Part shown: positions 1 through 64,000 of the stretch, in pieces
Position numbering within the stretch: the stretch's first letter is position 1
Layout: the number at the start of each line of letters is the position of its first letter
From: an uncultured Nitrospira sp.
GTDB lineage: Bacteria > Nitrospirota > Nitrospiria > Nitrospirales > Nitrospiraceae
NCBI GenBank assembly: GCA_902500995.1
Contig: CABVSR010000010.1
Span: 1 to 64,000 of the forward strand
Direction: 5' to 3'
Length of the DNA stretch: 64,000 nucleotides
Translations under genes and position numbers: made by a program
Notes under the pieces: generated by a model
What the model was told of the DNA's origin: nothing
What the model saw: the letters and a program-made list of their open reading frames with translations, nothing else
The model's database searches: none

Positions 1-53
1 ACCCCATCTCCGGTTTTCAAGACCGGCACGTTCGGCCACTCCGTCACCCCTCC
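1..53 (-). tRNA. tRNA-Ser (anticodon UGA), 3' part outside the window
   Basis: Read on the minus strand, the sequence starts GGAGGGGTGACGGAGTGGCC and contains the anticodon arm CCGGT-CTTGAAA-ACCGG. This places anticodon TGA at positions 19-17 and decodes UCA. The D-arm pattern and the following GGAGAT fit a serine tRNA. The variable arm, T arm and 3' end lie before position 1. The gene sits 26 bp downstream of serS on the same strand, so it may share a transcript with the enzyme that charges it. Confidence 0.85.
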
Positions 54-78
54 ATGCCTGGCCGAGACACATTGACGA

Positions 79-2523
<2,445 letters not shown>

Positions 2524-2534
<11 letters not shown>

Positions 2535-2904
2535 CCCGGGATTTCTCAAGATGGTGGATGACGCGCGAGCCCGCGTGCGCGAATGTACCGTGTCCGAAGT
2601 GAAAGCCATGATGGACCGCGGAGAACGGTTCCACTTCGTCGATGTTCGCGAAGATGAGGAATTCGGCGTGGATCATGCTGCCGGAGCGAGGCATATCGGC
2701 AAGGGCGTGATCGAGCGGGATATCGAAACGGCGATTCCCCAGATGCAAGCACAGATTGTCTTGTATTGCGGCGGCGGGTACCGGTCGGTACTGGCCGCCG
2801 AGAGCCTTCGCCGAATGGGATATACGAATGTCCTCTCGATGGACGGTGGCATCAAGGCCTGGCGGGCCGCCGGCTACCCCATTGAGAAAGGGCGGCGCGC
2901 CTAA
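2524..2904 (+). CDS. rhodanese-like domain protein
   Basis: This is a single rhodanese domain of 126 aa. Family hallmarks are the FVDVREDEEF strand/loop, the active-site loop LYCGGGYRS with the presumed catalytic Cys, and the C-terminal DGGIKAW motif. Such proteins transfer sulfane sulfur through a persulfidated Cys; the acceptor here is unknown. GTG at 2524 is chosen because GAGGAGG lies just upstream at ideal spacing; the frame extends further upstream without support. The gene overlaps the end of the radical SAM gene and is followed after 3 bp by the DUF362 gene, so the three form a likely operon. Confidence 0.9.
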
Positions 2905-2907
2905 CAC

Positions 2908-3978
2908 ATGCCGTTTTCCAGACGCGAATTGTTCCACAATGCCGGCTTCGGTTTGCTCCTCCTGCCGGCGCTGTTGCGCTCACCACAGACCATTCTTCGT
3001 CATCTGCTCTTCGATCCCGAGGGGCCGCTGGTTTCGCACAAGCCCATCGCTGCCAATCCATTTATGCGGGAAGGCCGCGCCCTCGTCGCAATCGTCTACG
3101 GCACCGACCCAGTCCGAATGCTGGCGCGAGCGCTGGAACTGCTTGGAGGCATCGACCGGTTGGGACTTCGAGAGACCAGGGTCCTGCTGAAACCGAATGT
3201 GTTGAACGATCGACCGCCGCCTTCGACGACCAATCCTCTGGTGGTGAAGGCCATGGCCGACATGGTCAGGGCGAATGGCGCGGCAGAGGTGACGGTGGCC
3301 GACGGGTCGGGAATTATCCGCCTTCCCACATCCGCGAACCTGATCAGCACCGGGATGCGAGCGGCCGCGGAATCGGCAGGCGCCAGAGTGCTGGCTCTGG
3401 AAGATGAGCCCTGGGTGCGGCTTGAACCGCCGGAGGCCAAGGCCATCGGCCACTTTTATTTCTCCCGGCCGGTGTATGAAGCCGATGTGGTGATTAACAT
3501 GCCGGTCATCAAGACGCATCGCTTTGCGGAGTTCTCCTGCAGTCTGAAAAATTTCGTCGGTGCGGTCCACCCGCGCTACCGCCCTTCCGTCACCTTCTGG
3601 AGCGGGGATTGGCATGAGCGCATCGCTGAAATCAATCTCGCGGTTCATCCGGCGCTGACCGTAGCCGACGGCACTACGACGATGATCGACGGCGGGCCGA
3701 CGTCAGGGACTCCCTCGAAAACAGACTTACTCATCTGCAGTGGAGATCGGGTGGCGGTGGACTTGACGGCCCTCGCGCTGCTGCGGTCCTTCGGCAAGTC
3801 GTCCAAGCTACAGGGGAAACGGATCAGCGATCAACGGCAGATCCGGCGCGCGGCGGCACTTGGATTAGGAGTCGGATCGGGGCGGGAGATTGAACTGGTG
3901 ACGGCGGCGGTGGATCCGGCCCCACCAGCCTTTCTTCAGCTGGTGGAGCATATTCGGCAGGAGTTGCGGGATTCCTGA
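2908..3978 (+). CDS. DUF362 domain protein with twin-arginine-type N-terminus
   Basis: The 356-aa protein matches the DUF362 family by eye: LLKPNVL, the ADGSG region, the INMPVIKTH stretch and SLKNFVGAVHP in order. The reaction is not established for this family. The N-terminus carries SRRELF followed by a hydrophobic stretch (GFGLLLLPALL), which fits a Tat signal and periplasmic export, although no clear cleavage site is seen. No Cys-rich ferredoxin domain, present in some relatives, is visible. The gene is the last of the radical SAM-rhodanese run and ends 3 bp from the convergent OmpH gene. Confidence 0.85.
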   Translation: MPFSRRELFHNAGFGLLLLPALLRSPQTILRHLLFDPEGPLVSHKPIAANPFMREGRALVAIVYGTDPVRMLARALELLGGIDRLGLRETRVLLKPNVLNDRPPPSTTNPLVVKAMADMVRANGAAEVTVADGSGIIRLPTSANLISTGMRAAAESAGARVLALEDEPWVRLEPPEAKAIGHFYFSRPVYEADVVINMPVIKTHRFAEFSCSLKNFVGAVHPRYRPSVTFWSGDWHERIAEINLAVHPALTVADGTTTMIDGGPTSGTPSKTDLLICSGDRVAVDLTALALLRSFGKSSKLQGKRISDQRQIRRAAALGLGVGSGREIELVTAAVDPAPPAFLQLVEHIRQELRDS

Positions 3979-3981
3979 TCG

Positions 3982-4539
3982 CTACTTATTCGTCCGGTCG
4001 AATTCCTTGATGACTTGCTCGGTCAAATCGATGGTGTCCTTATTGAAAATCACGATCTTGACCGTTTGCTCGCTGCCCTTATCCAACACCAGTTGATACC
4101 CGCCCTTGTCCGCGACCGTCTGCGTGGCCACGGCGATCTTCTTCATGTATTCGTCGACGAGTTCTTTCTGCTTGCCCTGCAGTTCCTGGTTAAATTCCTG
4201 CGCGCGCTTCTGATAATCCTGGATCTTGCTGCGAAACGACGTTTCCTTCTCTTTCTTTTCGGCGTCGGTGAATTTGGAGGCCTGCTCCTTGAGCTGCTTT
4301 TCCGTATTGCGCAACTCTTCCTCGTCCCGGGACAACAGCTTCTGGCGTGTCGCCACATACTCTCGCAGCCCGTCCAGCGCTCGCTTGCCGGCCTTGCTCT
4401 TTTCCAGGATCACTTGAGGATCGATGACCCCCATTTTGAACTCCGCCGCCGGACTCGTTGAAAACAAGCCGAGGGTCGCTGCGACGAGCGCCCCGACCAC
4501 GACCGCGCGCCGGCCAGCTCCGTGCCACTTCACACCCAT
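3982..4539 (-). CDS. OmpH/Skp-family periplasmic chaperone
   Basis: The 185-aa protein begins with a basic region, a hydrophobic core (VVVGALVAATLGLF) and a plausible signal-peptidase site near STSPAAEF. The mature part starts FKMGVIDPQVIL, typical of OmpH/Skp, followed by a long charged coiled coil rich in Lys/Glu/Gln and a C-terminal strand region. Members are periplasmic holdases for unfolded outer-membrane proteins. ATG at 4539 is chosen over the longer frame (to 4614) because AAAGGAG precedes it and because the longer form would bury the signal peptide. The longer form would also begin at the -35 hexamer of the promoter marked just upstream. Confidence 0.9.
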   Translation of the reverse strand: MGVKWHGAGRRAVVVGALVAATLGLFSTSPAAEFKMGVIDPQVILEKSKAGKRALDGLREYVATRQKLLSRDEEELRNTEKQLKEQASKFTDAEKKEKETSFRSKIQDYQKRAQEFNQELQGKQKELVDEYMKKIAVATQTVADKGGYQLVLDKGSEQTVKIVIFNKDTIDLTEQVIKEFDRTNK

Positions 4540-4585
4540 CTCGGGACTCCTTTCGCGGGAAAAATGTCGTGCTACAAACCTCGGG

Positions 4586-4614
4586 AGAATAGCTGCCTGC
4601 CGATATCGTGTCAA
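4586..4614 (-). promoter_or_regulatory. sigma70-type promoter for the OmpH/Skp gene
   Basis: On the minus strand, TTGACA (4614-4609) is followed by a 17-bp spacer and TATTCT (4591-4586), ahead of ATG 4539. The -35 is a perfect match and the spacing optimal. Confidence 0.65.
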
Positions 4615-4643
4615 GGAGGCAGGCGCTCATGGACGAGCCTGAT

Positions 4644-4672
4644 TTGACAGGCGTCAGACCGGTGGCTATAAG
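4644..4672 (+). promoter_or_regulatory. sigma70-type promoter for the zinc-ribbon gene
   Basis: TTGACA (4644-4649), a 17-bp spacer and TATAAG (4667-4672) lie about 60 bp before ATG 4734. It is divergent from the OmpH promoter, with only about 30 bp between the two -35 boxes, so one upstream region could serve both genes. Confidence 0.65.
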
Positions 4673-4733
4673 CCTGGCCTTCATCGTCTGAACATCCGGC
4701 CTCGTGGGAAGGCGGGGTGGGAAAGGATCAAGG

Positions 4734-5135
4734 ATGAAGTCCGAGCAAGAGCAGGCACATCGTGTGTTTATCCGGGCCCTGCAGCATGAGGCGATCAGCT
4801 GCGGGCACGACGGGTGCCCGGGGCCGGTCGAGGCCGTCGATCAATCGCAAACACGAGACCGGGTCAAGACTTTTGAGATGACCTGCGAACGATGCGGGTG
4901 GCACAGCCACGTGACAGGCCGCGAGCAGCTGACTCCGCCCTGGGACAACGCCTCACTGGAACTGATGGCGGATGAACATTTGATGCATCAACAGCCTGTC
5001 TGTCCCTACGATGACACGCCGGTAGTCTTTATCTCCATGCCGAATCCGCGCCGGAAAGCAAAGTATCGAATAGCCTGTTTTTATTGCGGCCGGCAAACGG
5101 AAATGGAGTGGCCGCCGGCGGAGAGCAAACGCTGA
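4734..5135 (+). CDS. small zinc-ribbon-like protein, function unknown
   Basis: The 133-aa product is not recognised as a named family. It has paired cysteines suited to metal binding: CGHDGC near residue 23, CERC in the middle, a lone C in QPVCPYD, and CFYC near the C-terminus. Two zinc-ribbon-like knuckles are therefore plausible. No membrane segment or signal is visible, so it is probably cytosolic. ATG at 4734 is preferred over the in-frame upstream start at 4704 because of the AAAGGATCAAGG stretch just before it. It has its own near-consensus promoter. Confidence 0.7.
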   Translation: MKSEQEQAHRVFIRALQHEAISCGHDGCPGPVEAVDQSQTRDRVKTFEMTCERCGWHSHVTGREQLTPPWDNASLELMADEHLMHQQPVCPYDDTPVVFISMPNPRRKAKYRIACFYCGRQTEMEWPPAESKR

Positions 5136-5139
5136 CAGG

Positions 5140-5155
5140 GGGGCCGTGAGGCCCC
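5140..5155. terminator. GC hairpin between convergent genes
   Basis: GGGGCC-GTGA-GGCCCC forms a 6-bp all-GC stem with a four-base loop in the 26-bp gap between two convergent genes. There is no T-run on either side, so a terminator role is inferred from position only. Confidence 0.35.
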
Positions 5156-5161
5156 GGGAGG

Positions 5162-6760
5162 TTAGACGAAGTAGCGGCCGGTATCGAAGTGATACTCGGC
5201 GTTATCAACGAGCTGCAGAATGGAATGCGGATAGGTTCCGGTGTCGTCCTGCGCGGCCAGGTCGAGTTCGGGTCCGTCGTCGATCGGTGTGCCGTCGGCA
5301 TCGGTAATGACCCTCACCACCGGACGTTCCGCATTGGAATTGTCCTGCGCGGGCTTGATGACGACCGCCAAGGATCCGGAGTCGAGGCGCACGAGGCTGC
5401 CGATGGGGATAATGCCCACGCAATTGACGAACAATTTGAGTAGCACCGGATCGAATGACTGCCCGCTTTTCCCGAACATGAACTTGAGCACATTCGCGGG
5501 AGACATCGGCTCCCGGCGATAGACCCGTGACGAGGTCATCGCATCGTAGCAATCGGCGATCGTGATGATGCGGCTGGCGACCGTTTGGCTCCAGGGCACC
5601 TTGAGTTTCGGGTAGCCCGAAAAATCATAGTTCATATGATGTTCGAACGAGGCCGACGCCATGCGGGCGGGCACATTGTTGATGCCGCGCGCCTTGACCA
5701 GGGTGAACACTCCTTCAATCGGGTGTGACCGCATGATCGCCCACTCATCCTGCGTAAATTCGCCGGGCTTATTCAACACCTCGAGAGCAATCGCGCATTT
5801 CCCCACATCGTGAAACAGCGCCGATAACCCCAGATCGGCAAGATCGACTTTGGGGTATCCCGCGCGATTACCCAAGGCCATTGCCAGCAGCGATACGTTG
5901 ACGGAATGGTTGTGGGTGTATTGATCATGGCAGCGGAGATTGGTCAGCCCCAGCAAGGTGGATTCGTCCTGCATCATCAATTCGATGATGTTCTGGATCG
6001 CGCGTTTTGCCTGCTTGAAACTCACCGTCCCGCCGGCCCGGGTATTTTTCGTCAGCTCCCCGAGGGCCGAAGCCGCTTTGGCGTAGCGGCCGTTCGCGAG
6101 GGCCTTTCGCTTATCCTTGGAATCTTCCGACCCGCCCCCCGAAGTTCCAACCCGCGTCCCGGCCCCTCCGGCAGCCGCCTCGGCGTCACGCGACTGGTGG
6201 AGCTGAAGCGCTCGTGGTTCTTCCAGTTCAATGCCCTTGACGCCTGCCGCCTGGAGCGCGTCCTGCAAATCTGCCAGCGTCTGTTTTTCCGGGTCGAGGC
6301 TGACAAAGAGATACGCGAACTCGCGAAAGTCTTTGGGTTCGGCTGTCGAGGCGAACGAGACGCCGCCGATATGCCACTTATTCAAGGCCTCGATGATGCT
6401 CGCAAAGACGGCCATCTGCTGCGAGCTCATTTTCAGGTGGCTGTCCCCGAGGAAGAGAAAGTCATTCTGCAAGCGGAGCGCAACAGGGTGGTCCACCGCC
6501 AGCGTTTTCACCAGCGTCAACATGGAATCCACCGGCTTGTCCAGCGCCGCATTGGTGCGTCCGTGAATACGCGAGGTTTTGATCAGGACGTTCAGCTGCG
6601 TCACGAGCTGAATGCCCAGCATGGCCAGTTGCTGATCGAGGATATCGCCGGCCTCCGAGCCCTTGGCGATCTTGTTGGCGAGCGATCGTTCATGGGTCAG
6701 GATCGGGTGCGCCGCGTCTGAGTTCGGAGTGGTGTTGGCGGGTACGGGAGAGTCGGTCAC
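5162..6760 (-). CDS. HD-GYP domain protein (probable c-di-GMP phosphodiesterase-type)
   Basis: The 532-aa protein has an N-terminal helical region of about 190 residues, a Gly/Ala/Ser-rich linker (about 195-215), and an HD-GYP domain from about 250. Visible motifs are H317-D318 (FHDVGK), HP at 346-347, HH at 374-375 and GYP at 382-384. HD-GYP domains hydrolyse cyclic-di-GMP; whether this one is active is untested. It has no receiver or transmembrane domain. The start is GTG 6760 with GAGGG upstream. It begins 14 bp after the HEAT-repeat gene on the same strand and almost certainly shares its operon. Confidence 0.88.
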   Translation of the reverse strand: MTDSPVPANTTPNSDAAHPILTHERSLANKIAKGSEAGDILDQQLAMLGIQLVTQLNVLIKTSRIHGRTNAALDKPVDSMLTLVKTLAVDHPVALRLQNDFLFLGDSHLKMSSQQMAVFASIIEALNKWHIGGVSFASTAEPKDFREFAYLFVSLDPEKQTLADLQDALQAAGVKGIELEEPRALQLHQSRDAEAAAGGAGTRVGTSGGGSEDSKDKRKALANGRYAKAASALGELTKNTRAGGTVSFKQAKRAIQNIIELMMQDESTLLGLTNLRCHDQYTHNHSVNVSLLAMALGNRAGYPKVDLADLGLSALFHDVGKCAIALEVLNKPGEFTQDEWAIMRSHPIEGVFTLVKARGINNVPARMASASFEHHMNYDFSGYPKLKVPWSQTVASRIITIADCYDAMTSSRVYRREPMSPANVLKFMFGKSGQSFDPVLLKLFVNCVGIIPIGSLVRLDSGSLAVVIKPAQDNSNAERPVVRVITDADGTPIDDGPELDLAAQDDTGTYPHSILQLVDNAEYHFDTGRYFV

Positions 6761-6774
6761 GGGCGCCCTCGCAA

Positions 6775-8628
6775 TTAGGAATTCGCCGCGTTGGGAACGG
6801 CTTGCCGGTGGTGGCGGTGCGCGACGGACAGGGCCGCACTGCAGGCTTGCCGGACCGCGGCGCCGCCTTTTTTCTGTCCCAGCTCAAGCGCCGCCATGGC
6901 CGCAGGAGTCGCCAGTTTGCCGAGGATCTCGGCCGCCAGTAATGCGACCTCTTCCTTCTTTTTCCGGTTGGTCCAGGACCATTCCGTCAACAGCCCTTGC
7001 CAGTAGGGCACGGCTTCGTCCGCGGCTGTGTGTTTGAGTGCCTGATAGATCGCGCGTTTCTCCGCCGGCGACCGATCGTAAAAATCATCGGCCGTGACGA
7101 ACGGCGACCAGGCTGAAAAAGCGGCCATATATTGACCGCCGCTCAGGACTTTCATCGCGGTCAGCCGGACGGTTTCATCGCTGTCGCTCAAGAGAGCGAC
7201 CAGCTTGACCCCGCTGCCCGAAGGGCGAAGGGCCGACAGAATCCGCAAGGCTTCACGGCGCACGGTTGCCTCAGGATGACGCAACGTTTTTTCTACGCTG
7301 TCGGCGAACCGGGCATCATTCCACCGGGAGATGAGGGTCAGCAGATTGCGCACGAAGGTCGGCCGTTTATCGGTGAGGCCGCGGACGATCGGCTCGGCGT
7401 GGTCCCGCGCGAGGGTCTGCAAGGCCTCCATGACCACGGCCTGATGCGCAGGGACGTCAAGGCTTGCCAGAATCGAGCAGAGTCCGGAGATCGCATCGAC
7501 CTTCATCATGAGCAGCAGCGTGATCAACCCGTCCGTGTTGGCCTGGGGGTTGTGGTTCAGGTGGGTGCCGATGGATTTCAGTCGCTCAGGGCGTCCCAAG
7601 CCATCGAATAAGGCCGCCACTTGTTGCTTGTGACTCTCAGACAGATCCGGCCGCACCGTCTCCACCTCTTGCAACAGCGTCAACACGGTTTCGAGCAACG
7701 TCCATTGTCCTGCCCGGATCAGCGATTCCAGCACGTTGTCCCAGACCTCGAAGAGTTTCGTCAGGAGAGTAGGGGAGGATTCGGACGCGAGTATGGCCGA
7801 CAGGATGTCGAGGATGTACGCCGTCGCGTCGCGAGCGGTTTCGCGCTGGATCTCCTGGGTCAAGGCCTCATGCTCTTCGTCGGATACGTCGTAGCCGACG
7901 AGATTGACCTGGAACCGGCGATGGTTGGTCTCTCTGCCGCCGCCGCCCGGTCCGGCGGCCGGTTCGGCGCCGCCGCCTCCTCCTTTGCCGCCGGCACTCG
8001 CTGCGCGCTCGCGGTCGAGCAGTTCGCGCAACGAACCGACAGACGTACTCATGTATCCCTGGGTCTGAAGCTCAAGCTCATCGGCGCCGAATCCCGACGC
8101 TCGGACCAGTTCTTCTGCGGTCACCAGGGTGATGGTCTCAAGATTCTTGGCCCACAATCGGGTGACGATGTCCTCATCTTCTTCGTGCTCGGCGGGGAGG
8201 TCGGCCGGTCTGGTCTCGCCGGCCGGCATGCCCCAGAGTGCATCCAGGAAAAAGGCCAGGTCTTCTCGAGTGAGTCCCTGATGGAAACTCAGCTCACGGA
8301 TCCCGTCCGAATACATTTTGAAGGCGAAGCTATCTCCCGTGGCATCGCGCTCCGGTTCGTACACCACGTCGTTGCCGAAGAACAGCTGGTTGCGTTGCAC
8401 CAGGAGAGCCAGATGCGTGTGCGCGTCCAGGTGCTGGGTCAGACCATCATAAAATTGTTGAAAGAATCGCTGCGCGACCGGATTGGTGGTGCCATACGTA
8501 CGCGCCGATTTGGCGGCCTTGTCGAGGAGCTTCAGCAATTGCTTGATGGCAGCGACTTGCGGGTCGGTGCCTGGCTTCCCGAAGGGCGAAACCGGATTGC
8601 CTTCTCCGAGTGGGACGGTAGGGTCCAT
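6775..8628 (-). CDS. HEAT-repeat-like scaffold protein
   Basis: This roughly 617-aa soluble protein resembles the N-terminal half of its HD-GYP neighbour in its first 200 residues: a helical segment with NQLFFGNDVVYE here and NDFLFLGDSHLK there. The C-terminal half consists of HEAT-like helical pairs, with phrases such as HPEATVRREALRILSAL and SDSDETVRLTAMKVL. No catalytic motif is seen. HEAT repeats usually mediate protein contacts, so a partner role for the adjacent HD-GYP protein is inferred. ATG 8628 is chosen; GTG 8655 is an alternative nine codons upstream. Neither has a strong ribosome-binding site. Confidence 0.8.
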   Translation of the reverse strand: MDPTVPLGEGNPVSPFGKPGTDPQVAAIKQLLKLLDKAAKSARTYGTTNPVAQRFFQQFYDGLTQHLDAHTHLALLVQRNQLFFGNDVVYEPERDATGDSFAFKMYSDGIRELSFHQGLTREDLAFFLDALWGMPAGETRPADLPAEHEEDEDIVTRLWAKNLETITLVTAEELVRASGFGADELELQTQGYMSTSVGSLRELLDRERAASAGGKGGGGGAEPAAGPGGGGRETNHRRFQVNLVGYDVSDEEHEALTQEIQRETARDATAYILDILSAILASESSPTLLTKLFEVWDNVLESLIRAGQWTLLETVLTLLQEVETVRPDLSESHKQQVAALFDGLGRPERLKSIGTHLNHNPQANTDGLITLLLMMKVDAISGLCSILASLDVPAHQAVVMEALQTLARDHAEPIVRGLTDKRPTFVRNLLTLISRWNDARFADSVEKTLRHPEATVRREALRILSALRPSGSGVKLVALLSDSDETVRLTAMKVLSGGQYMAAFSAWSPFVTADDFYDRSPAEKRAIYQALKHTAADEAVPYWQGLLTEWSWTNRKKKEEVALLAAEILGKLATPAAMAALELGQKKGGAAVRQACSAALSVAHRHHRQAVPNAANS

Positions 8629-8768
8629 ACGTGTCAGTCGTACCGTGAGGTGCACTATCCGTCAAGCAAATAGCCGGTCTGCGCACGAGCTCGGCGCCGG
8701 GTTTTACCTCCGGCAGGAAAGGCCGCGTGCCATTGCGCAGGCGCGTTTCCAGACAGTAAGATCCCTGC

Positions 8769-9440
8769 ATGACCCCCGCGTCTCCACCTCAACTCATTGT
8801 CTGCTTCGGTGACAGCCTCACGGCCGGGTATCAGACGCCCGGTCCGGCGCATCCCACCGGCGAGGACACTCCCTATGGTCACGTGTTGCAGGATCGTCTC
8901 GACGAGCAGGGACGGGTGGAGGTCAGCGGAATTTGTGGTGAAACGACCGGCGAAATGGTGCTGCGTTTTCGCGCGGCGGTTCTGAATCGCCGACCTCAGA
9001 TGGTGATTATTCTCGGCGGCACGAACGACTTGGGATGGAATGCCGATCCCTCGGAGATTATGCGCAACCTGATCAAGATGTATGAATCGGCACGAGCGTC
9101 ATCGATCGTGCCCGTTCCCGTGACCGTTCCATCCATCCGGGTCGAACTGGACGGGGAGAATCCCGAGGCCGCCTCGTGGGTGGCGCAGCACATTCAACGG
9201 CGCCGGCAATTGAATGCCATGATCGCCGACTATGCGGAACGAAAACACCTGCGTCATGTCGATTTGTTCACGGCGACGGCCGAACCGGAGTCGCTCATGC
9301 TGGCGCAGCCCTACTCGAATGACGGGCTCCATCTGACCACCAGCGGCTACCGGTTATTCGGACGGCTGGTCTATGAGCAACTCTTCGCCCCCGAGTCCGC
9401 CGCCTCCGGTACCGTGTCTTCCGATGTGGTACGGCCATGA
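8769..9440 (+). CDS. GDSL/SGNH-family hydrolase
   Basis: The 223-aa protein carries all four SGNH blocks: FGDSLTAG with nucleophile Ser16, the block II glycine in GICGETTGE, GGTND (block III Asn) and DGLHLT with the catalytic Asp/His pair near the C-terminus. Family members hydrolyse esters or thioesters, often of lysophospholipids or acyl groups; the substrate here is unknown. No signal peptide is visible, so it is likely cytosolic. The stop overlaps the next start as ATGA, which implies translational coupling with the thioredoxin-like gene. Confidence 0.9.
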   Translation: MTPASPPQLIVCFGDSLTAGYQTPGPAHPTGEDTPYGHVLQDRLDEQGRVEVSGICGETTGEMVLRFRAAVLNRRPQMVIILGGTNDLGWNADPSEIMRNLIKMYESARASSIVPVPVTVPSIRVELDGENPEAASWVAQHIQRRRQLNAMIADYAERKHLRHVDLFTATAEPESLMLAQPYSNDGLHLTTSGYRLFGRLVYEQLFAPESAASGTVSSDVVRP

Positions 9441-9766
9441 TTGAAGCCGTCACGGATCGCACCTTCCCCGTGACGGTCGAGCAGGCTCCCATGCCGGTGC
9501 TGGTGGAGTTCTGGCAACCGGGCTGCGGACACTGTGCGGCGCTTCTCGCGCAGCTCGAACAGTTGCAGGATGAGGTGGGCGCAGCGATGAAGATCGTGAC
9601 GATGAACGTGCAAGAGAACTTTCAGATTCCCGCCGAACTCGAGATCAGTTCGTTGCCCGCTCTGGCCCTCTTCGACCGGGGAGCATTCGTGCGTTTTATC
9701 GGGGGGATCGGAAAGAAGGACGAGATTCGAAAACAGCTGCCGGTCTCCATCACCGGTCAAGGCTGA
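9437..9766 (+). CDS. thioredoxin-fold protein with CGHC active site
   Basis: The 109-aa single-domain protein has the thioredoxin strand VLVEFWQPGCGHCAAL and the cis-Pro loop SSLPALALF. The active site is CGHC, the dipeptide typical of protein disulfide isomerases, rather than the CGPC of thioredoxins. This suggests a less reducing redox potential. No signal peptide is seen, so the location is presumably cytosolic. The ATG overlaps the GDSL-hydrolase stop by 4 bp, so the two are co-expressed. Confidence 0.88.
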   Translation: MIEAVTDRTFPVTVEQAPMPVLVEFWQPGCGHCAALLAQLEQLQDEVGAAMKIVTMNVQENFQIPAELEISSLPALALFDRGAFVRFIGGIGKKDEIRKQLPVSITGQG

Positions 9767-9820
9767 ACGGAAGTCTCTCGCCACAGCGAACGCCGGCGGC
9801 GGTGAGGCTGCTGAGTTCAT

Positions 9821-10072
9821 CTAGCAGGCTGCGGAAAAACTCGATTATTGCGTCATACGTCGCGTTTCACACGCGCGCCGTCTCGCGCCAGGATAGCCCG
9901 CAGGATGCGCAAAAAGGCGACGATTCTCACCCGCCCAACCCCGGCGCGTCAAGACGCGCCATTCCGCAGTCAAGGCCGCAGCGAACGAAGAGGCGAATCG
10001 TACTCGTGCCGTACGGTGAGCCTCTGACTGATGCGAGAACGCCGCTGGCGGACTTTTTCCGCATCCTGCTAG
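9821..10072. mobile_element. MITE-like non-coding element with 19-bp terminal inverted repeats
   Basis: The left end CTAGCAGGCTGCGGAAAAA (9821-9839) and the right end (10054-10072) match as inverted repeats at 18 of 19 positions, and both tips are the palindrome CTAG. The 252-bp interior has no credible gene. It contains a further near-copy of the end motif (GCAGGATGCGCAAAAAG, about 9899-9915) and several GC-rich dyads. It fills the gap between the thioredoxin gene and zwf. The right tip contains the TAG stop codon of zwf. I associate this repeat type with Nitrospira genomes; copy number cannot be judged from one window. Confidence 0.7.
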
Positions 10073-11613
10073 AGAATCCGCCAGCTCCGGCCGTCGTGCT
10101 CGATCATCCGTTCGGCTTCCACCGGTCCCCAGGTCCCGGCCTGGTATTCGGGCAACCAGCGTAATTTCTGTTGCGCCCAGCCGTCGAGAATCTTGGTCAC
10201 CCAGTCCCACGACGCTTCCACCGCGTCGCGCCGCATGAAGCGCGAGGCGTCGCCTGCCATCACGTCCAGCAGTAACCGTTCGTACGCTTCCGGCGACGGG
10301 CATCCGAACACGTCGCTGTACTGAAAATCCATCTCCACGGGATGCGTTTGCGCGCGCGTGCCCGGCACGCGGGAAATGATGCGCAGCGAAAGCCCTTCAT
10401 CCGGCTGAATGCGCAAGGTCAGGACATTGGCCGGTTGCGGGGTCGCCGGGTTGGCATTGAACAGGATCTGCGGAATATCTTTGAATTGCACGGCGACTTC
10501 GCTGGCCCGTTTGGGAAGGGCTTTCCCGGTGCGGAGATAAAACGGCACACCCGCCCAACGCCAGTTTTCGACGAAGGCTTTCACCGCGACGAAGGTTTCG
10601 GTGGTCGAGGCTGGATTGACACCCTTTTCCCGGCGATAGCCCGGTATCGGTTGGCCGTGCGCGACCCCCTCGGCATACTGCGCGCGCACCGTGTAGCGCT
10701 CCACGTCCTTCCCCACGATGGGGCGGAGGCAACGCAGCACCTCCATTTTTGCGTTGCGCACCACGTTCGGGTCGAGTGAATAGGGCGGCTCCATGGCCAC
10801 GAGGCACAGCAGCTGCAGCAAGTGATTCTGAATCATGTCGCGTAGCGCGCCGGCTTCTTCGTAGTAGCTGGCTCTGGTGCCCACGCCTTCCGATTCGCTG
10901 ACGGTGATCTGGACGTGATCGATATACTTGTGGTTCCAAATGGGCTCGAAGATGCTGTTGGCGAACCGGACCACCATGAGATTCTGGACCGTCTCTTTGC
11001 CCAGATAGTGATCGATCCGGAAAATCTGCGACTCATCGAATACCTTACCGGTCACTTCGTTGATTTTCTGCGCCGACGCCAGGTCGCGCCCGACCGGTTT
11101 TTCGACGATAATCCGCGAGTAGGGAGCAGGGGCGGCGGCAGAGGTGGCGAGCCCGGACTGGGCCAGCCCCTCGCAAACCGACGCAAAAGAGCTTGGGGGA
11201 ATACTCAAATAAAAAATCCGATTGCCGGGCAACTGCATCGCCCGCTCGACTTCCTCCGCTTTGGCGCGCAGGGTGGCGTAGGTCTGCGCATCCTCGTTTT
11301 CGCCCTGGAGATAAAACAGATGGGATTGGAATGTGGACCAGGTCTCCTCAGACAAGGCCTGCCGCGAATGGGTGACGATCCCTTCCTTGACCAGCCGGCG
11401 GAACTCGTCATCGGTCATGGGCTTGCGTCCCAGGCCGATCACGGCATACTTATCCGGGAGGAGGCCGTCGAGCAGGAGGTTGTACACGGCGGGGATGAGG
11501 CGCCGCCGGGCGAGATCCCCGGAGCCGCCGAAGATCACGAGGGTACAAGGCTCCACCGGCGTGACGGTTTCAGGGAGAGGTTTGATATCGACAGGTGTCG
11601 TAGGCGAAGACAT
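10069..11613 (-). CDS. zwf: glucose-6-phosphate 1-dehydrogenase
   Basis: The enzyme oxidises glucose-6-phosphate to 6-phosphogluconolactone with NAD(P)+, the first step of the oxidative pentose phosphate pathway. The 514-aa length is normal. Visible features are the Rossmann motif FGGSGDLARRRL near residue 30, EKPVGRDL, and the substrate-binding signature RIDHYLGKE. It lies 26 bp downstream of gnd on the same strand, forming a two-gene NADPH-producing operon. The last codons are unusual only in that the TAG stop is part of the terminal repeat of the adjacent mobile element, so the native C-terminus may have been altered by a few residues. Confidence 0.97.
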   Translation of the reverse strand: MSSPTTPVDIKPLPETVTPVEPCTLVIFGGSGDLARRRLIPAVYNLLLDGLLPDKYAVIGLGRKPMTDDEFRRLVKEGIVTHSRQALSEETWSTFQSHLFYLQGENEDAQTYATLRAKAEEVERAMQLPGNRIFYLSIPPSSFASVCEGLAQSGLATSAAAPAPYSRIIVEKPVGRDLASAQKINEVTGKVFDESQIFRIDHYLGKETVQNLMVVRFANSIFEPIWNHKYIDHVQITVSESEGVGTRASYYEEAGALRDMIQNHLLQLLCLVAMEPPYSLDPNVVRNAKMEVLRCLRPIVGKDVERYTVRAQYAEGVAHGQPIPGYRREKGVNPASTTETFVAVKAFVENWRWAGVPFYLRTGKALPKRASEVAVQFKDIPQILFNANPATPQPANVLTLRIQPDEGLSLRIISRVPGTRAQTHPVEMDFQYSDVFGCPSPEAYERLLLDVMAGDASRFMRRDAVEASWDWVTKILDGWAQQKLRWLPEYQAGTWGPVEAERMIEHDGRSWRIL

Positions 11614-11639
11614 GGTTTCGGTATCCGTGGGTTGAACGC

Positions 11640-12533
11640 TTAACGCCGGACGCTATGCCCGCCGAAGGCGTTACGCAGCGCGGCCAGCATTTTCTCGGCG
11701 AACGATTCCTCCTGCCGCGACCGGAAGCGCGTGAACAGCGCCGCCGTCAGGGTCGGCACGGGCACGTCCTTGTCGATGGCGTCCTGGATCATCCAGCGGC
11801 CTTCGCCGGAGTCCTGCACATAGCCCTTCAGTTTTTCGAGCTTGGGATCCTGTTTCAGCGCGCCGACGGCGAGTTCTAACAGCCAGGAACGGACCACGCT
11901 GCCGTGCATCCACACATCAGCGATTTTTCCGAGATCTAACCGATACTCGCTTTTTGCCATGAGTTCGAACCCTTCGGCGTACCCCTGCATCATGCTGTAC
12001 TCAATGCCGTTGTGAATCATCTTCACGTAGTGGCCGGCGCCATGCGTGCCCATGTGGGCCCAGCCCTGTTCGGGCGCCAGTGTTTCGAAAATGGGGGTGA
12101 GGCGCTGAACCGGCCCCTGCTCGCCGCCGATCATGAGGCAATAACCGACCGTCAGCCCCCAGATACCGCCGCTGGTGCCGACGTCCACATAGTGAATGCC
12201 TTTCTGTTTCAGTTCGGCGGCGCGCCGCGTATCGTCGTGGAAGCGGGTGTTGCCGCCGTCAATGATCGTGTCGCCCGGCTGGAGCAGCGCGCTGATCGCG
12301 TGGATCGTGTCTTCCGTCGGCGCGCCTGACGGAACCATGATCCAAACGGCCCGCGGAGCGGTCAGCCGGCCGACCAGGTCGCTGAGGGAGGCGGCCCCGG
12401 TACAGCCCTTGCTCTCGGCCTGCTTGACGACATCGGGCGCGCGATCATATGCCACGACGCGGTGCCGGCCTTGCTGCAGGCGCGTCACCATATTCATACC
12501 CATTTTACCGAGGCCGATGAATCCCAGTTCCAT
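11640..12533 (-). CDS. gnd: 6-phosphogluconate dehydrogenase, decarboxylating (short form)
   Basis: This enzyme converts 6-phosphogluconate to ribulose-5-phosphate plus CO2. The N-terminal nucleotide-binding motif is GFIGLGKMGMNM. IMVPSG, DGGNTRFHDD, GTSGG and the catalytic-region stretch HYVKMIHNGIEY are all present. At 297 aa it is the short bacterial type that lacks the long C-terminal helical domain of the 470-aa form; short forms are often NAD-preferring, but preference cannot be read here. ATG 12533 is preceded by AGAGGG. It is immediately followed by zwf. Confidence 0.95.
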   Translation of the reverse strand: MELGFIGLGKMGMNMVTRLQQGRHRVVAYDRAPDVVKQAESKGCTGAASLSDLVGRLTAPRAVWIMVPSGAPTEDTIHAISALLQPGDTIIDGGNTRFHDDTRRAAELKQKGIHYVDVGTSGGIWGLTVGYCLMIGGEQGPVQRLTPIFETLAPEQGWAHMGTHGAGHYVKMIHNGIEYSMMQGYAEGFELMAKSEYRLDLGKIADVWMHGSVVRSWLLELAVGALKQDPKLEKLKGYVQDSGEGRWMIQDAIDKDVPVPTLTAALFTRFRSRQEESFAEKMLAALRNAFGGHSVRR

Positions 12534-12658
12534 AGAGCACCCTCTCTGGTGAAGAGCGGCTGTGAGGACCGGCGCGGGGCCGGTCAGGACGGTGTGCCGC
12601 TCCAGTGGTTCGGTGAAGTCCCGATGCTATCACGACGCGGCATCCGTGCAAGCGGTTG

Positions 12659-12674
12659 CCGGTTTTGAAACCGG
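12659..12674 (-). terminator. short dyad downstream of the nucleotidyltransferase gene
   Basis: CCGGTT-TTGA-AACCGG forms a 6-bp stem 14 bp past the stop codon at 12689. No U-run follows, so termination is inferred from position only. Confidence 0.25.
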
Positions 12675-12688
12675 ATGGCGTTGCCCTG

Positions 12689-13495
12689 TTAGTCCACGCG
12701 GGGTGGAAGGGGAATCTCGCGGAACAGGGTCTCGGCAAACCGCCGCCCGGCCATCAGCCGGTCGTGAAGCGTCGCCGCGCTTAAGAATTGGCCGGCGAGC
12801 TCCCCGAGTGCCGGGTCGCGCGAAGCCAGGAACCGGAGGGTGTCGACCGGCGCCGTGAACCAGAGCCCCCGGGTTCGAAAAAATGCGGAGAGGCAGTCCT
12901 CGAAAAAGAGCTGCAGCAGATATTGCGCGCTGTTGGGTTTGTCGCGCAGGTCTTCGACCTTGCCGAGCCAATGCAGGCACTCGGCCTTGAGGCGAATGCG
13001 TTCGTGCAGCGTGGCCGGCGGCGGCCCCTGGCGAAACCGTTGCGCCGCCTTCGCGATCAGTTGCGCTGCAATGTCCTCATGGTCGTAGAGCACCCGCCCT
13101 TTGCGAAGCAGCGGCGCGAGACGCGGGGAGTAGGCCAGATCCTCGGCAACGAGGGTGTGTTCGCCATAGCGAATATCCACGAGCCGGTCGCCCACGCGCA
13201 CCATTTCCTGCCCATCGGCCGGGCCCTTCACCAACACGATCAGATCAATATCGCTGTGCGCGGTCACGGCGCGTCTGGCGCCGGATCCGACGAGGATGAT
13301 GCCGACCAGGTCGCCGCCGCGTTTGGCGCGCACATATTTGACGGCGCCGGCAAGGGCGTCATCATAGCCGGGCGGCGTGACCGCCGGGGGCATGTCCGGT
13401 GGTTCGGGAATATCCAGTAACTCGGCTTTCAATTCTTCCGACGAAGGGAGCCCCGGCGAAGACTGGGGCGAAGCGTCTGCGAGATGTGATTCCAT
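12689..13495 (-). CDS. nucleotidyltransferase-fold protein
   Basis: The 268-aa product has the minimal nucleotidyltransferase signature of the pol-beta superfamily: GSGARR followed by HSDIDLIVL, then a distant acidic residue in VDIRYGEH. An alpha-helical C-terminal half follows, with KAECLHWLGKVEDLRD and AQYLLQLFFEDCLSAFF resembling HEPN-like or kinase-associated helices. The substrate is unknown. ATG 13495 with AAGGA upstream is chosen over the longer frame to 13561, whose extra residues look random. It follows a 75-aa protein by 17 bp, so the two are probably co-transcribed. Confidence 0.75.
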   Translation of the reverse strand: MESHLADASPQSSPGLPSSEELKAELLDIPEPPDMPPAVTPPGYDDALAGAVKYVRAKRGGDLVGIILVGSGARRAVTAHSDIDLIVLVKGPADGQEMVRVGDRLVDIRYGEHTLVAEDLAYSPRLAPLLRKGRVLYDHEDIAAQLIAKAAQRFRQGPPPATLHERIRLKAECLHWLGKVEDLRDKPNSAQYLLQLFFEDCLSAFFRTRGLWFTAPVDTLRFLASRDPALGELAGQFLSAATLHDRLMAGRRFAETLFREIPLPPRVD

Positions 13496-13512
13496 GACGA
13501 TCCTTGAACGTG

Positions 13513-13740
13513 TCAGGCGGCCTGCACGCGGCGTATTTGTTGCTCGAGCGTGCCGAGCCACGCGTCAAACGGTTGCTCGGCATCGACGACGATTTCAAGT
13601 TTTCCATTCGGGAGTTTGCGGACGATGCCCGGAGTTTCCGGCGAGAGAGGTATTTCCACCCATTCGCGATTGAGTCCCAAGGCATCCGTCACGTCGAGAA
13701 TGCGACTGATCTGTTGAAACGACAGGGCGTGAAGCGACAC
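13513..13740 (-). CDS. 75-aa protein of unknown function
   Basis: This small protein (starting MSLHALSFQQISRILDV) has no recognisable motif, signal or membrane segment. It starts at GTG 13740 with GAGAGGAA at good spacing, which supports translation. A predicted helix-strand composition (LNREWVEIPLS, KLEIVVDAEQPFDAWL) suggests a compact soluble fold. It lies 17 bp upstream of the nucleotidyltransferase gene on the same strand. A partner or antitoxin-like role beside a nucleotidyltransferase is conceivable but unsupported. Confidence 0.6.
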   Translation of the reverse strand: MSLHALSFQQISRILDVTDALGLNREWVEIPLSPETPGIVRKLPNGKLEIVVDAEQPFDAWLGTLEQQIRRVQAA

Positions 13741-13812
13741 TCATTCCTCTCTGAACATCCCTCCGGGCATTGTAGGAGCGGGGAGGGAGACTGTCAATGC
13801 GAGGCGCTCGCC

Positions 13813-14844
13813 CTACCCGTTGAGCAGGCGCGCGATACGATCGGCGGCGAGCTCGATATCGTCGGCCGATACGTCGAGGTGAGTCACCGCGCGGCAGGTG
13901 TTTCGGCCGACGGCATTGATCAGCACGCCCTCCTGCTTGAGCGCGGCCACAAAGGACGTGACGGAGTACTTCTTACTGTCCACGTCGAAAAACAGAATGT
14001 TCGTCTCGACCAGGGTCGGATCGATGGTGACGGCTGGAATTTGTTGCAGGCGGGCCGCAAGCCGTTTGGCATTGATGTGGTCCTCGCGGAGGCGAGCCCT
14101 GTGATGCTCCAAGGCGTATAGACCGGCCGCCGCGAGAATGCCCGACTGGCGCATGGCCCCTCCGTACATGCGGCGAAACCGCCGAAGCCGCTCCATCAAG
14201 CCGGGATCATCGGTCGCGATCAGAGACCCGGCCGGTGCTCCCAGTCCTTTGGACAGGCAGAAGGTGACCGTTTCGAAGTGCTGCGCATACTCCGCCGCAG
14301 AAACTCCCGATGCCGCCACCGCATTAAAGAGGCGGGCCCCGTCGAGGTGCATGGGCAGACCATGGGCGGTCGCGACCGCGCGGATGGCCTGAATGGTGGA
14401 GAGCGGGTAGACCGTTCCGCCTCCGGCATTGTGGGTGTTTTCGATGCAGATAAGGGCAGTCCGGATGCTGTAGGGATCGTTCGGGCGGATCGCGGCCTCA
14501 ACCTGTTCAGCGGTCACGATCCCCTGAGTGCCGGTCACCCAATGGAGTTGCACGCCGGCCAACGCCGCGGCCGCCCCCTGCTCATAACGCACGATGTGCG
14601 ACTGACCGTCAACGATTACTTCACGTCCCGGCTCAGCCTGCGCGCGCAGCGACAATTGATTGCCCAGGGTGCCTGAGGGCACAAAGAGCGCGGCGCGTTT
14701 TCCGACGAGCGCGGCGCCGACCTCCTGGAGACGATTGACGGTGGGGTCTTCGCCGTAGATGTCGTCACCCACCTCTGCGCGGGCCATGGCTTCGCGCATG
14801 GCCGGGGTGGGTTTGGTGACTGTATCGCTCCGGAGATCGATCAT
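13813..14844 (-). CDS. ltaE: low-specificity L-threonine aldolase
   Basis: This PLP enzyme cleaves L-threonine or allo-threonine to glycine and acetaldehyde. The 343-aa sequence begins IDLRSDTVTKPT, diagnostic for the family, and has GDDIYGEDPTVNRLQ, ENTHNAGGG, HLDGARLFNA and the PLP lysine K199 in CLSKGLGAP. Length and motifs are complete. ATG 14844 has GAGG upstream. It is divergent from the transporter-like gene at 14961 and stands alone. Confidence 0.95.
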   Translation of the reverse strand: MIDLRSDTVTKPTPAMREAMARAEVGDDIYGEDPTVNRLQEVGAALVGKRAALFVPSGTLGNQLSLRAQAEPGREVIVDGQSHIVRYEQGAAAALAGVQLHWVTGTQGIVTAEQVEAAIRPNDPYSIRTALICIENTHNAGGGTVYPLSTIQAIRAVATAHGLPMHLDGARLFNAVAASGVSAAEYAQHFETVTFCLSKGLGAPAGSLIATDDPGLMERLRRFRRMYGGAMRQSGILAAAGLYALEHHRARLREDHINAKRLAARLQQIPAVTIDPTLVETNILFFDVDSKKYSVTSFVAALKQEGVLINAVGRNTCRAVTHLDVSADDIELAADRIARLLNG

Positions 14845-14913
14845 GATGCGCCTCGGTTCAAGAAGGGTAGCTGATCACGGCGAGCCGCGGGCGCATTGTA
14901 GCAAAATTTTTTC

Positions 14914-14941
14914 TTGCCCGTGTCCGAAGGCCTGTTACACT
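14914..14941 (+). promoter_or_regulatory. sigma70-type promoter for the transporter-like gene
   Basis: TTGCCC (14914-14919), a 16-bp spacer and TACACT (14936-14941) lie just before ATG 14961. The -35 and -10 each keep the most conserved bases. A T-rich tract precedes the -35. Confidence 0.4.
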
Positions 14942-14960
14942 GGCTCGCATTCGGAGCCCC

Positions 14961-16226
14961 ATGGAGAGATGGCAGCGGTCAGTGATCCGGTTTGCCCAGG
15001 CAGAACCGCAGGAAGTGCGGCCGCTGGCCTGGTCCTTCGCCTATTTTTTCTGTCTCCTCTGCGGGTACTACATTCTCCGGCCCGTGCGCGATGAGATGGC
15101 GATCCAGGGCGGCGTGCATAACCTTCCCTGGATGATGACCGGCACGTTTGTGACGTTGCTTGCCGTCACGCCGCTGTTCGGTTGGTTGTCGGCGCGGTAC
15201 TCCCGTTATCGGTTGTTGCTTGCGGTCTACCTCTTTTTTATCGCCAATCTGATCGGCCTGTACGCCCTGATGACGAGCGGCCACTATCTCGAGTGGATTG
15301 CGCGCGGGTTTTTTGTCTGGTTGTCGGTGTTCAATCTGTTCGTCGTCTCGGTATTCTGGAGTTTCATGGCCGACCTGTTTACGGCGGCGCAGGGGGCGCG
15401 TCTCTTCGGGATCATTGCGGCGGGCGGCAGCACCGGCGCCTTGTTCGGGCCGCTCATTACGACCGGCCTGACGTATGTATTGCCGGTTCCGGTGCTGATG
15501 CTCGCCTCGGCGGCGTTCCTCGTCGCCTGCCTCGGATGCATCTATCAGTTGGAACGGTGGAGCCGCAGCCGGTCGGCCTTTCACCGCGAGAACAGCGGAG
15601 CCCCGCTGGGCGGCGGCTTTCTAGCCGGTGTGCGTCTCCTGTGGTCCTCGCCCTATCTACTGGGGATCTGCGGGTATCTGATGTTGCTGACCATGACCGC
15701 GACGTTCCTCTATTTCGAGCAGGTGCGTCTGGTCGCGCAACAGTTCGAGATGCCGGAGGCCCGCACGCGCTTCTTCTCCTTGATGGACTTCGCCACCAAC
15801 ATCCTCACCTGGCTGACGCAGCTGCTCGTCACCAACCGCGTGGTCGCGCGGTTCGGGTTGGCGGGCGCTCTGTTGTTCCTGCCCGCCGTCAGCCTGGTGG
15901 GGTTCCTGGGGATCGCGCTCTGGCCGGGATTAGCCCTGTACGTCGGCTTTTCCGTATTGCGCCGGGTGGGGGAATATGCGCTTTCCAAGCCGGCGCGCGA
16001 GGTGCTGTTTACGGTGGTCAGTCGTGAGGAAAAGTACAAGGCGAAAAATTTCATCGATACGGCGATTTCGCGCGCCGGCGATGCTTCGACCGGATGGCTG
16101 ATTTCCGGTCTCAAGGCGTTGAGCGTGACGACGGGGCAAATCGCCTGGGCCCTGGTGCCGCTGATGATCGTCTGGGCCTGGCTGGGCCGGTGGTTGGCAG
16201 CGAGGCAACGCCAACGGGCCGGGTGA
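14961..16226 (+). CDS. MFS-type / nucleotide (NTP/NDP)-exchanger-like membrane protein
   Basis: The 421-aa protein has about 11-12 hydrophobic segments spread along its length. The N-terminus (FAYFFCLLCGYYILRPVRDEM) is typical of the ATP/ADP-translocase-like branch of the major facilitator superfamily, whose free-living bacterial members have unknown substrates. A soluble loop of about 25 residues with Arg/Ser lies near the middle (QLERWSRSRSAFHRENSG). The conserved VVSREEKYKAKNFIDTAISRAGD stretch near the C-terminus also fits that branch. It precedes the biosynthetic operon but is 327 bp away and has its own promoter-like sequence, so a role in that pathway is not implied. Confidence 0.8.
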   Translation: MERWQRSVIRFAQAEPQEVRPLAWSFAYFFCLLCGYYILRPVRDEMAIQGGVHNLPWMMTGTFVTLLAVTPLFGWLSARYSRYRLLLAVYLFFIANLIGLYALMTSGHYLEWIARGFFVWLSVFNLFVVSVFWSFMADLFTAAQGARLFGIIAAGGSTGALFGPLITTGLTYVLPVPVLMLASAAFLVACLGCIYQLERWSRSRSAFHRENSGAPLGGGFLAGVRLLWSSPYLLGICGYLMLLTMTATFLYFEQVRLVAQQFEMPEARTRFFSLMDFATNILTWLTQLLVTNRVVARFGLAGALLFLPAVSLVGFLGIALWPGLALYVGFSVLRRVGEYALSKPAREVLFTVVSREEKYKAKNFIDTAISRAGDASTGWLISGLKALSVTTGQIAWALVPLMIVWAWLGRWLAARQRQRAG

Positions 16227-16553
16227 GGGCAGCCGGCAGCTCGATCAACCCCACTCCATACCACCACATCGTCATCTAGCCTCGGCCATTCGTCCCGGTC
16301 CTCTTGTCGCAGGGCATCGATGTTGCGATGTCATGGGCATGTCCGGAATCCTGTCGATTCTCATCGTCCCCGTTCACCATTCCTACAAAAGACAGTCATT
16401 TCAGCTGCGTCTCACGACCGCTCCGTCTGTTTCACAATCGATCAGGAAACTAAACATGTCAGTTTTTGTCATCCAAACGTCTTAGGAGAAGAGAGTAAGT
16501 ATAAATCGTTCATCGAAATCGCCGGTCAGTCAGTTTACGGAGTGGTGAGGGAG
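16227..16553 (+). promoter_or_regulatory. AT-rich leader upstream of the NRPS-PKS operon
   Basis: This 327-bp gap holds no gene. Its second half (about 16375-16520) is distinctly AT-richer than its surroundings, as expected for the promoter of the biosynthetic operon. TTGTCA (16466-16471) and TATAAA (16500-16505) are present but 28 bp apart, so they do not form a standard promoter together. No convincing Fur box or inverted repeat was found by eye. The NRPS1 frame is open through part of this leader (from 16320), but that stretch lacks NRPS-like sequence. Confidence 0.4.
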
Positions 16554-19500
16554 ATGCACACAACCGTCACGGATCTGCTTCAGTCTCGCGCGTCGGCCAC
16601 TCCGACTCGGCATGCGTATAGCTACCTGCTCGATGGTGAGGCCGATGAGGCGCGGTTGGACTACGGCGAGCTGGATCGCCGCGCCAGGGCTATTGCCGCC
16701 TGGCTGCGATCGGCCGGGGCGGCGGGGGATCGCGCGTTGTTGCTGTACCCGCCCGGTCTGGACTACATCGCCGCGTTCTTCGGTTGTCTCTATGCCGGTG
16801 TCGTCGCCGTGCCGGCCTATCCGCCCCAACGCCGGCGTGGTCTGCCGCGGGTCCATGCGATCCTCGCGGATGCCCGGCCGCGGTTTGCCCTCTCGACCAC
16901 CTCTCTACGTAGCATGCTCGCGCCTGTCACCGGCGAAGACGGAAGCCCTGCCGGGCTCACCGATGTGCACTGGCTGACCACCGACCAGCTCGAGCCCGGG
17001 CTCGAAGCAACCTGGACGCGACCGCCACTGACTGCGGAGAGCCTGGCTTTTCTCCAGTACACCTCCGGCTCGACCGGAAACCCCAAAGGCGTCAAGGTGT
17101 CCCACGGGAACCTGCTGCAGAACCAGCGAGCCATTCAGGACGCCTTCGGTCATACGTCGGACGACGTCATCGTGGGGTGGCTGCCGCTGTATCACGACAT
17201 GGGATTGATCGGCAACGTGCTGCAGCCGCTGTATGTGGGTGCGCCCTGCATTTTGATGTCGCCGGTGCATTTTCTTCAGAAGCCCGCCCGGTGGTTGTCC
17301 GCCATTTCCACATATCGCGCGACCACCAGCGGCGGCCCGAACTTTTCCTACGAGCTCTGTGTCAAGCAGGTGTCCGATGCGCAGCGCGACGAGTTGGACC
17401 TTCGTTCCTGGACGCTCGCCTTTAATGGTGCTGAACCGGTGCGTGCTTCGACGATCGACCGCTTCTCCGAGCGGTTCCGTGCGTGCGGCTTCCGGCGGCA
17501 GGCCTTTTATCCTTGTTACGGGTTGGCGGAAGCGACGCTGTTGGTCACGAGCGGAACCAAAGGTGCGGACCCGGTGGTTTATTCAACCGGCCACGTGTCT
17601 GGCTCCCCGGCGGCACATTCACCCTCCACCACGCGGGACAACCGGATCGTAGGCTGTGGCGAGGCGAGGGGCGGGCAATCGATTCGCATCGTCCATCCTG
17701 ATTCCGGCCTGCCTTGCGATGATGGCCAGGAGGGAGAAATCTGGGTCAGTGGTCCCTCCGTGGCACAGGGCTACTGGCAACGGGAAGAAGAGTCCCGGGC
17801 GACATTCCACGCAAGCTTGGCCGCAAGCGGAAAAGGACCGTTTCTCAGGACGGGAGACCTGGGTGTTCTCCGGGACGGCGAGTTGTTCGTCACGGGCCGT
17901 CTCAAGGATCTGATCATCATCCGCGGCCGCAATCATTATCCCCACGATCTCGAACGCACCGTGGAGGACTGTCATCCTGCCCTGCGAGCCGGCGGGTGCG
18001 CGGCCTTCTCCGTGACGGAAAAAGAGGACGAGCAGCTGGTCGTCGTGCAAGAGGTCGAGCCGCGCGCCAAAACCCTCGACGTGCCTGCAATCGCCGATGC
18101 CATTCGCCAGGCGGTGGCCCGGCTTCATGAGGTGTCGGTGTTCGCCGTCGTCCTCATCAAGGCCGGTCAACTGCCCAAAACCTCCAGCGGAAAGGTTCAG
18201 CGCGGTCTCTGCCGAACGCAATTTCTCGCGCGATCGCTGGAGACGGTCGGCGAATCGATGCTGCCGGACTCGCCGGACACACCGGCCTCGACAGGCGACC
18301 ATCCTGCGTGTGAACCGGGCGGTGACGATGAATTAGCCGCCGCAATCGGCGGGATATGGGCCCAGGTCTTGAACCGGCCGGCGGTCGGGCCGCAGGAGGA
18401 TTTTTTTGCGCTCGGCGGAGACTCTCTCCGCGGCCTGCAGATGGTCGCGCGCATTCAGGAGGTGCGCGGCCTCGATGTGCCGCTGGAGATGTTGTTCGAA
18501 CATCCCACGCTCGCCGGCTTTACGTCGTTGGTTTCTTCTCTAGCCCCTGCCTCGGCAAGTACTACCTCACCGGAGCCAATCCACGCGCTGTCGCGAGATG
18601 GCTTGCTGCCGCTCTCATTTTCCCAGCAGCGGTTTTGGTTCTTCGAACAGCTGTCGGCAGGAAGCGCCATCAACAACATTCCAGTGGCGTTGCGACTGCG
18701 CGGACCGCTCGACGTGGAGGCGTTGCGCAAGGCGGTCAATGCGATCGTTCAACGCCATGAGATCCTCCGGGCCTCGTTCGGCTTGGTCGAAGGCCGCCCG
18801 GTCCACGTCATCGCGCCGGAATTGCGGCTCGCATTGGAGATTGAAGAGCCGGGCGCGGGCAGCCCGGAGCAGCGTGAAGAAGCGATCGTCCGCGCGGTGC
18901 GAACGGAAGCCAGCCGGCCCTTCGATCTCGTGGCCGGTCCGCTGATCCGTGGCCGGTTGTTTCGGCTTGCGGACAATGAGCATCTGCTGTCGGTGACCCT
19001 GCATCACATCATCGCCGACGGCCAGTCGATGGAGATCATCCGGCGAGAACTGTTCGCGTTGTACAGCGCGTTGACGGAGGGACAAGCTGTCTCGCTGCCG
19101 GCATTGCCACTTCATTACATCGATGTCGCGGCCTGGCAACGCGGGCAGGCCGGTGAAGTCGCTGAGAGACGGCACCTCGAATACTGGCGTGCCCGCCTGG
19201 AAGGACTCCCGCCGCTGCTCACATTGCCCTGGGACTATTCGCGCCCCGCACTGCAAGGGCACCGTGGCGCGCGCTACGCGTGGAAGATCTCGCCGGCGAT
19301 CACCGAAGGGCTTCAAGAGACGGGCAGGCGTTACCGGGTGACACCGTTCATGCTGCTGCTGTCCGCCTTCGGCATCCTGCTGTCCCGGTATAGCCGCCAG
19401 TCCGACTTGTGCATCGGCACACCCGTGGCGAATCGAACAGGCCGAGATATCGAGAAGCTGGTCGGCTGTTTCGTCAACACGGTGGCCTTGAGACTGGACC

Positions 19501-22262
19501 TGAACGGCGATCCCTCATTTCCCGACTTCCTGCGGCAGGTGCGAACCACCGTGCTTGAGGCGCAGGCCCATCAGGAACTCCCTTTCGAACGGCTGGTGGA
19601 GGAGTTGGGTGTGGCGAGGGACCTCGGGCATACCCCGTTGTTTCAGGTCATGTTCGTGTTGGAAGAGGCGCCGTCGGAGGCGACTCGGCTTGCGGACCTG
19701 GAGGTCTCCCGCCTGCCGGTCAGCACTGGCACGTCGGTCTTCGACCTGACACTCGAGATGGTCCGACAGCGTGACGGGAGCCTGGATGCCGTTTTCGAAT
19801 ACAGCACCGATCTGTTTGCCGAACCGACCATCGCGCGTCTGGCCGGGCACCTGCAGGAGCTACTCACACAACTCGTCGCGTCCCCTGAGGCGCGACCGAG
19901 CGAGTGGCAGCTGCTTCCGGTCGCGGAACAGGCGGCGGCACTGGCCGACGGCAGAGGCTCCCGCAGGCCGGCCTTTGAAGAGGTGTGCTTGCATCGACTG
20001 ATCGAAGCGCAAGCGAACCGCGTTCCAGAGGCTATCGCGCTCGAAGGAGCCACGCAGGCGCTCACCTATGACGAGCTCAACCGCAGAGCCAATCAGCTGG
20101 CACGGTATCTGCGCCGGCAGGGAATCGCGCCAGATAGGCCGGTGGGGTTCTGCGTCGATCGTTCGCCGGACATGGCCGTCGGGCTGCTGGGATGCCTGAA
20201 GGCGGGCGCGGTCTACGTACCGATGGATCCTTCGTACCCGGTCGAGCGCAAAGCGGCGATGCTTCGTGATGCGCAACCATCGCTGTTACTGACGCAAGGC
20301 CGGCATGTGTCCTCGCTGCCTTCGGACGCCCCGCCGGCCTTCCTGCTCGATGACCAGTGGGAAGCCGCGGCCGCTCTGCCGGACCACAACCTGTCCACCA
20401 GCCCCCATCCCGACCACCTGGCCTATCTGTTGTACACGTCCGGCACGACGGGACAACCCAAGGGCATCGGCATCTCCCATCGTGCCCTGTCCAATCATGG
20501 GCAGGCCACGAGGGAAGCCTATAGCCTGACATCAGCGGATCGAGTCCTGCAGTTTGCGTCCGTCAGTTTCGACGTGGCGGCGGAAGAATGTTTCCCGACC
20601 TGGCTGGCAGGCGGCACCGTCGTGCTGCGCTCCCATGAGCCGGTGCCGGCCTATGATGATTTCAGCCGCTTCCTGCGTGAACGGCGGGTCACGGTCGTCA
20701 ATCTACCGACGCCCTATTGGGCAGGCTGGATCGAGGAAATGGAACGCGCCGCCTCCGCGCTTCCGCCGGACCTCAGATTGACGGTCGTCGGTAGCGAAAA
20801 GGCCCAGGTGGACGATCTGCGCCGGTGGAGCCGCATGGCGGGCGACTGCGCCTGGTGCAACGCGTACGGGCCGACCGAAGCCACGATCACCGCGAGCATC
20901 TATCGTCCGGATCACGATTCGTCGCCGGCGACATTGCGAACGGTGCCGATCGGCCGGCCGATCGCCAATGTCGAGCTCTACGTCCTCGATGCCCACCTTC
21001 AACCGGTGCCGGTCGGCGTCACCGGAGAACTCCATATCGGTGGAGCGGGGTTGGCGCGCGGCTACCATCAGTTACCTGCGCTCACGGCCGAACGGTTCCT
21101 GCCCCATCCCTTCAGTCTCGATCGCGGTGCGCGACTCTACCGGACGGGTGATCTGGCCAGGCGCCGTGCCGACGGCCTCGTGGAATTTCTCGGGCGCGCA
21201 GATGATCAGATCAAGATTCGCGGCTTCCGCGTGGAGCTGCAAGACATCGAAAGCCACGTCCGCCTCCATCCGCAGGTGAAAGATGCGCGAGTCTGGCTGG
21301 AGGCGGACGCCGGTGAAGACTGGGAGATGTGCCTGACAGAAATGAGCGGCGGCGATCGTGAGGAGATGATGCGCGACCTCGAACGGCTGTCGGTAGCCGA
21401 AGCGCAATGGCTCTACGACCTGGAATCCGATCACGAGCAACGGAGGAAAACGGTGATTCAGCGCAAACCGGAATTCGAAGTGTTCCTCAAGATCAACAAG
21501 GATGAGTTTCTCACGCCTCCGCGCGCCAACCAGCGCAACTGGTTGCTGCGGCGCGCCCTCGACGAATTCTCCGACGATCTGCTGGCGCTCGACGACGTCT
21601 CGAAGCGGTTCGTCTCGGGATCGGATCGGGCCGACATCGCGCGCACCTGGACGGACAGCCACGCGGAATATCGCCCTTCGGAATTGATCATCGAAGGGCA
21701 GCAGGTCATGCAGGATTGGGAAGCGCCCTTGATGAAGGCCATGGCCGGCATCGTCACCGAGCAGCGGGGCGATGTGCTCGAAGTCGGCTTCGGCATGGGG
21801 ATCTCGGCCTCCTACATTCAAGCGGGCCGGCCGAAATCCCATACCATCATCGAATGCAATCGTGAAGTCATGCAGGCGTTCGGAGAGTGGGCCGAGCGGT
21901 ATCGCGGCCGCGATATCCGGCTCGTGCAAGGCCGCTGGCAAGACGTGGTGGATGATATCGGCCTGTTCGACGGCGTGTTTTTCGATACCTATCCGGCCAG
22001 CGAGGCGGAGTTCGAGGAGTCCGTGATCAACAGCATCAATTTCGCCGAGGGCTTCGTACCTGTTGCGGCGAAGCTGCTGCGGCCAGGCGGCGTGTTTACG
22101 TACTACAGCAACGAGATCGATTCCTTCAGCCGCCGCCATCAGCGTTATCTGCTGTCGCATTTCAGTTCATTTACGCTGAGTGTCGTCCGCTCGCTGCTGC
22201 CGCCGGACGATTGCCATTACTGGTGGGCGGACTCGATGGTGTTGGTCAAGGCGGTGAAGTGA
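16554..22262 (+). CDS. NRPS1: FAAL-ACP-C-A(core)-methyltransferase, A domain incomplete
   Basis: This 1,902-aa starter synthetase begins with a fatty acyl-AMP ligase (about 1-585; YTSGSTGNPKG near 168, RGRNHYPHDLE late), so a fatty acid is activated and loaded on the ACP (Ser624 in GGDSL). A condensation domain follows (about 685-1125; HHIIADG 817-823). An adenylation core (about 1140-1590) has YTSGTTGQPKG near 1294 and a substrate pocket starting at Asp1340 (FDVAAEECF); the code reads roughly D-V-E-V-V-G-A-I-T and I do not assign it confidently. After motif A8 (IKIRGFRVEL) comes a SAM methyltransferase (about 1600-1900; EVGFGMG at 1743) resembling guanidinoacetate/RMT2-type enzymes. The protein ends there, without A9-A10 or PCP; these lie in the next gene. 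ATG 16554 is chosen because upstream sequence is not FAAL-like. Confidence 0.92.
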   Translation: MHTTVTDLLQSRASATPTRHAYSYLLDGEADEARLDYGELDRRARAIAAWLRSAGAAGDRALLLYPPGLDYIAAFFGCLYAGVVAVPAYPPQRRRGLPRVHAILADARPRFALSTTSLRSMLAPVTGEDGSPAGLTDVHWLTTDQLEPGLEATWTRPPLTAESLAFLQYTSGSTGNPKGVKVSHGNLLQNQRAIQDAFGHTSDDVIVGWLPLYHDMGLIGNVLQPLYVGAPCILMSPVHFLQKPARWLSAISTYRATTSGGPNFSYELCVKQVSDAQRDELDLRSWTLAFNGAEPVRASTIDRFSERFRACGFRRQAFYPCYGLAEATLLVTSGTKGADPVVYSTGHVSGSPAAHSPSTTRDNRIVGCGEARGGQSIRIVHPDSGLPCDDGQEGEIWVSGPSVAQGYWQREEESRATFHASLAASGKGPFLRTGDLGVLRDGELFVTGRLKDLIIIRGRNHYPHDLERTVEDCHPALRAGGCAAFSVTEKEDEQLVVVQEVEPRAKTLDVPAIADAIRQAVARLHEVSVFAVVLIKAGQLPKTSSGKVQRGLCRTQFLARSLETVGESMLPDSPDTPASTGDHPACEPGGDDELAAAIGGIWAQVLNRPAVGPQEDFFALGGDSLRGLQMVARIQEVRGLDVPLEMLFEHPTLAGFTSLVSSLAPASASTTSPEPIHALSRDGLLPLSFSQQRFWFFEQLSAGSAINNIPVALRLRGPLDVEALRKAVNAIVQRHEILRASFGLVEGRPVHVIAPELRLALEIEEPGAGSPEQREEAIVRAVRTEASRPFDLVAGPLIRGRLFRLADNEHLLSVTLHHIIADGQSMEIIRRELFALYSALTEGQAVSLPALPLHYIDVAAWQRGQAGEVAERRHLEYWRARLEGLPPLLTLPWDYSRPALQGHRGARYAWKISPAITEGLQETGRRYRVTPFMLLLSAFGILLSRYSRQSDLCIGTPVANRTGRDIEKLVGCFVNTVALRLDLNGDPSFPDFLRQVRTTVLEAQAHQELPFERLVEELGVARDLGHTPLFQVMFVLEEAPSEATRLADLEVSRLPVSTGTSVFDLTLEMVRQRDGSLDAVFEYSTDLFAEPTIARLAGHLQELLTQLVASPEARPSEWQLLPVAEQAAALADGRGSRRPAFEEVCLHRLIEAQANRVPEAIALEGATQALTYDELNRRANQLARYLRRQGIAPDRPVGFCVDRSPDMAVGLLGCLKAGAVYVPMDPSYPVERKAAMLRDAQPSLLLTQGRHVSSLPSDAPPAFLLDDQWEAAAALPDHNLSTSPHPDHLAYLLYTSGTTGQPKGIGISHRALSNHGQATREAYSLTSADRVLQFASVSFDVAAEECFPTWLAGGTVVLRSHEPVPAYDDFSRFLRERRVTVVNLPTPYWAGWIEEMERAASALPPDLRLTVVGSEKAQVDDLRRWSRMAGDCAWCNAYGPTEATITASIYRPDHDSSPATLRTVPIGRPIANVELYVLDAHLQPVPVGVTGELHIGGAGLARGYHQLPALTAERFLPHPFSLDRGARLYRTGDLARRRADGLVEFLGRADDQIKIRGFRVELQDIESHVRLHPQVKDARVWLEADAGEDWEMCLTEMSGGDREEMMRDLERLSVAEAQWLYDLESDHEQRRKTVIQRKPEFEVFLKINKDEFLTPPRANQRNWLLRRALDEFSDDLLALDDVSKRFVSGSDRADIARTWTDSHAEYRPSELIIEGQQVMQDWEAPLMKAMAGIVTEQRGDVLEVGFGMGISASYIQAGRPKSHTIIECNREVMQAFGEWAERYRGRDIRLVQGRWQDVVDDIGLFDGVFFDTYPASEAEFEESVINSINFAEGFVPVAAKLLRPGGVFTYYSNEIDSFSRRHQRYLLSHFSSFTLSVVRSLLPPDDCHYWWADSMVLVKAVK

Positions 22263-22263
22263 C

Positions 22264-22911
22264 ATGCCGGATCACGCGCCACGCCTTCAACGGCTCAGCG
22301 AATCCCACCGCCGCTTGCTCCGGCTCCGCCTGACGAGGCACCAGCGCGCCGGGGAGGCCCGCTTGGTCGGCTATGTCGTGCCCCGAGAGACCCAGGCCCT
22401 CACTGGGTCGGTCTTGCGCGAATTCCTCTCGCAGCGAATCCCGGACTACATGGTCCCGAGCCGCTGGATCTTCCTGGAGACCTGGCCGACGACGACGCGC
22501 GGCAAGGTCGATCGCAAGGCCTTGCAGGGGCTGCTGCGATCCGCGCCGGATGCCCGGCCTGAGCGGGCGCTGCCGCGGGACGAGCGCGAGCGCGCCGTGG
22601 CGGCGATCTGGGAAGCCGTGCTGGGCGTGCGGGACATCGGTCTGCACGACAACTTCTTCGATCTCGGCGGGCATTCGTTGCTGTTGCCCAAAATCCTCAC
22701 GGAACTCCGGGCCGTCACCACGCGCGACCTCTCGATGGTGGACCTGTTTCGTTATCCCACGGTCCATACCCTGGCCGCGGCAATGGGGGAGGGCTTGCCG
22801 GCCGCCGCCGTTCAACAGGCCCCGAACCAACAGATGAAAGCCACCCGGCAAGCGGCGGTGCGCCGGTTGAAACAACGTCGTGCCCAGAACAGGTCATCGA
22901 GGAGCGAATGA
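22264..22911 (+). CDS. stand-alone adenylation C-terminal subdomain + PCP
   Basis: The 215-aa protein starts 1 bp after the NRPS1 stop, in a different frame. After a short basic leader (LSESHRRLLRLRL) it contains exactly what NRPS1 lacks: the A-domain lid (RLVGYVVP, PDYMVPSRWIFLE), motif A10 with the catalytic lysine K81 (RGKVDRKAL), then a peptidyl carrier domain with the phosphopantetheine Ser138 (DLGGHSLLL). The C-terminus is Gln/Arg/Lys-rich. If translated as drawn, it must complete the NRPS1 A domain in trans. AAGGCGGTG upstream could act as ribosome-binding site and the stop overlaps the PKS start (ATGA). The alternative is a one-base frameshift, natural or technical, in an originally continuous gene. 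Confidence 0.88.
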   Translation: MPDHAPRLQRLSESHRRLLRLRLTRHQRAGEARLVGYVVPRETQALTGSVLREFLSQRIPDYMVPSRWIFLETWPTTTRGKVDRKALQGLLRSAPDARPERALPRDERERAVAAIWEAVLGVRDIGLHDNFFDLGGHSLLLPKILTELRAVTTRDLSMVDLFRYPTVHTLAAAMGEGLPAAAVQQAPNQQMKATRQAAVRRLKQRRAQNRSSRSE

Positions 22912-25900
22912 ATCGGACGGAGTCGGACTCAGACATGATCGATTCGCGTGACGGATTGGACATCGCCGTCATCGGCATGGCCGGCCGGTTTCCCGGCGCA
23001 CCAGACATCGAGACCTTCTGGCGCAACCTCTGCGCGGGGCAAGAGTCGATCGCAATACTGACGGCTCAACAATTGTCGGAGGCGGGCGTCGAGCGGCAGA
23101 CGGCTGAGCGCCCGAATTATGTGAAGGCCCGCGCCATCCTCGACGGCATCGAGCTGTTCGACGCGCCGCTCTTCGGCATGACTCCGCGCGAAGCCGAGAT
23201 GACCGATCCCCAGCAGCGCCTTCTGCTCGAGTGCGCCTGGGAGACGTTCGATCGCGCCGGATACGATCCCACCCGATACCCGGGTTCGATTGGAGTGTAT
23301 GCCGGCTCCAGCACGAGCGGCTACCTCTACCAGTTGTTTCCCCGCCGGGTGTTGCTGCAAACGCCGGCCGAGATGTCGGCGATGTTAGGGGTGGAGAAAG
23401 ACTCGCTCGCGACGAGACTGTCCTACAAGCTGAACCTGCGCGGCCCCAGCCTGGCCGTTCAGACCGCCTGCTCCACGTCGCTGGTCGCGGTTCACCTGGC
23501 CTGCCAGGCCTTGCTGAGCGGCGAGTGCGACATGGCCCTCGCGGGCGGGGTGTCCATCACGGTGCCGCAAACCGTCGGCTACCTCTATCAGGAAGGCGGC
23601 ATCGTTTCTCCCGATGGGCATTGCCGGGCGTTCGACGCAAAAGCCGAAGGCACGGTCGGCGGAAGCGGAGTGGGGCTCGTGTTGCTCAAGCGGCTACAGG
23701 ACGCCGTGGCCGAGGGGGATCACATTCTGGCCGTCGTCAAAGGCTCCGCCGTCAACAACGATGGATCGTCGAAGGTCGGCTATACGGCACCGGGTGTCGA
23801 AGGCCAGGCGCGCGTGATCCAAGCCGCGCATGTGGCGGCCGGCGTGGAAGCCGATTCGATGACGTATATCGAAGCGCATGGGACCGGCACGCCGATGGGA
23901 GACCCGATCGAGGTGGCGGGACTCACGGAGGCCTTTCGCGCTTCTACGGACCGCAAGGGTTTTTGCGCGCTCGGCTCGGTGAAAACCAACATCGGCCACC
24001 TCGATGCCGCCGCCGGGATCGCGGGCCTCATCAAGACGATCCTGTCCCTCGTTCATCGCCAGATTCCCGCCAGCCTGCACTATACCGCTCCCAATCCCGC
24101 CATCGAGTTTGCCGCGACGCCGTTTTATGTCAATCAGACCTTGCGCGCATGGTCGGGGAATAGGCCCTTGCGGGCAGGCGTGAGTTCATTCGGTCTGGGC
24201 GGCACCAACGCGCACGTCGTCCTCGAAGAGGCGCCGGTTGCTCCCGCCGAAGCGGCACCAGACGGCTCCCGGCACCGGCTGTTGCTACTCTCGGCCCGTT
24301 CCAAGGAAGCCGTAGACCAGGCGGCCGAACGGCTGGCCTCGTCGTTGGCTGCAACGCCCGAGATCGATCTGGATGACGTGGCCTACACGCTTCAGGAAGG
24401 GCGGCGGCCGCTGCCCCACCGCCGTTGGGTGGTGGCCAAGACGGCGGCAGAGGCTTCTCAACGACTCACCGGCCCCCCGGTCTTCTCCGGCGTCTCAGGT
24501 CCGGTCGTCGAAGCCAGGCAGGTCACCTTCATGTTCTCAGGCCAGGGCTCGCAGTACGCACAGATGGGGCGGTCCCTCTACGAGCATGAGCCCGCGTTCA
24601 GACAACAGGTGGATCATTGCGCCGTATTGTTGACACCGCACATCGGGCGGGACATCCGAAACATTCTATTTCCCGGCGGCGCGGGCGAGTCGGAACTCAT
24701 TGACCGCACGGCCCTGACGCAACCGGCGCTGTTTGTCCTGGAATATGCGCTCGCGCGCACCTGGATGAGTTGGGGCGTCGTTCCCGCCGCCATGATCGGC
24801 CACAGCATCGGCGAATATGTCGCGGCCTGCCTATCCGGATTGTTCTCCTTGGATGATGCGCTTGCGCTCGTGTCGATGCGGGGCCGGCTCATGCAGGACA
24901 TGCCGTGCGGAGGCATATCGGCTGTTCCATTGACGGAAGCGGAACTGCGGCCGTTGCTCCCGGCAGGCTTGGACCTCGCGGCGGTCAACGCTCCCGCGCA
25001 ATGCGTGGTTTCCGGCCCGCACGAACTCCTCACGCCGTTTGAAGACCACCTGGCAAAGCGCGGCATCAAGGCTCGCCGCCTGTCCACCTCGCATGCGTTT
25101 CATTCCGCCATGATGGAACCGATGCTTGCCCGCTTCTCGACATTTCTCTCAGGGATCACCTTCCATGACGTGCGGATTCCCTGGATCTCCAACCTGACCG
25201 GCACCTGGATCAGCCGCGACCAGGCAGCCGACCCCTCCTATTGGGTCCGCCACCTCCGCGAGACGGTGCGATTCTCGGCCGGAGTCCGCCTGTTGCTCGC
25301 AGGACGAAACACGGCGCTCTTGGAAGTCGGGCCGGGCAGGACCCTGCAGAGCCTGGCTCTACGCCATCCCGAATCAGGTGAGACGGTGGTCTTGGCTTCC
25401 ATGGCAGGGCGGGATCAGGACGAACGATCGTCTCTCTTGATGACCCTCGGCTCCCTCTGGGGTGTCGGAGTGCCGGTCGATTGGAAAGGGTTGCAGGGTG
25501 CACGTCACTGCCGGCGGGTTCCGCTGCCGGCCTATCCCTTCGAACGGCAACGGTATTGGCTCGAGCCGCAACAGGACCAGTCTCAGCCCCCTTCGCTTGA
25601 TCGGCGGGCCGATCCGTCCCGCTGGTTGTATCAGCCATCATGGAAACGCTCGGCGCTCCCGACGCAGGCACCAGCAGGGCCGGCAGGGCATTGGTTGCTG
25701 TTCGTGGATCATCCGGAATTCGAAACCCTTTTGCATACGCAACTGACGCCTCTGGTCGAGTCGGTCACCACCGTCTGTCCCGGCCAAACATTTTCTCGTC
25801 AGGAGGCCGGCCGTTATCAGCTCCGCCCCGATTCGCGTGACGATCACGAGACCTTGCGGCGGGAGCTGGCCGAGCGCGGCTTCACTCCGACACATCTGCT

Positions 25901-27455
25901 GCAGGCCTGGATGCTTGACGGCAGGTGGAGCCACCTCACCGAACCGGCGCGGATCCGGGCGGCGCAGGAGCGGGGTTTTTTGCATTTGACCTTGCTCGCC
26001 CAAGTGTTCGAAGCATCGCGTGACCATCGGCCGTCGATTCTCGTGCTGACCCAGGGACTGCACGACATCACCGGCGAAGAGCCGTTGCGGCCGGAACGAG
26101 CGACGATCCTCGGCGCGACGTTGGTGCTGCCGCAAGAATATCCGGAACTCCGCTGCCGCCTCATCGATCTGGACCACAGGCTTTGCGAGCCGCCTTGGGC
26201 GGATCGTTGGGGGGCGCGTCTGGTGGCGGAATCGGAGAGTGTCGATCCGGAGCCGGTCGTGGCCTACCGTGGTCCACACCGTTGGGTGAGGGCGTTCGAA
26301 CCGCTGCGGCTCCACGATGAAGGGGCGCCATCATTCGCTTTGCGCGAGCGCGCCGTCTGTCTCATCACCGGCGGCCTGGGCGGAGTCGGCCTGCGCATCG
26401 CCGAACATCTGGTGCGTAGCAGACAGGCGCGTCTGATCCTCGTGGGGCGATCTCAGCCGACAGATGAACAACAAGCGGCCGTCGCTGCGTTGGAACGAAT
26501 CGGCGGTGAGGTGCGCGTCTGCCGGGCCGACGTGGCCGCTGCCGGGCAAATGCAGGCGGTCATTGACGAGGCGCGTCTGCGATTCGGCGCCATCCATGCC
26601 GTGATCCATGCGGCGGGGGTGCCCGGCGGCGGCTTACTGGCGCTGAAAGCCCCGTCATCCGTCTGGGAGGAATTTCGCGCCAAGGTCCAAGGAGCGGCGG
26701 TGCTCGATTCACTGTTCCGGGACGAACCCTTGGACCTATTTCTGTGCTGCTCCTCCCTCACGGCCGTGACCGGGGGGGGCGGGCAGAGCGCCTACTGCGC
26801 GGCCAATCACTACCTCGATGCCTTGGCACAGGCCGGTCGGCGGGCAGGGCGGCGCATGTTGTCCGTGAATTTCGATCGCTGGCGCCACGTCGGCATGGCC
26901 ATCAAGGCGGAAGCCGTCATGCGGACAGTCGGCGCGACGGAATCCGAGATGGACGGCATGAACGAGGCGGAAAGCCGGGAGGTTCTCCGTTGCGTCCTGC
27001 AGAAATCGGATCTGGCGCAAGTGGTGCAGTCCATTCGTGATCTGCCTCGCACCGTTGCCGCTGCGGCCACGTCTGCTGCCTTCACCGAGGCGGGGGGATC
27101 GGACCGGAAGGGAACGACGAAAGCCTCGCCCGCCTCCGCGGCCATTCCCGAAAGTCGTGAAGAATTGGAACGGCAACTCGAGGACCTCTGGCGCCAGGTC
27201 TTGGGACTGGACCAGGTCGGACGGGAACAGGATTTTTTTCAGGCAGGGGGAGAATCCCTCGCGGCCCTGCAGATTCTCAATCGAATTCAAGAGCTCTACC
27301 GGCTGGACGTGCCGTTGCGGGAGTTCTTCGCCGCTCCGACCGTGTCGGGATTGGCTGCCACCATTCGTGCCGCGCAGGCGTCGGGGACGCGCGAGGAAAC
27401 GGCGATTGTGTCCGTCCCTCGCGCAACGAGACGGCTGCGTGGTGTGTCGGCATAG
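22908..27455 (+). CDS. type I polyketide synthase module KS-AT-KR-ACP
   Basis: This 1,515-aa module adds one two-carbon unit. The ketosynthase has the full triad: C188 (TACSTSL), H324 (EAHGTGT) and H364 (KTNIGHL). The acyltransferase has Ser633 (GHSIGE) and HAFH at 729-732, the malonyl-CoA signature. The ketoreductase has TGGLGGVGL (about 1150) and catalytic Tyr1296 (QSAYCAAN); it lacks the LDD motif of B-type enzymes, so stereochemistry is left open. The ACP serine is S1450 (GGESL). No dehydratase or enoylreductase is seen, so a beta-hydroxy unit is expected. Placed after the NRPS1/PCP pair, it would extend an aminoacyl chain to a statine-like beta-hydroxy-gamma-amino acid, if collinear. Confidence 0.95.
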   Translation: MNRTESDSDMIDSRDGLDIAVIGMAGRFPGAPDIETFWRNLCAGQESIAILTAQQLSEAGVERQTAERPNYVKARAILDGIELFDAPLFGMTPREAEMTDPQQRLLLECAWETFDRAGYDPTRYPGSIGVYAGSSTSGYLYQLFPRRVLLQTPAEMSAMLGVEKDSLATRLSYKLNLRGPSLAVQTACSTSLVAVHLACQALLSGECDMALAGGVSITVPQTVGYLYQEGGIVSPDGHCRAFDAKAEGTVGGSGVGLVLLKRLQDAVAEGDHILAVVKGSAVNNDGSSKVGYTAPGVEGQARVIQAAHVAAGVEADSMTYIEAHGTGTPMGDPIEVAGLTEAFRASTDRKGFCALGSVKTNIGHLDAAAGIAGLIKTILSLVHRQIPASLHYTAPNPAIEFAATPFYVNQTLRAWSGNRPLRAGVSSFGLGGTNAHVVLEEAPVAPAEAAPDGSRHRLLLLSARSKEAVDQAAERLASSLAATPEIDLDDVAYTLQEGRRPLPHRRWVVAKTAAEASQRLTGPPVFSGVSGPVVEARQVTFMFSGQGSQYAQMGRSLYEHEPAFRQQVDHCAVLLTPHIGRDIRNILFPGGAGESELIDRTALTQPALFVLEYALARTWMSWGVVPAAMIGHSIGEYVAACLSGLFSLDDALALVSMRGRLMQDMPCGGISAVPLTEAELRPLLPAGLDLAAVNAPAQCVVSGPHELLTPFEDHLAKRGIKARRLSTSHAFHSAMMEPMLARFSTFLSGITFHDVRIPWISNLTGTWISRDQAADPSYWVRHLRETVRFSAGVRLLLAGRNTALLEVGPGRTLQSLALRHPESGETVVLASMAGRDQDERSSLLMTLGSLWGVGVPVDWKGLQGARHCRRVPLPAYPFERQRYWLEPQQDQSQPPSLDRRADPSRWLYQPSWKRSALPTQAPAGPAGHWLLFVDHPEFETLLHTQLTPLVESVTTVCPGQTFSRQEAGRYQLRPDSRDDHETLRRELAERGFTPTHLLQAWMLDGRWSHLTEPARIRAAQERGFLHLTLLAQVFEASRDHRPSILVLTQGLHDITGEEPLRPERATILGATLVLPQEYPELRCRLIDLDHRLCEPPWADRWGARLVAESESVDPEPVVAYRGPHRWVRAFEPLRLHDEGAPSFALRERAVCLITGGLGGVGLRIAEHLVRSRQARLILVGRSQPTDEQQAAVAALERIGGEVRVCRADVAAAGQMQAVIDEARLRFGAIHAVIHAAGVPGGGLLALKAPSSVWEEFRAKVQGAAVLDSLFRDEPLDLFLCCSSLTAVTGGGGQSAYCAANHYLDALAQAGRRAGRRMLSVNFDRWRHVGMAIKAEAVMRTVGATESEMDGMNEAESREVLRCVLQKSDLAQVVQSIRDLPRTVAAAATSAAFTEAGGSDRKGTTKASPASAAIPESREELERQLEDLWRQVLGLDQVGREQDFFQAGGESLAALQILNRIQELYRLDVPLREFFAAPTVSGLAATIRAAQASGTREETAIVSVPRATRRLRGVSA

Positions 27456-27465
27456 GGTCTGCACG

Positions 27466-29184
27466 ATGGATCTACTTCGATTTTTACTCAAAAATTCCTG
27501 GGGCCTGGTGATCTGCTCCGTCGCGGCCGGTTTGATCAGCGGCCTCGCCGGCGCGGGTCTGCTCGCCGTCATCCATCAAGGCATGAATGTTCCGACGGTC
27601 TCCACTTCGCTCGCCTGGAGCTTTCTCGGATTGGCCCTGGCGGTGGCTGCGTGCAAGGCCCTCTCGGAAATTCTGCTCACCAGGCTGGGGCAGGCGACCA
27701 TCTCCGAACTTCGCTACCAGTTGAGCCGGCGCATTCTGGAGGCCCCTCTCGGGCAGCTCGATCGCCTGGGGCATCACCGGCTCTTGGCCGCGCTGAGCGA
27801 AGACACCGACGTGATCGCGCAGGCCTACGTGCAACTACCCTTGATCGGCATCAATGTCGCGACGACGCTCGGATGTCTGGCCTATCTCGGGTGGTTGTCC
27901 TGGCTCATCCTGGTCCTGGTGCTCGGGATGATGGTAGTGGGCGCCGTGACGTTTCAGTGGCAGGAACGCAAGGCGATCGCGTTTTTCGCGCGGTCCCGCG
28001 AAACCAGCGATGTTTTGTTTCGCCACTTCCGTTCGATCATGGCCGGGATCAAGGAGCTCAAGCTGCATCGCGGGCGGCGACAGGCGTTTCTCGACCGGGA
28101 GCTCCGGCAGACGGTCAAGGCCTACGAGCGCGACTTCGTCGGTGGCATGACGGTCTATTCCATTGCGTCCAGTTGGGGACTGTTTCTGTTTTATGCCGCC
28201 ATCGGGACGGTGTTGTTCCTGTGGCCGTCCTGGCAAGCGATCTCGTTTGAGACCATCGTCGGAGCGACCTTGGTGTTGCTCTACATGATGGGCCCCTTTT
28301 CGCAGATCGTCGAATTGCTGCCGGGCATCGGCCGGGCCAACGTGGCGTTGAACAAGATCGACGCCTTGGGCCTGTCGCTGGCCGCCGGGGCTGCCTCCGA
28401 TCGTAATGGGCGGGACGGCGAGGCCTGGGCTCCGGCGACCGCCCTCGATATTCATGGCTGGCGCCGACTCGATCTGGTCGGCCTCACGCATCACTACGCC
28501 CGCGATGGAGAGGATCGCTCGTTCCGGCTCGGGCCGATCAATATGACCTTCAAGCCCGGCGAGGTGACGTTTCTGGTCGGCGGCAACGGCAGCGGCAAGA
28601 CGACATTGGCCCTCTTGCTGCTGGGTCTCTATCCGCCGGATTCGGGGCAGATTCTTCTGGACGGTGTGCGTATCGACGAGTCCAATCGCGAAGCCTACCG
28701 GCAGTTGTTCTCGACGGTCTTCTGCGACTTTCACCTCTTCGATTCGCTGCTCGGGTTAGACCAGGACAATCTCGACGGGGTGGCGCGCGTGTATCTGGAG
28801 CGGCTTCAACTGGAGTCGAAAGTACGCATCGAAGGCGGTGCCTTCTCGACCCAAGCCCTTTCACAGGGCCAGCGCAAACGGCTGGCCTTGCTGACGGCCT
28901 ATGTCGAGGATCGGCCCTTTTACCTGTTCGACGAGTGGGCCGCCGACCAAGATCCGCTCTTTCGCCAGGTGTTTTATACGGAATTGCTGCCTGATCTGAA
29001 GGCGCGGGGGAAGGCGGTCCTGGTGATTACCCATGACGACCGCTATTTCTCCTGGGCCGACCGCTGTATCCGGTTGGATCTTGGACGACTGGTCGAGGCG
29101 TTGGAGCCGGCCGACGTCGCGGGGCAGCACACATGGTCATCGCCGTCACCCGTTCAAGGGACCGGCAGACCACAGAAGGGATGA
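27466..29184 (+). CDS. cyclic-peptide-type ABC exporter (PvdE/SyrD family)
   Basis: The 572-aa half-transporter has an N-terminal six-helix membrane domain (about 1-320) and a nucleotide-binding domain. The latter has Walker A (GGNGSGKTT, about 373-381), signature LSQGQRKRLAL and Walker B/D-loop FDEWAADQDP, a phrase typical of PvdE/SyrD exporters. Such proteins act as homodimers and move acylated non-ribosomal peptide precursors across the inner membrane. ATG 27466 is chosen; the frame is open further upstream but that part overlaps the PKS carrier domain. Its position between the PKS and the acylase genes supports export of an acylated product to the periplasm. Confidence 0.93.
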   Translation: MDLLRFLLKNSWGLVICSVAAGLISGLAGAGLLAVIHQGMNVPTVSTSLAWSFLGLALAVAACKALSEILLTRLGQATISELRYQLSRRILEAPLGQLDRLGHHRLLAALSEDTDVIAQAYVQLPLIGINVATTLGCLAYLGWLSWLILVLVLGMMVVGAVTFQWQERKAIAFFARSRETSDVLFRHFRSIMAGIKELKLHRGRRQAFLDRELRQTVKAYERDFVGGMTVYSIASSWGLFLFYAAIGTVLFLWPSWQAISFETIVGATLVLLYMMGPFSQIVELLPGIGRANVALNKIDALGLSLAAGAASDRNGRDGEAWAPATALDIHGWRRLDLVGLTHHYARDGEDRSFRLGPINMTFKPGEVTFLVGGNGSGKTTLALLLLGLYPPDSGQILLDGVRIDESNREAYRQLFSTVFCDFHLFDSLLGLDQDNLDGVARVYLERLQLESKVRIEGGAFSTQALSQGQRKRLALLTAYVEDRPFYLFDEWAADQDPLFRQVFYTELLPDLKARGKAVLVITHDDRYFSWADRCIRLDLGRLVEALEPADVAGQHTWSSPSPVQGTGRPQKG

Positions 29185-29209
29185 GTCTTTGTCGCGAGGA
29201 GGTGAGGAG

Positions 29210-30616
29210 ATGTCGGTTCACGTGGATGAAATATGGGAAGCCCTGCCGAGCGGTTGTGTGTCCCCGAGGGAATTGTCCGCCGACAATCCCTACCTGGAGC
29301 GCCAGGCCGCGCGAGAATCGAATGCCCGGAGTTACCCGCGGCGATTGCCCTTGGCCCTCAGCAAGGGCAAGGGCCTCTACGTACAGGATACCGAAGGCCG
29401 CACATACATCGACTGCCTTGCCTGCGCGGGCGCGTTGGCCCTGGGACACAATCATCCGGTCGTGGTGGAGGCGATCAACCGGATGTTGCGCGACGGTCTG
29501 CCGTTTCAAACCCTGGATCTGACGACGCCCGTCAAGGACCGGTTCGTGAGCACCCTGTTCGACTCGCTGCCGGCCTCGTTTGCCGAAGGCGCCAAGATCC
29601 AGTTTTGCGGGCCGTCGGGGGCGGATGCCGTCGAAGCCGCCATCAAGCTCGTCAAGATCGCCACGGGCCGCCGGACGGTGCTGGCCTTTCAAGGCGCCTA
29701 TCACGGCATGACGCACGGGACCTTGGGATTGACCGGTCACCTCGGCCCCAAGCAAGCCGTGAGCGGATTGATGGCCGACGTGCACTTCTTACCCTTTCCC
29801 TACGACTATCGTTGCCCCTTCGGAGTGGGCGGCGAACAGGGCGCGCGCCTCTCTTCCGCCTATATCGAACGGCTCTTGGACGACCCCAACAGCGGAGTCG
29901 TGGAACCGGCGGCCATGATTCTCGAAGTGGTGCAGGGAGAAGGCGGAGTGATCCCTGCGGCATCCGGCTGGCTCCGGGAGATCCGGCGTATGACCAAGGA
30001 GCGGGGCATCCCGTTGATCATCGACGAGGTGCAGACCGGTCTCGGGCGAACCGGCCGGTTGTTTGCGTTCGAGCATGCCGACATCGTGCCCGATGTCGTG
30101 GTGCTGTCGAAGGCCATCGGGGGCGGGTTGCCGTTGAGCGTGGTCGTCTATCGGCCCGAGTGGGATCAGTGGACCGCAGGAGCCCATGCCGGCACCTTCC
30201 GCGGCAATCAGCTCGCGATGGCCACCGGGCAGGCGACGATTGAATTCATCATGGCCGAACGCATCGACGCCCATGCGGCCCGCATGGGCGAGCGGCTGTT
30301 CGGCTTGCTCCGCCAAATGCAGAGCGTATCGCGCAGCATCGGCGATGTGCGGGGGCGCGGGTTGATGCTCGGCGTCGAAATCGTCGATCGAGACGAGCCG
30401 AGTGAATTGCCGGACTGCCGCCCTTCGGCTCCGACGCTCGCGTCCACCATCCAACATGAGGCGCTACGGCGGGGACTGATCCTCGAACTCGGCGGCCGCC
30501 ACAACAGCGTTGTTCGTTTTCTGCCGCCCTTGATTGTGACGGAGGAGCAGATCGACACGATTGCCGCCATCTTTGCCGATGCCGTGAAGGCTGCGGAGCA
30601 ACAGCGCGAGCCATGA
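29210..30616 (+). CDS. diaminobutyrate-2-oxoglutarate aminotransferase (PvdH/EctB-like)
   Basis: This class III PLP aminotransferase of 468 aa is predicted to make L-2,4-diaminobutyrate (Dab) from aspartate semialdehyde and glutamate. Visible features are GPSGADAVEAAIKL, YHGMTHGTLGLTG, IIDEVQTGLGRTG and the PLP lysine K301 (VVLSKAIGGGLP), a pattern shared with EctB, PvdH and Dat. ATG 29210 follows GAGGAGGTGAGGAG, a very strong ribosome-binding site. The role is supported independently by three adenylation domains downstream with Dab-type codes. The stop overlaps the acylase start (ATGA). No other ectoine gene is nearby, which argues against an ectoine role. Confidence 0.92.
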   Translation: MSVHVDEIWEALPSGCVSPRELSADNPYLERQAARESNARSYPRRLPLALSKGKGLYVQDTEGRTYIDCLACAGALALGHNHPVVVEAINRMLRDGLPFQTLDLTTPVKDRFVSTLFDSLPASFAEGAKIQFCGPSGADAVEAAIKLVKIATGRRTVLAFQGAYHGMTHGTLGLTGHLGPKQAVSGLMADVHFLPFPYDYRCPFGVGGEQGARLSSAYIERLLDDPNSGVVEPAAMILEVVQGEGGVIPAASGWLREIRRMTKERGIPLIIDEVQTGLGRTGRLFAFEHADIVPDVVVLSKAIGGGLPLSVVVYRPEWDQWTAGAHAGTFRGNQLAMATGQATIEFIMAERIDAHAARMGERLFGLLRQMQSVSRSIGDVRGRGLMLGVEIVDRDEPSELPDCRPSAPTLASTIQHEALRRGLILELGGRHNSVVRFLPPLIVTEEQIDTIAAIFADAVKAAEQQREP

Positions 30617-32997
30617 CGATCGGGCGGCGTCTTTTCGTCGTGGCGGCAGGAACCTTGGCAGCCGGCGCGGCCGCCGTCTGGTGGGTCTGCACCGCCTCAT
30701 TGCCGGTGCGAGACGGCGCCTTGCCGCTGGCCGGATTGCGGGGGCCGGTGACGGTGGCATTCGACGACTACGGCATTCCTGCGATCGCCGCCGAATCCCG
30801 GCTCGATGCCTTTCGCGCGCTTGGATATGTGACGGCGCAGGATCGTCTGTTTCAAATGGATCTGCTTAGGCGCACCAGCGCCGGGCGATTGGCGGAACTT
30901 TTCGGTGAACCGGCCGTGGCCCTGGATGTGCGGCAGCGCCGGTTGGGTTTCTCGAGTGTGGCGGAAGCAGTGGTGCGGCGGCTGCCTGCCGATCAGTCGT
31001 CCGTTTTGGCGGCCTACACCGAGGGAGTGAATCATTTTCTGAGCGAGATGCGGATGCCGCCATTCGAATGCCTGCTGTTGGGGTATCGACCGGCGCGCTG
31101 GGAACCGGCGGACAGTCTGCTGGTGGTGCTGGCGATGTTTCAAATGCTGAACGGGTCGGAGGAGGATGAACGGATGCGCACGGTGATGGCGGCCTCGTTG
31201 CCGGCGGAAGTGACCGCGTTTCTCCTTCCGCCACTCGACCACTACACCGCGCAACTGTTGAGAGGGACGAGTCAACCGACTTCCACGCCTGTCCCGGTGA
31301 AAGCCCTGGCGGCGCTGCGCCGTTCGGGCATGCTCCCTCGCTCGCTGCAGCTGTCGATGGTCCCCAATCGCAAACGGGACATCGGCTCGAATGCCTGGGT
31401 GGTCGGGAAGGCAAAGACGGCCGACGGCCGGGCGATTCTCGCGAACGACATGCATCTCGATGTGGGGGTGCCGAACATCTGGTACCGGATCCACATGCGT
31501 TACGGCCGGGTCGAACTCACGGGCGTCGTCGTGCCGGGCATCCCCGTGGTGATCGCGGGATCGAATGGGTCGCTGTCCTGGGGAATGACGAATGTCGAAG
31601 GAGATTTTTCCGACCTCGTGCGTCTCGACGTCAATCCGGACAATCCGGACGCATATGCCACGCCCGACGGGTGGGAACGGTTCGTGGTTCGTGCTGAGCG
31701 CATCGCCGTGCGTGGTGCCGCCGATCGCACCGTGGAGGTCAAGCGCACGCGCTGGGGACCGGTGACCGATGAACCGTTGATGGGCCGACCGGCGGCGCTC
31801 CGTTGGACCGCGTTGGATCCGGAGGCGGTGGACTTGGGGCTAATGGCGATGGATCAGGCACGTTCGGTGTGGGATGGCATCGCCGTCGCCACCCAGGCCG
31901 GCGCGCCGCCGAACAATGTCCTGCTGGCAGACGCAGCAGGACACATTGCCTGGACCTACATGGGGAAGATTCCCGTCCGGCGCGGGCTCGACGGATCGGT
32001 CAGCCTCTCCTGGGCCGACGGGCGCGCCGGGTGGGACGGGTACGTTCCACCCGATGAGCTCCCACGCTCGATCGATCCGCCGGCGGGCTTCCTTGTCAGC
32101 GCGAACCACCGCATGACGGATGAGCGGTATCCCCACGTGATCGGTCACGCGTTTGCCAATGGCTACCGCGCGTTTCGGATCACACAGCGGCTGCGCGAGC
32201 TGGAACGGGTTCGCGAGCTGGACCTCATGGATCTGCAATTGGATACCACCACGCAACTGTACGAGTTCTACCGCGACTTGCTCCGACAGTTGCTCACCGG
32301 CGACCTCACGGCGCAGCGACCGGACCTGGCCGCCGTGCGCCGGGCCGTCGACGCCTGGAACGGCCGGGCCGACAGCGAAAGCCGCGGATTCGCCTTGTTG
32401 GTCGCGTTTCGGCGCAATCTGGCCGCCTCGGTCTTCGCGCCGTTTCTTCAGGACTGCCGCGAGAAGGAGCCAGGCTTCGTGTTTGACGGAGACCTGGACA
32501 CCCCGCTCAGAAGTCTCCTGACGGAGCAGGCGCCCGAGACGCTTCCCGATCCGTTGCGGTTCAAAAATTGGCAGGCCTTTTTGCTTCAGGAACTGGACAA
32601 CACGGTCAGGTGGCTCGACGAGGAGTACGCGCCATCGGGGATCGATGAACTGGCCTGGGGCAGGGTCAATCGCGTGCGCATGGTTCATCCGCTGAGCGAG
32701 GGCATCCCGGTCGTGGGACGCTGGTTGAACATGCCCGCCGACGCGGGCGCCGGTTGCGGCTCCTGCGTGCGGGTGCTCAGCGGCAGTTTGACCGCCAGCG
32801 AACGGCTGGTGGTGTCTCCCGGCCATGAGGCGGAGGGCTTGTTTCATATGCCGGGCGGCCAGTCCGGTCATCCGCTGTCACCGCATTATCGCGATCAGCA
32901 ACAGAACTGGAGTGAAGGACGCCCGACTCCGTTGCTCCCCGGCCGAGCGCTACAGACCCTGACCTTCACGGCCGGGAACAGCGCGGGGCCATTGTAA
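30613..32997 (+). CDS. periplasmic penicillin-acylase-family amidohydrolase (PvdQ-like)
   Basis: This is an Ntn-hydrolase precursor of 794 aa. The N-terminus has RR followed by a hydrophobic segment (LFVVAAGTLAAGAAAVWW), indicating export or membrane anchoring. Self-cleavage is expected before the nucleophile Ser259 in DIGSNAWVVG, giving a small alpha and a large beta chain. Other family landmarks are YVTAQDRLFQMDLLRR, AGSNGSLSWGMTNV and VSANHRM. In pyoverdine biosynthesis the relative PvdQ removes the fatty-acyl chain from the exported precursor. With a FAAL starter and a PvdE-like exporter in the same operon, deacylation of this pathway's product is the natural hypothesis; acyl-homoserine-lactone hydrolysis is an alternative. 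Confidence 0.9.
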   Translation: MTIGRRLFVVAAGTLAAGAAAVWWVCTASLPVRDGALPLAGLRGPVTVAFDDYGIPAIAAESRLDAFRALGYVTAQDRLFQMDLLRRTSAGRLAELFGEPAVALDVRQRRLGFSSVAEAVVRRLPADQSSVLAAYTEGVNHFLSEMRMPPFECLLLGYRPARWEPADSLLVVLAMFQMLNGSEEDERMRTVMAASLPAEVTAFLLPPLDHYTAQLLRGTSQPTSTPVPVKALAALRRSGMLPRSLQLSMVPNRKRDIGSNAWVVGKAKTADGRAILANDMHLDVGVPNIWYRIHMRYGRVELTGVVVPGIPVVIAGSNGSLSWGMTNVEGDFSDLVRLDVNPDNPDAYATPDGWERFVVRAERIAVRGAADRTVEVKRTRWGPVTDEPLMGRPAALRWTALDPEAVDLGLMAMDQARSVWDGIAVATQAGAPPNNVLLADAAGHIAWTYMGKIPVRRGLDGSVSLSWADGRAGWDGYVPPDELPRSIDPPAGFLVSANHRMTDERYPHVIGHAFANGYRAFRITQRLRELERVRELDLMDLQLDTTTQLYEFYRDLLRQLLTGDLTAQRPDLAAVRRAVDAWNGRADSESRGFALLVAFRRNLAASVFAPFLQDCREKEPGFVFDGDLDTPLRSLLTEQAPETLPDPLRFKNWQAFLLQELDNTVRWLDEEYAPSGIDELAWGRVNRVRMVHPLSEGIPVVGRWLNMPADAGAGCGSCVRVLSGSLTASERLVVSPGHEAEGLFHMPGGQSGHPLSPHYRDQQQNWSEGRPTPLLPGRALQTLTFTAGNSAGPL

Positions 32998-33031
32998 CGT
33001 CAACGTGCGCTCATAACCCACAGGAGGAACC

Positions 33032-33277
33032 ATGGGACAGGACGAACAGGAAGACACAACGATCTACAAGGTGGTGGTGAATCACGAGGAGCAATACTCG
33101 ATTTGGCCTTCGTATCGCGACAACCCGCTGGGGTGGACGGACGCCGGAAAGACCGGCCTCAAGGACGAATGCCTGGCCTACATCAAGGACGTCTGGACGG
33201 ACATGCGGCCCTTGAGCCTCCGCAAATGGATGGCGGAACAGGCCGAGCAAACCGGCACGGAGGCGGCCTCATGCTGA
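33032..33277 (+). CDS. MbtH-like protein
   Basis: The 81-aa protein has the family core [19 protein letters not shown] and a C-terminal [12 protein letters not shown]. MbtH proteins bind adenylation domains and are needed for their folding or activity. AGGAGG (33022-33027) precedes ATG 33032, a strong ribosome-binding site that restarts translation after the acylase gene. The end overlaps the thioesterase start by 7 bp. Confidence 0.97.
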
Positions 33278-34032
33278 CCGCGACCGAGCGGCGCCCATGG
33301 CTGGTGACCTGCCGTTCTGGGACCGGCCTTCGCCTCATCGGGTTTCCCTACGCGGGAGGCGGCCCGTCGTTGTTCCGAAGTTGGTCTCCCGACCTGGTGC
33401 CGGATATCGAACTCTGCGCCGTGCACCTGCCGGGCCGCGAAGCCAGGATGAAAGACGCGCCGATCGGCGATCTGCGGCTGCTGGTGGCGGAGTTGGTCGA
33501 AGCGATCGGACCGTGCTGCGACCGGCCCCTGGCTCTGTTCGGCCACAGCATCGGCGGCTTGGTTGCCTTTGCATGCGCGCGGGAACTGCGCCGCCGGTTC
33601 GGCATCACCCCAGTCCATCTGTTCGTCTCCGGCTGTCCCGCTCCGCAGCTGCGCGATCAGGACCGGTGGTGCGATTTGCCGGACAGTGAGTTCCTGGAGC
33701 GGATGCGGCGCTTCAACGGCACGCCGAGGGAAATCCTGGAGCATGCGGAAATGATGGAGCTGATGTTGCCCGCGCTCCGGGCCGACTTTTCCTTGCGCGA
33801 GACCTATGTCTATGACGACGACTTGCCGCTGGGCTGCCCGATCTCGGCCTTCGGCGGCATGGCGGACCAGGCGGTGACGCCGCAGCAGTTGGAACCCTGG
33901 AAGGCGCACACATCCGAAGGTTTTCAACTCTGGTTGTTTCAAGGGGACCATTTCTTCATCAGGACTGCTCAGACGGCGGTGGTGGAGGGGGTCGGTTCTC
34001 TTCTGCAGGCGCACAGGCACCAGCGCGGGTAG
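33271..34032 (+). CDS. type II thioesterase
   Basis: This alpha/beta hydrolase of 253 aa is of the external (type II) editing thioesterase family of NRPS/PKS clusters. [16 protein letters not shown] near the N-terminus, nucleophile Ser93 (GHSIGG) and His227 (GDHFF) are present, and an Asp lies in the region [12 protein letters not shown]. It removes misprimed acyl groups from carrier domains. It is not a terminal release domain, and none is visible elsewhere in the window. ATG 33271 is inside the last codons of the MbtH gene with GGAGGCGG upstream. Confidence 0.93.
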
Positions 34033-34082
34033 CGACATACACCAATCTGATCCCCATTCATTCGAACGCCGGAGGTACCACG

Positions 34083-35117
34083 ATGACCCACGACAGAGCC
34101 ACATCGTTCGCGCCAAATAGAGAGATGAACGGCACGGCGCATGCTCACGGCGGCTTGGCGGTCGAGCCCCTCACGCCTGACGGCAGCCTCCCTCTGGTGG
34201 TGTCACCGTCGGAAGTCCGGCCACTGGACGAGTATTTCGACGGCGCCCGCCGAATGGCCGAGACCTTGTTGCCGCTTGCCGGCGGCCTGTTGTTCCGCGG
34301 CTTGCCGATCAGGTCGGCAAGCGACTTCGAATCGTTCATCGGCGCGTTTACCTCGTCCCTGGTCTCATACGAATTCGGTTCCACGCCCCGCTCCCGCGTG
34401 CAGCGCCAGGTCTACACCTCGACGGAATATCCCCCGCACCAGCACATTCCGCTGCACAACGAACAGGCTTACACGAGAGAGTGGCCGATGAAGATCTGGT
34501 TCTATTGCGGGCAGGCCGCGGAGCAGGGCGGCTATACGCCTATCGCGGACAGCCGGGAAGTCTACCGGCGCATCCCGGCTCGCATACGCGAACGCTTCGT
34601 GCAGAAACAGATCATGTACGTCCGCAACTACGGCAACGGCTTGGACGTCCCCTGGCAGAAGGTGTTCAACAGTGACGACCCCGCCGTCGTGGAACGGTAT
34701 TGCCATGACAACGGGATCGACTACGAGTGGAAAGCAGACGGTGAGCTGCGCACCAGGCAAGTCGCCCAGGCCATCGCGGTGCATCCGCGAACCGGCCAGA
34801 CGGTCTGGTTCAATCAGGCCCACCTGTTCCACGTCTCGAATCTCGAAGCGGCGGTGCGGGAAGCGCTCCTGGCAGTCGTGGCCGAGGAAGACCTGCCGCG
34901 CAATGCCTGTTACGGAGACGGGAGCCCGATTGAGTCCGATCTGCTGGACGAGATTCGCGACGTCTATCGAAGCCTCGCGGTGCAGTTCGCGTGGCAACAG
35001 GGAGACGTGATGATGCTCGACAACATGCTGGCCGCCCATGGCCGCACGCCCTTTGCTGGGCGCCGGCAGATTCTCGTCGCCATGGCCGAGCCGCGGGGAG
35101 GGGAGACGCCATGCTGA
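34083..35117 (+). CDS. SyrP-like Fe(II)/2-oxoglutarate dioxygenase (putative aspartyl beta-hydroxylase)
   Basis: This TauD-fold enzyme of 344 aa has iron ligands H125 and E127 (LHNEQAY) and distal H319 (AAHGRTPF), with a presumptive 2-oxoglutarate-binding Arg soon after. The sequence [19 protein letters not shown] and [12 protein letters not shown] resembles SyrP, which hydroxylates carrier-bound aspartate. NRPS4 ends with a homologous domain, and two downstream adenylation domains have Asp codes. Hydroxylation of Asp-PCP to beta-hydroxyaspartate is therefore the favoured role. ATG 34083 follows CCGGAGGTACC. The stop overlaps NRPS2 by 7 bp. Confidence 0.88.
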
Positions 35118-38100
35118 TGCCTTCCGATCAGACGCAGGCTTCGCCCACCGATGTGCTGGGATCGGAACCTGAGCAGTACCAATTTCCGATGAGTTTCGGC
35201 CAACGGCGGCTCTGGTTCCTGTCGCAGTTGGAACCGGAGAGCGCGTCGTACAACACGGCGATTGCCGTCCGGATGAAGGGGCGTCTGAATTCGCGCATCC
35301 TGCTGGACTGTTTCACTCGCATCGTCGAACGGCACGAAATCCTGCGGACGACCTTTGCGACCGACAATGGGGAACCGGTCCAGATCGTCGCGGCCACCGG
35401 CCGGGTCACGTTGGCCACCGGCCGCGTTGAGAACCGCCCCGAGGCCGTGCTGATCGCGGCGCGCGATGAAGCGCAACGGCCATTCGACCTGCACGAGGGA
35501 CCGTTACTCCGGCTGCGGCTGTTCGACATCGCCGCCGACGATCACCTGCTGGTCATCGCGCTGCACCATATCGTCTGTGACGGCTGGTCGGCCCAGATTC
35601 TCGCGCGGGAATTCGCGCGGCTCTATGCGGCAATGACGACGGGTGTCGATGCGGCCTTGCCGGCCCTCCCGATCCACTACGCCGATTATGCGGAATGGCA
35701 ACGGGGGTGGCTGCAAGGGGAGGTGCTAGAAGGGCAGTTGGCCTATTGGAAACGGCAGCTGGCTGGGGAGCTGCCGGTCCTCGAATTGCCGGCCGATCGC
35801 CCGCGCGGAGCGGTGCAAACGTCCTCGGGCAGCCGCTATCTGTTCACGCTGCCGCTGCCTATGGCGGCGCGACTGCGGGACCTCAGCCGCCGCCACAACG
35901 TGACGCTGTTCATGACTCTGCTGGCGGCCTTTCAACTATGGCTGATGCGGTATACGGGCCTTGAAGATATTTGCGTGGGCACGCCGATCGCCTGCCGGAC
36001 CAAACGCGAAACCGAAGACCTGATCGGATTTTTCGCCAACACCCTCGTGCTGCGGACGGATCTTTCACACAATCCCACGTTCCCGCAGTTGCTCGAGCGG
36101 GTCCGGGACGTCGTCATCGGCGGCCAAGCCCATCAGGAATTGCCGTTTGAAGAATTGGTGGATGCCTTGAAACCGGCGCGGGCGCTGAGCCACTCGCCCT
36201 TGTTCCAGGTCATGTTTGCGCTGCAGACGGGGTTGGCGGGCGCCGTCTCGCTGCCGGGATTGCAGGTGGAGATCACGGAAGTCGATGCGGCCGCCGCAAA
36301 ATTCGATCTCTCGTTGGACATGGCCGAAACGGCCGAGGGGTTGGAAGGCGCTTTCGAGTACAACCGCGACCTGTTCGATGAGCAGACCATCGCTCGCATG
36401 GCGAAGCATTTCCATACGTTGCTTGCAGGCATCTGCGATGAGCCGGACCGGCGGTTGAACGAGTTTCCGCTCCTTTCTCTGGATGAGCAGAACCAAGCCC
36501 TGTTGATCGGGCCGAAGGCGTCTACCGGTGACTGGTCGGGATTTTCCGCTGCCTTCGAAGCGCAGGTACGACGCAGCCCCAATGCCGTCGCGGTCGAATG
36601 CGCGGGATCGAGCCAGACCTATGCGGAGCTCAACGCCGAGGGGGCCGGCATCGCGCGGATCGTGGTTGCTGCCGGCGCCAAGCCGGACCAGATCGTCGCG
36701 CTGTTGCTCGATCGCGGGATTGCGCTGCTCACGGCGATGATCGGCGTGATGAAGGCAGGTGCGGCCTACCTTCCGTTGGACCCTGCCCATCCGGCTGGTC
36801 GTTGGCGCGAGATGCTCGAAACGAGCGGCGCGTCGCTGGTCATGACGAACGAGTCCTACCGTCGCTCCCTGTCGGAGGCCTGCCCGGCGGTGGCTTCCGG
36901 CCAGATCATCTTACGTACCATCGATGCGGCCGGCCTCGACGACCAGACGCCTATTCCTTCCCGCAGCACGTCGCCCGATCAGCTGGCCTACGTCATCTAC
37001 ACCTCCGGTTCGACGGGAGTTCCAAAGGGCGCCATGGTGACCCAGCGGGGCTTGATGAATCATCTGTCGAGCAAGCGCGATTCCTTGGGCCTTGGGCCGG
37101 ACGATGTGGTGGCGCAGACGGCCTCCGCCTGTTTCGACATCTCCGTCTGGCAACATCTGGCCGCTCTGCTCTGCGGAGCGCGCACGCTGATCGTCCCCGA
37201 CGACCTCGCCCGCGATCCGTCGCGGCTGTTGGATTGTTTGGATCGGTCGGGAGTGACGGTGGCAGAAACCGTGCCGGTGTTGCTCAAGGGCATGCTGGAA
37301 AGCCGGCAGGCCGCCGCCCTTCGCGCACTGCGCTGGCTCCTGCCCACGGGTGAAGCCTTGCCGCCGCAACTCTGCCGGGAGTGGTTCGAGAAGTATCCGC
37401 ACGTACCGTTGGTCAATGCCTATGGGCCGGCCGAATGTGCCGACGATGTGGCCACCGCGGTCATTGCCTCTCCCCCAGGAGCGGATGAGGTCTGCATGCC
37501 GATCGGGCATCCCATTCAAGACACCCGACTCGTCGTGGTGGATCGTTGGATGACGCCGGTGCCGGGTGGTGTGGCGGGTGAATTGTGTATCGGCGGCGCT
37601 GGTGTGGGGCGGGGCTACGCGCAGGATGCGGGTCGCACCGCGCTGTCGTTTGTGCCGGATCCCTTTGCGTCGGAACCGGGCGCTCGCCTCTACCGCACCG
37701 GCGATCGCGTTCGCCTCCGCCCCGACGGCCATCTCGAGTTCCTCGGGCGGATGGACCATCAAATCAAATTGCGGGGGGTACGGATCGAGCCGGGGGAAAT
37801 CGACGCGCGGTTGCGGGCGTTGCCCGGCATCAGCGATGCGGTCACGGTGCTGCGCGAAGATCGCCCCGGGCAGAAGCGGTTGGTGGCCTATGTGGCGGCG
37901 GCGCCGGGGCCATCGGTTGCCCTGGAGGAATGGCGCAGCCTCCTGCGCCGCACTCTTCCGGACGCGATGATTCCTTCCCAGATTGTGCTCATGGAGGCCT
38001 TGCCGCGCACGGCGAACGGCAAGGTGGATCGAGTCTCGTTGCCGGTCCCGCACAACAGACATTGTGAAGACGACGTGGCTCCGCGTGACGGAGTCGAAAC

Positions 38101-41100
38101 CGCGCTCGCGGGGATCTGGGCTGATGTGCTGCAGCAAACACGGATCGGCGTGCACGACAATTTTTTCGAACTCGGCGGCGATTCCATCGTCAGCCTGCAG
38201 GTGGTGAACCGCGCCAGAGAAGCCGGTTTAGCCCTGACGCCGAGACACATCTTTCAACATCAAACCATTGCGGAACTGGCCGCCGCTTTGGCGGAACCGC
38301 AGGAGGCCAGTTCTCACACGACTGCGATTGATCTTTCTGCGCCGCTTGTCGATGAAGCCTCGTTCGCCATCGCGAAGGCAGCCTGCCCGGACCTTGAAGA
38401 CGTCTATCCTCTGAGCCCGCTGCAGCAGGGTCTACTCTTCCACAGTCTGTATGCGCCGGGCTCCGGCGTCTACATCGAGCAGATGAGCTGGCGTATGCAA
38501 GGGGCGCTGGAGCCGGAGTCGTTCCGAAAGGCCTGGCAAGGGATTGTCGATCGGCAGCCGGTGCTGCGGACGAGATTCCTCTGGCGCGAGGCTGCGGAGC
38601 AGATCCAGATCGTGCTGCCGTCGGCAAGGTTGCCCTGGACGGAACTGGACTGGCGCGACGATCCGGTCGCCGAGCAGGAAGCGCGATTGAGCCGATTGGT
38701 GGAAGAGGATCGGCGTACGGATTTTGATTTCGCACAGCCGCCCCTGATGCGCATCACGGTGATCCGACTTGCGCACAGGACGTATCAAGTCTTGTGGACG
38801 CATCACCATATCCTCATGGATGGCTGGTGTTTGCCGATTCTGTTGCAGGACGTGTTGCGCGCCTCTCACGCGCTCGTCGGGCGAGGCGAGGCTGTGCCGG
38901 CTGAACCGGTCACGCCCTATCGTCACCATATCGCCAAGCTGCTCGCTCAAGATCAGACCGAAGCCGAGCGTTTCTGGCGCCTGTCGTTGAAAGGCATGAC
39001 GCAGCCGACCGTGCTGGGAGAAGACAGTTCTGCGGAGGCTGTCACTCCATCCTCTCACGGCGCCGCTACGCTGACCTTGTCGGCCGACGCGAGCGCCAAG
39101 GTTCTGGCCTTTGCGCAACAACAGCGCGTGACGCTCAATACGGTGGTGCAAGGCGCATGGGCCATCCTGCTGAGCCGCTACAGCCGCGAATCCACTGTGA
39201 TGTTCGGCACGACCGTCTCCGGGCGGTCGTCGGACCTTCCCGGCATCGAGACCATGGTCGGGCTCTTCATCAATACGCTGCCGTTGCGCGTGGCTGTTAC
39301 CCCCGACGCTGTCCTTGTCGAATGGCTGCGAGCGCTGCTGGCGCACAACGGCGAGCTGCGGCAGTTCGAGCAGACCCCGCTCGTGCAGATCCAAGGCTGG
39401 AGCGAGGTGGCCAGGGGACAGCCGCTGTTCGAAAGCCTCGTCGTGTTCGACAACCATCCCCTGGACGAGAGGCTGGAAGGGGAGACCGGCGTCACGGTCG
39501 AACGCGTGACCCTCTCCGGCCAAACCAACTATCCCTTGACCCTGAATGTGCTGCCGGGCAAGGAGCTCACCTGTTCTCTTTGGTATCAGCGCAACCGGTT
39601 CCAGGATGAGCGCGCGCGCCGCATCGTCCGACAACTCGAGACGCTGTTGCTGGCGATGATCCAAGATCCTCATGCGCGGTTGAGTTCGCTCCCCTTGATG
39701 GATGCCGCGGAGCGGGCGCAGGTGGTGGGGGCGTGGAACGAGACGGCCTGCGCCTATCCGGCGGTGTCGGTGCCCGCGCAGATCGCCGCCCAGGCCGCGC
39801 GGACTCCCGAGGCCGTGGCCGTGCGGGCCGGCGAGCAGACGCTGACCTATGCCGCATTGCTCACCCAGGCGCAGCAGCTCGCCGGCGCCCTCCGAGCACG
39901 CGGGATCGGCCCGGAAGCGCTCGTCGCGGTGGCGCTGGAGCGCTCGCTCGACCTGGTCGTGGCGCTGCTCGGGACTTGGTATGCCGGCGCCGCCTTCGTG
40001 CCCCTCGATCCCTCCTATCCCGTCGAGCGCCTGCGCTATATGCTTGACGACAGCCACGCGGCGCTGCTGCTGACCGATGCCGCCCAGGCCACCCGGCTCG
40101 CCCATGGCGGGCCTACGCTCTGCCTCGATCAGGACCGGGCCCAGTGGACCGCCGCGCCGGTGATGCCTCCGCCCGCGTTCGCCGAGGCGCAGCTCGCCTA
40201 TGTGCTCTACACCTCCGGCTCCACCGGCCGGCCGAAGGGCGCCGGCAATACCCATGCGGGCCTGCGCAACCGGCTCCAGTGGATGCAAGAAGCCTATGTG
40301 CTCACCCCCGCCGACCGTGTGTTGCAGAAGACCCCCATCAGCTTCGATGTCTCCGTCTGGGAATTCTTCTGGCCCCTCCTCGCCGGCGCCGAACTGGTCA
40401 TGGCCGAGCCGGGCGCCCATAAAGATCCCGCCCGCTTGCTCGACCACATCGACCAATACGGCATTACCACTCTGCATTTTGTGCCGCCCTTGCTGCAGGC
40501 CTTCGTCGATCACCCCGGCGTCGCACGCGGGCGGAGCCTGCGGCAGATCCTCTGTAGCGGCGAAGCCCTCCCGGCCACCTTGCCCCCGCGCGTGCAACAG
40601 CACTGGCCACACGTGACCCTGCATAATCTCTATGGGCCCACCGAAGCGGCCATCGATGTCACGGCCTGGACCTGTCCGACGCCCCCGCCTCCGACGGTCC
40701 CGATCGGGCGGCCCATTGCCAATCTCCAGTGTTACATTCTCGACCCGCAAGGCGAGCCCGTGCCGATCGGCGTGCCGGGGGAATGTTATCTCGGCGGCAT
40801 CGGGGTCGGGCGGGGCTACCATCGGCGGCCGGAGCTGACCGCCGAGCGGTTCGTGCCCGATCCCTTCAGTGCGCAGCCCGGCCAGCGGCTCTATCGCACA
40901 GGGGATCTCGTGCGTTTCCGGCCCGACGGGGCCATCGACTATCTGGGCCGGTTGGATCAGCAGGTGAAGATTCGCGGCGTGCGCATCGAATTGGGGGAAG
41001 TCGAAGCCGCGCTCCGGCAGCAGCCGGGCATTCGCGAGGCGGTGGTCGTCGCCCGGCGGGACGGCCAAGCCGGAGCCCGGCTCATCGCCTATGTGACAAC

Positions 41101-41617
41101 CGACCCGGATCGCCCGTGGGAGACCGCGGCGCTCAAGTCGGCGCTCGCGCGCACGCTGCCGGAGTATCTGGTGCCCGCGATCATCATCCCGCTGGCGCAG
41201 TTGCCGCTCAGCCCGAACGGGAAGGTGGATCGCAAAGCCTTGCCGGCCCCGGAGTGGGACACACAACGCACGCAGGCCTACGAGGCGCCCGCGACCGAGA
41301 CCGAGGAGCAGCTCGCCGCCATCTGGGCCCAGGTGCTCGGCCTCCCCCAGGTCGGCCGCCACGACAACTTCTTCGAGCTCGGCGGGGATTCGATCACGAG
41401 TCTCCAAGTCTTGGCCAAGGCCCATCGCGAGGGCATTACGCTGACCCCCAAACAACTCTTCGAGCAGCCGACCATCGCCTTGGCGGCATCGGTCGCGGTG
41501 ATGGGGAGCATCGAGGCGATACCGCCGGCCGCCCATGAACAGGATTCCGGGCGGATCGTGGACGTGGACCTGAGCGATGAGGAGATGGAGAACCTCTTGA
41601 AGGAGCTTGAAGCGTAA
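35111..41617 (+). CDS. NRPS2: C-A(Dab)-PCP-C-A(Ser)-PCP
   Basis: This is a two-module synthetase of 2,168 aa. Module 1: C (HHIVCDG 152-158), A with pocket from Asp676 (FDISVW) reading D-I-W-E-L-T-A-D-D, a Dab-type code, and PCP Ser1025. Module 2: C (HHxxxDG at 1232-1238), A whose pocket ([29 protein letters not shown]) reads D-V-W-H-L-S-L-I-D, the classic serine code, and PCP Ser2094. The protein ends in a short acidic helix ([16 protein letters not shown]) like a communication-mediating donor. ATG 35111 has GGGGAGGGGAG upstream. The second A-PCP is encoded by a segment apparently identical to one in NRPS3. There is no epimerase or release domain. Confidence 0.95.
39696..41394 (+). repeat. 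1,699-bp direct repeat, copy 1 (Ser A-PCP cassette in NRPS2)
   Basis: From TGATGGATGCC in the C-A linker to CGAT just after the PCP serine codon, the sequence matches positions 46223-47921. I saw no mismatch in the text compared, and all overlapping reading frames on both strands translate identically. Flanks diverge at once on both sides. The offset between copies is 6,527 bp throughout, so there are no net indels. Confidence 0.9.
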
Positions 41618-44600
41618 TGCAGGCAATCACCAAACCAGAGATGGCTCAACGTATGACCGGTGGCGGGCTCACGAATATCGAAGCCGTCTATCCGCTTTCT
41701 CCCATGCAGGAGGGCATGCTGTTTCATACGCTGATGAATGCCGGTACCGGCATCTATTTGATGCAGAACCGGTACTGTGTGGAAGGGGACTTGGATCAGG
41801 CGGTATTCCGCCAAGCCTGGCAACAGGTCATCGCGCGCCACTCGATCCTGCGCACGTCTTTTGTCTGGAAAAGTCAGAAGCGTCCGTTGCAAGCCGTCCA
41901 TAAGAAATTCGAGGTGCCGCTGGACCTGCTGGACTGGCGAGACAAGGATCGTGCTACGCAGGCGGCCGATGTAGACGCGCTCTTGCAGCAGGAACTTGCC
42001 CAGGGATTTGACTTCGCGACGGCGCCGCTGATGCGCCTGCGATTAATCCGTCTCACCGACCGCACCTATCAGTTCGTACACAGCTTCCACCATATCCTGC
42101 TCGACGAATGGTGCATCTCGCCGCTCTTGATGGATTTCCTGGCTCACTATGAAGCGTGCGCCCAGGGTCTGGTGTGCCAGGCGGAAAAGCCGCGGCCCTA
42201 TCGCGATTACATCGCCTGGCTGCGACAACGCGACCTGAAGGCGGCCGAACGGTTTTGGCGCGAGTACCTTCAGGGATTTTCGACACCCACTCCGCTGGCC
42301 TACGACCGGCCGCCCGAAGGCTTGGCCGACCAGAACGACGACGCGGCGGACCATTGCGTCCACCTGAGTGCCGATCTCACGGCCCGGCTCACGGCGCTGG
42401 CCCAACAACATCGCGTGACGCCGAATACATTCGTGCAGGGCGCCTGGGCTCTGCTCCTCGCGCAGTACAGCGGTGAGCAGGACGTGCTGTTTGGTGTGAC
42501 GGTGGCAGGCCGCCCGACGCAGCTGGTCGGCGTTGAATCGGTGCTGGGCCTTTTCATCAATACACTGCCGTTGCGCGTGACCGTCTCGCCGAATCGTCCG
42601 GTCCTGGCCTGGCTGAAGGAACTATTCGCGGAAAACATCAGACTGCGGGAATACGAATACACGCCTCTCATTCAGATCCAGCGCGCCAGCGAGATCCCGC
42701 GCGGAGAAGCGCTGTTCCATAGCCTGTTCGTCTTCGAAAACGCGCCGGTTGATCCAGCGCTCTGCGAGGGGCGGATCATGTTCCGCGCGGAAGAAGAACA
42801 GTATCGGGTCCACACGAACTATCCCATGACCGTGATGGGTTGGCCCGGCAAGGAATTGGGGCTCAAGCTGTCCTACGACCGCCGACTCTTCGATGCGGAC
42901 ACCGTCCTCAAAATGATCGGTCACCTCAAAGCGCTGCTGGAAGGTCTGATCGCCAGGCCGGATGCCCGCATCGGCGAGTTGCCTATGCTGGAGCGGGAGG
43001 AACGTGCGCGATTGTTGTCCTATGGAATCGGGGAGAGCGATCAACCAACGGACGAGCGGAGTTTCGCCCTGCGATTCGAAGCGCAGGTGCGGCGATCACC
43101 GCAGGCCATCGCGGTCCGCTGCGGCGATCAGTCCCTGACCTACGAGGCATTGAATCGCCGGGCCAGTCGGCTGGTCCATCGGCTGAGAGCGGAAGGAGTC
43201 GGTCACGACTCGGTGGTCGCCCTGCTGGATGAGCGCGGGACAGACCTCCTCACGATGATCGTTGGATGTTTCAAAGTCGGAGGCGCCTATATGCCCCTCG
43301 ATCCGCACCATCCCGTCGCTCGCCTGTCCAGACTGCTGGAATTGAGCCGGGTTTCTGCCGTCGTCACCTCGCGGCGTGTGAAGTCCTACCTCGATCAGGT
43401 GCTGTCGGCCATGCCGCAAGAGGCGCGACCGGTGGTCGTGGTGCTGGATGAACTGCAAGCAGAGCCGGGATCGGAGGAGGATCGTGCGGTGCCTTCGCGC
43501 AGAGATCAGTTGGCCTACGTGATTTATACGAGCGGCTCGACCGGGGTGCCGAAGGGCGCCATGGTCACGATGGGCGGCATGCTCAACAATCTTGACAGCA
43601 AGCTGCGCTCCCTGTCGCTCGGCTCACAGGATGTCATCGCGCAGACCGCCTCTCAATGTTTCGATATCTCGGTGTGGCAATTCCTGACCGCGCTGCTGTG
43701 CGGCGCCACCACCCATATCTTGCCCGATGAGGTGGTGCGGGAGCCCTCGCGGCTGCTGGCAGAGCTCGGGACGACGGGCATCACCATTTACGAAGCCGTG
43801 CCCGCTGTCTTGCAGGCATTGTTGGATACGGCCGAGGGATCGGGCGAGCGATCGGAAGCGGCACCGGCTCTTGCCGGATTGCGCTGGGTCTTGCCGACCG
43901 GAGAAGCGCTGCCGCCGGCCCTCTGCCGACGCTGGTTCGAGCGGTACCCCAGCATTCCGTTGATGAATGCCTATGGTCCGGCCGAATGCGCCGACGATGT
44001 CGCGATCCATCCGATACATGAGTCGCCGGCCGAGCATCTCGCCCGGATGCCGATCGGACGGCCCATTCAACAGGTGCGCCTCTATATCCTCAACCGGTGG
44101 TTGGAGCCGGTCCCCGCCGGCGTCTCCGGCGAACTCTGCATCGGTGGGGTGGGAGTCGGTCGGGGATACTTGCAGGATCCTCAACGCACCGCGCAGGCAT
44201 TCCTGCCTGATCCCTTTGCGAGCGAGCGGGGAGCGAGACTCTATCGCACGGGCGACCTGGCCCGCTTCAGACCCGATGGCACGATCGAGTACGTGGGGCG
44301 CGTCGATCACCAGGTCAAGATTCGCGGCTTCCGCATCGAGTTGGGTGAAATCGAATCCTGCCTCACCGATCAAGACGAGATCCGAGAAGCGGCCGTCATC
44401 GTTCGAGAAGACCGGCCCGGAGACAAACGATTGGTCGCCTACGTCGTGCCGCAGGAGGGCCGTTCCGTTGACCACGATCGATTGCGGGCGGCGCTTCAGG
44501 AACAGCTCCCTGAATACATGGTTCCCGCGATCGTACTGCCGCTCGATGCCTTGCCGCGCACGCCGAACGGCAAGGTGGACCGGCGAGCCTTGCCCGCTCC

Positions 44601-47600
44601 TGATTGTGAGGATCTCGACCGAGCGTCCTACCTCGCGCCCCGTACCGTCACGGAGGAACTCCTGGCGTGCATCTGGGCGGATATCCTCGGGCTCGAACGG
44701 GTCGGGGTGCGGGACCATTTCTTTGAGTTGGGAGGCCATTCGCTCCTAGCTACCCAGGTCGTGTCCCGCATCCGGAACGCCTTTCACATCGAGCTGCCGT
44801 TACGGGCTGCCTTTGAGTGCCCCACCATCGCCGATCTGGCGGCCACAGTGGATCGGGTTCGTGCCGAAGGCAACGGCCGCCAAATTCCCCCATTGACGGC
44901 CTCGCGCCGGGAGGGGCCGGCTCCCTTGTCCTTTGCGCAACAGCGGCTTTGGTTCCTGGCGCAACTCGAACCGGAGAGTTGGCTGTACAACCTATCTTTC
45001 GGCATGCGGCTCCGGGGTCCGCTCGACGCCGGCGCCCTGTGCAGAAGCTTCGACGCCGTCGCGTTGAAGCATGATCAGTTGCGCACGCAATTTCTCCTCG
45101 TCGAAGGCCGGCCCGCCCAGGAAATCGTCGGTTGTTCCGCCGTGCCGTTTGAGCAACAGGAGGCGCACCTCAGGCCGGACGAGACCTCGGACGACTATGT
45201 TGCGCGCGCGGCGGCAGCGGAAGCCCAACGGCCCTTTATGCTGGAAGGCCATCTGCTCTGGCGCGTGAAGCTCGTGCGCCTGGGGGAGCAGGATCATCTG
45301 CTGCTCGTGACCTTGCACCATACGATCGCGGACGGCTGGTCGTTGAATCTGCTGCTGGCCGACATGGTCGACACCTACTGCGCCTTGCGCGGCGGCAAGC
45401 CAGTGCCCTTGCCGAGTCCAACGGTGCGGTACGCCGACTATGCACAATGGCAGCGCGAATGGATGACGGGAGAAGTCCTCGACCGCGAGCTGGACTATTG
45501 GAAGCGGACGCTCGGCGGCGCTCCCTCGATGTTGAGCCTGCAGACGGACCATGCCCGCCCCACCGTACAAACGTTCCGCGGCGCGCGGCACGATTTCACC
45601 GTCCCCTCGAATCTGCTCACGGCATTACAGGCGCTCAGCCGCCGGCAGGGCGCCACACTCTTCATGACCGTTCTCGCAGGCTTTCAGGTCCTGCTGCATC
45701 GCTACGGCGGTGATATGGATCTGTCGATCGGCACCCCGATCGCCAACCGCACCAGCCTGGAAACGGAAGACCTGATCGGTTTCTTCGTCAATACGCTGGT
45801 GCTGAGAACCGACCTGAGCGGCAATCCGCGGTTCATCGATCTCCTCGATCGGGTGCGGGACGTGGTGGTGGGTGCGCAGAGTCACCAAGATGTGCCCTTC
45901 GAGCAGGTGGTCGATGCGCTCAAACCGGAACGGGACCTGAGCCATGCGCCGCTTTTCCAGGTGATGTTCGCGCTCCAGACTCTCGGACGGCAGGCGATGG
46001 AGATTCCGGACCTCTCGATCGAGCCGGTGGAGGTCGATCCCGGGAGCGCGAAGTTCGATCTCTCGCTGGAAATGACCCTGGCACCGGAAGGTCTCACCGG
46101 GTTTTTCGAGTTCAATCTGGATCTCTTCGAGCCGTCCACGATCGCGCGCATGGCCGGGCATTTCCTTACCCTGCTCGAGAAGATTGTCGCGGAGCCGCAA
46201 CGCAAGCTCACGGCGTTTCCGATGATGGATGCCGCGGAGCGGGCGCAGGTGGTGGGGGCGTGGAACGAGACGGCCTGCGCCTATCCGGCGGTGTCGGTGC
46301 CCGCGCAGATCGCCGCCCAGGCCGCGCGGACTCCCGAGGCCGTGGCCGTGCGGGCCGGCGAGCAGACGCTGACCTATGCCGCATTGCTCACCCAGGCGCA
46401 GCAGCTCGCCGGCGCCCTCCGAGCACGCGGGATCGGCCCGGAAGCGCTCGTCGCGGTGGCGCTGGAGCGCTCGCTCGACCTGGTCGTGGCGCTGCTCGGG
46501 ACTTGGTATGCCGGCGCCGCCTTCGTGCCCCTCGATCCCTCCTATCCCGTCGAGCGCCTGCGCTATATGCTTGACGACAGCCACGCGGCGCTGCTGCTGA
46601 CCGATGCCGCCCAGGCCACCCGGCTCGCCCATGGCGGGCCTACGCTCTGCCTCGATCAGGACCGGGCCCAGTGGACCGCCGCGCCGGTGATGCCTCCGCC
46701 CGCGTTCGCCGAGGCGCAGCTCGCCTATGTGCTCTACACCTCCGGCTCCACCGGCCGGCCGAAGGGCGCCGGCAATACCCATGCGGGCCTGCGCAACCGG
46801 CTCCAGTGGATGCAAGAAGCCTATGTGCTCACCCCCGCCGACCGTGTGTTGCAGAAGACCCCCATCAGCTTCGATGTCTCCGTCTGGGAATTCTTCTGGC
46901 CCCTCCTCGCCGGCGCCGAACTGGTCATGGCCGAGCCGGGCGCCCATAAAGATCCCGCCCGCTTGCTCGACCACATCGACCAATACGGCATTACCACTCT
47001 GCATTTTGTGCCGCCCTTGCTGCAGGCCTTCGTCGATCACCCCGGCGTCGCACGCGGGCGGAGCCTGCGGCAGATCCTCTGTAGCGGCGAAGCCCTCCCG
47101 GCCACCTTGCCCCCGCGCGTGCAACAGCACTGGCCACACGTGACCCTGCATAATCTCTATGGGCCCACCGAAGCGGCCATCGATGTCACGGCCTGGACCT
47201 GTCCGACGCCCCCGCCTCCGACGGTCCCGATCGGGCGGCCCATTGCCAATCTCCAGTGTTACATTCTCGACCCGCAAGGCGAGCCCGTGCCGATCGGCGT
47301 GCCGGGGGAATGTTATCTCGGCGGCATCGGGGTCGGGCGGGGCTACCATCGGCGGCCGGAGCTGACCGCCGAGCGGTTCGTGCCCGATCCCTTCAGTGCG
47401 CAGCCCGGCCAGCGGCTCTATCGCACAGGGGATCTCGTGCGTTTCCGGCCCGACGGGGCCATCGACTATCTGGGCCGGTTGGATCAGCAGGTGAAGATTC
47501 GCGGCGTGCGCATCGAATTGGGGGAAGTCGAAGCCGCGCTCCGGCAGCAGCCGGGCATTCGCGAGGCGGTGGTCGTCGCCCGGCGGGACGGCCAAGCCGG

Positions 47601-49491
47601 AGCCCGGCTCATCGCCTATGTGACAACCGACCCGGATCGCCCGTGGGAGACCGCGGCGCTCAAGTCGGCGCTCGCGCGCACGCTGCCGGAGTATCTGGTG
47701 CCCGCGATCATCATCCCGCTGGCGCAGTTGCCGCTCAGCCCGAACGGGAAGGTGGATCGCAAAGCCTTGCCGGCCCCGGAGTGGGACACACAACGCACGC
47801 AGGCCTACGAGGCGCCCGCGACCGAGACCGAGGAGCAGCTCGCCGCCATCTGGGCCCAGGTGCTCGGCCTCCCCCAGGTCGGCCGCCACGACAACTTCTT
47901 CGAGCTCGGCGGGGATTCGATTCTTGCGCTGCAAGTCATTGCACAGGCCAAACAGATCGGTCTCTCGCTGACGCCCCGGCAGCTGTTTCAACAGCAAACG
48001 ATCCACGCGCTCGCGGTGGCCGCCCATCTGGAGGCGGACCGGTCGCCGGCCATTCAGGCTGATCAAGGGACGGTATCGGGATCATTCCCCATGACGCCGG
48101 CCCAACGCTGGTGGTTCGAGCAACGATTGTCCGAGCCCCATCACTGGAACCAATCGCTGATGGTCACGCTGTCCGAGCCGCCCGATCGCGCCAGGCTGGC
48201 CCGCGCCATCCGGTGGCTGCTGGATCAGCATGACGGTTTGCGCAGCCGCTTTGAGCGCACGAATGCCACCACCGCAAGAATCGAAGCGGCCGTCTCTCTG
48301 GACGAGGCGCTGGTGGTGATCGAACTTCACCAACAGGCCGACAGTGAAATATCGACCGCAATCGCGCGCGAGGCGGAGCGGTATCAGCAGAGCCTGGATG
48401 TGGAACGGGGGCCGCTGTTCCGCGCCGTCCTGTTTGATCCGGGTCCACAGCGTCCTGCGACGCTCCTGTTCATCGCGCACCATCTGGTCGTGGATGGCGT
48501 GTCGTGGCGCATCCTTTTGGAGGACCTCCAGCGGGTCTATCGCGATGAGGCAGGTGTCGCGCCGGCCGCCTGGCCTAAAACCACATCGATCAAACAATGG
48601 ACGGAAGCAGCGCAGCAGGCTGCTCAGTCCGAGACGGTCCTGAATGAACTGCCTTTCTGGGAGAAACAGGTTTCATCGGAAGTCTCCGGCCTCCCACTTG
48701 ACCATCCGGCGGCTGATGGGACGGAAGCTTCGACGGAAACCTGCCCGGTGACATTCACCAGAGCAGAAACCGAAGCGCTGTTGCGGGAAGCTCCCGCGGC
48801 CTACCGGACGCAGGTGAACGACCTTCTGCTGGCGGCCTTGGCACAGACGTTTCAGCGCTGGACCGGGCAGGGTCATCTGCTGGTGGACCTGGAAGGCCAT
48901 GGCCGCGAGCCCTTCGTGCCGGGAACGGATCTCGCTCGGACGGTCGGATGGTTCACGAGTATCTATCCGATTCTTCTGCGATTGCCGGAGGGTTCGAACG
49001 GCGACATCGTGAAGGGCATCAAGGAACAACTGCGGGCGGTCCCCTCCGGTGGAGTCGGGTACGGCCTGCTGCGGTATCTATCGCAACATCCCGGCGCCGT
49101 CCGGCTTCAGCAACCATCCTCTCCCCAGGTCTGCTTCAACTATCTGGGGCAGCTGGATCGGGGGACAGCCGGACAGAGCCTGTTTGAGCTGGCCGCCGGG
49201 CCGACGGGCAGGGAGCATGGACCATCCAATGTCATGCGGTACGAGTTCAACATCAACGCGGACATCACCGATGGCTGCCTCACCGTCAACTGGACCTACA
49301 GCCGCGCCAGAATCGATCGATCGACGATGGACAGGCTGGCGGCCTCATATCGCCGGCACCTGTGCGACCTGATCGCCCATTGCTGTTCGCCGGAGGCGGG
49401 CGGGTACACCCCGTCCGATTTCCCGGACGTCGACCTCGACCAGGATGCCCTCGACACCATTCTTCAGTCTATGGAGAGCCATGCACGATAA
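41617..49491 (+). CDS. NRPS3: C-A(Dab)-PCP-C-A(Ser)-PCP-E
   Basis: This is a 2,624-aa two-module synthetase ending in an epimerisation domain. Module 1: C with H158-H159 and the variant HHILLDEW (Glu replaces the Gly of HHxxxDG), A from Asp683 with code D-I-W-E-L-T-A-D-D (Dab-type), PCP Ser1042 (GGHSL). Module 2: C (HHTIADG from 1234), A from Asp1753 with serine code D-V-W-H-L-S-L-I-D, PCP Ser2101 (GGDSI), then E (about 2150-2600; HHLVVDG at 2288, [20 protein letters not shown]). D-Ser is predicted at this position. The C-terminus carries another short donor-like helix ([15 protein letters not shown]). ATG 41617 shares one base with the NRPS2 stop. Confidence 0.95.
46223..47921 (+). repeat. 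1,699-bp direct repeat, copy 2 (Ser A-PCP cassette in NRPS3)
   Basis: This is the second copy of the segment at 39696-41394. The downstream divergence begins 2 bp after the PCP serine codon, so the repeat covers the entire A domain and the first half of the PCP but neither C domain. Confidence 0.9.
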
Positions 49492-52400
49492 ATCGCACAT
49501 CGAAGCCATGTATTACTTGTCCCCGCTGCAGCAGGGGCTGCTCTTTCATCGCCTCGCCGACGCCGCGGCCGATCCCTACTTCTACCAGTATGCCTATCGC
49601 TTGCGTGGCGACCTGCGACCGGACGCCTTCGAGCAAGCCTGGCAAGCGGCGGTGGACCGCCATGCCGTGCTGCGGACGGCCTTCATCTGGGAAGGGGTGG
49701 AGAAACCGCTGCAAGTCGTCCGCCGGCAGGTGCGGCTCCCGATCGAGCGCCATGATTGGCGAGGCGTGCCGGCGAGCGAGCAAGGCGCGCGCTTTCAGTT
49801 CTTGCTCGAACGCGATCGCGCTGCTGGAGTAGATCTGCTTCAGCCGCCCCTGATGCGGCTCCATCTGATCCGGAAGGAGGAGCGCGAGTGGCTGTTGATC
49901 AACAGCCACCACCACATCCTGTTGGATGGATGGAGCATGGCCATCCTGTTGCGCGACGTGCTCACGGCCTATGAAACGCTCGTGACGGGGAAGGCTCCGG
50001 CATTGGCGACCACCAGGCCCTATCGCGACTACATCTCGTGGGTCAATCGCCGGGACATGCAGCAGGCAGAAACCTATTGGCGCGGGATCTTAGCGGGATT
50101 CGCGCGGCCGACCACCATACCGATCGAGGCTCCGTCTGAACAGATGAGCGCCGACTCATGGCCGTTCGCCGAGCAGTGCTGGCAATGGTCAACGGATAAG
50201 ACCGATGCGCTGCAAGCGTTCGCCAAACGGTGTAGGGTCACCGTCAATACGGTATTGCAAGGAGCCTGGGCCTTGCTGCTGCATCGCTATAGCGGAGAGC
50301 AGGACCTCTTGTTCGGCGCGACCGTCTCCGGGCGCACGCCCGAGCTGGCCGGCGTGGAGGACATGGTCGGTCTCTTCATCAACAGTTTGCCGATTCGTAT
50401 CTTCGTTCGACCGGAGCAGAAGTTGGCCGACTGGCTGCGGGCTGTGCAGGAGCAGAATGCGACGTTGCGGCAATATGAATGGACTCCCCTCAGCGACATC
50501 CAACGTTGGAGCGACGTACCCAACGGGACGGCTTTGTTCGAGAGCCTCATGGTGTTTGAAAGTTACCCGGAGGCCGAGGACGACCAAACGCCGTCGCTCA
50601 TCATTGAGCCGCTGGCTGCTGCACGAAGCGGCGCCTATACGATGACGCAGGGGCGCAACAACTATCCGCTTTCGTTGATGGTCGAACCGGGCCGGGACCT
50701 GCGTGTCATCGTCTGTTACGCCCACCGTCGGTTCGCGCATGCGGCGATCACCAGGATGATCGGACATCTGGAGGCGCTACTGACCGCGATGGTCAAGACC
50801 GAGGATGCCGCGATCGGGACGCTGCCCATCACCACGGAAGGCGAGGCACGTCAACTCGCGGCGTGGAACGGCTCGTTCTCAAGCGGCGAGCCAGAGGAGA
50901 CCTGCATCCATGACGCAATCGCCGCCCAGGTGCAAGCACAGCCCGAGGCGGTAGCGGTCGTCACCAAACAGGAGCGGGTGACCTATGGTGAGCTGGACCG
51001 TCGGGCGAATCGGCTGGCCAGGTATCTGCGGGCGCAAGGAATGAAGTTAGAGGACCGGGTCTGCCTCTGTCTGGACCGGTCGCTGGATCTGGTCGTCGGG
51101 ATCCTCGCCGTGCTTAAAGCCGGCGGAGCCTATGTGCCGCTGGATGCGACCTATCCCCGTGAACGGCTCGCCGCGATGGTGGCCGACAGCGAGTCCCGCT
51201 TCATCATCAGCCGAAGCGAGCAAGCCAAAGGCCTCGAACAGGGTCTCGCGCATGTGATTCTGCTGGACCGCCAAGCCGGGGTCATCGAGGATTACGATGA
51301 CACGCCGCTCGCGACATCAGTGTCGCCCCGCAACCTTGCCTATGTGATCTACACCTCAGGCTCCACCGGCCGCCCCAAGGGAGTGGCGGTGGAACATCGC
51401 CAGGTGACGGCCTATGTGAACGCCGTCCTACAGCTTGAACCAGTCGCGGCCGGACGAAGCATGGCGGCCGTCTCGACCGTGGCGGCTGATCTCGGCAATA
51501 CGGCACTGTTCGGCGCGCTCTGTTCCGGCCGTACGCTGCACCTGCTTCCGACCGAAGACAGTTTCGACCCCGATGCGATGGCCGCAGCCATGCATGATCG
51601 ACAGGTCGAGGTGCTCAAGATCGTGCCGAGCCATCTGAAAGGGCTTCTCCACGCCGCCCATGCCGAACGGGTGTTGCCCACTCGCTGCCTGATGCTCGGG
51701 GGGGAATCGCTCCGTGGCGATCTCATCCAGCAGATCCGCCGATTGGCCCCGGCCTGCGCCATCGTCAACCACTATGGGCCGACCGAAACGACGGTCGGCT
51801 GCTTGGCCCATGTGATCGAGGCATCAGCCGACGGGATCGCAGCCGACGCGCCGATCGGCCGGCCCTTCTCGTCTGTACAAGCCCACGTCCTCGACCGTGA
51901 TGGCCGGCAGACCCCGGTCGGCCTGCCAGGGGAACTCTACATCGGTGGACTGCAAGTCACGCGCGGCTATCTCAACCGGCCGGAGGCCACGGCGGAACGG
52001 TTCGTGCCGGACCCGTTCAGTCGCAGGCTCGGAACGAGGCTCTATCAAACAGGCGACCGGGCGAAACGCAGGGCCGACGGCACCATCGAATTCCTCGGGC
52101 GGGTGGATCATCAAGTGAAGATTCGCGGGTTCCGCATCGAGCTGGGCGAGATCGAGACGCAATTGCGGAGCGACCCGGAAGTCTCCGATGCGGTCGCTGT
52201 CGTGCGCGAACAAGCAGACGGCACGCAACAGCTCGCAGCCTATCTCACCGGTCTTTCTACGCTGGATACGGAAGCCGTTCGAACCAGGCTCCTCTCCCGT
52301 CTGCCCGAGTACATGGTGCCGAACACCTTTGTGATATTGGATGCCTTTCCCCTGACCGCCAACGGCAAGCTCGACCGGGCGGCTCTGCCTGATCCCGGCC

Positions 52401-55400
52401 TGCAGACCCTTGCGGCCCAGTCACCCTACGTCGCGCCACGGAACAGGGCCGAGGAGATTCTGACGGGAATCTGGCAAACCGTGTTGCAGCTCGATCGGGT
52501 CGGCGTCCATGACAATTTCTTCGCGTTGGGCGGCGACTCGATCCGCACGCTGCAAGTCATTGCGCGCGCCAACCGAGAAGGCGTGAAACTCACGCCCAAA
52601 CAACTCTTTGAACATCAGACCATCGCTGCCGCCGCGGCGGTCGCGCAGGTGAAGGATGGGCGGGAGCAGGGCGATCTGCCCAAGGCCGCCGTCACTCAGA
52701 AGCCGGTTACACCGACCACCTCAAGCCTTCCGGACTTTCCGCTCACGGGCCTCGCTCCGGAGGGCCTGGCGGCGCGCCGTGACGATTGGGCAGCCATCGA
52801 GGATTGTTATCCCTTGTCGCCCATGCAGGAAGGCATGCTGTTTCACAGTCTGATGAATCCCGGCTCCGGCATCTATCTCATGCAGCAGTTTTACGCCTGG
52901 GAGGGGAGGCTGGATCGTGAGGTCTTCGGTCAGGCCTGGCAATCGGTCATCGACCGGCATCCGATGCTCCGCACCTCGTTCATGTGGAAGGACCTGGCGG
53001 CGCCGCTCCAAGTCGTCCACCGGCAGGTCCAGGCGGAGAACGTGATCCAAGACCTGGATTGGACCGAGCTTAGCGACGATCAGCAGCAGACCCGCATGGG
53101 GGAGTTACTGGAGCAAGAGCTGAAAGACGGCTTGGATTTCGAGCGGGTTCCGCTGATGCGGATCCGTCTGGTCCGGCGCGGTCCAGACCGGTATGCGATC
53201 GTGCGGAGCTTTCACCACATCCTGACCGACGATTGGTGTTTTTCCCTGCTGATGATGGATTTTCTAACCCACTATGATGCTCGCCTGCAGGGCCGGTTGG
53301 CCGATCTTCCGAAGCCGGCGCCCTATCGCGACTACATCGCCTGGTTGCAACGGCAGGATCAGTCGGCGGCGGAACAGTTCTGGAAAAAAGAGCTGGCTGG
53401 ATTTGCGACTGCCACCCCATTAGGCATCGAACGGTTGGACCCCGACGCCTCGGCCGGCGGGTCGGCCGTGAGCGATGAGTTCATGGAATTGTCGCCGGCC
53501 GTTTCCGAACGTCTGCGGACCTTGGCGCAGCAGCACTATGTGACCCCGAACACGTTCCTGCAAGGGGCATGGGCCATTCTGCTGTCGCGGTACAGCGGAG
53601 AACGAGACCTGTTGTTCGGCGTCACCGTTGCAGGAAGACCGACCGACTTGCCGGGCGTCGAGGACATCGTGGGCCTCTTCATCAATACGCTGCCGCTTCG
53701 CGTGACCGTCAGGCCGGATGTGCCGGTGATGATCTGGCTCCGTCATCTCTTGGCGGAGAACTATCGCATCCGCCAGTACGAATACGCGCCGCTGGTGCGC
53801 ATCCAACAATGGAGCGAGGTGCCGGTGGGACAGGCGCTTTTCCGCAGCCTGCTGGTTTTCGAAAATGCGCCGAAGGATGCGCAGCTTGGAGAAGAACGGG
53901 CGGACCGGTCGCTCTCCTATGATCAGGATCGCGTGCACACGAACTATCCCATGACCGTCGTCGGGTATCCCGGCGAGTCGATGGGCGTGCGCCTCTCGTA
54001 CGATCGGCGGCTCTTTCAATCTGCCGACGTGGCGCGGATGCTCGCGCATCTCAGGCGACTGCTCGAATCGATGGCGACGTCGCCTGAAGCGGCAATCCGT
54101 GATTTGCCCATGTTGGATGACGGTGAACGGGAGCGTCTGCTGACCCTATGGAGTGGGAGCGACCGCGATGAAGCGACGGCGGCTGATTTCCCCACGCTCT
54201 TCGAAGCCCAAGTTAAACGCATGCCGTTCGCAACGGCGGTGGAATGCGGCGATGCCGGCATGACCTACGATGAACTCAACCGTGCCGCCGACACTGTCGC
54301 TCGGGGGTTGCGCGAACGGGGAGTCGGGACCGATGACATTATCGCGTTGCTGGATGATCGCAGCCCGGCGCTCTTGTCGATGATCGTCGGCGTGCTCAAG
54401 GCCCGGGGCGCCTATCTGCCCTTGGATCCACACCATCCGGCTGAACGACTGGCTCAGATCGTCTCTTCCGCCCGGGCAAACATCATCCTGGCGGGAGCCG
54501 ACCATCTTTCCTTGGCGTCCGCCGTGGCAGGCCTGGTTGCGGAAGGTGTGAGGCCGCTGGTTCTGTCTATGGAAGACGTGAGCAAAGCCGGGGAGAGGGG
54601 AATCACGCAGTCAAGCGCCGCGGCATCCGGCGGTACCGCTTGCAACCGCCTTGCCTATGTCATTTTCACCTCCGGTTCCACCGGCAAGCCCAAGGGCGCG
54701 ATGGTGGAATCACGGGGCATGATGAATCACCTGACCAGCAAAATCCCGACGCTGGGGCTGACGCCGGCGGATGCCGTGGCGCAGACCGCCTCACAATGTT
54801 TCGACATCTCGGTGTGGCAATTATTGACACCGCTGCTCTGCGGCGCGCGGGTGTGCATCATTCCCGATGAGATCGTCCGCGACCCGCAGCGTCTGTTGAA
54901 CGAAGTGGCGGCGCGCCGCCTGTCGGTGCTGGAGCTGGTGCCGTCCTTGTTGGGTGGTCTGCTGGATGGGCCGCCCTTGCCGCTCCCACATCTGCGCTGG
55001 TTGTTGCCCACGGGCGAAGCCTTGTCGCCGGCGTTGTCTCGCCGCTGGTTTGCTCGGTATCCGGCGGTGCCGCTGCTGAACGCGTACGGCCCGGCCGAGT
55101 GTTCGGACGATGTGGCCGTGGCCTGTATCCGCCACGCGCCGGCCGAAGACGAAACCAGCATGCCGATCGGCCGGCCGATCACCGGCGTGCGGTTGTATGT
55201 GCTCGATCGCCATCTGGATCTGATGCCGCCCGGCGTGGCCGGAGAGCTCTGCGTCGGCGGTGTGGCGGTGGGGAGAGGGTACCTGCATGATCCGGCGCGA
55301 ACCGCCGAGGTCTTCGTGCCGGACCCCTTTGGCTCCGAGCCCGGGAGCCGGCTGTACCGGACCGGTGACCTGGTGCGCTACAGGCCTGACGGCTTGTTGG

Positions 55401-58400
55401 AGTTCGTGGGACGACGCGATCATCAGGTCAAGCTGCGCGGATTCCGTATCGAACTGGGCGAGATCGAGGCGCGGCTGGCGCAACATCCAGATGTGGACCG
55501 CTGTGTGGTCGTCGTGGCGGAGCCGCAGCCTGGACATCAGCAATTGGTGGCCTACGTCGCCACGGCGGTCACGTTGCACACCGATGGGTTGCGGGTCTTT
55601 TTGCGCCGTACCTTGCCTGACTATATGGTGCCGGCCCTGTTCGTCCTGCTGCCTGCCTTGCCGCTGACGCCGAACGGCAAGATCGATCGAAAAGCCTTGC
55701 CCGTGCCGGATGCGGATCGCGCGGCCGACGATTTCGAACCGGCGGCCACACCTACGCAGGACCTCATCGGGGGAATCTGGTCCGACATCCTCGGTCTGGA
55801 TCGCATCGGCAGGCGGGATCACTTTTTCGAACTCGGGGGCCATTCGCTTCTGGCCACTCAAGTCATGTCCCGCGTGCGTGCCGCGTTCCAGGTCGAACTG
55901 CCGTTACGGACCCTGTTCGATCATCCCACGGTGGAAGCCTTTGCCGCGGCCATCGATCAAGCGGTGACACAAGGCGACAAGACTCAGGTTCCTCCGCTCG
56001 TGCCGATGCCGAAGACCGATGCGATGCCGCTCTCCTTCGCGCAGCAGCGCCTCTGGTTCCTGACGCAAATCGACCCGGACAGCGGCGCCTACAACTTGCC
56101 GTTCGCCCTGCGCCTCGGCGGCAGGTTGAACCATCACCTGCTCGAGCGCAGTTTTCTCGCACTAATTCGGCGGCATGAAACCTTGCGCACGACCTTTCCC
56201 GCAGTGGACGGGGAACCGCGGCAGGTGATCGTCGAGGCAGATCACTTCTCGATCCCCGTCGAGGACCTGGCAACGTTGTCCGAGTCCGAGCGGACGGCGG
56301 CCATCGGCCGGTCTGTGGAATCAGCGGCGCATCAGCCGTTTCACCTCGACCGCGACCTGCCGATTCGTGCGCGCCTCCTCAGGATCAGCGGCGATGCTCA
56401 CATCCTGCTGGTGACGATCCATCATATCGCCGCCGACGCCTGGTCCCTGGCGGTCGTGACCCATGAAATCGCCGCCGTCTACAATACCTTGGCCAATCAG
56501 CCAGAGGTCTCCGCCGGGCAGCAAGAGGGCGACCCGTCAACGTTCCTCCCGCCGCTGCCCGTTCAATATCGCGACTTCGCCTTCTGGCAGCGGCAGTGGC
56601 TCCAAGGAGCTGTCCTGGAACGCGAGCTCGGCTATTGGAAGCAGCGGCTTGGTGCCGCGCCTCCACAACTGACGCTGCACACGGACCATCCCCGGCCCGA
56701 GCAGCAAAGTTATCGCGGCGGGGGGATCACGTTCCACATACCGGCAGAGGTGCTCGACCCTCTGCGGCGATTGAGCCGGCGGCAGGGCGTAACCCTGTTC
56801 ATGACGTTGCTCGCCGCGTTCAAGGTGCTGTTGTCCCGGTTGGCCAGGCAGACCGACATCCTGGTCGGCACGGATGTCGCCAACCGCAACCGCGCCGAAA
56901 CCGAGCAGCTGGTGGGATTTTTCGTGAATCTGCTCCCGTTGCGTACGGACCTCAGCGGGAACCCTTCGTTCCTGCAGCTCCTGGGCCGCGTGCGGGACAC
57001 GGCCTTGGGCGCCTATGCCCATCAGGATGTGCCCTTCGAAAAAATCGTGGAGTCGCTCAGGTTGCCGCGCAATCTCGGTAGAAATCCTCTGGTGCAAGTC
57101 CTGTTCGTCCTGCAAAACGTGCCGCCCCCTTCGTTGGAACTATCGGGAGTGAATGTCGAGTCGCTGGAGTTCGAGCATGAGGTCTCGCGGTTCGATGTCG
57201 GGCTCTTCATGGAAGAAACCGAAGATGGGTGTGCCGGTCTGTGGAAATTCAGCCGCGACCTGTTCGAATTCGAGACGATCGCGGGCTGGACGCAGCAATT
57301 CCTGCGGTTGTTGCGCCACATCGGTCAGACACCCGAGCGGGGGATCGAGACGCTGGAGATCGGCGAGACGGAGACACAGGAGACGCAGACCATGGATCAG
57401 CAGCAACGGAACGATCAGCGGCTTCAGCGATTCAAGGCGATCAAACCCAAACCCATCGCGCTGGCGCAACGAACGCTAGTGACCGGCCGGCCCCTCGTGG
57501 AAGGCCAAGCGATGCCGTGGGTGTATACGCCGGCGGTGGACGATGTGGATCTCGCCGGATGGGTGAAGGACCAGCGGAGCCGATTGCAGCGCGAATTGTT
57601 CCAGGCCGGGGCCCTGTTGTTTCGAGGGTTTCCGCTCAAGACCGTGCAAGACTTCGAGTCGGTTGCGCAGGCCTTCTGCACCGACCTGTTCGGCGAATAC
57701 GGCGATCTGCCCCGGGAGAAGAGCGGCCGCCATGTCTACGGCTCGACCCCGTACCCGCCGGACAAGCCCATTCTGTTTCACAACGAAAGCTCGCACATGC
57801 ACCGCTGGCCGCAGAAACAGTTTTTCTTCTGCCTGCAGGCGGCACGGGAAGGCGGGCAGACGCCGATCGTCGACGGCCGGCTGATGCTCAAGGGCCTCCG
57901 GCCGGAGTTGCGCGAGCGGCTGCAGAGCAAACAGCTGATGTACGTCCGGAACTTTCACCCGAGCGTGGATGTCAGCTGGCAAGACTTCTTCCGCACGACC
58001 GACAAGGCTGCGGTCGAAGCCATGTGTGCTCAGAACGGTTTGGAATGGCAGTGGCTGGACAAGGAAGGGTTGCGCACTAAACAGCTCTGCCCCGCGATCA
58101 TCGAGCATCCGGACACGGGTGACGCCGTCTTCTTCAATCAGATCCAGCTCCATCACGTGTCCTGTTTGGAGCCGGCGGTGCGTGAGTCCCTGATCTCGAT
58201 GCTCGGTGTCGATTCTGTGCCGCGAAACGTCTACTACGGTGACGGCACACCGATCGAAGATGAGGTGGTCGATGAGATCGGGGCCTTGTATGAACGCACT
58301 GCCGTGCGGTTTCCCTGGCAGCAGGGCGATCTGATCATGTTGGACAACATGCTCGTGGCCCATGCCCGCGATCCCTTTGTCGGACCGCGCAAGATCGTGG

Positions 58401-58453
58401 TCGCCATGGGTGAGATGATCGCCCAATCCGCCGTGCAGTCCATGACATCGTAG
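49481..58453 (+). CDS. NRPS4: C-A(Asp)-PCP-C-A(Dab)-PCP-C-dioxygenase
   Basis: At 2,990 aa this is the largest complete gene. Module 1: C (HHILLDG, H144/H145), A from Asp670 (ADLGNT) reading D-L-T-K-M-G-H-V-G, an aspartate-type code, PCP Ser1020. Module 2: C with HHILTDDW (Asp replaces Gly, H1245/H1246), A from Asp1775 with Dab-type code D-I-W-E-L-T-A-D-D, PCP Ser2122. A third C domain (HHIAADAW, H2314/H2315) is followed not by A-PCP but by a linker and a SyrP-like Fe(II)/2-oxoglutarate dioxygenase (about 2645-2980) with ligands H2767, E2769 and H2961. This fused domain is a candidate aspartyl beta-hydroxylase acting on Asp-PCP in NRPS4 or NRPS5. ATG 49481 has GGAGAG upstream and overlaps NRPS3 by 11 bp. 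Confidence 0.95.
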
Positions 58454-58460
58454 GAGACGT

Positions 58461-61400
58461 ATGCAACAGGAGATCGACGTTCAGGGGTTGCGACTCTCGC
58501 CGCAGCAGAAGAGGCTCTGGCTCTGGCAGCACGAGGGCCATGCCGGGCAGGTGCGCGCTGTCTTCGCGGTTGATGGATCGTTCGACGAGGAGACCGTTCG
58601 GAAATCGTTCCGCCAGGTGATGGCTCGTCATGAGAGTCTTCGCACGACGTTCTATCGGCAGCCGGGCACAAAGCTGCCGTTTCAAGTCGTCGGAGAAGAC
58701 AGTGAATTGGCCTGGCAAGCCGTCGATCTTCGTCACCTCGCAGACGACGCGGCGAGGGAACGGGCTGCCGCCGAGGCTGCTCATGGCCATGAGGGTTGTG
58801 ATGGGGAACGCGGCCCGTTGCTGCGCGCCACCTTCTGTCAGTGGACGGATGGCGAGAACCGCCTGCTCCTCGATCTGCCGGGCCTCTGCGCCGATACGGC
58901 ATCACTCTGGAACCTTGCCGCTGAAATGACCCGTTCGTTAGCCGGAGGTGAGGCAGCGGAAGAGCCGGTTCAGTATGGTCACTATTCAGAATGGCAGCAT
59001 GAATTGCTCGAGGGGGACGACGCGGTGCAGGGGCGGGCCTGGTGGGCCAGCCGGTTGGTGACCAGCGAGCACCATCTTGCCTTACCGTTTGAGCGTGGTT
59101 CCTCTCTCGAACCGGACCGTGCCGCCGCGCTACAGATTCAACGCGACCTGTCCGCGTTCGGCGCGAAGCGCCTGCAGCAGGCAGCGGCCGCTGCCCAGGT
59201 GTCCGTGCCGATTGTGCTCTGCGCATGTTGGGCGGCGCTGCTCTATCGCATGACGGCGCGGCGCGATCTCGTCTGCTGGTGGCGATCCGACGGTCGCCCC
59301 TATGAGGAATTGTCCGGCGGGATCGGACTCTATGAACGCTGGCTGCCGCTCCACCTGCGGGTCGAAGGGAATATGAGGCTTCGCGATTGTCTCTCGCTGT
59401 TGTCGCGTGAACAGAGCCAAGCGGAAGACTGGCAGCAATATTTCCCTGCGGAGCAGCCTGAAGAACAGATCCAAACCATGAGGGACGCGATCGGCTTCGA
59501 GTACGGCCGCCTTCCCAAGCGAGAGAGAGCGGGAGCGCCTGCCGTCACTCTCATGGGCAGTGGGTTTTGCGCGGAACCTCTCAAGCTTCGGCTGTCCTGC
59601 ATGGAGCATGACGCAGGGCTCGCCATGACCTGGCACCTGGATGGGGAGAGAATCCCGGCCGAAATCCTGGAAGGATTGGCCGATCGCTACATGGAATTGC
59701 TGGGCCACCTGCCGGAACAACTCGACCATGCGATCGATGACATGGAGATCCTGGGCAACCGGGAGCGGATCAGACTGACCAGGGCGCTGAACCAGACCGC
59801 CCGATCCTGTGAGCCGCCGCTCTTGATGCATCAGGTGATCGAAGCTCAGGCGAAACGCCGGCCTTCCTGCAGGGCGCTCATCGCGGGTGTCCGGCAATTG
59901 TCCTATGCCGACCTCAACCGGCAGGCCAATCGTGTCGCGCGGGGCCTCAGGCGGCGAGGTGTCACCGTCGGCGACCGGGTTGGCCTGTGCATCGATCGTT
60001 CGGCCGACATGATCGTGGCCATGCTGGGCGTGCTGAAGGCGGGCGCTGCCTATGTCCCGGTCGATCCGGCCCATGCCGCCGTGCGGCTGGCGCCTCAGAT
60101 GCAGCAGAGTGGGGCGACGATTCTGTTGACCCAAGCCGGCATGAACCAATCACCGTTCAAGTTTGACGGGGTGACGGTACAGCTTCCCGAGGATGTGGCG
60201 GACGAAGCAGACGATGATCTCGATCTGGCATTCTCGCCCGACGAACTGGCCTACGTGATCTACACCTCCGGATCGACCGGCCGGCCGAAAGGCGTCGCCG
60301 TGTCTCACCGGAATCTGGCCAACTATACGTCGGCCATCACGCGGCGGTTGCATCTCGGCGATGAGTGGCAGTTCGCGACGGTTTCCACGTTGAGCGCCGA
60401 TCTGGGTCACACCGTGCTGTTTCCCGCGCTGACCTCCGGTGGCTGCCTGCACGTCATCGGTTATGACACCGCCACCGACGGGCGGGCGTTCGCCTCCTAT
60501 CTGGCGCAACATCCCATCGACGTCCTGAAAATCGTGCCGTCCCATTTCAAGGCGCTCTTGGCGACCAGTGAGGGGCAGGCCGTCTGGCCGCGACAGGTAC
60601 TCGTTTTCGGCGGTGAGACCTTGCCCTGGGATCTGGCCGATCAGGTCAGGCAACAGGCGACTTGCCGCGTCATCAACCACTATGGACCGACGGAGACCAC
60701 GGTCGGCGCGACGACCACCGCGGTGACCGACGCAGCCGACCCACGTCTTGCGCGGAGCGTTCCCATCGGTCGCCCTCTCGACAATGTGGACACCTACATC
60801 CTCGACGAACGATTGGAACCGGTGCCGGTCGGCGTGGCGGGAGAGCTGTATATCGGCGGGCTTGGGGTTGCGCGCGGCTACTGGAATCAGCCGGACCGCA
60901 CCGCCGAACGATTTGTCCCGCATCCGCATTCCGCGCAACCAGGCGCGCGCCTCTATCGAACCGGCGATCGGACGAGGCGGCTGCCGGACGGCTCGATCGA
61001 GTTTTTAGGCCGGGTAGATCACCAAGTGAAGATCAGGGGATTTCGAATCGAACTCGGAGAAATCGAGTCGGTGCTGCGGGAGCATCCCGCCGTCCAGGAT
61101 GCGGTCGGCACGCTGCGGGACAACGAGAAAGGCGAACCGTCCCTCGCGGCCTATCTGGTGCCACGAGGAGCCGTGCCGGATGACCGGGCGATTCAGGACT
61201 TCCTCCGCGGACGCCTGCCGGATTACATGGTCCCGGCGACCATCACTCTCTTGCCCGCCTTGCCCTTGACCGCCAACGGGAAGGTGGATCGTCACGCCCT
61301 CCCGGAACCGGAACGGGACGGTTACGGCGCGCGCTGGTTCGTGGCGCCGGCCACGGCGACGGAGGAGATCTTGGCCGGCCTCTGGGCCGATGTGTTGAAG

Positions 61401-64000
61401 CGGGAGCAAATCGGCACCCAGGATAATTTTTTCGACCTGGGGGGACATTCTCTATTGGCCACGCAGGTCATGTCGCGGTTGCGCAACGCCTTTGGGGTTG
61501 AGCTGCCGTTACGCGCGCTCTTCGAGGCGCCCTCCATCGCCAAGCTGGCGCCGGTAATCGATGCCGCCAGAAAGACGGATCCGGGGCAACAGGCGCCTCC
61601 GCTGACGGCGATTCCCCGAACCGGGCCCATCCCGCTTTCCTTTGCTCAACAGCGGCTCTGGGTGCTGGCGCAGTTGGAGCCGGACAGCACGGCCTACCAT
61701 ATTCCGATCGCCCTGCGTGTGAAGGGTGTGCTCGACACGACCGCCTTGGAGCGGAGCTTCGATGAAGTCGTGCGACGCCACGAAGCCTTGCGCACCAAGT
61801 TCCAGCGTCTCAATGGCGTGCCGATGCAAGTCATCGCTCAAGCGCAATCTTTCTCGATCCCGCTGATCGATCTCCAGCATCTTCCCGACGAGCGGCGCGA
61901 GCAGGCCGCCATGCGGTTGGCGGCAGTTGAAGCGGAGCGCCCGTTCGACCTGCGGTACGGGCCGCTGTTGCGCGTGAGCCTCATCCGGCTGAAGTCGATG
62001 GAACAGATGCTGCTGGTGACCTTGCACCACATCGTGTCGGACGCCTGGTCCTCGCATCTGCTGGTGAAGGAAGTGATCGAGGTCTATGAGGCCACGGTCA
62101 CGGGACGTCCGCCTGTGCTCGCGGACATGCCGCTGCAATATGCCGATGTCTCGCAATGGCAGCGGGCCTGGTTGAGCGGGCCGGTGCTCGAACGGGAATT
62201 GTCCTTTTGGAAAGATGTGCTCGGCGGAGAACTGCCGGTGCTGGAGTTGCCGACGGATCGGCCCAGGCCGGCGGTGCAGACTTCGCGGGGGGCGATCATC
62301 ACTTCGAGCATCGGCCCTGAGCTTGCCGCTGAGATCAAGACCGTGAGCCGCCGGTCCGGCGCGACGCTGTACATGACGTTGTTGAGCGCCTTCTTCATGC
62401 TCCTTGCGCGGGAGACGGGGCAAACGGATCTCATTGTCGGGACGCCGATCGCGAACCGCACGAGGAAGGAAACCGAAGGTCTGATCGGATTCTTCGTCAA
62501 TACGCTGGCCATTCGAACCACCGTCTCCCATGCTTCCGTTGTTGCGGAGGTGATCGCGGCGGTACGCGAAGCCTGCCTGGACGCCTATGCCCATCAAGAG
62601 ACCCCCTTCGAACAACTGGTCGATGTGCTGCAACCGTCGCGCGACGTGAGCCGGTCGCCGATTTTTCAGGTCATGTTCGATCTGCAGAATGCGCCGATGG
62701 CCGAGTTGCAGGTCGCGGGACTGGAATTCGAACCGGTCGAGATCGAGAGCACGACCGCCAAGTTCGACCTGTCGATGACGGTGCAGGAGTCGGGCGAGGG
62801 AATGATTGTGGGCCTCGAATACAACAGCGACCTCTTTGAGCCAACCACCATCACGCGCTTGCTGGAACGGTATGCACTCATCCTGGCCGCGCTGGGCGGC
62901 CATCTTCGCGCCACCGTAGGATCGATCCCGTTGCTGACGCAAAAGGAGCGGCAGAGCCTCCTGGCGGTGAATCGCGCCGGTGGGTCCTCAGGGCCGCTGT
63001 TGCCGTTGGCGACGCTCATCGAAGCGCAAGTGGTTCTCACGCCGGACGCGCCGGCCTTGCTGTCGAACGGTCACACCTTGTCCTATGCGGTGCTCAATCA
63101 GAAGGCGAATCGCCTGGCTCGCTGGTTGCGTAACGGGGGACTGAAACCTGAAGCACGAGTCGGGCTCCGTCTCGAGCGATCCGCCGAGTTGGTCGTGGCG
63201 CTGCTGGCGGTTATGAAAGCGGGAGGAACCTACGTCCCGATCGATCCGGCCTATCCGGCACCGCGTCAGCGGCAGATAGCCGTCGATGCAGGCTTCGATC
63301 TCCTATTGATCGACGGCGACGCGTTGCCGGGCGACGCAGAATTTCCCATGCCGGTCCAGTCGCTGGATCTTCTAGAAGGTGAGCTGGAGTCGTTAGACGG
63401 CAGCAACCTGCCTGCTTCATTTTCCCCGGAGCAGGCGGCCTACGTGATTTTCACCTCCGGTTCCACCGGGACACCCAAGGGGGTGGTGGTGTCGCAAGGG
63501 GCCCTGGCCCGGCATGTCGACACGATCTCGGAAGCCTATCGCCTTGGTCCTGGTGATCGGGTGCTGCAATTCGCCTCGATCAGCTTCGACGTGGCGGGTG
63601 AAGAAATCTGGTCAACCCTCGCGGCCGGCGCGGCGCTGATTCTGCAACCCTGCCGGCTGTTCGATTCACTCTCGGCCTTTGCCGCCTTTCTCGATCGCGA
63701 GGGGGTCACGGTCGCAGGCGTGCCTGCTTCTTACTGGCATGAATGGATCGGGGCTATCGAAGGCGGCTGCGCCCTGCCATCCTCCTTGCGGCTGGTGATC
63801 GTCGGGAACGAGCCGGTCGCGTCCTTCGACCTTGACCGATGGCGTCGGCTGGTGAATCCGGCGGTTCGATGGCTCAACGCCTACGGCCCGACGGAAACGA
63901 CGGTCACCGCCAGTCTGCACGAGCCGGTGACTGTGAGCGAGGACAGCGAGTCCGCGACCGTGCCGATCGGCCGGCCCTTACCCGGTCGTTCTTTCTATGT
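58461..64000 (+). CDS. NRPS5 (partial): degenerate C-A(Asp)-PCP-C-A..., continues past window end
   Basis: The open frame runs from ATG 58461 (AGGAG 5 bp upstream) to the window edge, at least 1,846 codons. The first about 430 residues have a C-domain fold but no HHxxxDG; the equivalent place reads LDLPGLCADTASLW around D138, so it is probably not a peptide-bond catalyst. A domain 1 starts its pocket at Asp647 (ADLGHT) and reads D-L-T-K-V-G-H-V-G, an aspartate code; PCP serine is S997. A second C domain (HHIVSDAW, H1189/H1190) is canonical in length. A domain 2 (from Asp1710, FDVAGEE) reads about D-V-E-A-I-G-A-V-T, related to the NRPS1 pocket and unassigned. The release domain must lie downstream. 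Confidence 0.93.
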   Translation, partial: MQQEIDVQGLRLSPQQKRLWLWQHEGHAGQVRAVFAVDGSFDEETVRKSFRQVMARHESLRTTFYRQPGTKLPFQVVGEDSELAWQAVDLRHLADDAARERAAAEAAHGHEGCDGERGPLLRATFCQWTDGENRLLLDLPGLCADTASLWNLAAEMTRSLAGGEAAEEPVQYGHYSEWQHELLEGDDAVQGRAWWASRLVTSEHHLALPFERGSSLEPDRAAALQIQRDLSAFGAKRLQQAAAAAQVSVPIVLCACWAALLYRMTARRDLVCWWRSDGRPYEELSGGIGLYERWLPLHLRVEGNMRLRDCLSLLSREQSQAEDWQQYFPAEQPEEQIQTMRDAIGFEYGRLPKRERAGAPAVTLMGSGFCAEPLKLRLSCMEHDAGLAMTWHLDGERIPAEILEGLADRYMELLGHLPEQLDHAIDDMEILGNRERIRLTRALNQTARSCEPPLLMHQVIEAQAKRRPSCRALIAGVRQLSYADLNRQANRVARGLRRRGVTVGDRVGLCIDRSADMIVAMLGVLKAGAAYVPVDPAHAAVRLAPQMQQSGATILLTQAGMNQSPFKFDGVTVQLPEDVADEADDDLDLAFSPDELAYVIYTSGSTGRPKGVAVSHRNLANYTSAITRRLHLGDEWQFATVSTLSADLGHTVLFPALTSGGCLHVIGYDTATDGRAFASYLAQHPIDVLKIVPSHFKALLATSEGQAVWPRQVLVFGGETLPWDLADQVRQQATCRVINHYGPTETTVGATTTAVTDAADPRLARSVPIGRPLDNVDTYILDERLEPVPVGVAGELYIGGLGVARGYWNQPDRTAERFVPHPHSAQPGARLYRTGDRTRRLPDGSIEFLGRVDHQVKIRGFRIELGEIESVLREHPAVQDAVGTLRDNEKGEPSLAAYLVPRGAVPDDRAIQDFLRGRLPDYMVPATITLLPALPLTANGKVDRHALPEPERDGYGARWFVAPATATEEILAGLWADVLKREQIGTQDNFFDLGGHSLLATQVMSRLRNAFGVELPLRALFEAPSIAKLAPVIDAARKTDPGQQAPPLTAIPRTGPIPLSFAQQRLWVLAQLEPDSTAYHIPIALRVKGVLDTTALERSFDEVVRRHEALRTKFQRLNGVPMQVIAQAQSFSIPLIDLQHLPDERREQAAMRLAAVEAERPFDLRYGPLLRVSLIRLKSMEQMLLVTLHHIVSDAWSSHLLVKEVIEVYEATVTGRPPVLADMPLQYADVSQWQRAWLSGPVLERELSFWKDVLGGELPVLELPTDRPRPAVQTSRGAIITSSIGPELAAEIKTVSRRSGATLYMTLLSAFFMLLARETGQTDLIVGTPIANRTRKETEGLIGFFVNTLAIRTTVSHASVVAEVIAAVREACLDAYAHQETPFEQLVDVLQPSRDVSRSPIFQVMFDLQNAPMAELQVAGLEFEPVEIESTTAKFDLSMTVQESGEGMIVGLEYNSDLFEPTTITRLLERYALILAALGGHLRATVGSIPLLTQKERQSLLAVNRAGGSSGPLLPLATLIEAQVVLTPDAPALLSNGHTLSYAVLNQKANRLARWLRNGGLKPEARVGLRLERSAELVVALLAVMKAGGTYVPIDPAYPAPRQRQIAVDAGFDLLLIDGDALPGDAEFPMPVQSLDLLEGELESLDGSNLPASFSPEQAAYVIFTSGSTGTPKGVVVSQGALARHVDTISEAYRLGPGDRVLQFASISFDVAGEEIWSTLAAGAALILQPCRLFDSLSAFAAFLDREGVTVAGVPASYWHEWIGAIEGGCALPSSLRLVIVGNEPVASFDLDRWRRLVNPAVRWLNAYGPTETTVTASLHEPVTVSEDSESATVPIGRPLPGRSFY

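What the first reader, a model, noticed from the sequence alone, without database searches (positions are those of the whole stretch)
21190..22911. Methyltransferase-interrupted adenylation domain split over two genes
NRPS1 contains the A domain through motif A8, then a methyltransferase, then stops. The missing A9-A10 part with the catalytic lysine (K81, RGKVDRKAL) and the PCP are encoded by a separate 215-aa gene one base later in another frame. Methyltransferase insertions between A8 and A9 are known, but an A domain reassembled from two polypeptides with the break right after the insert would be unusual. A one-base change would fuse the two, so a frameshift (natural or assembly error) must be excluded.
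Basis: partly seen in the sequence, partly recalled or inferred. Interest (0 to 1): 0.85.

Follow-up and report, generated by a model that had tools for sequence, protein, structure and literature searches.

The report
Adenylation domain split across two genes
In a Nitrospira peptide-making enzyme the amino-acid-activating part is cut in two right after a built-in methyl-transferring part, and the same cut recurs in four other bacterial phyla, so it is a real and conserved split enzyme of a kind already shown to work in one test-tube study, not a sequencing error.

Summary
Confirmed and real. NRPS1 (FAAL-ACP-C-A-MT) stops right after a methyltransferase that follows motif A8; A9, A10 (Lys81) and the PCP are on a 215-aa protein starting one base later. 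All 11 MT-bearing Nitrospirales genomes found keep the stop-N-ATG junction (four are single-contig assemblies), with purifying selection on both sides. The same break, with other spacings and frames, occurs in Nostoc, Thermodesulfobacteriota, Acidobacteriota and Massilia: neither an assembly error nor one conserved frameshift. Actinobacteria carry a three-gene form (A_N | MT | A_C-PCP). One Nitrospirales relative lost the MT but kept stop and split. The MT is GAMT-like, unlike ordinary NRPS nMT domains, and ends its polypeptide in every relative read. The cut lies inside A_sub, so A_sub must be completed from two chains. This arrangement has been shown to work for corallorazine (Crz1/Crz2, 2024): inactive alone, active when mixed. 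Hence a new variant of a known kind: GAMT-like MT (Crz's MT family not testable here), discrete A_C-PCP protein, three-gene and MT-less forms, cross-phylum conservation. Complementation in Nitrospira is inferred, not shown; the methylated atom is unknown.

The parts
16320..22262 (+). NRPS1: FAAL-ACP-C-A_N-MT, ending after the MT (real start probably ATG 16554, where homologues begin)
20004..21323 (+). A domain of NRPS1: A_core (A1-A7) plus A8 and the first strand/helix of A_sub; nearest solved A domain ApnA A1 (4d4g/4d4i, 44% identity)
21324..21449 (+). variable helical linker between the A8 stub and the MT
21450..22259 (+). GAMT-like methyltransferase; its last predicted beta strand (model residues 745-751 of 752) ends at the protein's C-terminus (..VKAVK)
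22248..22256 (+). Shine-Dalgarno-like AAGGCGGTG, 7 nt before the ORF2 ATG and inside the MT's last codons
   Evidence: sequence; conserved in Nitrospirales
22260..22266 (+). break: TGA stop, one base, ATG start of ORF2; a TGA in ORF2's own frame lies 6 nt before the ATG
22264..22911 (+). ORF2, discrete A_C-PCP protein, 215 aa
22264..22353 (+). ORF2 N-terminal helical stretch with an LS-x-x-x-R-x-LL motif, possible docking helix (model helix 13-30)
22354..22542 (+). ORF2 remainder of A_sub: A9, and A10 with Lys81 (22504-22506)
22594..22782 (+). ORF2 peptidyl carrier protein, Ser138 at 22675-22677
22816..22902 (+). ORF2 C-terminal helix (model residues 185-213), candidate docking element to the following PKS
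22908..27455 (+). PKS KS-AT-KR-ACP; its ATG overlaps the ORF2 stop (ATGA)

Best explanation
This is a natural two-polypeptide adenylation domain with a methyltransferase at the break. NRPS1 supplies A_core, A8, the first part of A_sub and a GAMT-like MT. The co-translated 215-aa ORF2 supplies the rest of A_sub (A9, A10 Lys81) and the PCP. The two chains associate so that the composite A_sub closes on A_core, Lys81 completes adenylation, and the PCP is loaded in trans. The tethered MT then methylates the aminoacyl-S-PCP, most likely on the alpha-amine. NRPS1's C domain joins the FAAL-loaded fatty acyl group to it, and ORF2 carries the product to the PKS. Shown here: gene structure, conservation of break and motifs, purifying selection, MT kinship, absence of a continuous frame. 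Inferred: physical complementation, the methylated atom, docking.
For: The break is identical in all MT-bearing Nitrospirales loci, four of them in single-contig assemblies. The same protein-level break with other spacing and frame occurs in Nostoc L010, Thermodesulfobacteriota L011, Acidobacteriota L012/L053 and Massilia L015/L041. Median dN/dS: A_N 0.14, MT 0.06, ORF2 A_C 0.19, PCP 0.14. A10 Lys is invariant in the 24-row ORF2 alignment. ORF2-type proteins lack the first ~22-27 positions of AMP-binding_C, which the partner chain supplies. MT-less L036 keeps stop, split and an intact ORF2. Actinobacteria L019 and L021 have A_N | MT | A_C-PCP as three overlapping or adjacent genes. In the AlphaFold model A_core is confident (~90) but the A_sub stub is poorly defined without ORF2 (37-58). 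Published assay on the same layout: Crz1.2 shows no turnover alone and near-quantitative turnover with Crz2 (PMC11342130).
Against: No biochemistry or proteomics on this protein pair. The AlphaFold observation rests on a 27-row alignment and has no intact-chain control; folding the two chains as one was not accepted by the tool. Substrate and methylation site are not known. One Streptomyces relative (L017) has lost recognisable A8 and A10, so not every copy need be active. Several of the other-phylum loci are from metagenome bins, whose host assignment may be wrong.
Confidence: 0.85

Rival explanations
1. Programmed +1 frameshifting at AAG-TGA-C, helped by the upstream SD-like AAGGCGGTG as in prfB, makes some or all of the product as one fused chain.
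For: TGAC and the SD-like stretch resemble the prfB layout (established knowledge); a shift inside the last six bases would join the frames.
Against: An ATG directly after the stop is kept in all Nitrospirales read and the SD is well spaced for it; the base after TGA varies (C, G, T); AAG is a poor slippery codon; L036 has TAATG and other phyla have frames 0, +1 and +2 and gaps up to 157 nt.
Confidence: 0.04
2. Sequencing or assembly error, or a recent natural frameshift, in a normally fused gene.
For: One base would fuse the frames at this site in the window.
Against: Same junction in independent assemblies of different species; the break recurs in other phyla; no fused A8-MT-A9 homologue of this MT was found in about 1,760 genomes drawn from the relevant groups.
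Confidence: 0.01
3. The module is decaying: the A domain is dead and the PCP is loaded by another A domain in trans.
For: L017 in Streptomyces shows degenerate A8/A10 around the same MT.
Against: All A motifs, the A10 Lys and the PCP Ser are kept in Nitrospirales, with median dN/dS 0.14-0.19 on A_N and A_C.
Confidence: 0.06
4. Same split enzyme, but the GAMT-like MT methylates a side-chain nitrogen (for example a guanidino group) rather than the alpha-amine. (A variant of the best explanation, not exclusive with the split.)
For: The MT is nearest to GAMT and keeps the Glu (DWE) and Asp (FDTYP) that, from memory, bind guanidinoacetate there; the Nitrospirales A code, about DVENVGAIT-K, resembles the Arg/Tyr/Lys-type ApnA A1 codes DVESIGAIEK and similar.
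Against: The same MT and split occur with unrelated A codes (DAW.., DAS.., DSW..) in L011, L015 and L021, which favours a group common to all amino acids. In corallorazine the split nMT module makes N-methylglycine (PMC11342130), though its MT family is not known to be the same.
Confidence: 0.3

Closest known systems
Corallorazine synthetase Crz1/Crz2 (Corallococcus coralloides; PMC11342130)
   Same: A domain broken right after A8-MT by a stop codon; A9/A10 and the carrier on the next ORF; activity shown only when both proteins are mixed.
   Different: Crz2 is A_C-T-TD (terminal reductase); the paper calls its MT a conventionally embedded nMT with no GAMT kinship stated (its sequence could not be reached here); glycine-specific; no three-gene or MT-less forms reported.
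Interrupted adenylation domains A-M-A (TioS, KtzH, McyA, ColG); structure 5wmm
   Same: MT placed between A8 and A9; Foldseek matches 5wmm over 809 columns spanning A and MT, though with 16.4 A rmsd.
   Different: One continuous polypeptide; conventional NRPS MT families, whereas this MT finds no NRPS MT chain in the PDB by sequence at E up to 1.
Guanidinoacetate N-methyltransferase (3orh, 1xcj)
   Same: MT domain, sequence match over the SAM fold, E 1.5e-28.
   Different: Stand-alone creatine-pathway enzyme of animals; here tethered to an NRPS.
ApnA A1 (anabaenopeptin; 4d4g)
   Same: Closest solved A_core, 44% identity, shared FDVAAEE segment.
   Different: Solved as a continuous A domain; not split.

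Membership tests
NRPS adenylation domain | A_core motifs with complete AA-adenyl-dom profile | tested here: met
   TIGR01733 1-409/409, E 1e-185 for the whole protein
NRPS adenylation domain | A_sub with A10 catalytic lysine on the same polypeptide | tested here: not met
   A9/A10 lie on ORF2
Interrupted A domain (A-M-A) | MT inserted between A8 and A9 | tested here: met
   A8 stub, linker, MT order in sequence and model
Interrupted A domain (A-M-A) | continuous chain resuming at A9 | tested here: not met
   stop after the MT in every relative with this MT between A8 and A9
Split A domain (Crz1/Crz2 type) | stop after A8-MT and A9/A10-PCP on the next ORF | tested here: met
   compared with PMC11342130
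Split A domain (Crz1/Crz2 type) | adenylation only when both proteins are present | not testable with these tools
   needs purified proteins
Split A domain (Crz1/Crz2 type) | same MT family as Crz1 (not known to be required) | not testable with these tools
GAMT-like methyltransferases | sequence kinship to GAMT over the SAM-binding fold | tested here: met
   3orh E 1.5e-28
Conventional NRPS nMT (Methyltransf_12 type) | match to PF08242 | tested here: not met
   no Pfam family for the window MT and PF08242 not among the families matched by the 17 members; the MT inside L019 gene 1 matches PF08242 at 5e-16

The most novel reading that the evidence does not exclude
A distinct, recurrent NRPS device: a GAMT-like MT whose last core strand ends its chain, so it never resumes into A9. 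Placing it between A8 and A9 has produced conserved split A domains in several phyla, three-polypeptide A domains in Actinobacteria, and a natural MT-free split A domain in Nitrospirales; A_sub is assembled by complementation of two chains.
Probability: 0.5. Interest if true: 0.7.

Novelty: new variant of a known kind. Interest (0 to 1): 0.52.

Why it matters
If true, adenylation domains tolerate a stable cut inside the moving A_sub lobe in many lineages, which gives natural, evolution-tested split points for engineering. It also points to a methyltransferase class in NRPS lines that has no Pfam or NCBIfam family of its own, and it warns that annotation tools will report such modules as lacking half an A domain or a PCP. 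The MT-less relative gives a ready test of whether the split needs the MT.

Tried and rejected
Assembly error (rejected by conservation). One conserved frameshift (rejected by differing spacing and frame). Decay (rejected by dN/dS and motifs). Plasmid collection: no relative of the MT. The MT tree backbone is unresolved, so one or several origins of the split cannot be told apart. A first reading of two of the A-code positions was off by one and was corrected against the ApnA A1 alignment.
Full report
WHAT IS THERE. NRPS1 (16320-22262) is FAAL-ACP-C-A followed by a methyltransferase; the frame stops at TGA 22260-22262. One base later ATG 22264 opens a 215-aa protein with the rest of AMP-binding_C (profile positions 24-76) and a PCP, followed by a KS-AT-KR-ACP PKS whose ATG overlaps the ORF2 stop. 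The A domain is complete to the end of TIGR01733 on NRPS1 but lacks A9 and A10 there. A10 Lys81 and PCP Ser138 are on ORF2. Because A8 and the first helix of A_sub are on NRPS1, the cut is inside A_sub: ORF2-type proteins lack only the first ~22-27 positions of AMP-binding_C.

THE BREAK IS REAL. The window is from a Nitrospira genome: its closest relatives are Nitrospira genomes. A scan of 84,980 species genomes with the MT gave 23 loci. The eight from Nitrospirales have NRPS1 ending ..VKAVK, stop, one base, ATG. A phylum draw of 296 genomes found the full MT in 11 Nitrospirales genomes, all with an open frame of about 1,914-2,011 aa ending at the MT, four of them single-contig assemblies; the additional ones show the same junction. 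The frame of ORF2 carries a TGA only 6 nt before its ATG, so it cannot be read from far upstream. Median dN/dS over 45 pairs from 10 genomes is 0.14 for A_N, 0.06 for the MT, 0.19 for A_C and 0.14 for the PCP (synonymous sites are near saturation, so these are rough).

IT RECURS OUTSIDE NITROSPIRA. A_N-MT with a stop, then A_C-PCP on the next ORF, is found in Nostoc L010 (gap 157 nt), Thermodesulfobacteriota L011 (14 nt; A_C-PCP-TE), Acidobacteriota L012 (31 nt) and L053 (18 nt, same frame; A_C-PCP-C..), and Massilia L015/L041 (ATGA overlap). Different frames and spacings rule out one conserved frameshift. In Actinobacteria L019 and L021 the pieces are three genes: A_N, then the MT, then A_C-PCP, with start and stop overlaps. 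L017 has the same order but degenerate A8/A10. In Streptomyces L044/L045 the same MT follows an unbroken A-PCP in one chain. Other relatives are stand-alone genes. In all relatives read the MT is at, or within nine residues of, the end of its polypeptide. No fused A8-MT-A9 version was seen in about 1,760 genomes searched in the relevant groups, most of which lack the MT altogether. Several of these loci come from metagenome bins.

A NATURAL DELETION. Locus L036 (genome G187, one contig, same family as the window) has A_N and linker, then ..LKIHEADSMAAKAVK and a stop: the MT body is gone, its last ten or so residues and the stop remain, and ORF2 (57% identical) starts in an overlapping TAATG and is intact. 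The split therefore outlived the MT in that lineage, which suggests that the split itself works.

WHAT THE MT IS. phmmer against the PDB gives guanidinoacetate N-methyltransferases (3orh, 1.5e-28) and no NRPS methyltransferase. The window MT matches no Pfam or NCBIfam family at the thresholds used, and PF08242, the family matched by the MT inside L019 gene 1, is not among the families matched by 17 members. WE of QQVMQDWE and the Asp of FDTYP are conserved; from memory these positions bind guanidinoacetate in GAMT. Note that QQVMQDWE was one of the search patterns, so its conservation is partly selected for.

STRUCTURE MODELS. In an AlphaFold model of NRPS1 A-MT the A_core is mostly confident, the A_sub stub and linker are not (residues ~401-440 at 37-58), and the MT body (residues ~570 on) is mostly confident with its last strand ending at residue 751 of 752. 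Foldseek places ApnA A1 first and the interrupted A domain 5wmm fifth. ORF2 models as a helix 13-30, the remaining A_sub elements, the PCP, and a C-terminal helix 185-213, with NRPS A-PCP structures as its matches. The low confidence of the stub fits a need for ORF2 but is not proof.

SUBSTRATE AND METHYLATION. The code read from the alignment to ApnA A1 is about DVENVGAIT, with K from ORF2; ApnA A1 codes for Arg, Tyr and Lys are mostly DVE[SD]IG[AGVI][IV][EA]K. L053 has nearly the same code, while L011, L015 and L021 have different ones; these were read by eye. A shared methylation target across different amino acids points to the alpha-amine; GAMT kinship and an Arg-like code leave a side-chain nitrogen open.

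COMPARISON WITH WHAT IS KNOWN. The corallorazine paper reports Crz1 = C1-A1-T1-C2-A2-nMT with the stop right after the nMT and A9/A10 on crz2, no glycine turnover by Crz1.2 alone and almost quantitative turnover with Crz2, and calls it, to the authors' knowledge, the first split yet functional A domain (PMC11342130). Searches of the open paper library found no other report; subscription papers were not searchable. The mode of working is therefore already shown once. What is added here is the cross-phylum conservation, the GAMT-like MT class, the discrete A_C-PCP protein, the three-gene form and the MT-less form.

LIMITS. No experiment on this pair. The MT tree is unresolved at its base, so the number of origins is unknown. 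Whether Crz1's MT belongs to the same class was not testable.

Noticed in passing
39696-41394 and 46223-47921: Two stretches of 1,699 bp inside NRPS modules are 100% identical: recent gene conversion or duplication, or an assembly effect.
   Followed up: no
16554-18242 and 30613-32997: A FAAL start plus a penicillin-amidase-type acylase in one cluster suggests acylated-prodrug logic with later removal of the acyl chain (inference).
   Followed up: no
49445-58453: The last NRPS in the window ends in C-TauD, with a second, separate TauD gene at 34083-35117; more A_C domains lie at G000:C10:61059 and just beyond the window end at 64260, so the cluster appears to continue.
   Followed up: no
L019 2230-7944: An Aeromicrobium NRPS that ends in the split A_N also holds a PF08242-type methyltransferase within the same chain after an earlier A8, so both MT classes occur in one protein.
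   Followed up: partly
L017 7000-9451: Streptomyces relative with the same gene order but no recognisable A8 or A10 lysine: probably an inactive A domain kept around the MT and PCP.
   Followed up: partly
16320-16553: The ORF start at 16320 is probably too early; homologues begin near MHTT at 16554.
   Followed up: partly

Follow-up and report, generated by a model that had tools for sequence, protein, structure and literature searches.

Two serine-type A-T units, which lie in adjacent nonribosomal peptide synthetase (NRPS) genes of a Nitrospira genome, are identical over 1,699 bp and share their borders with the corresponding units of related species. As judged from the pattern of identity within and between genomes, the two units are very probably paralogs whose identity is maintained by recurrent gene conversion (non-crossover homologous recombination). 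The stretch analysed, referred to here as the window, comprises positions 1-64000 (64,000 nucleotides) of contig C10 from a 3.97-Mb genome (G000).

An identical unit in two adjacent NRPS genes

The modules of the cluster were numbered m1-m9, and the identical copies are those of m3 and m5. The features of this region are listed below with the evidence for each; a slash marks the position of a border.

34991-41617, + strand: gene NRPS2, C-A(Dab-type code)-T-C-A(Ser)-T (ORF, Pfam, motifs, codes)
38446-39675, + strand: C domain of m3, grouping by module position and not by genome (flank tree)
39676-39695, + strand: left border in m3 at the beginning of the C-A linker (ARLSSLP/LM), at the same codon within a few residues in all compared genomes (border alignment)
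39696-41394, + strand: upstream copy (m3, NRPS2) with C-A linker, complete Ser A domain and T domain to the Ser codon (exact identity with 46223-47921; Ser code DVWHLSLIDK; borders)
41378-41395, + strand: right border in m3, motif LGGDS-I, Ser codon 41390-41392, first differing base 41395 (identity and border alignment)
41617-49491, + strand: gene NRPS3, C-A(Dab-type code)-T-C-A(Ser)-T plus a last condensation-family domain (ORF; Pfam, three condensation-family domains; motifs; codes)
44973-46202, + strand: C domain of m5, grouping by module position and not by genome (flank tree)
46223-47921, + strand: downstream copy (m5, NRPS3), identical to the m3 copy (identity, Ser code, borders)
47905-47922, + strand: right border in m5, LGGDS-I, first differing base 47922 (identity and border alignment)

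An earlier note, made from the sequence by eye, had described the two stretches as identical with abruptly differing flanks and with borders in the C-A linker and just past the T-domain serine codon. Computed pairwise identity bears this out: 39696-41394 and 46223-47921 agree over 1,699 bp at an offset of 6,527 with 0 mismatches and no indel, though assembler smoothing in this 56-contig assembly could conceal a few SNPs. Beyond either end there are 0 further matching bases, and the exact match cannot be extended by 1 base on either side. Among other A domains of this cluster with a common substrate, base identity is 55-61%, so the identity of the two units is far beyond chance. By codon alignment, both copies start at codon position 2, and each contains most of the C-A linker, the whole A domain, and the T domain to 2 bases past the Ser codon. 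The right end in m3 and m5 alike falls at FFELGGDS/I, 2 bases beyond the phosphopantetheine serine codon, where the Ile codon reads ATC in one copy and ATT in the other and differs in its third base. The two units are about 4.8 kb apart in direct orientation. The earlier note had called the event intragenic, which does not hold; since the copies sit in two adjacent genes (34991-41617 and 41617-49491), it took place between genes of one cluster and not within a gene.

Sources outside the cluster were also considered. No inverted repeats were detected in the window scan at the settings used, and no recognisable non-NRPS reading frame lies inside the unit that would indicate a mobile element. A recent plasmid source was rejected, as the matches in the plasmid collection were NRPS sequences of only about 65-68% identity over most of the unit.

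Specificity codes and remaining parts of the cluster

The nine variable specificity positions were read from an alignment of all A domains of the cluster. Those of m3 and m5 are DVWHLSLID; with Lys517 assumed, the Stachelhaus code becomes DVWHLSLIDK, which we take to be the textbook serine code, and which the A domains of m3 and m5 match. Modules m2, m4, and m7 carry DIWELTADD, presumably the 2,4-diaminobutyrate (Dab) code, and a predicted diaminobutyrate transaminase within the cluster (29033-30616) agrees with this reading. In the same alignment, m6 and m8 carry the aspartate-type code DLTKxGHVG and m9 carries DVEGIGAVT. The last condensation-family domain of NRPS3 is probably an epimerase.

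From 16320 to 64000 and on, the line includes an acyl-AMP-ligase-like start, a PKS module, the diaminobutyrate transaminase, Asp-type A domains, a penicillin-acylase-family protein (a weak PvdQ match), and TauD enzymes, one of which is fused to the end of the gene at 49445-58453. The cluster is predicted from its gene content to be a lipopeptide line, perhaps for an amphiphilic siderophore. Among the papers searched, none dealt with this Nitrospira cluster or with its product. In the m1 A domain (21219-22911), a guanidinoacetate N-methyltransferase-like domain (phmmer E 3.5e-28 to 3orh) is inserted behind motif A8. The m1 gene stops right after this domain, and the C-terminal part of the A domain and the T domain are found on the next ORF; the junction TGACATG (stop, one base, ATG) is kept in 7/7 genomes.

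The m3/m5 pair in related Nitrospira

A search for relatives covered 41 genomes and then the genus Nitrospira, with one genome per species compared. The relatives carrying the cluster are Nitrospira, including Candidatus Nitrospira defluvii FP929003.1 (G024), and the m3+m5 pair or its assembly remnant is present in 7 other genomes of the genus. The m3-m5 spacing is 6,521-6,527 bp in all two-copy genomes. Within genomes, the two copies differ at 0/1699 positions in G000, 0/1708 in G004 (single contig), 0/1706 in G006, 1/1708 in G024 (single contig), and 4-5/1706 in G011. Paralog identity within a genome is therefore 99.8-100%, and identity between genomes is mostly 78-89%; the exceptions at about 94% are G016 m5 against G000, an import discussed below, and the sister pair G019-G024. 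Between species, cassette dS ranges from 0.20 to 0.73 with a median of 0.64. Between m3 and m5 of G000, 0 differences are found over 447 synonymous sites, giving a dS below 0.007, about 1% of the between-species value.

The breakpoints are likewise common to the species: across all genomes with the pair, the left borders lie no more than a few residues from one shared codon, and the right borders are all found at one and the same T motif. The gene conversion of an A-T unit proposed in the earlier note is thus upheld, and the single recent event it envisaged is not, since five genomes carry species-specific identical or nearly identical pairs. These data support homogenisation as a recurrent, genus-wide process rather than one event. 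Since both copies are overwritten together, comparison with relatives does not distinguish which is ancestral.

An imported segment in G016

One relative contains two long-diverged Ser cassettes, the kind of case that the earlier note had named as contradicting it. In G016, identity between the m3 and m5 units now stands at 80%, with no homogenisation since the import described here. Across the cluster, G016 is about 91% identical to G006, except in the window-equivalent region of about 45.99-55.76 kb. Over most of that region, its identity is 86-100% to G000 and 66-86% to G006.

45990-55760, + strand: window-equivalent of the G016 import from a G000-like species, covering the m5 cassette (L037-L039; edges to about +/-50 bp; identity comparison)

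The segment is about 9.8 kb long and its start lies about 230 bp ahead of the m5 unit, and a cassette-sized horizontal transfer as the source of the 94% cassette was rejected on these grounds. A second small mosaic patch lies near 56.6-57.0 kb. By its identity profile, the segment is an interspecies import from a G000-like Nitrospira, with an assembly chimera retaining some probability in this metagenome-assembled genome. Since one of the two G016 copies sits inside imported DNA, the divergence to 80% is explained by the import rather than refuting conversion.

Replacement of A domains in other modules

The terminal module m9 carries the code DVEGIGAVT or DVEGIGAIT in 6/8 genomes. In G004, m9 holds a Ser unit instead, with a core of about 1.5 kb that is nearly without difference from m3 of the same genome. 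Its left border is the same as in m3 and m5, and its right border lies about 37 bp before LGG. The C domain and T-TE part of this module are 64-81% identical to their orthologs, and the A domain only 48-67%. On these identities, G004 m9 is a natural A-domain replacement, which should change the last residue of the predicted product to serine. In G020 (L053, L052), m5 is of the Dab type and not Ser, m7 is Gly and not Dab, and m9 is a divergent Ser domain (about 71%); by their predicted specificities, these are several natural A replacements in one cluster. As a separate observation, an in-frame TAA interrupts the conserved SPLQxGLLFHS motif in the C3 domain of G004 NRPS2 (L046-L048) and divides the gene into two ORFs. 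This may reflect a pseudogene, a split gene, or a consensus error, and the NRPS2 copy may be non-functional.

Assembly of the repeat and separate copying

The repeat is an assembly hazard, as the earlier note had anticipated, and three relatives are broken at it. The G019 contig runs from the m3 left flank through one cassette into the m5 right flank, and m4 is found on a separate contig of 5,066 bp, which carries cassette ends. Since the missing m4 is present on contig C2, a true deletion in this genome was rejected. In G009 (CP092081), N-runs lie inside the cassette; the 138-bp tails are identical and the heads differ at 2 of about 161 bases. In G006, the contig breaks inside the first copy. 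Such cases make it conceivable that, also where a pair is seen, the assembly merged two diverged cassettes or used a single consensus twice. However, the same layout occurs in two single-contig genomes (0 differences in G004 and 1 in FP929003) and, with few differences, in G011. The spacing is conserved, and artefacts in five independent assemblies would not yield shared borders or the third copy of G004. For the phenomenon as a whole, an assembly artefact is largely refuted and has very little probability left.

It is about equally improbable that the Ser unit was copied recently and separately into a previously different module of each lineage, in place of ongoing conversion of an old pair. 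Replacement of A domains does occur in these clusters, as m9 of G004 and m5, m7, and m9 of G020 demonstrate. However, the pair or its remnant is present in seven further Nitrospira, so that an origin before the species split is the simplest reading; to assume five independent but identical replacements, all with the same borders, is less parsimonious.

Trees and same-substrate controls

In a tree of 16 cassettes, m3 joins m5 of the same genome in 5/5 cases, and an m3 clade is rejected (AU p 0.00016). The C3 and C5 domains, which lie directly upstream of the units, split cleanly by module position with support of 100/100. The m3 and m5 cassettes of one genome are more alike than orthologs of different genomes, with G016 as the explained exception. 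Other same-substrate domains serve as controls. Within a genome, the Dab paralogs of three modules, which have the same code, are 57-62% identical and the Asp paralogs 55-57%, and their orthologs between genomes are mostly 70-93%; the Ser pair shows the reverse pattern. Strong selection on DNA or protein without recombination, which would draw on the need of both copies for the same substrate and code, has next to no probability, given these Dab values and a cassette that varies freely at synonymous sites between species and is invariant within genomes. The Dab and Asp controls and the dS contrast together indicate that the identity neither requires selection for the same residue nor would follow from it, and that recombination is the explanation.

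A possible course of homogenisation

Under recurrent gene conversion, an old copying event would have placed one Ser unit in both m3 and m5 before the species split. Later conversion tracts would have run within the identical stretch and stopped where the flanks grow dissimilar. Near-identity would itself sustain conversion; sequence divergence of 20% would block recombination, and an import lowering identity to 80%, as in G016, would stop the process. Crossover products, with an in-frame loss of about 6.5 kb including m4, may be selected against, which would preserve the two copies. With borders at the C-A linker and FFxxGGxS, a swap should spare the contacts with the upstream C domain and with the downstream partner of the T domain. 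The shared borders may also be mere edges of the original duplication, without selection on the interfaces.

These loci offer a natural experiment on where NRPSs can be cut and rejoined, with several species, shared borders, and a homogenised pair. It includes a built-in control in the non-homogenised same-substrate domains, one natural swap (G004), and one escape by import (G016). The NRPS loci of Nitrospira are also places where draft assemblies lose modules.

Comparison with known systems

The concerted evolution of NRPS domains is already known; the clean unit and its borders are new. Medema et al. 2014 (PMC4256081) found NRPS and PKS domains to be closer to others of their own cluster than to their orthologs, and described branching patterns for domains such as A and C of daptomycin, A54145, and CDA. 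The pair in Nitrospira, together with the import in G016, agrees closely with the within-cluster likeness reported there and with the trap of internal recombination proposed there. In their model, domains trapped in concerted evolution escape via import or divergence, and the G016 import would fit such an escape. In Nitrospira, by contrast, one substrate class (Ser) is homogenised, the borders are exact to the base, and the flanking C domains are untouched.

Baunach et al. 2021 (PMC8097286; microcystin McyB/McyC) describe natural A-domain recombination in which, as in Nitrospira, modules belonging to a single cluster exchange A-domain sequence. In their findings, natural exchanges mostly involve Acore and leave the C-A linker, Asub, and the A-T interface native, whereas the Nitrospira unit moves the linker, Acore, Asub, and the first part of T together. 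Both the C-A linker and the Asub-T interface, which stay native under an Acore-only rule, lie in the identical stretch.

The natural joints are close to the best-working engineered ones and differ from the Acore-only rule of natural-exchange surveys. In the linker+A substitution of Calcott et al. 2020 (PMC7486941), the permissive left border is the very end of the C domain, and the left border in Nitrospira is nearby, towards the C terminus of C and the start of the linker. XUT-III/IV fusion sites lie in FFxxGGxS (PMC12668312), and the right borders of m3 and m5, at FFELGGDS/I, agree with the XUT-IV type of joint, placed within this motif or at the N-terminus of T helix 2. The engineered joints were designed, whereas those of Nitrospira are natural, recurrent, and close in position.

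Repeats with this pair of borders are not widespread. Among the 71 NRPS loci surveyed, the repeats of Bacillus, Brevibacillus, Paenibacillus, and Crocosphaera end elsewhere; outside Nitrospira, both borders were found only in Pseudoalteromonas L122, and the right one alone in Nitrosovibrio L076, in a 668-bp identical repeat. The Pseudoalteromonas aurantia locus L122 has copies at 11279-13056 and 18980-20757 (1,778 bp, 98.1%) with C-A linker and GGDSI borders. Its borders are at the same two places, but it belongs to another phylum, involves another A domain, and its copies are not identical. A different NRPS line in G007 (single contig; L054, L131) has four Dab units of 96.6-99.7% identity over about 1.66-1.71 kb, several of which start just before TWNxTGAAYPAE in the linker and stop near LGG[HD]S. 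These G007 loci also contain repeats of 3.1 kb (97.9%) and 2.3 kb (97.4%). Tentatively, and with the odds somewhat against it, the unit from linker to FFxxGGxS could be a natural, repeatedly used NRPS exchange unit across phyla, kept interchangeable within a genome by conversion and hence ready for copying into other modules to change the product, as in the terminal module of G004.

Follow-up and report, generated by a model that had tools for sequence, protein, structure and literature searches.

In 2019, Reitz and colleagues reportedly proposed that an interface domain, a member of the condensation (C) superfamily, positions the β-hydroxylase and its T-bound Asp. A published rule assigns 3S products to fused Asp β-hydroxylases and 3R products to stand-alone ones. 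Two described clusters come closest to the one presented here, which shares with each of them the following layout. In the cyanochelin B cluster of Leptolyngbya sp. NIES-3755 (PMC12628792), one NRPS terminates in a fused β-hydroxylase (βH), the next NRPS has an HH-less domain and then A(Asp) at its start, another βH is encoded as a stand-alone enzyme, and the assembly line starts with FAAL and PKS; its fused enzyme is reported to give L-threo β-hydroxyaspartate (β-OHAsp). The potashchelin cluster of Halomonas (PMC7100376) comprises FAAL-ACP-C-TauD followed by C-A(Asp), again with one fused and one stand-alone enzyme, and its product contains both L-threo and L-erythro β-OHAsp.

The genus Nitrospira, nitrite-oxidising nitrifiers important in soils and wastewater, harbours a conserved β-OHAsp lipopeptide cluster of this kind. 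The region analysed here is very probably the split Asp-β-hydroxylating module of such an assembly line, most likely one for a siderophore. Built-in profiles of antiSMASH cover siderophore β-hydroxylases and interface domains. The NRP-metallophore regions of Nitrospirota, 16 in number, have been counted at phylum level only. The literature searched contained no description of this Nitrospira cluster, and we know of no product made by it.

The window (the whole stretch of 64,000 nucleotides that was analysed) lies at the start of a 161-kb contig, in a 3.97-Mb genome that is most closely related, among named genomes, to Nitrospira, Candidatus Nitrospira defluvii FP929003 among them. The cluster spans roughly 15.0-65.6 kb of the contig. 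It begins with an MFS exporter, a FAAL-T-C-A protein with a C-terminal methyltransferase-like domain and a small gene encoding the C-terminal part of an A domain with a T domain. It continues with a PKS (KS-AT-KR-T), a cyclic-peptide ABC exporter, a Dab transaminase and a penicillin-acylase family protein, and closes with a thioesterase, a stand-alone TauD enzyme and four NRPS genes. From domain order and specificity codes, the predicted product is acyl-X-ketide-Dab-Ser-Dab-(D-)Ser-βOHAsp-Dab-βOHAsp-Y, where X and Y are the residues with codes DVENVGAIT and DVEGIGAVT, respectively. A search for RNA features within the window returned none.

Three details of the layout deserve mention in their own right. 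The C-terminal part of the FAAL-C-A protein (21300-22262) has no Pfam match and resembles guanidinoacetate N-methyltransferase in the PDB (3e-28), while the rest of the protein's A domain and its T domain occupy the separate small gene at 22264-22911. A perfect 1,699-bp direct repeat (39696-41394 and 46223-47921) takes in the Ser A-T portions of two of the NRPS genes, through gene conversion or as an assembly artefact. Finally, the penicillin-acylase family protein (30613-32997) of this fatty-acyl-primed NRPS cluster is weakly PvdQ-like; acylases are also found in the β-OHAsp-type clusters of Leptolyngbya boryana and Methylomagnum, and their presence there suggests that an acylated precursor is deacylated.

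The fused hydroxylase belongs to NRPS4, a single stop-free open frame with the following features (contig coordinates):

49445..58453, + strand: NRPS4, 3002 aa, C-A(Asp)-T-C-A(Dab)-T-C-βH
49490..50824, + strand: C1, DCL family, motif HHHILLDGW; the upstream NRPS ends in an E domain
50924..52399, + strand: A1, code DLTKMGHVG = Asp; first β-OHAsp site
52457..52669, + strand: T domain of module 1, GGDS motif ([11 protein letters not shown])
52787..54124, + strand: C2, DCL family, unusual motif [10 protein letters not shown]; not preceded by an E domain
54212..55954, + strand: A and T domains of module 2, code DIWELTADD = Dab
56018..57382, + strand: C3, condensation domain of LCL type, complete ([10 protein letters not shown]); it forms the condensing half of the split Asp module
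57512..58450, + strand: Asp β-hydroxylase domain fused to NRPS4 at its extreme C-terminus, IβHAsp/CyanoBH-like

Pfam recognizes in it three Condensation, two AMP-binding and two PP-binding domains and one C-terminal TauD domain (residues 2700-2987, 2.2e-48). C3 (residues 2192-2646, motif HHIAADAW) passes directly into TauD, with neither A nor T between them. This domain order bears out the original prediction of an NRPS4 ending in C-dioxygenase without an intervening A-PCP; the predicted extent was right overall, its start at 55990 falling about 30 bases upstream of C3. The C-TauD end could be regarded as a remnant, left after loss of an A-T pair between the two domains, and the module as dead. 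All that speaks for this is the surprise of a C domain without an A-T of its own; the catalytic residues of both C3 and TauD are intact, and the same C-TauD / interface-A(Asp) order is seen again in nine more Nitrospira genomes (with NRPS5 one module shorter in one of them) and in about 60 independent loci, Asp always coming next. Since the arrangement recurs, the remnant reading is already refuted, and we give it practically no credence; the presence of the arrangement in the nine other genomes also rules out an assembly accident. The idea that an A-T pair is missing between C3 and TauD was rejected: NRPS4 and NRPS5 share the second Asp module, whose other half opens NRPS5.

58461..65624, + strand: NRPS5, HH-less Condensation-family domain, then A, T, C, A, T, TE
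58461..59795, + strand: interface domain with C-fold; LPGLCADTAS stands in place of the HH motif
59841..61550, + strand: first A domain and T domain of NRPS5, code DLTKVGHVG = Asp, T motif GGHS; second β-OHAsp site
61629..62963, + strand: LCL C domain, recipient of the second β-OHAsp

The gene after NRPS4 had been expected to start with a degenerate C domain and an Asp A domain, and so it does: the HH motif is absent, LPGLCADTA(S) occupying the position of HHxxxDG, and the A domain has the code DLTKVGHVG. With DLTKMGHVG at the other site, Asp codes are found in the A domains of both sites for which Asp selection had been proposed. The N-terminal domain of NRPS5 belongs to the C superfamily, has lost HHxxxDG, precedes an Asp A domain and adjoins a fused βH, all of which mark it as an interface domain. 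Its AlphaFold model (pLDDT 86) has the C-domain fold, with P450-recruiting X domains among the PDB matches. In the domain tree it groups in a 95-member HH-less clade (support 1.0), which includes the domain following the cyanochelin B fused enzyme and was built from sequences other than the reference set of Reitz et al. The likeness to interface domains and β-hydroxylases drawn in the original prediction is right in its link, with the interface domain being the N-terminal domain of NRPS5 and not C3. As an interface domain, C3 was rejected: it keeps HHxxxD and is placed among LCL domains. With C3 complete and the start of NRPS5 HH-less, the condensation and loading halves sit on different proteins, and hydroxylase and interface domain occupy the junction between them.

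To look beyond this genome, we used profiles derived from the window to annotate 80 loci (from named genomes and selected plasmid records). The next NRPS frame is readable in 66 fused loci, a number that includes 4 duplicate copies and corresponds to about 60 independent loci of several phyla; in these, the domain preceding the next A lacks the HHxxxD catalytic motif; a few loose HH pattern hits in next-module domains fall outside the motif position. All 55 such domains of sufficient length for the tree belong to the single HH-less clade, as did 92/92 in an earlier tree. Conversely, HHxxxD is kept in each of the 74 C domains that precede a fused βH.

The codes of the flanking A domains tell where the fused enzyme acts. 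After the fused hydroxylase, the A domain has an Asp code in 63/63 readable cases; before it, Asp occurs in 0/56, the residue being Gly, Dab, Thr, Ser or another. In the remaining fused loci the previous A is absent or outside the locus, and in three of them, arranged as FAAL-T-C-βH, no A precedes the fused enzyme. With Asp as the next module throughout, and with no previous A in some loci, the target of the fused hydroxylase must lie on the next protein. Proximity on one polypeptide would instead favour action on a residue of NRPS4 itself, Asp or Dab, leaving the NRPS5 Asp to the stand-alone enzyme; given these codes, and an interface domain that tracks with the next module of the fused enzyme, we consider this very unlikely. 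At the joint itself, a median of 4 residues follows βH and a median of 16 (an upper bound) precedes the interface domain, so we see no room for classical docking domains.

Some loci depart from this plan. One genome of the same genus has only a stand-alone hydroxylase (64% identity) in a rearranged FAAL/PKS-NRPS cluster. In G003 and G011, also of the genus, the cluster is divided between two contigs; in G016, 750 kb separate the two halves. In seven cyanobacterial loci an HH-less interface-type domain also follows the stand-alone hydroxylase, unlike in Nitrospira and Proteobacteria.

Taken together, the layout points to the following sequence of events, in which we infer the order of steps and also that βH docks physically onto the interface domain, the likeliest contact between the two proteins. 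The A domain of NRPS5 would load Asp onto the NRPS5 T domain. The interface domain, for which condensation by the usual His chemistry should be impossible, would then meet the hydroxylase at the tail of NRPS4 and deliver the T-bound Asp to its Fe(II)/2-oxoglutarate site; such recruitment would resemble, by analogy, that of a P450 by the teicoplanin X domain. C3, presumably a working condensation domain, would join the β-OHAsp to the chain delivered by the Dab module. The other Asp, in NRPS4 module 1, where an interface domain is lacking, would be the target of the stand-alone hydroxylase.

34083..35117, + strand: stand-alone TauD-family Asp β-hydroxylase (TβHAsp-like), Pfam TauD 2.5e-47, intact HxE...H...R

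This separate dioxygenase is present and intact, as anticipated. Its match is found in 11 of 29 genomes of the genus (the window's own included), 10 of which have both types; among 198 sampled genomes of the phylum, 15 have a match, and 14 of them combine both hydroxylase types. A maximum-likelihood tree of 133 hydroxylase domains has three main groups: the stand-alone enzymes of Nitrospira and Proteobacteria (14 rows, support 100), the cyanobacterial stand-alone enzymes, and a group holding all 79 fused enzymes (90 rows, support 100). The window's stand-alone enzyme falls in the first and its fused enzyme in the third, where it shares a clade (support 100) with the fused enzyme of cyanochelin B. 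The fused enzyme is a C-terminal TauD-family fusion on an NRPS with an HxE...H iron site and a TauD fold in its AlphaFold model (pLDDT 89), and by its tree clade is of the IβHAsp (or CyanoBH-like) type. Membership of the proteobacterial stand-alone clade and a target module without an interface domain place the other enzyme with TβHAsp. Neither dioxygenase groups with chlorinases or non-Asp hydroxylases, and HxE...H...R is present in all rows covering the sites. A chlorinase or other non-hydroxylating TauD was rejected on the same residues, and a single 'HNG' from a loose pattern search was a chance hit; none of the sequences has a chlorinase-type site. Elsewhere in the tree, stand-alone enzymes of five Ktedonobacteria loci (Chloroflexota; L066, L071, L075, L076, L077) sit inside the fused clade, as if the fusion had been lost or had been gained late; L076 and L077 also have interface-type domains.

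From clade membership only, the fused enzyme is predicted to form L-threo (3S) β-OHAsp and the stand-alone one 3R β-OHAsp. Separate clades, together with the published rule, therefore make a different β-stereochemistry at the two sites a good prediction rather than a demonstration. The earlier proposal that each site has its own stereochemistry holds to this extent for the β-carbon; at the α-carbon of the first Asp either configuration is conceivable, because the C domain that follows is of the DCL family and the module has no E domain.

This module 1 of NRPS4, the presumed target of the stand-alone enzyme, consists of an ordinary C domain, the Asp A domain and a GGDS-type T domain, and is followed by the DCL-family C2, whose best PDB match by sequence is a PvdL C domain located after an E domain. 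The C domain following the fused-enzyme Asp is LCL. Asp is the donor for 21 of the 25 DCL-clade C domains that directly follow T, a count that shared cluster ancestry could inflate; examples come from Nitrospira, Sorangium, Janthinobacterium, Pseudomonas and three cyanobacteria, and also from Azospirillum. Dual C/E domains have an N-terminal HHxxxxGD motif, which by eye is absent from C2, and C2 was rejected as a typical dual C/E domain. Candidate readings are that an E domain was lost, or that the DCL domain may accept a 3R residue or epimerise. That DCL domains at stand-alone sites are gates for 3R residues or epimerisers, and with the hydroxylase type set the stereochemistry of each site, is a tentative idea, which we hold to be rather doubtful. 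The DCL-family domains at these sites offer a new, testable handle on stereocontrol. DCL C domains after E-less modules are also seen at ~41680-43000 (the first C of NRPS 41617-49491) and as the second C domain of NRPS 34991-41617. The donors of these E-less modules are Dab, Ser and β-OHAsp, the pattern is conserved in Nitrospira, and two of the DCL domains share the motif FHHIL[TL]D[DE]WC.

The product of the cluster is probably a siderophore. In favour of this are the two predicted β-OHAsp, the cyclic-peptide exporter within the cluster, which scores over its cut-off, and a pair of TonB siderophore receptors above the TIGR01783 cut-off, each beside FecR, 11-23 kb downstream; N. defluvii likewise has receptor, FecR and TonB genes of similar type downstream. 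Against it, the receptors lie outside the cluster, and the two β-OHAsp supply only two of the three bidentate groups expected. No ornithine/lysine monooxygenase scored over threshold in the genome, which also speaks against it, and a hydroxamate siderophore was set aside for that reason.

The same assembly line, with its split module working alike, could make a cationic antibiotic lipopeptide instead. Turnercyclamycin, a β-OHAsp-bearing antibiotic lipopeptide that is not a siderophore and is picked up by the same profiles, is a precedent; three Dab modules beside two β-OHAsp, the missing Orn/Lys monooxygenase and a conserved RND pump adjoining the cluster would fit such a product. We find it unlikely in view of the nearby TonB receptors with FecR, the placement of both dioxygenases among enzymes of siderophore clusters, and the cyanochelins made by cyanobacterial clusters with the same two-hydroxylase plan. 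If the siderophore reading is true, a photoreactive iron chelator from nitrite oxidisers would bear on their iron supply.

Compared with the known systems, the locus differs in several respects. The stand-alone module of cyanochelin B has an interface-type domain and an E domain (D-threo), whereas the Nitrospira module has neither (PMC12628792). In potashchelin, an LCL annotation is given to the C domain that follows the stand-alone-site Asp, in contrast to the DCL-family domain of Nitrospira, and an N-OH-Orn is present (PMC7100376); the Nitrospira genome yielded no Orn/Lys monooxygenase. The IβHAsp/TβHAsp systems of Reitz et al. 2019 show the same fused and stand-alone types in another host phylum and with other peptides. 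The X domain of glycopeptide synthetases likewise has the C-fold and recruits an oxygenase to a T-bound residue (a fold match, and an analogy only); it recruits P450s, and its oxygenase, unlike the Nitrospira βH, is not fused to the end of the neighbouring protein. The split C-βH / I-A-T architecture as such is already published (Reitz 2019; potashchelin; cyanochelin B), and our broad comparison confirms the target of the fused β-hydroxylase as always the Asp of the next protein. New are the DCL-family C domain after a stand-alone-site Asp without an E domain and the Nitrospira β-OHAsp lipopeptide assembly line itself.
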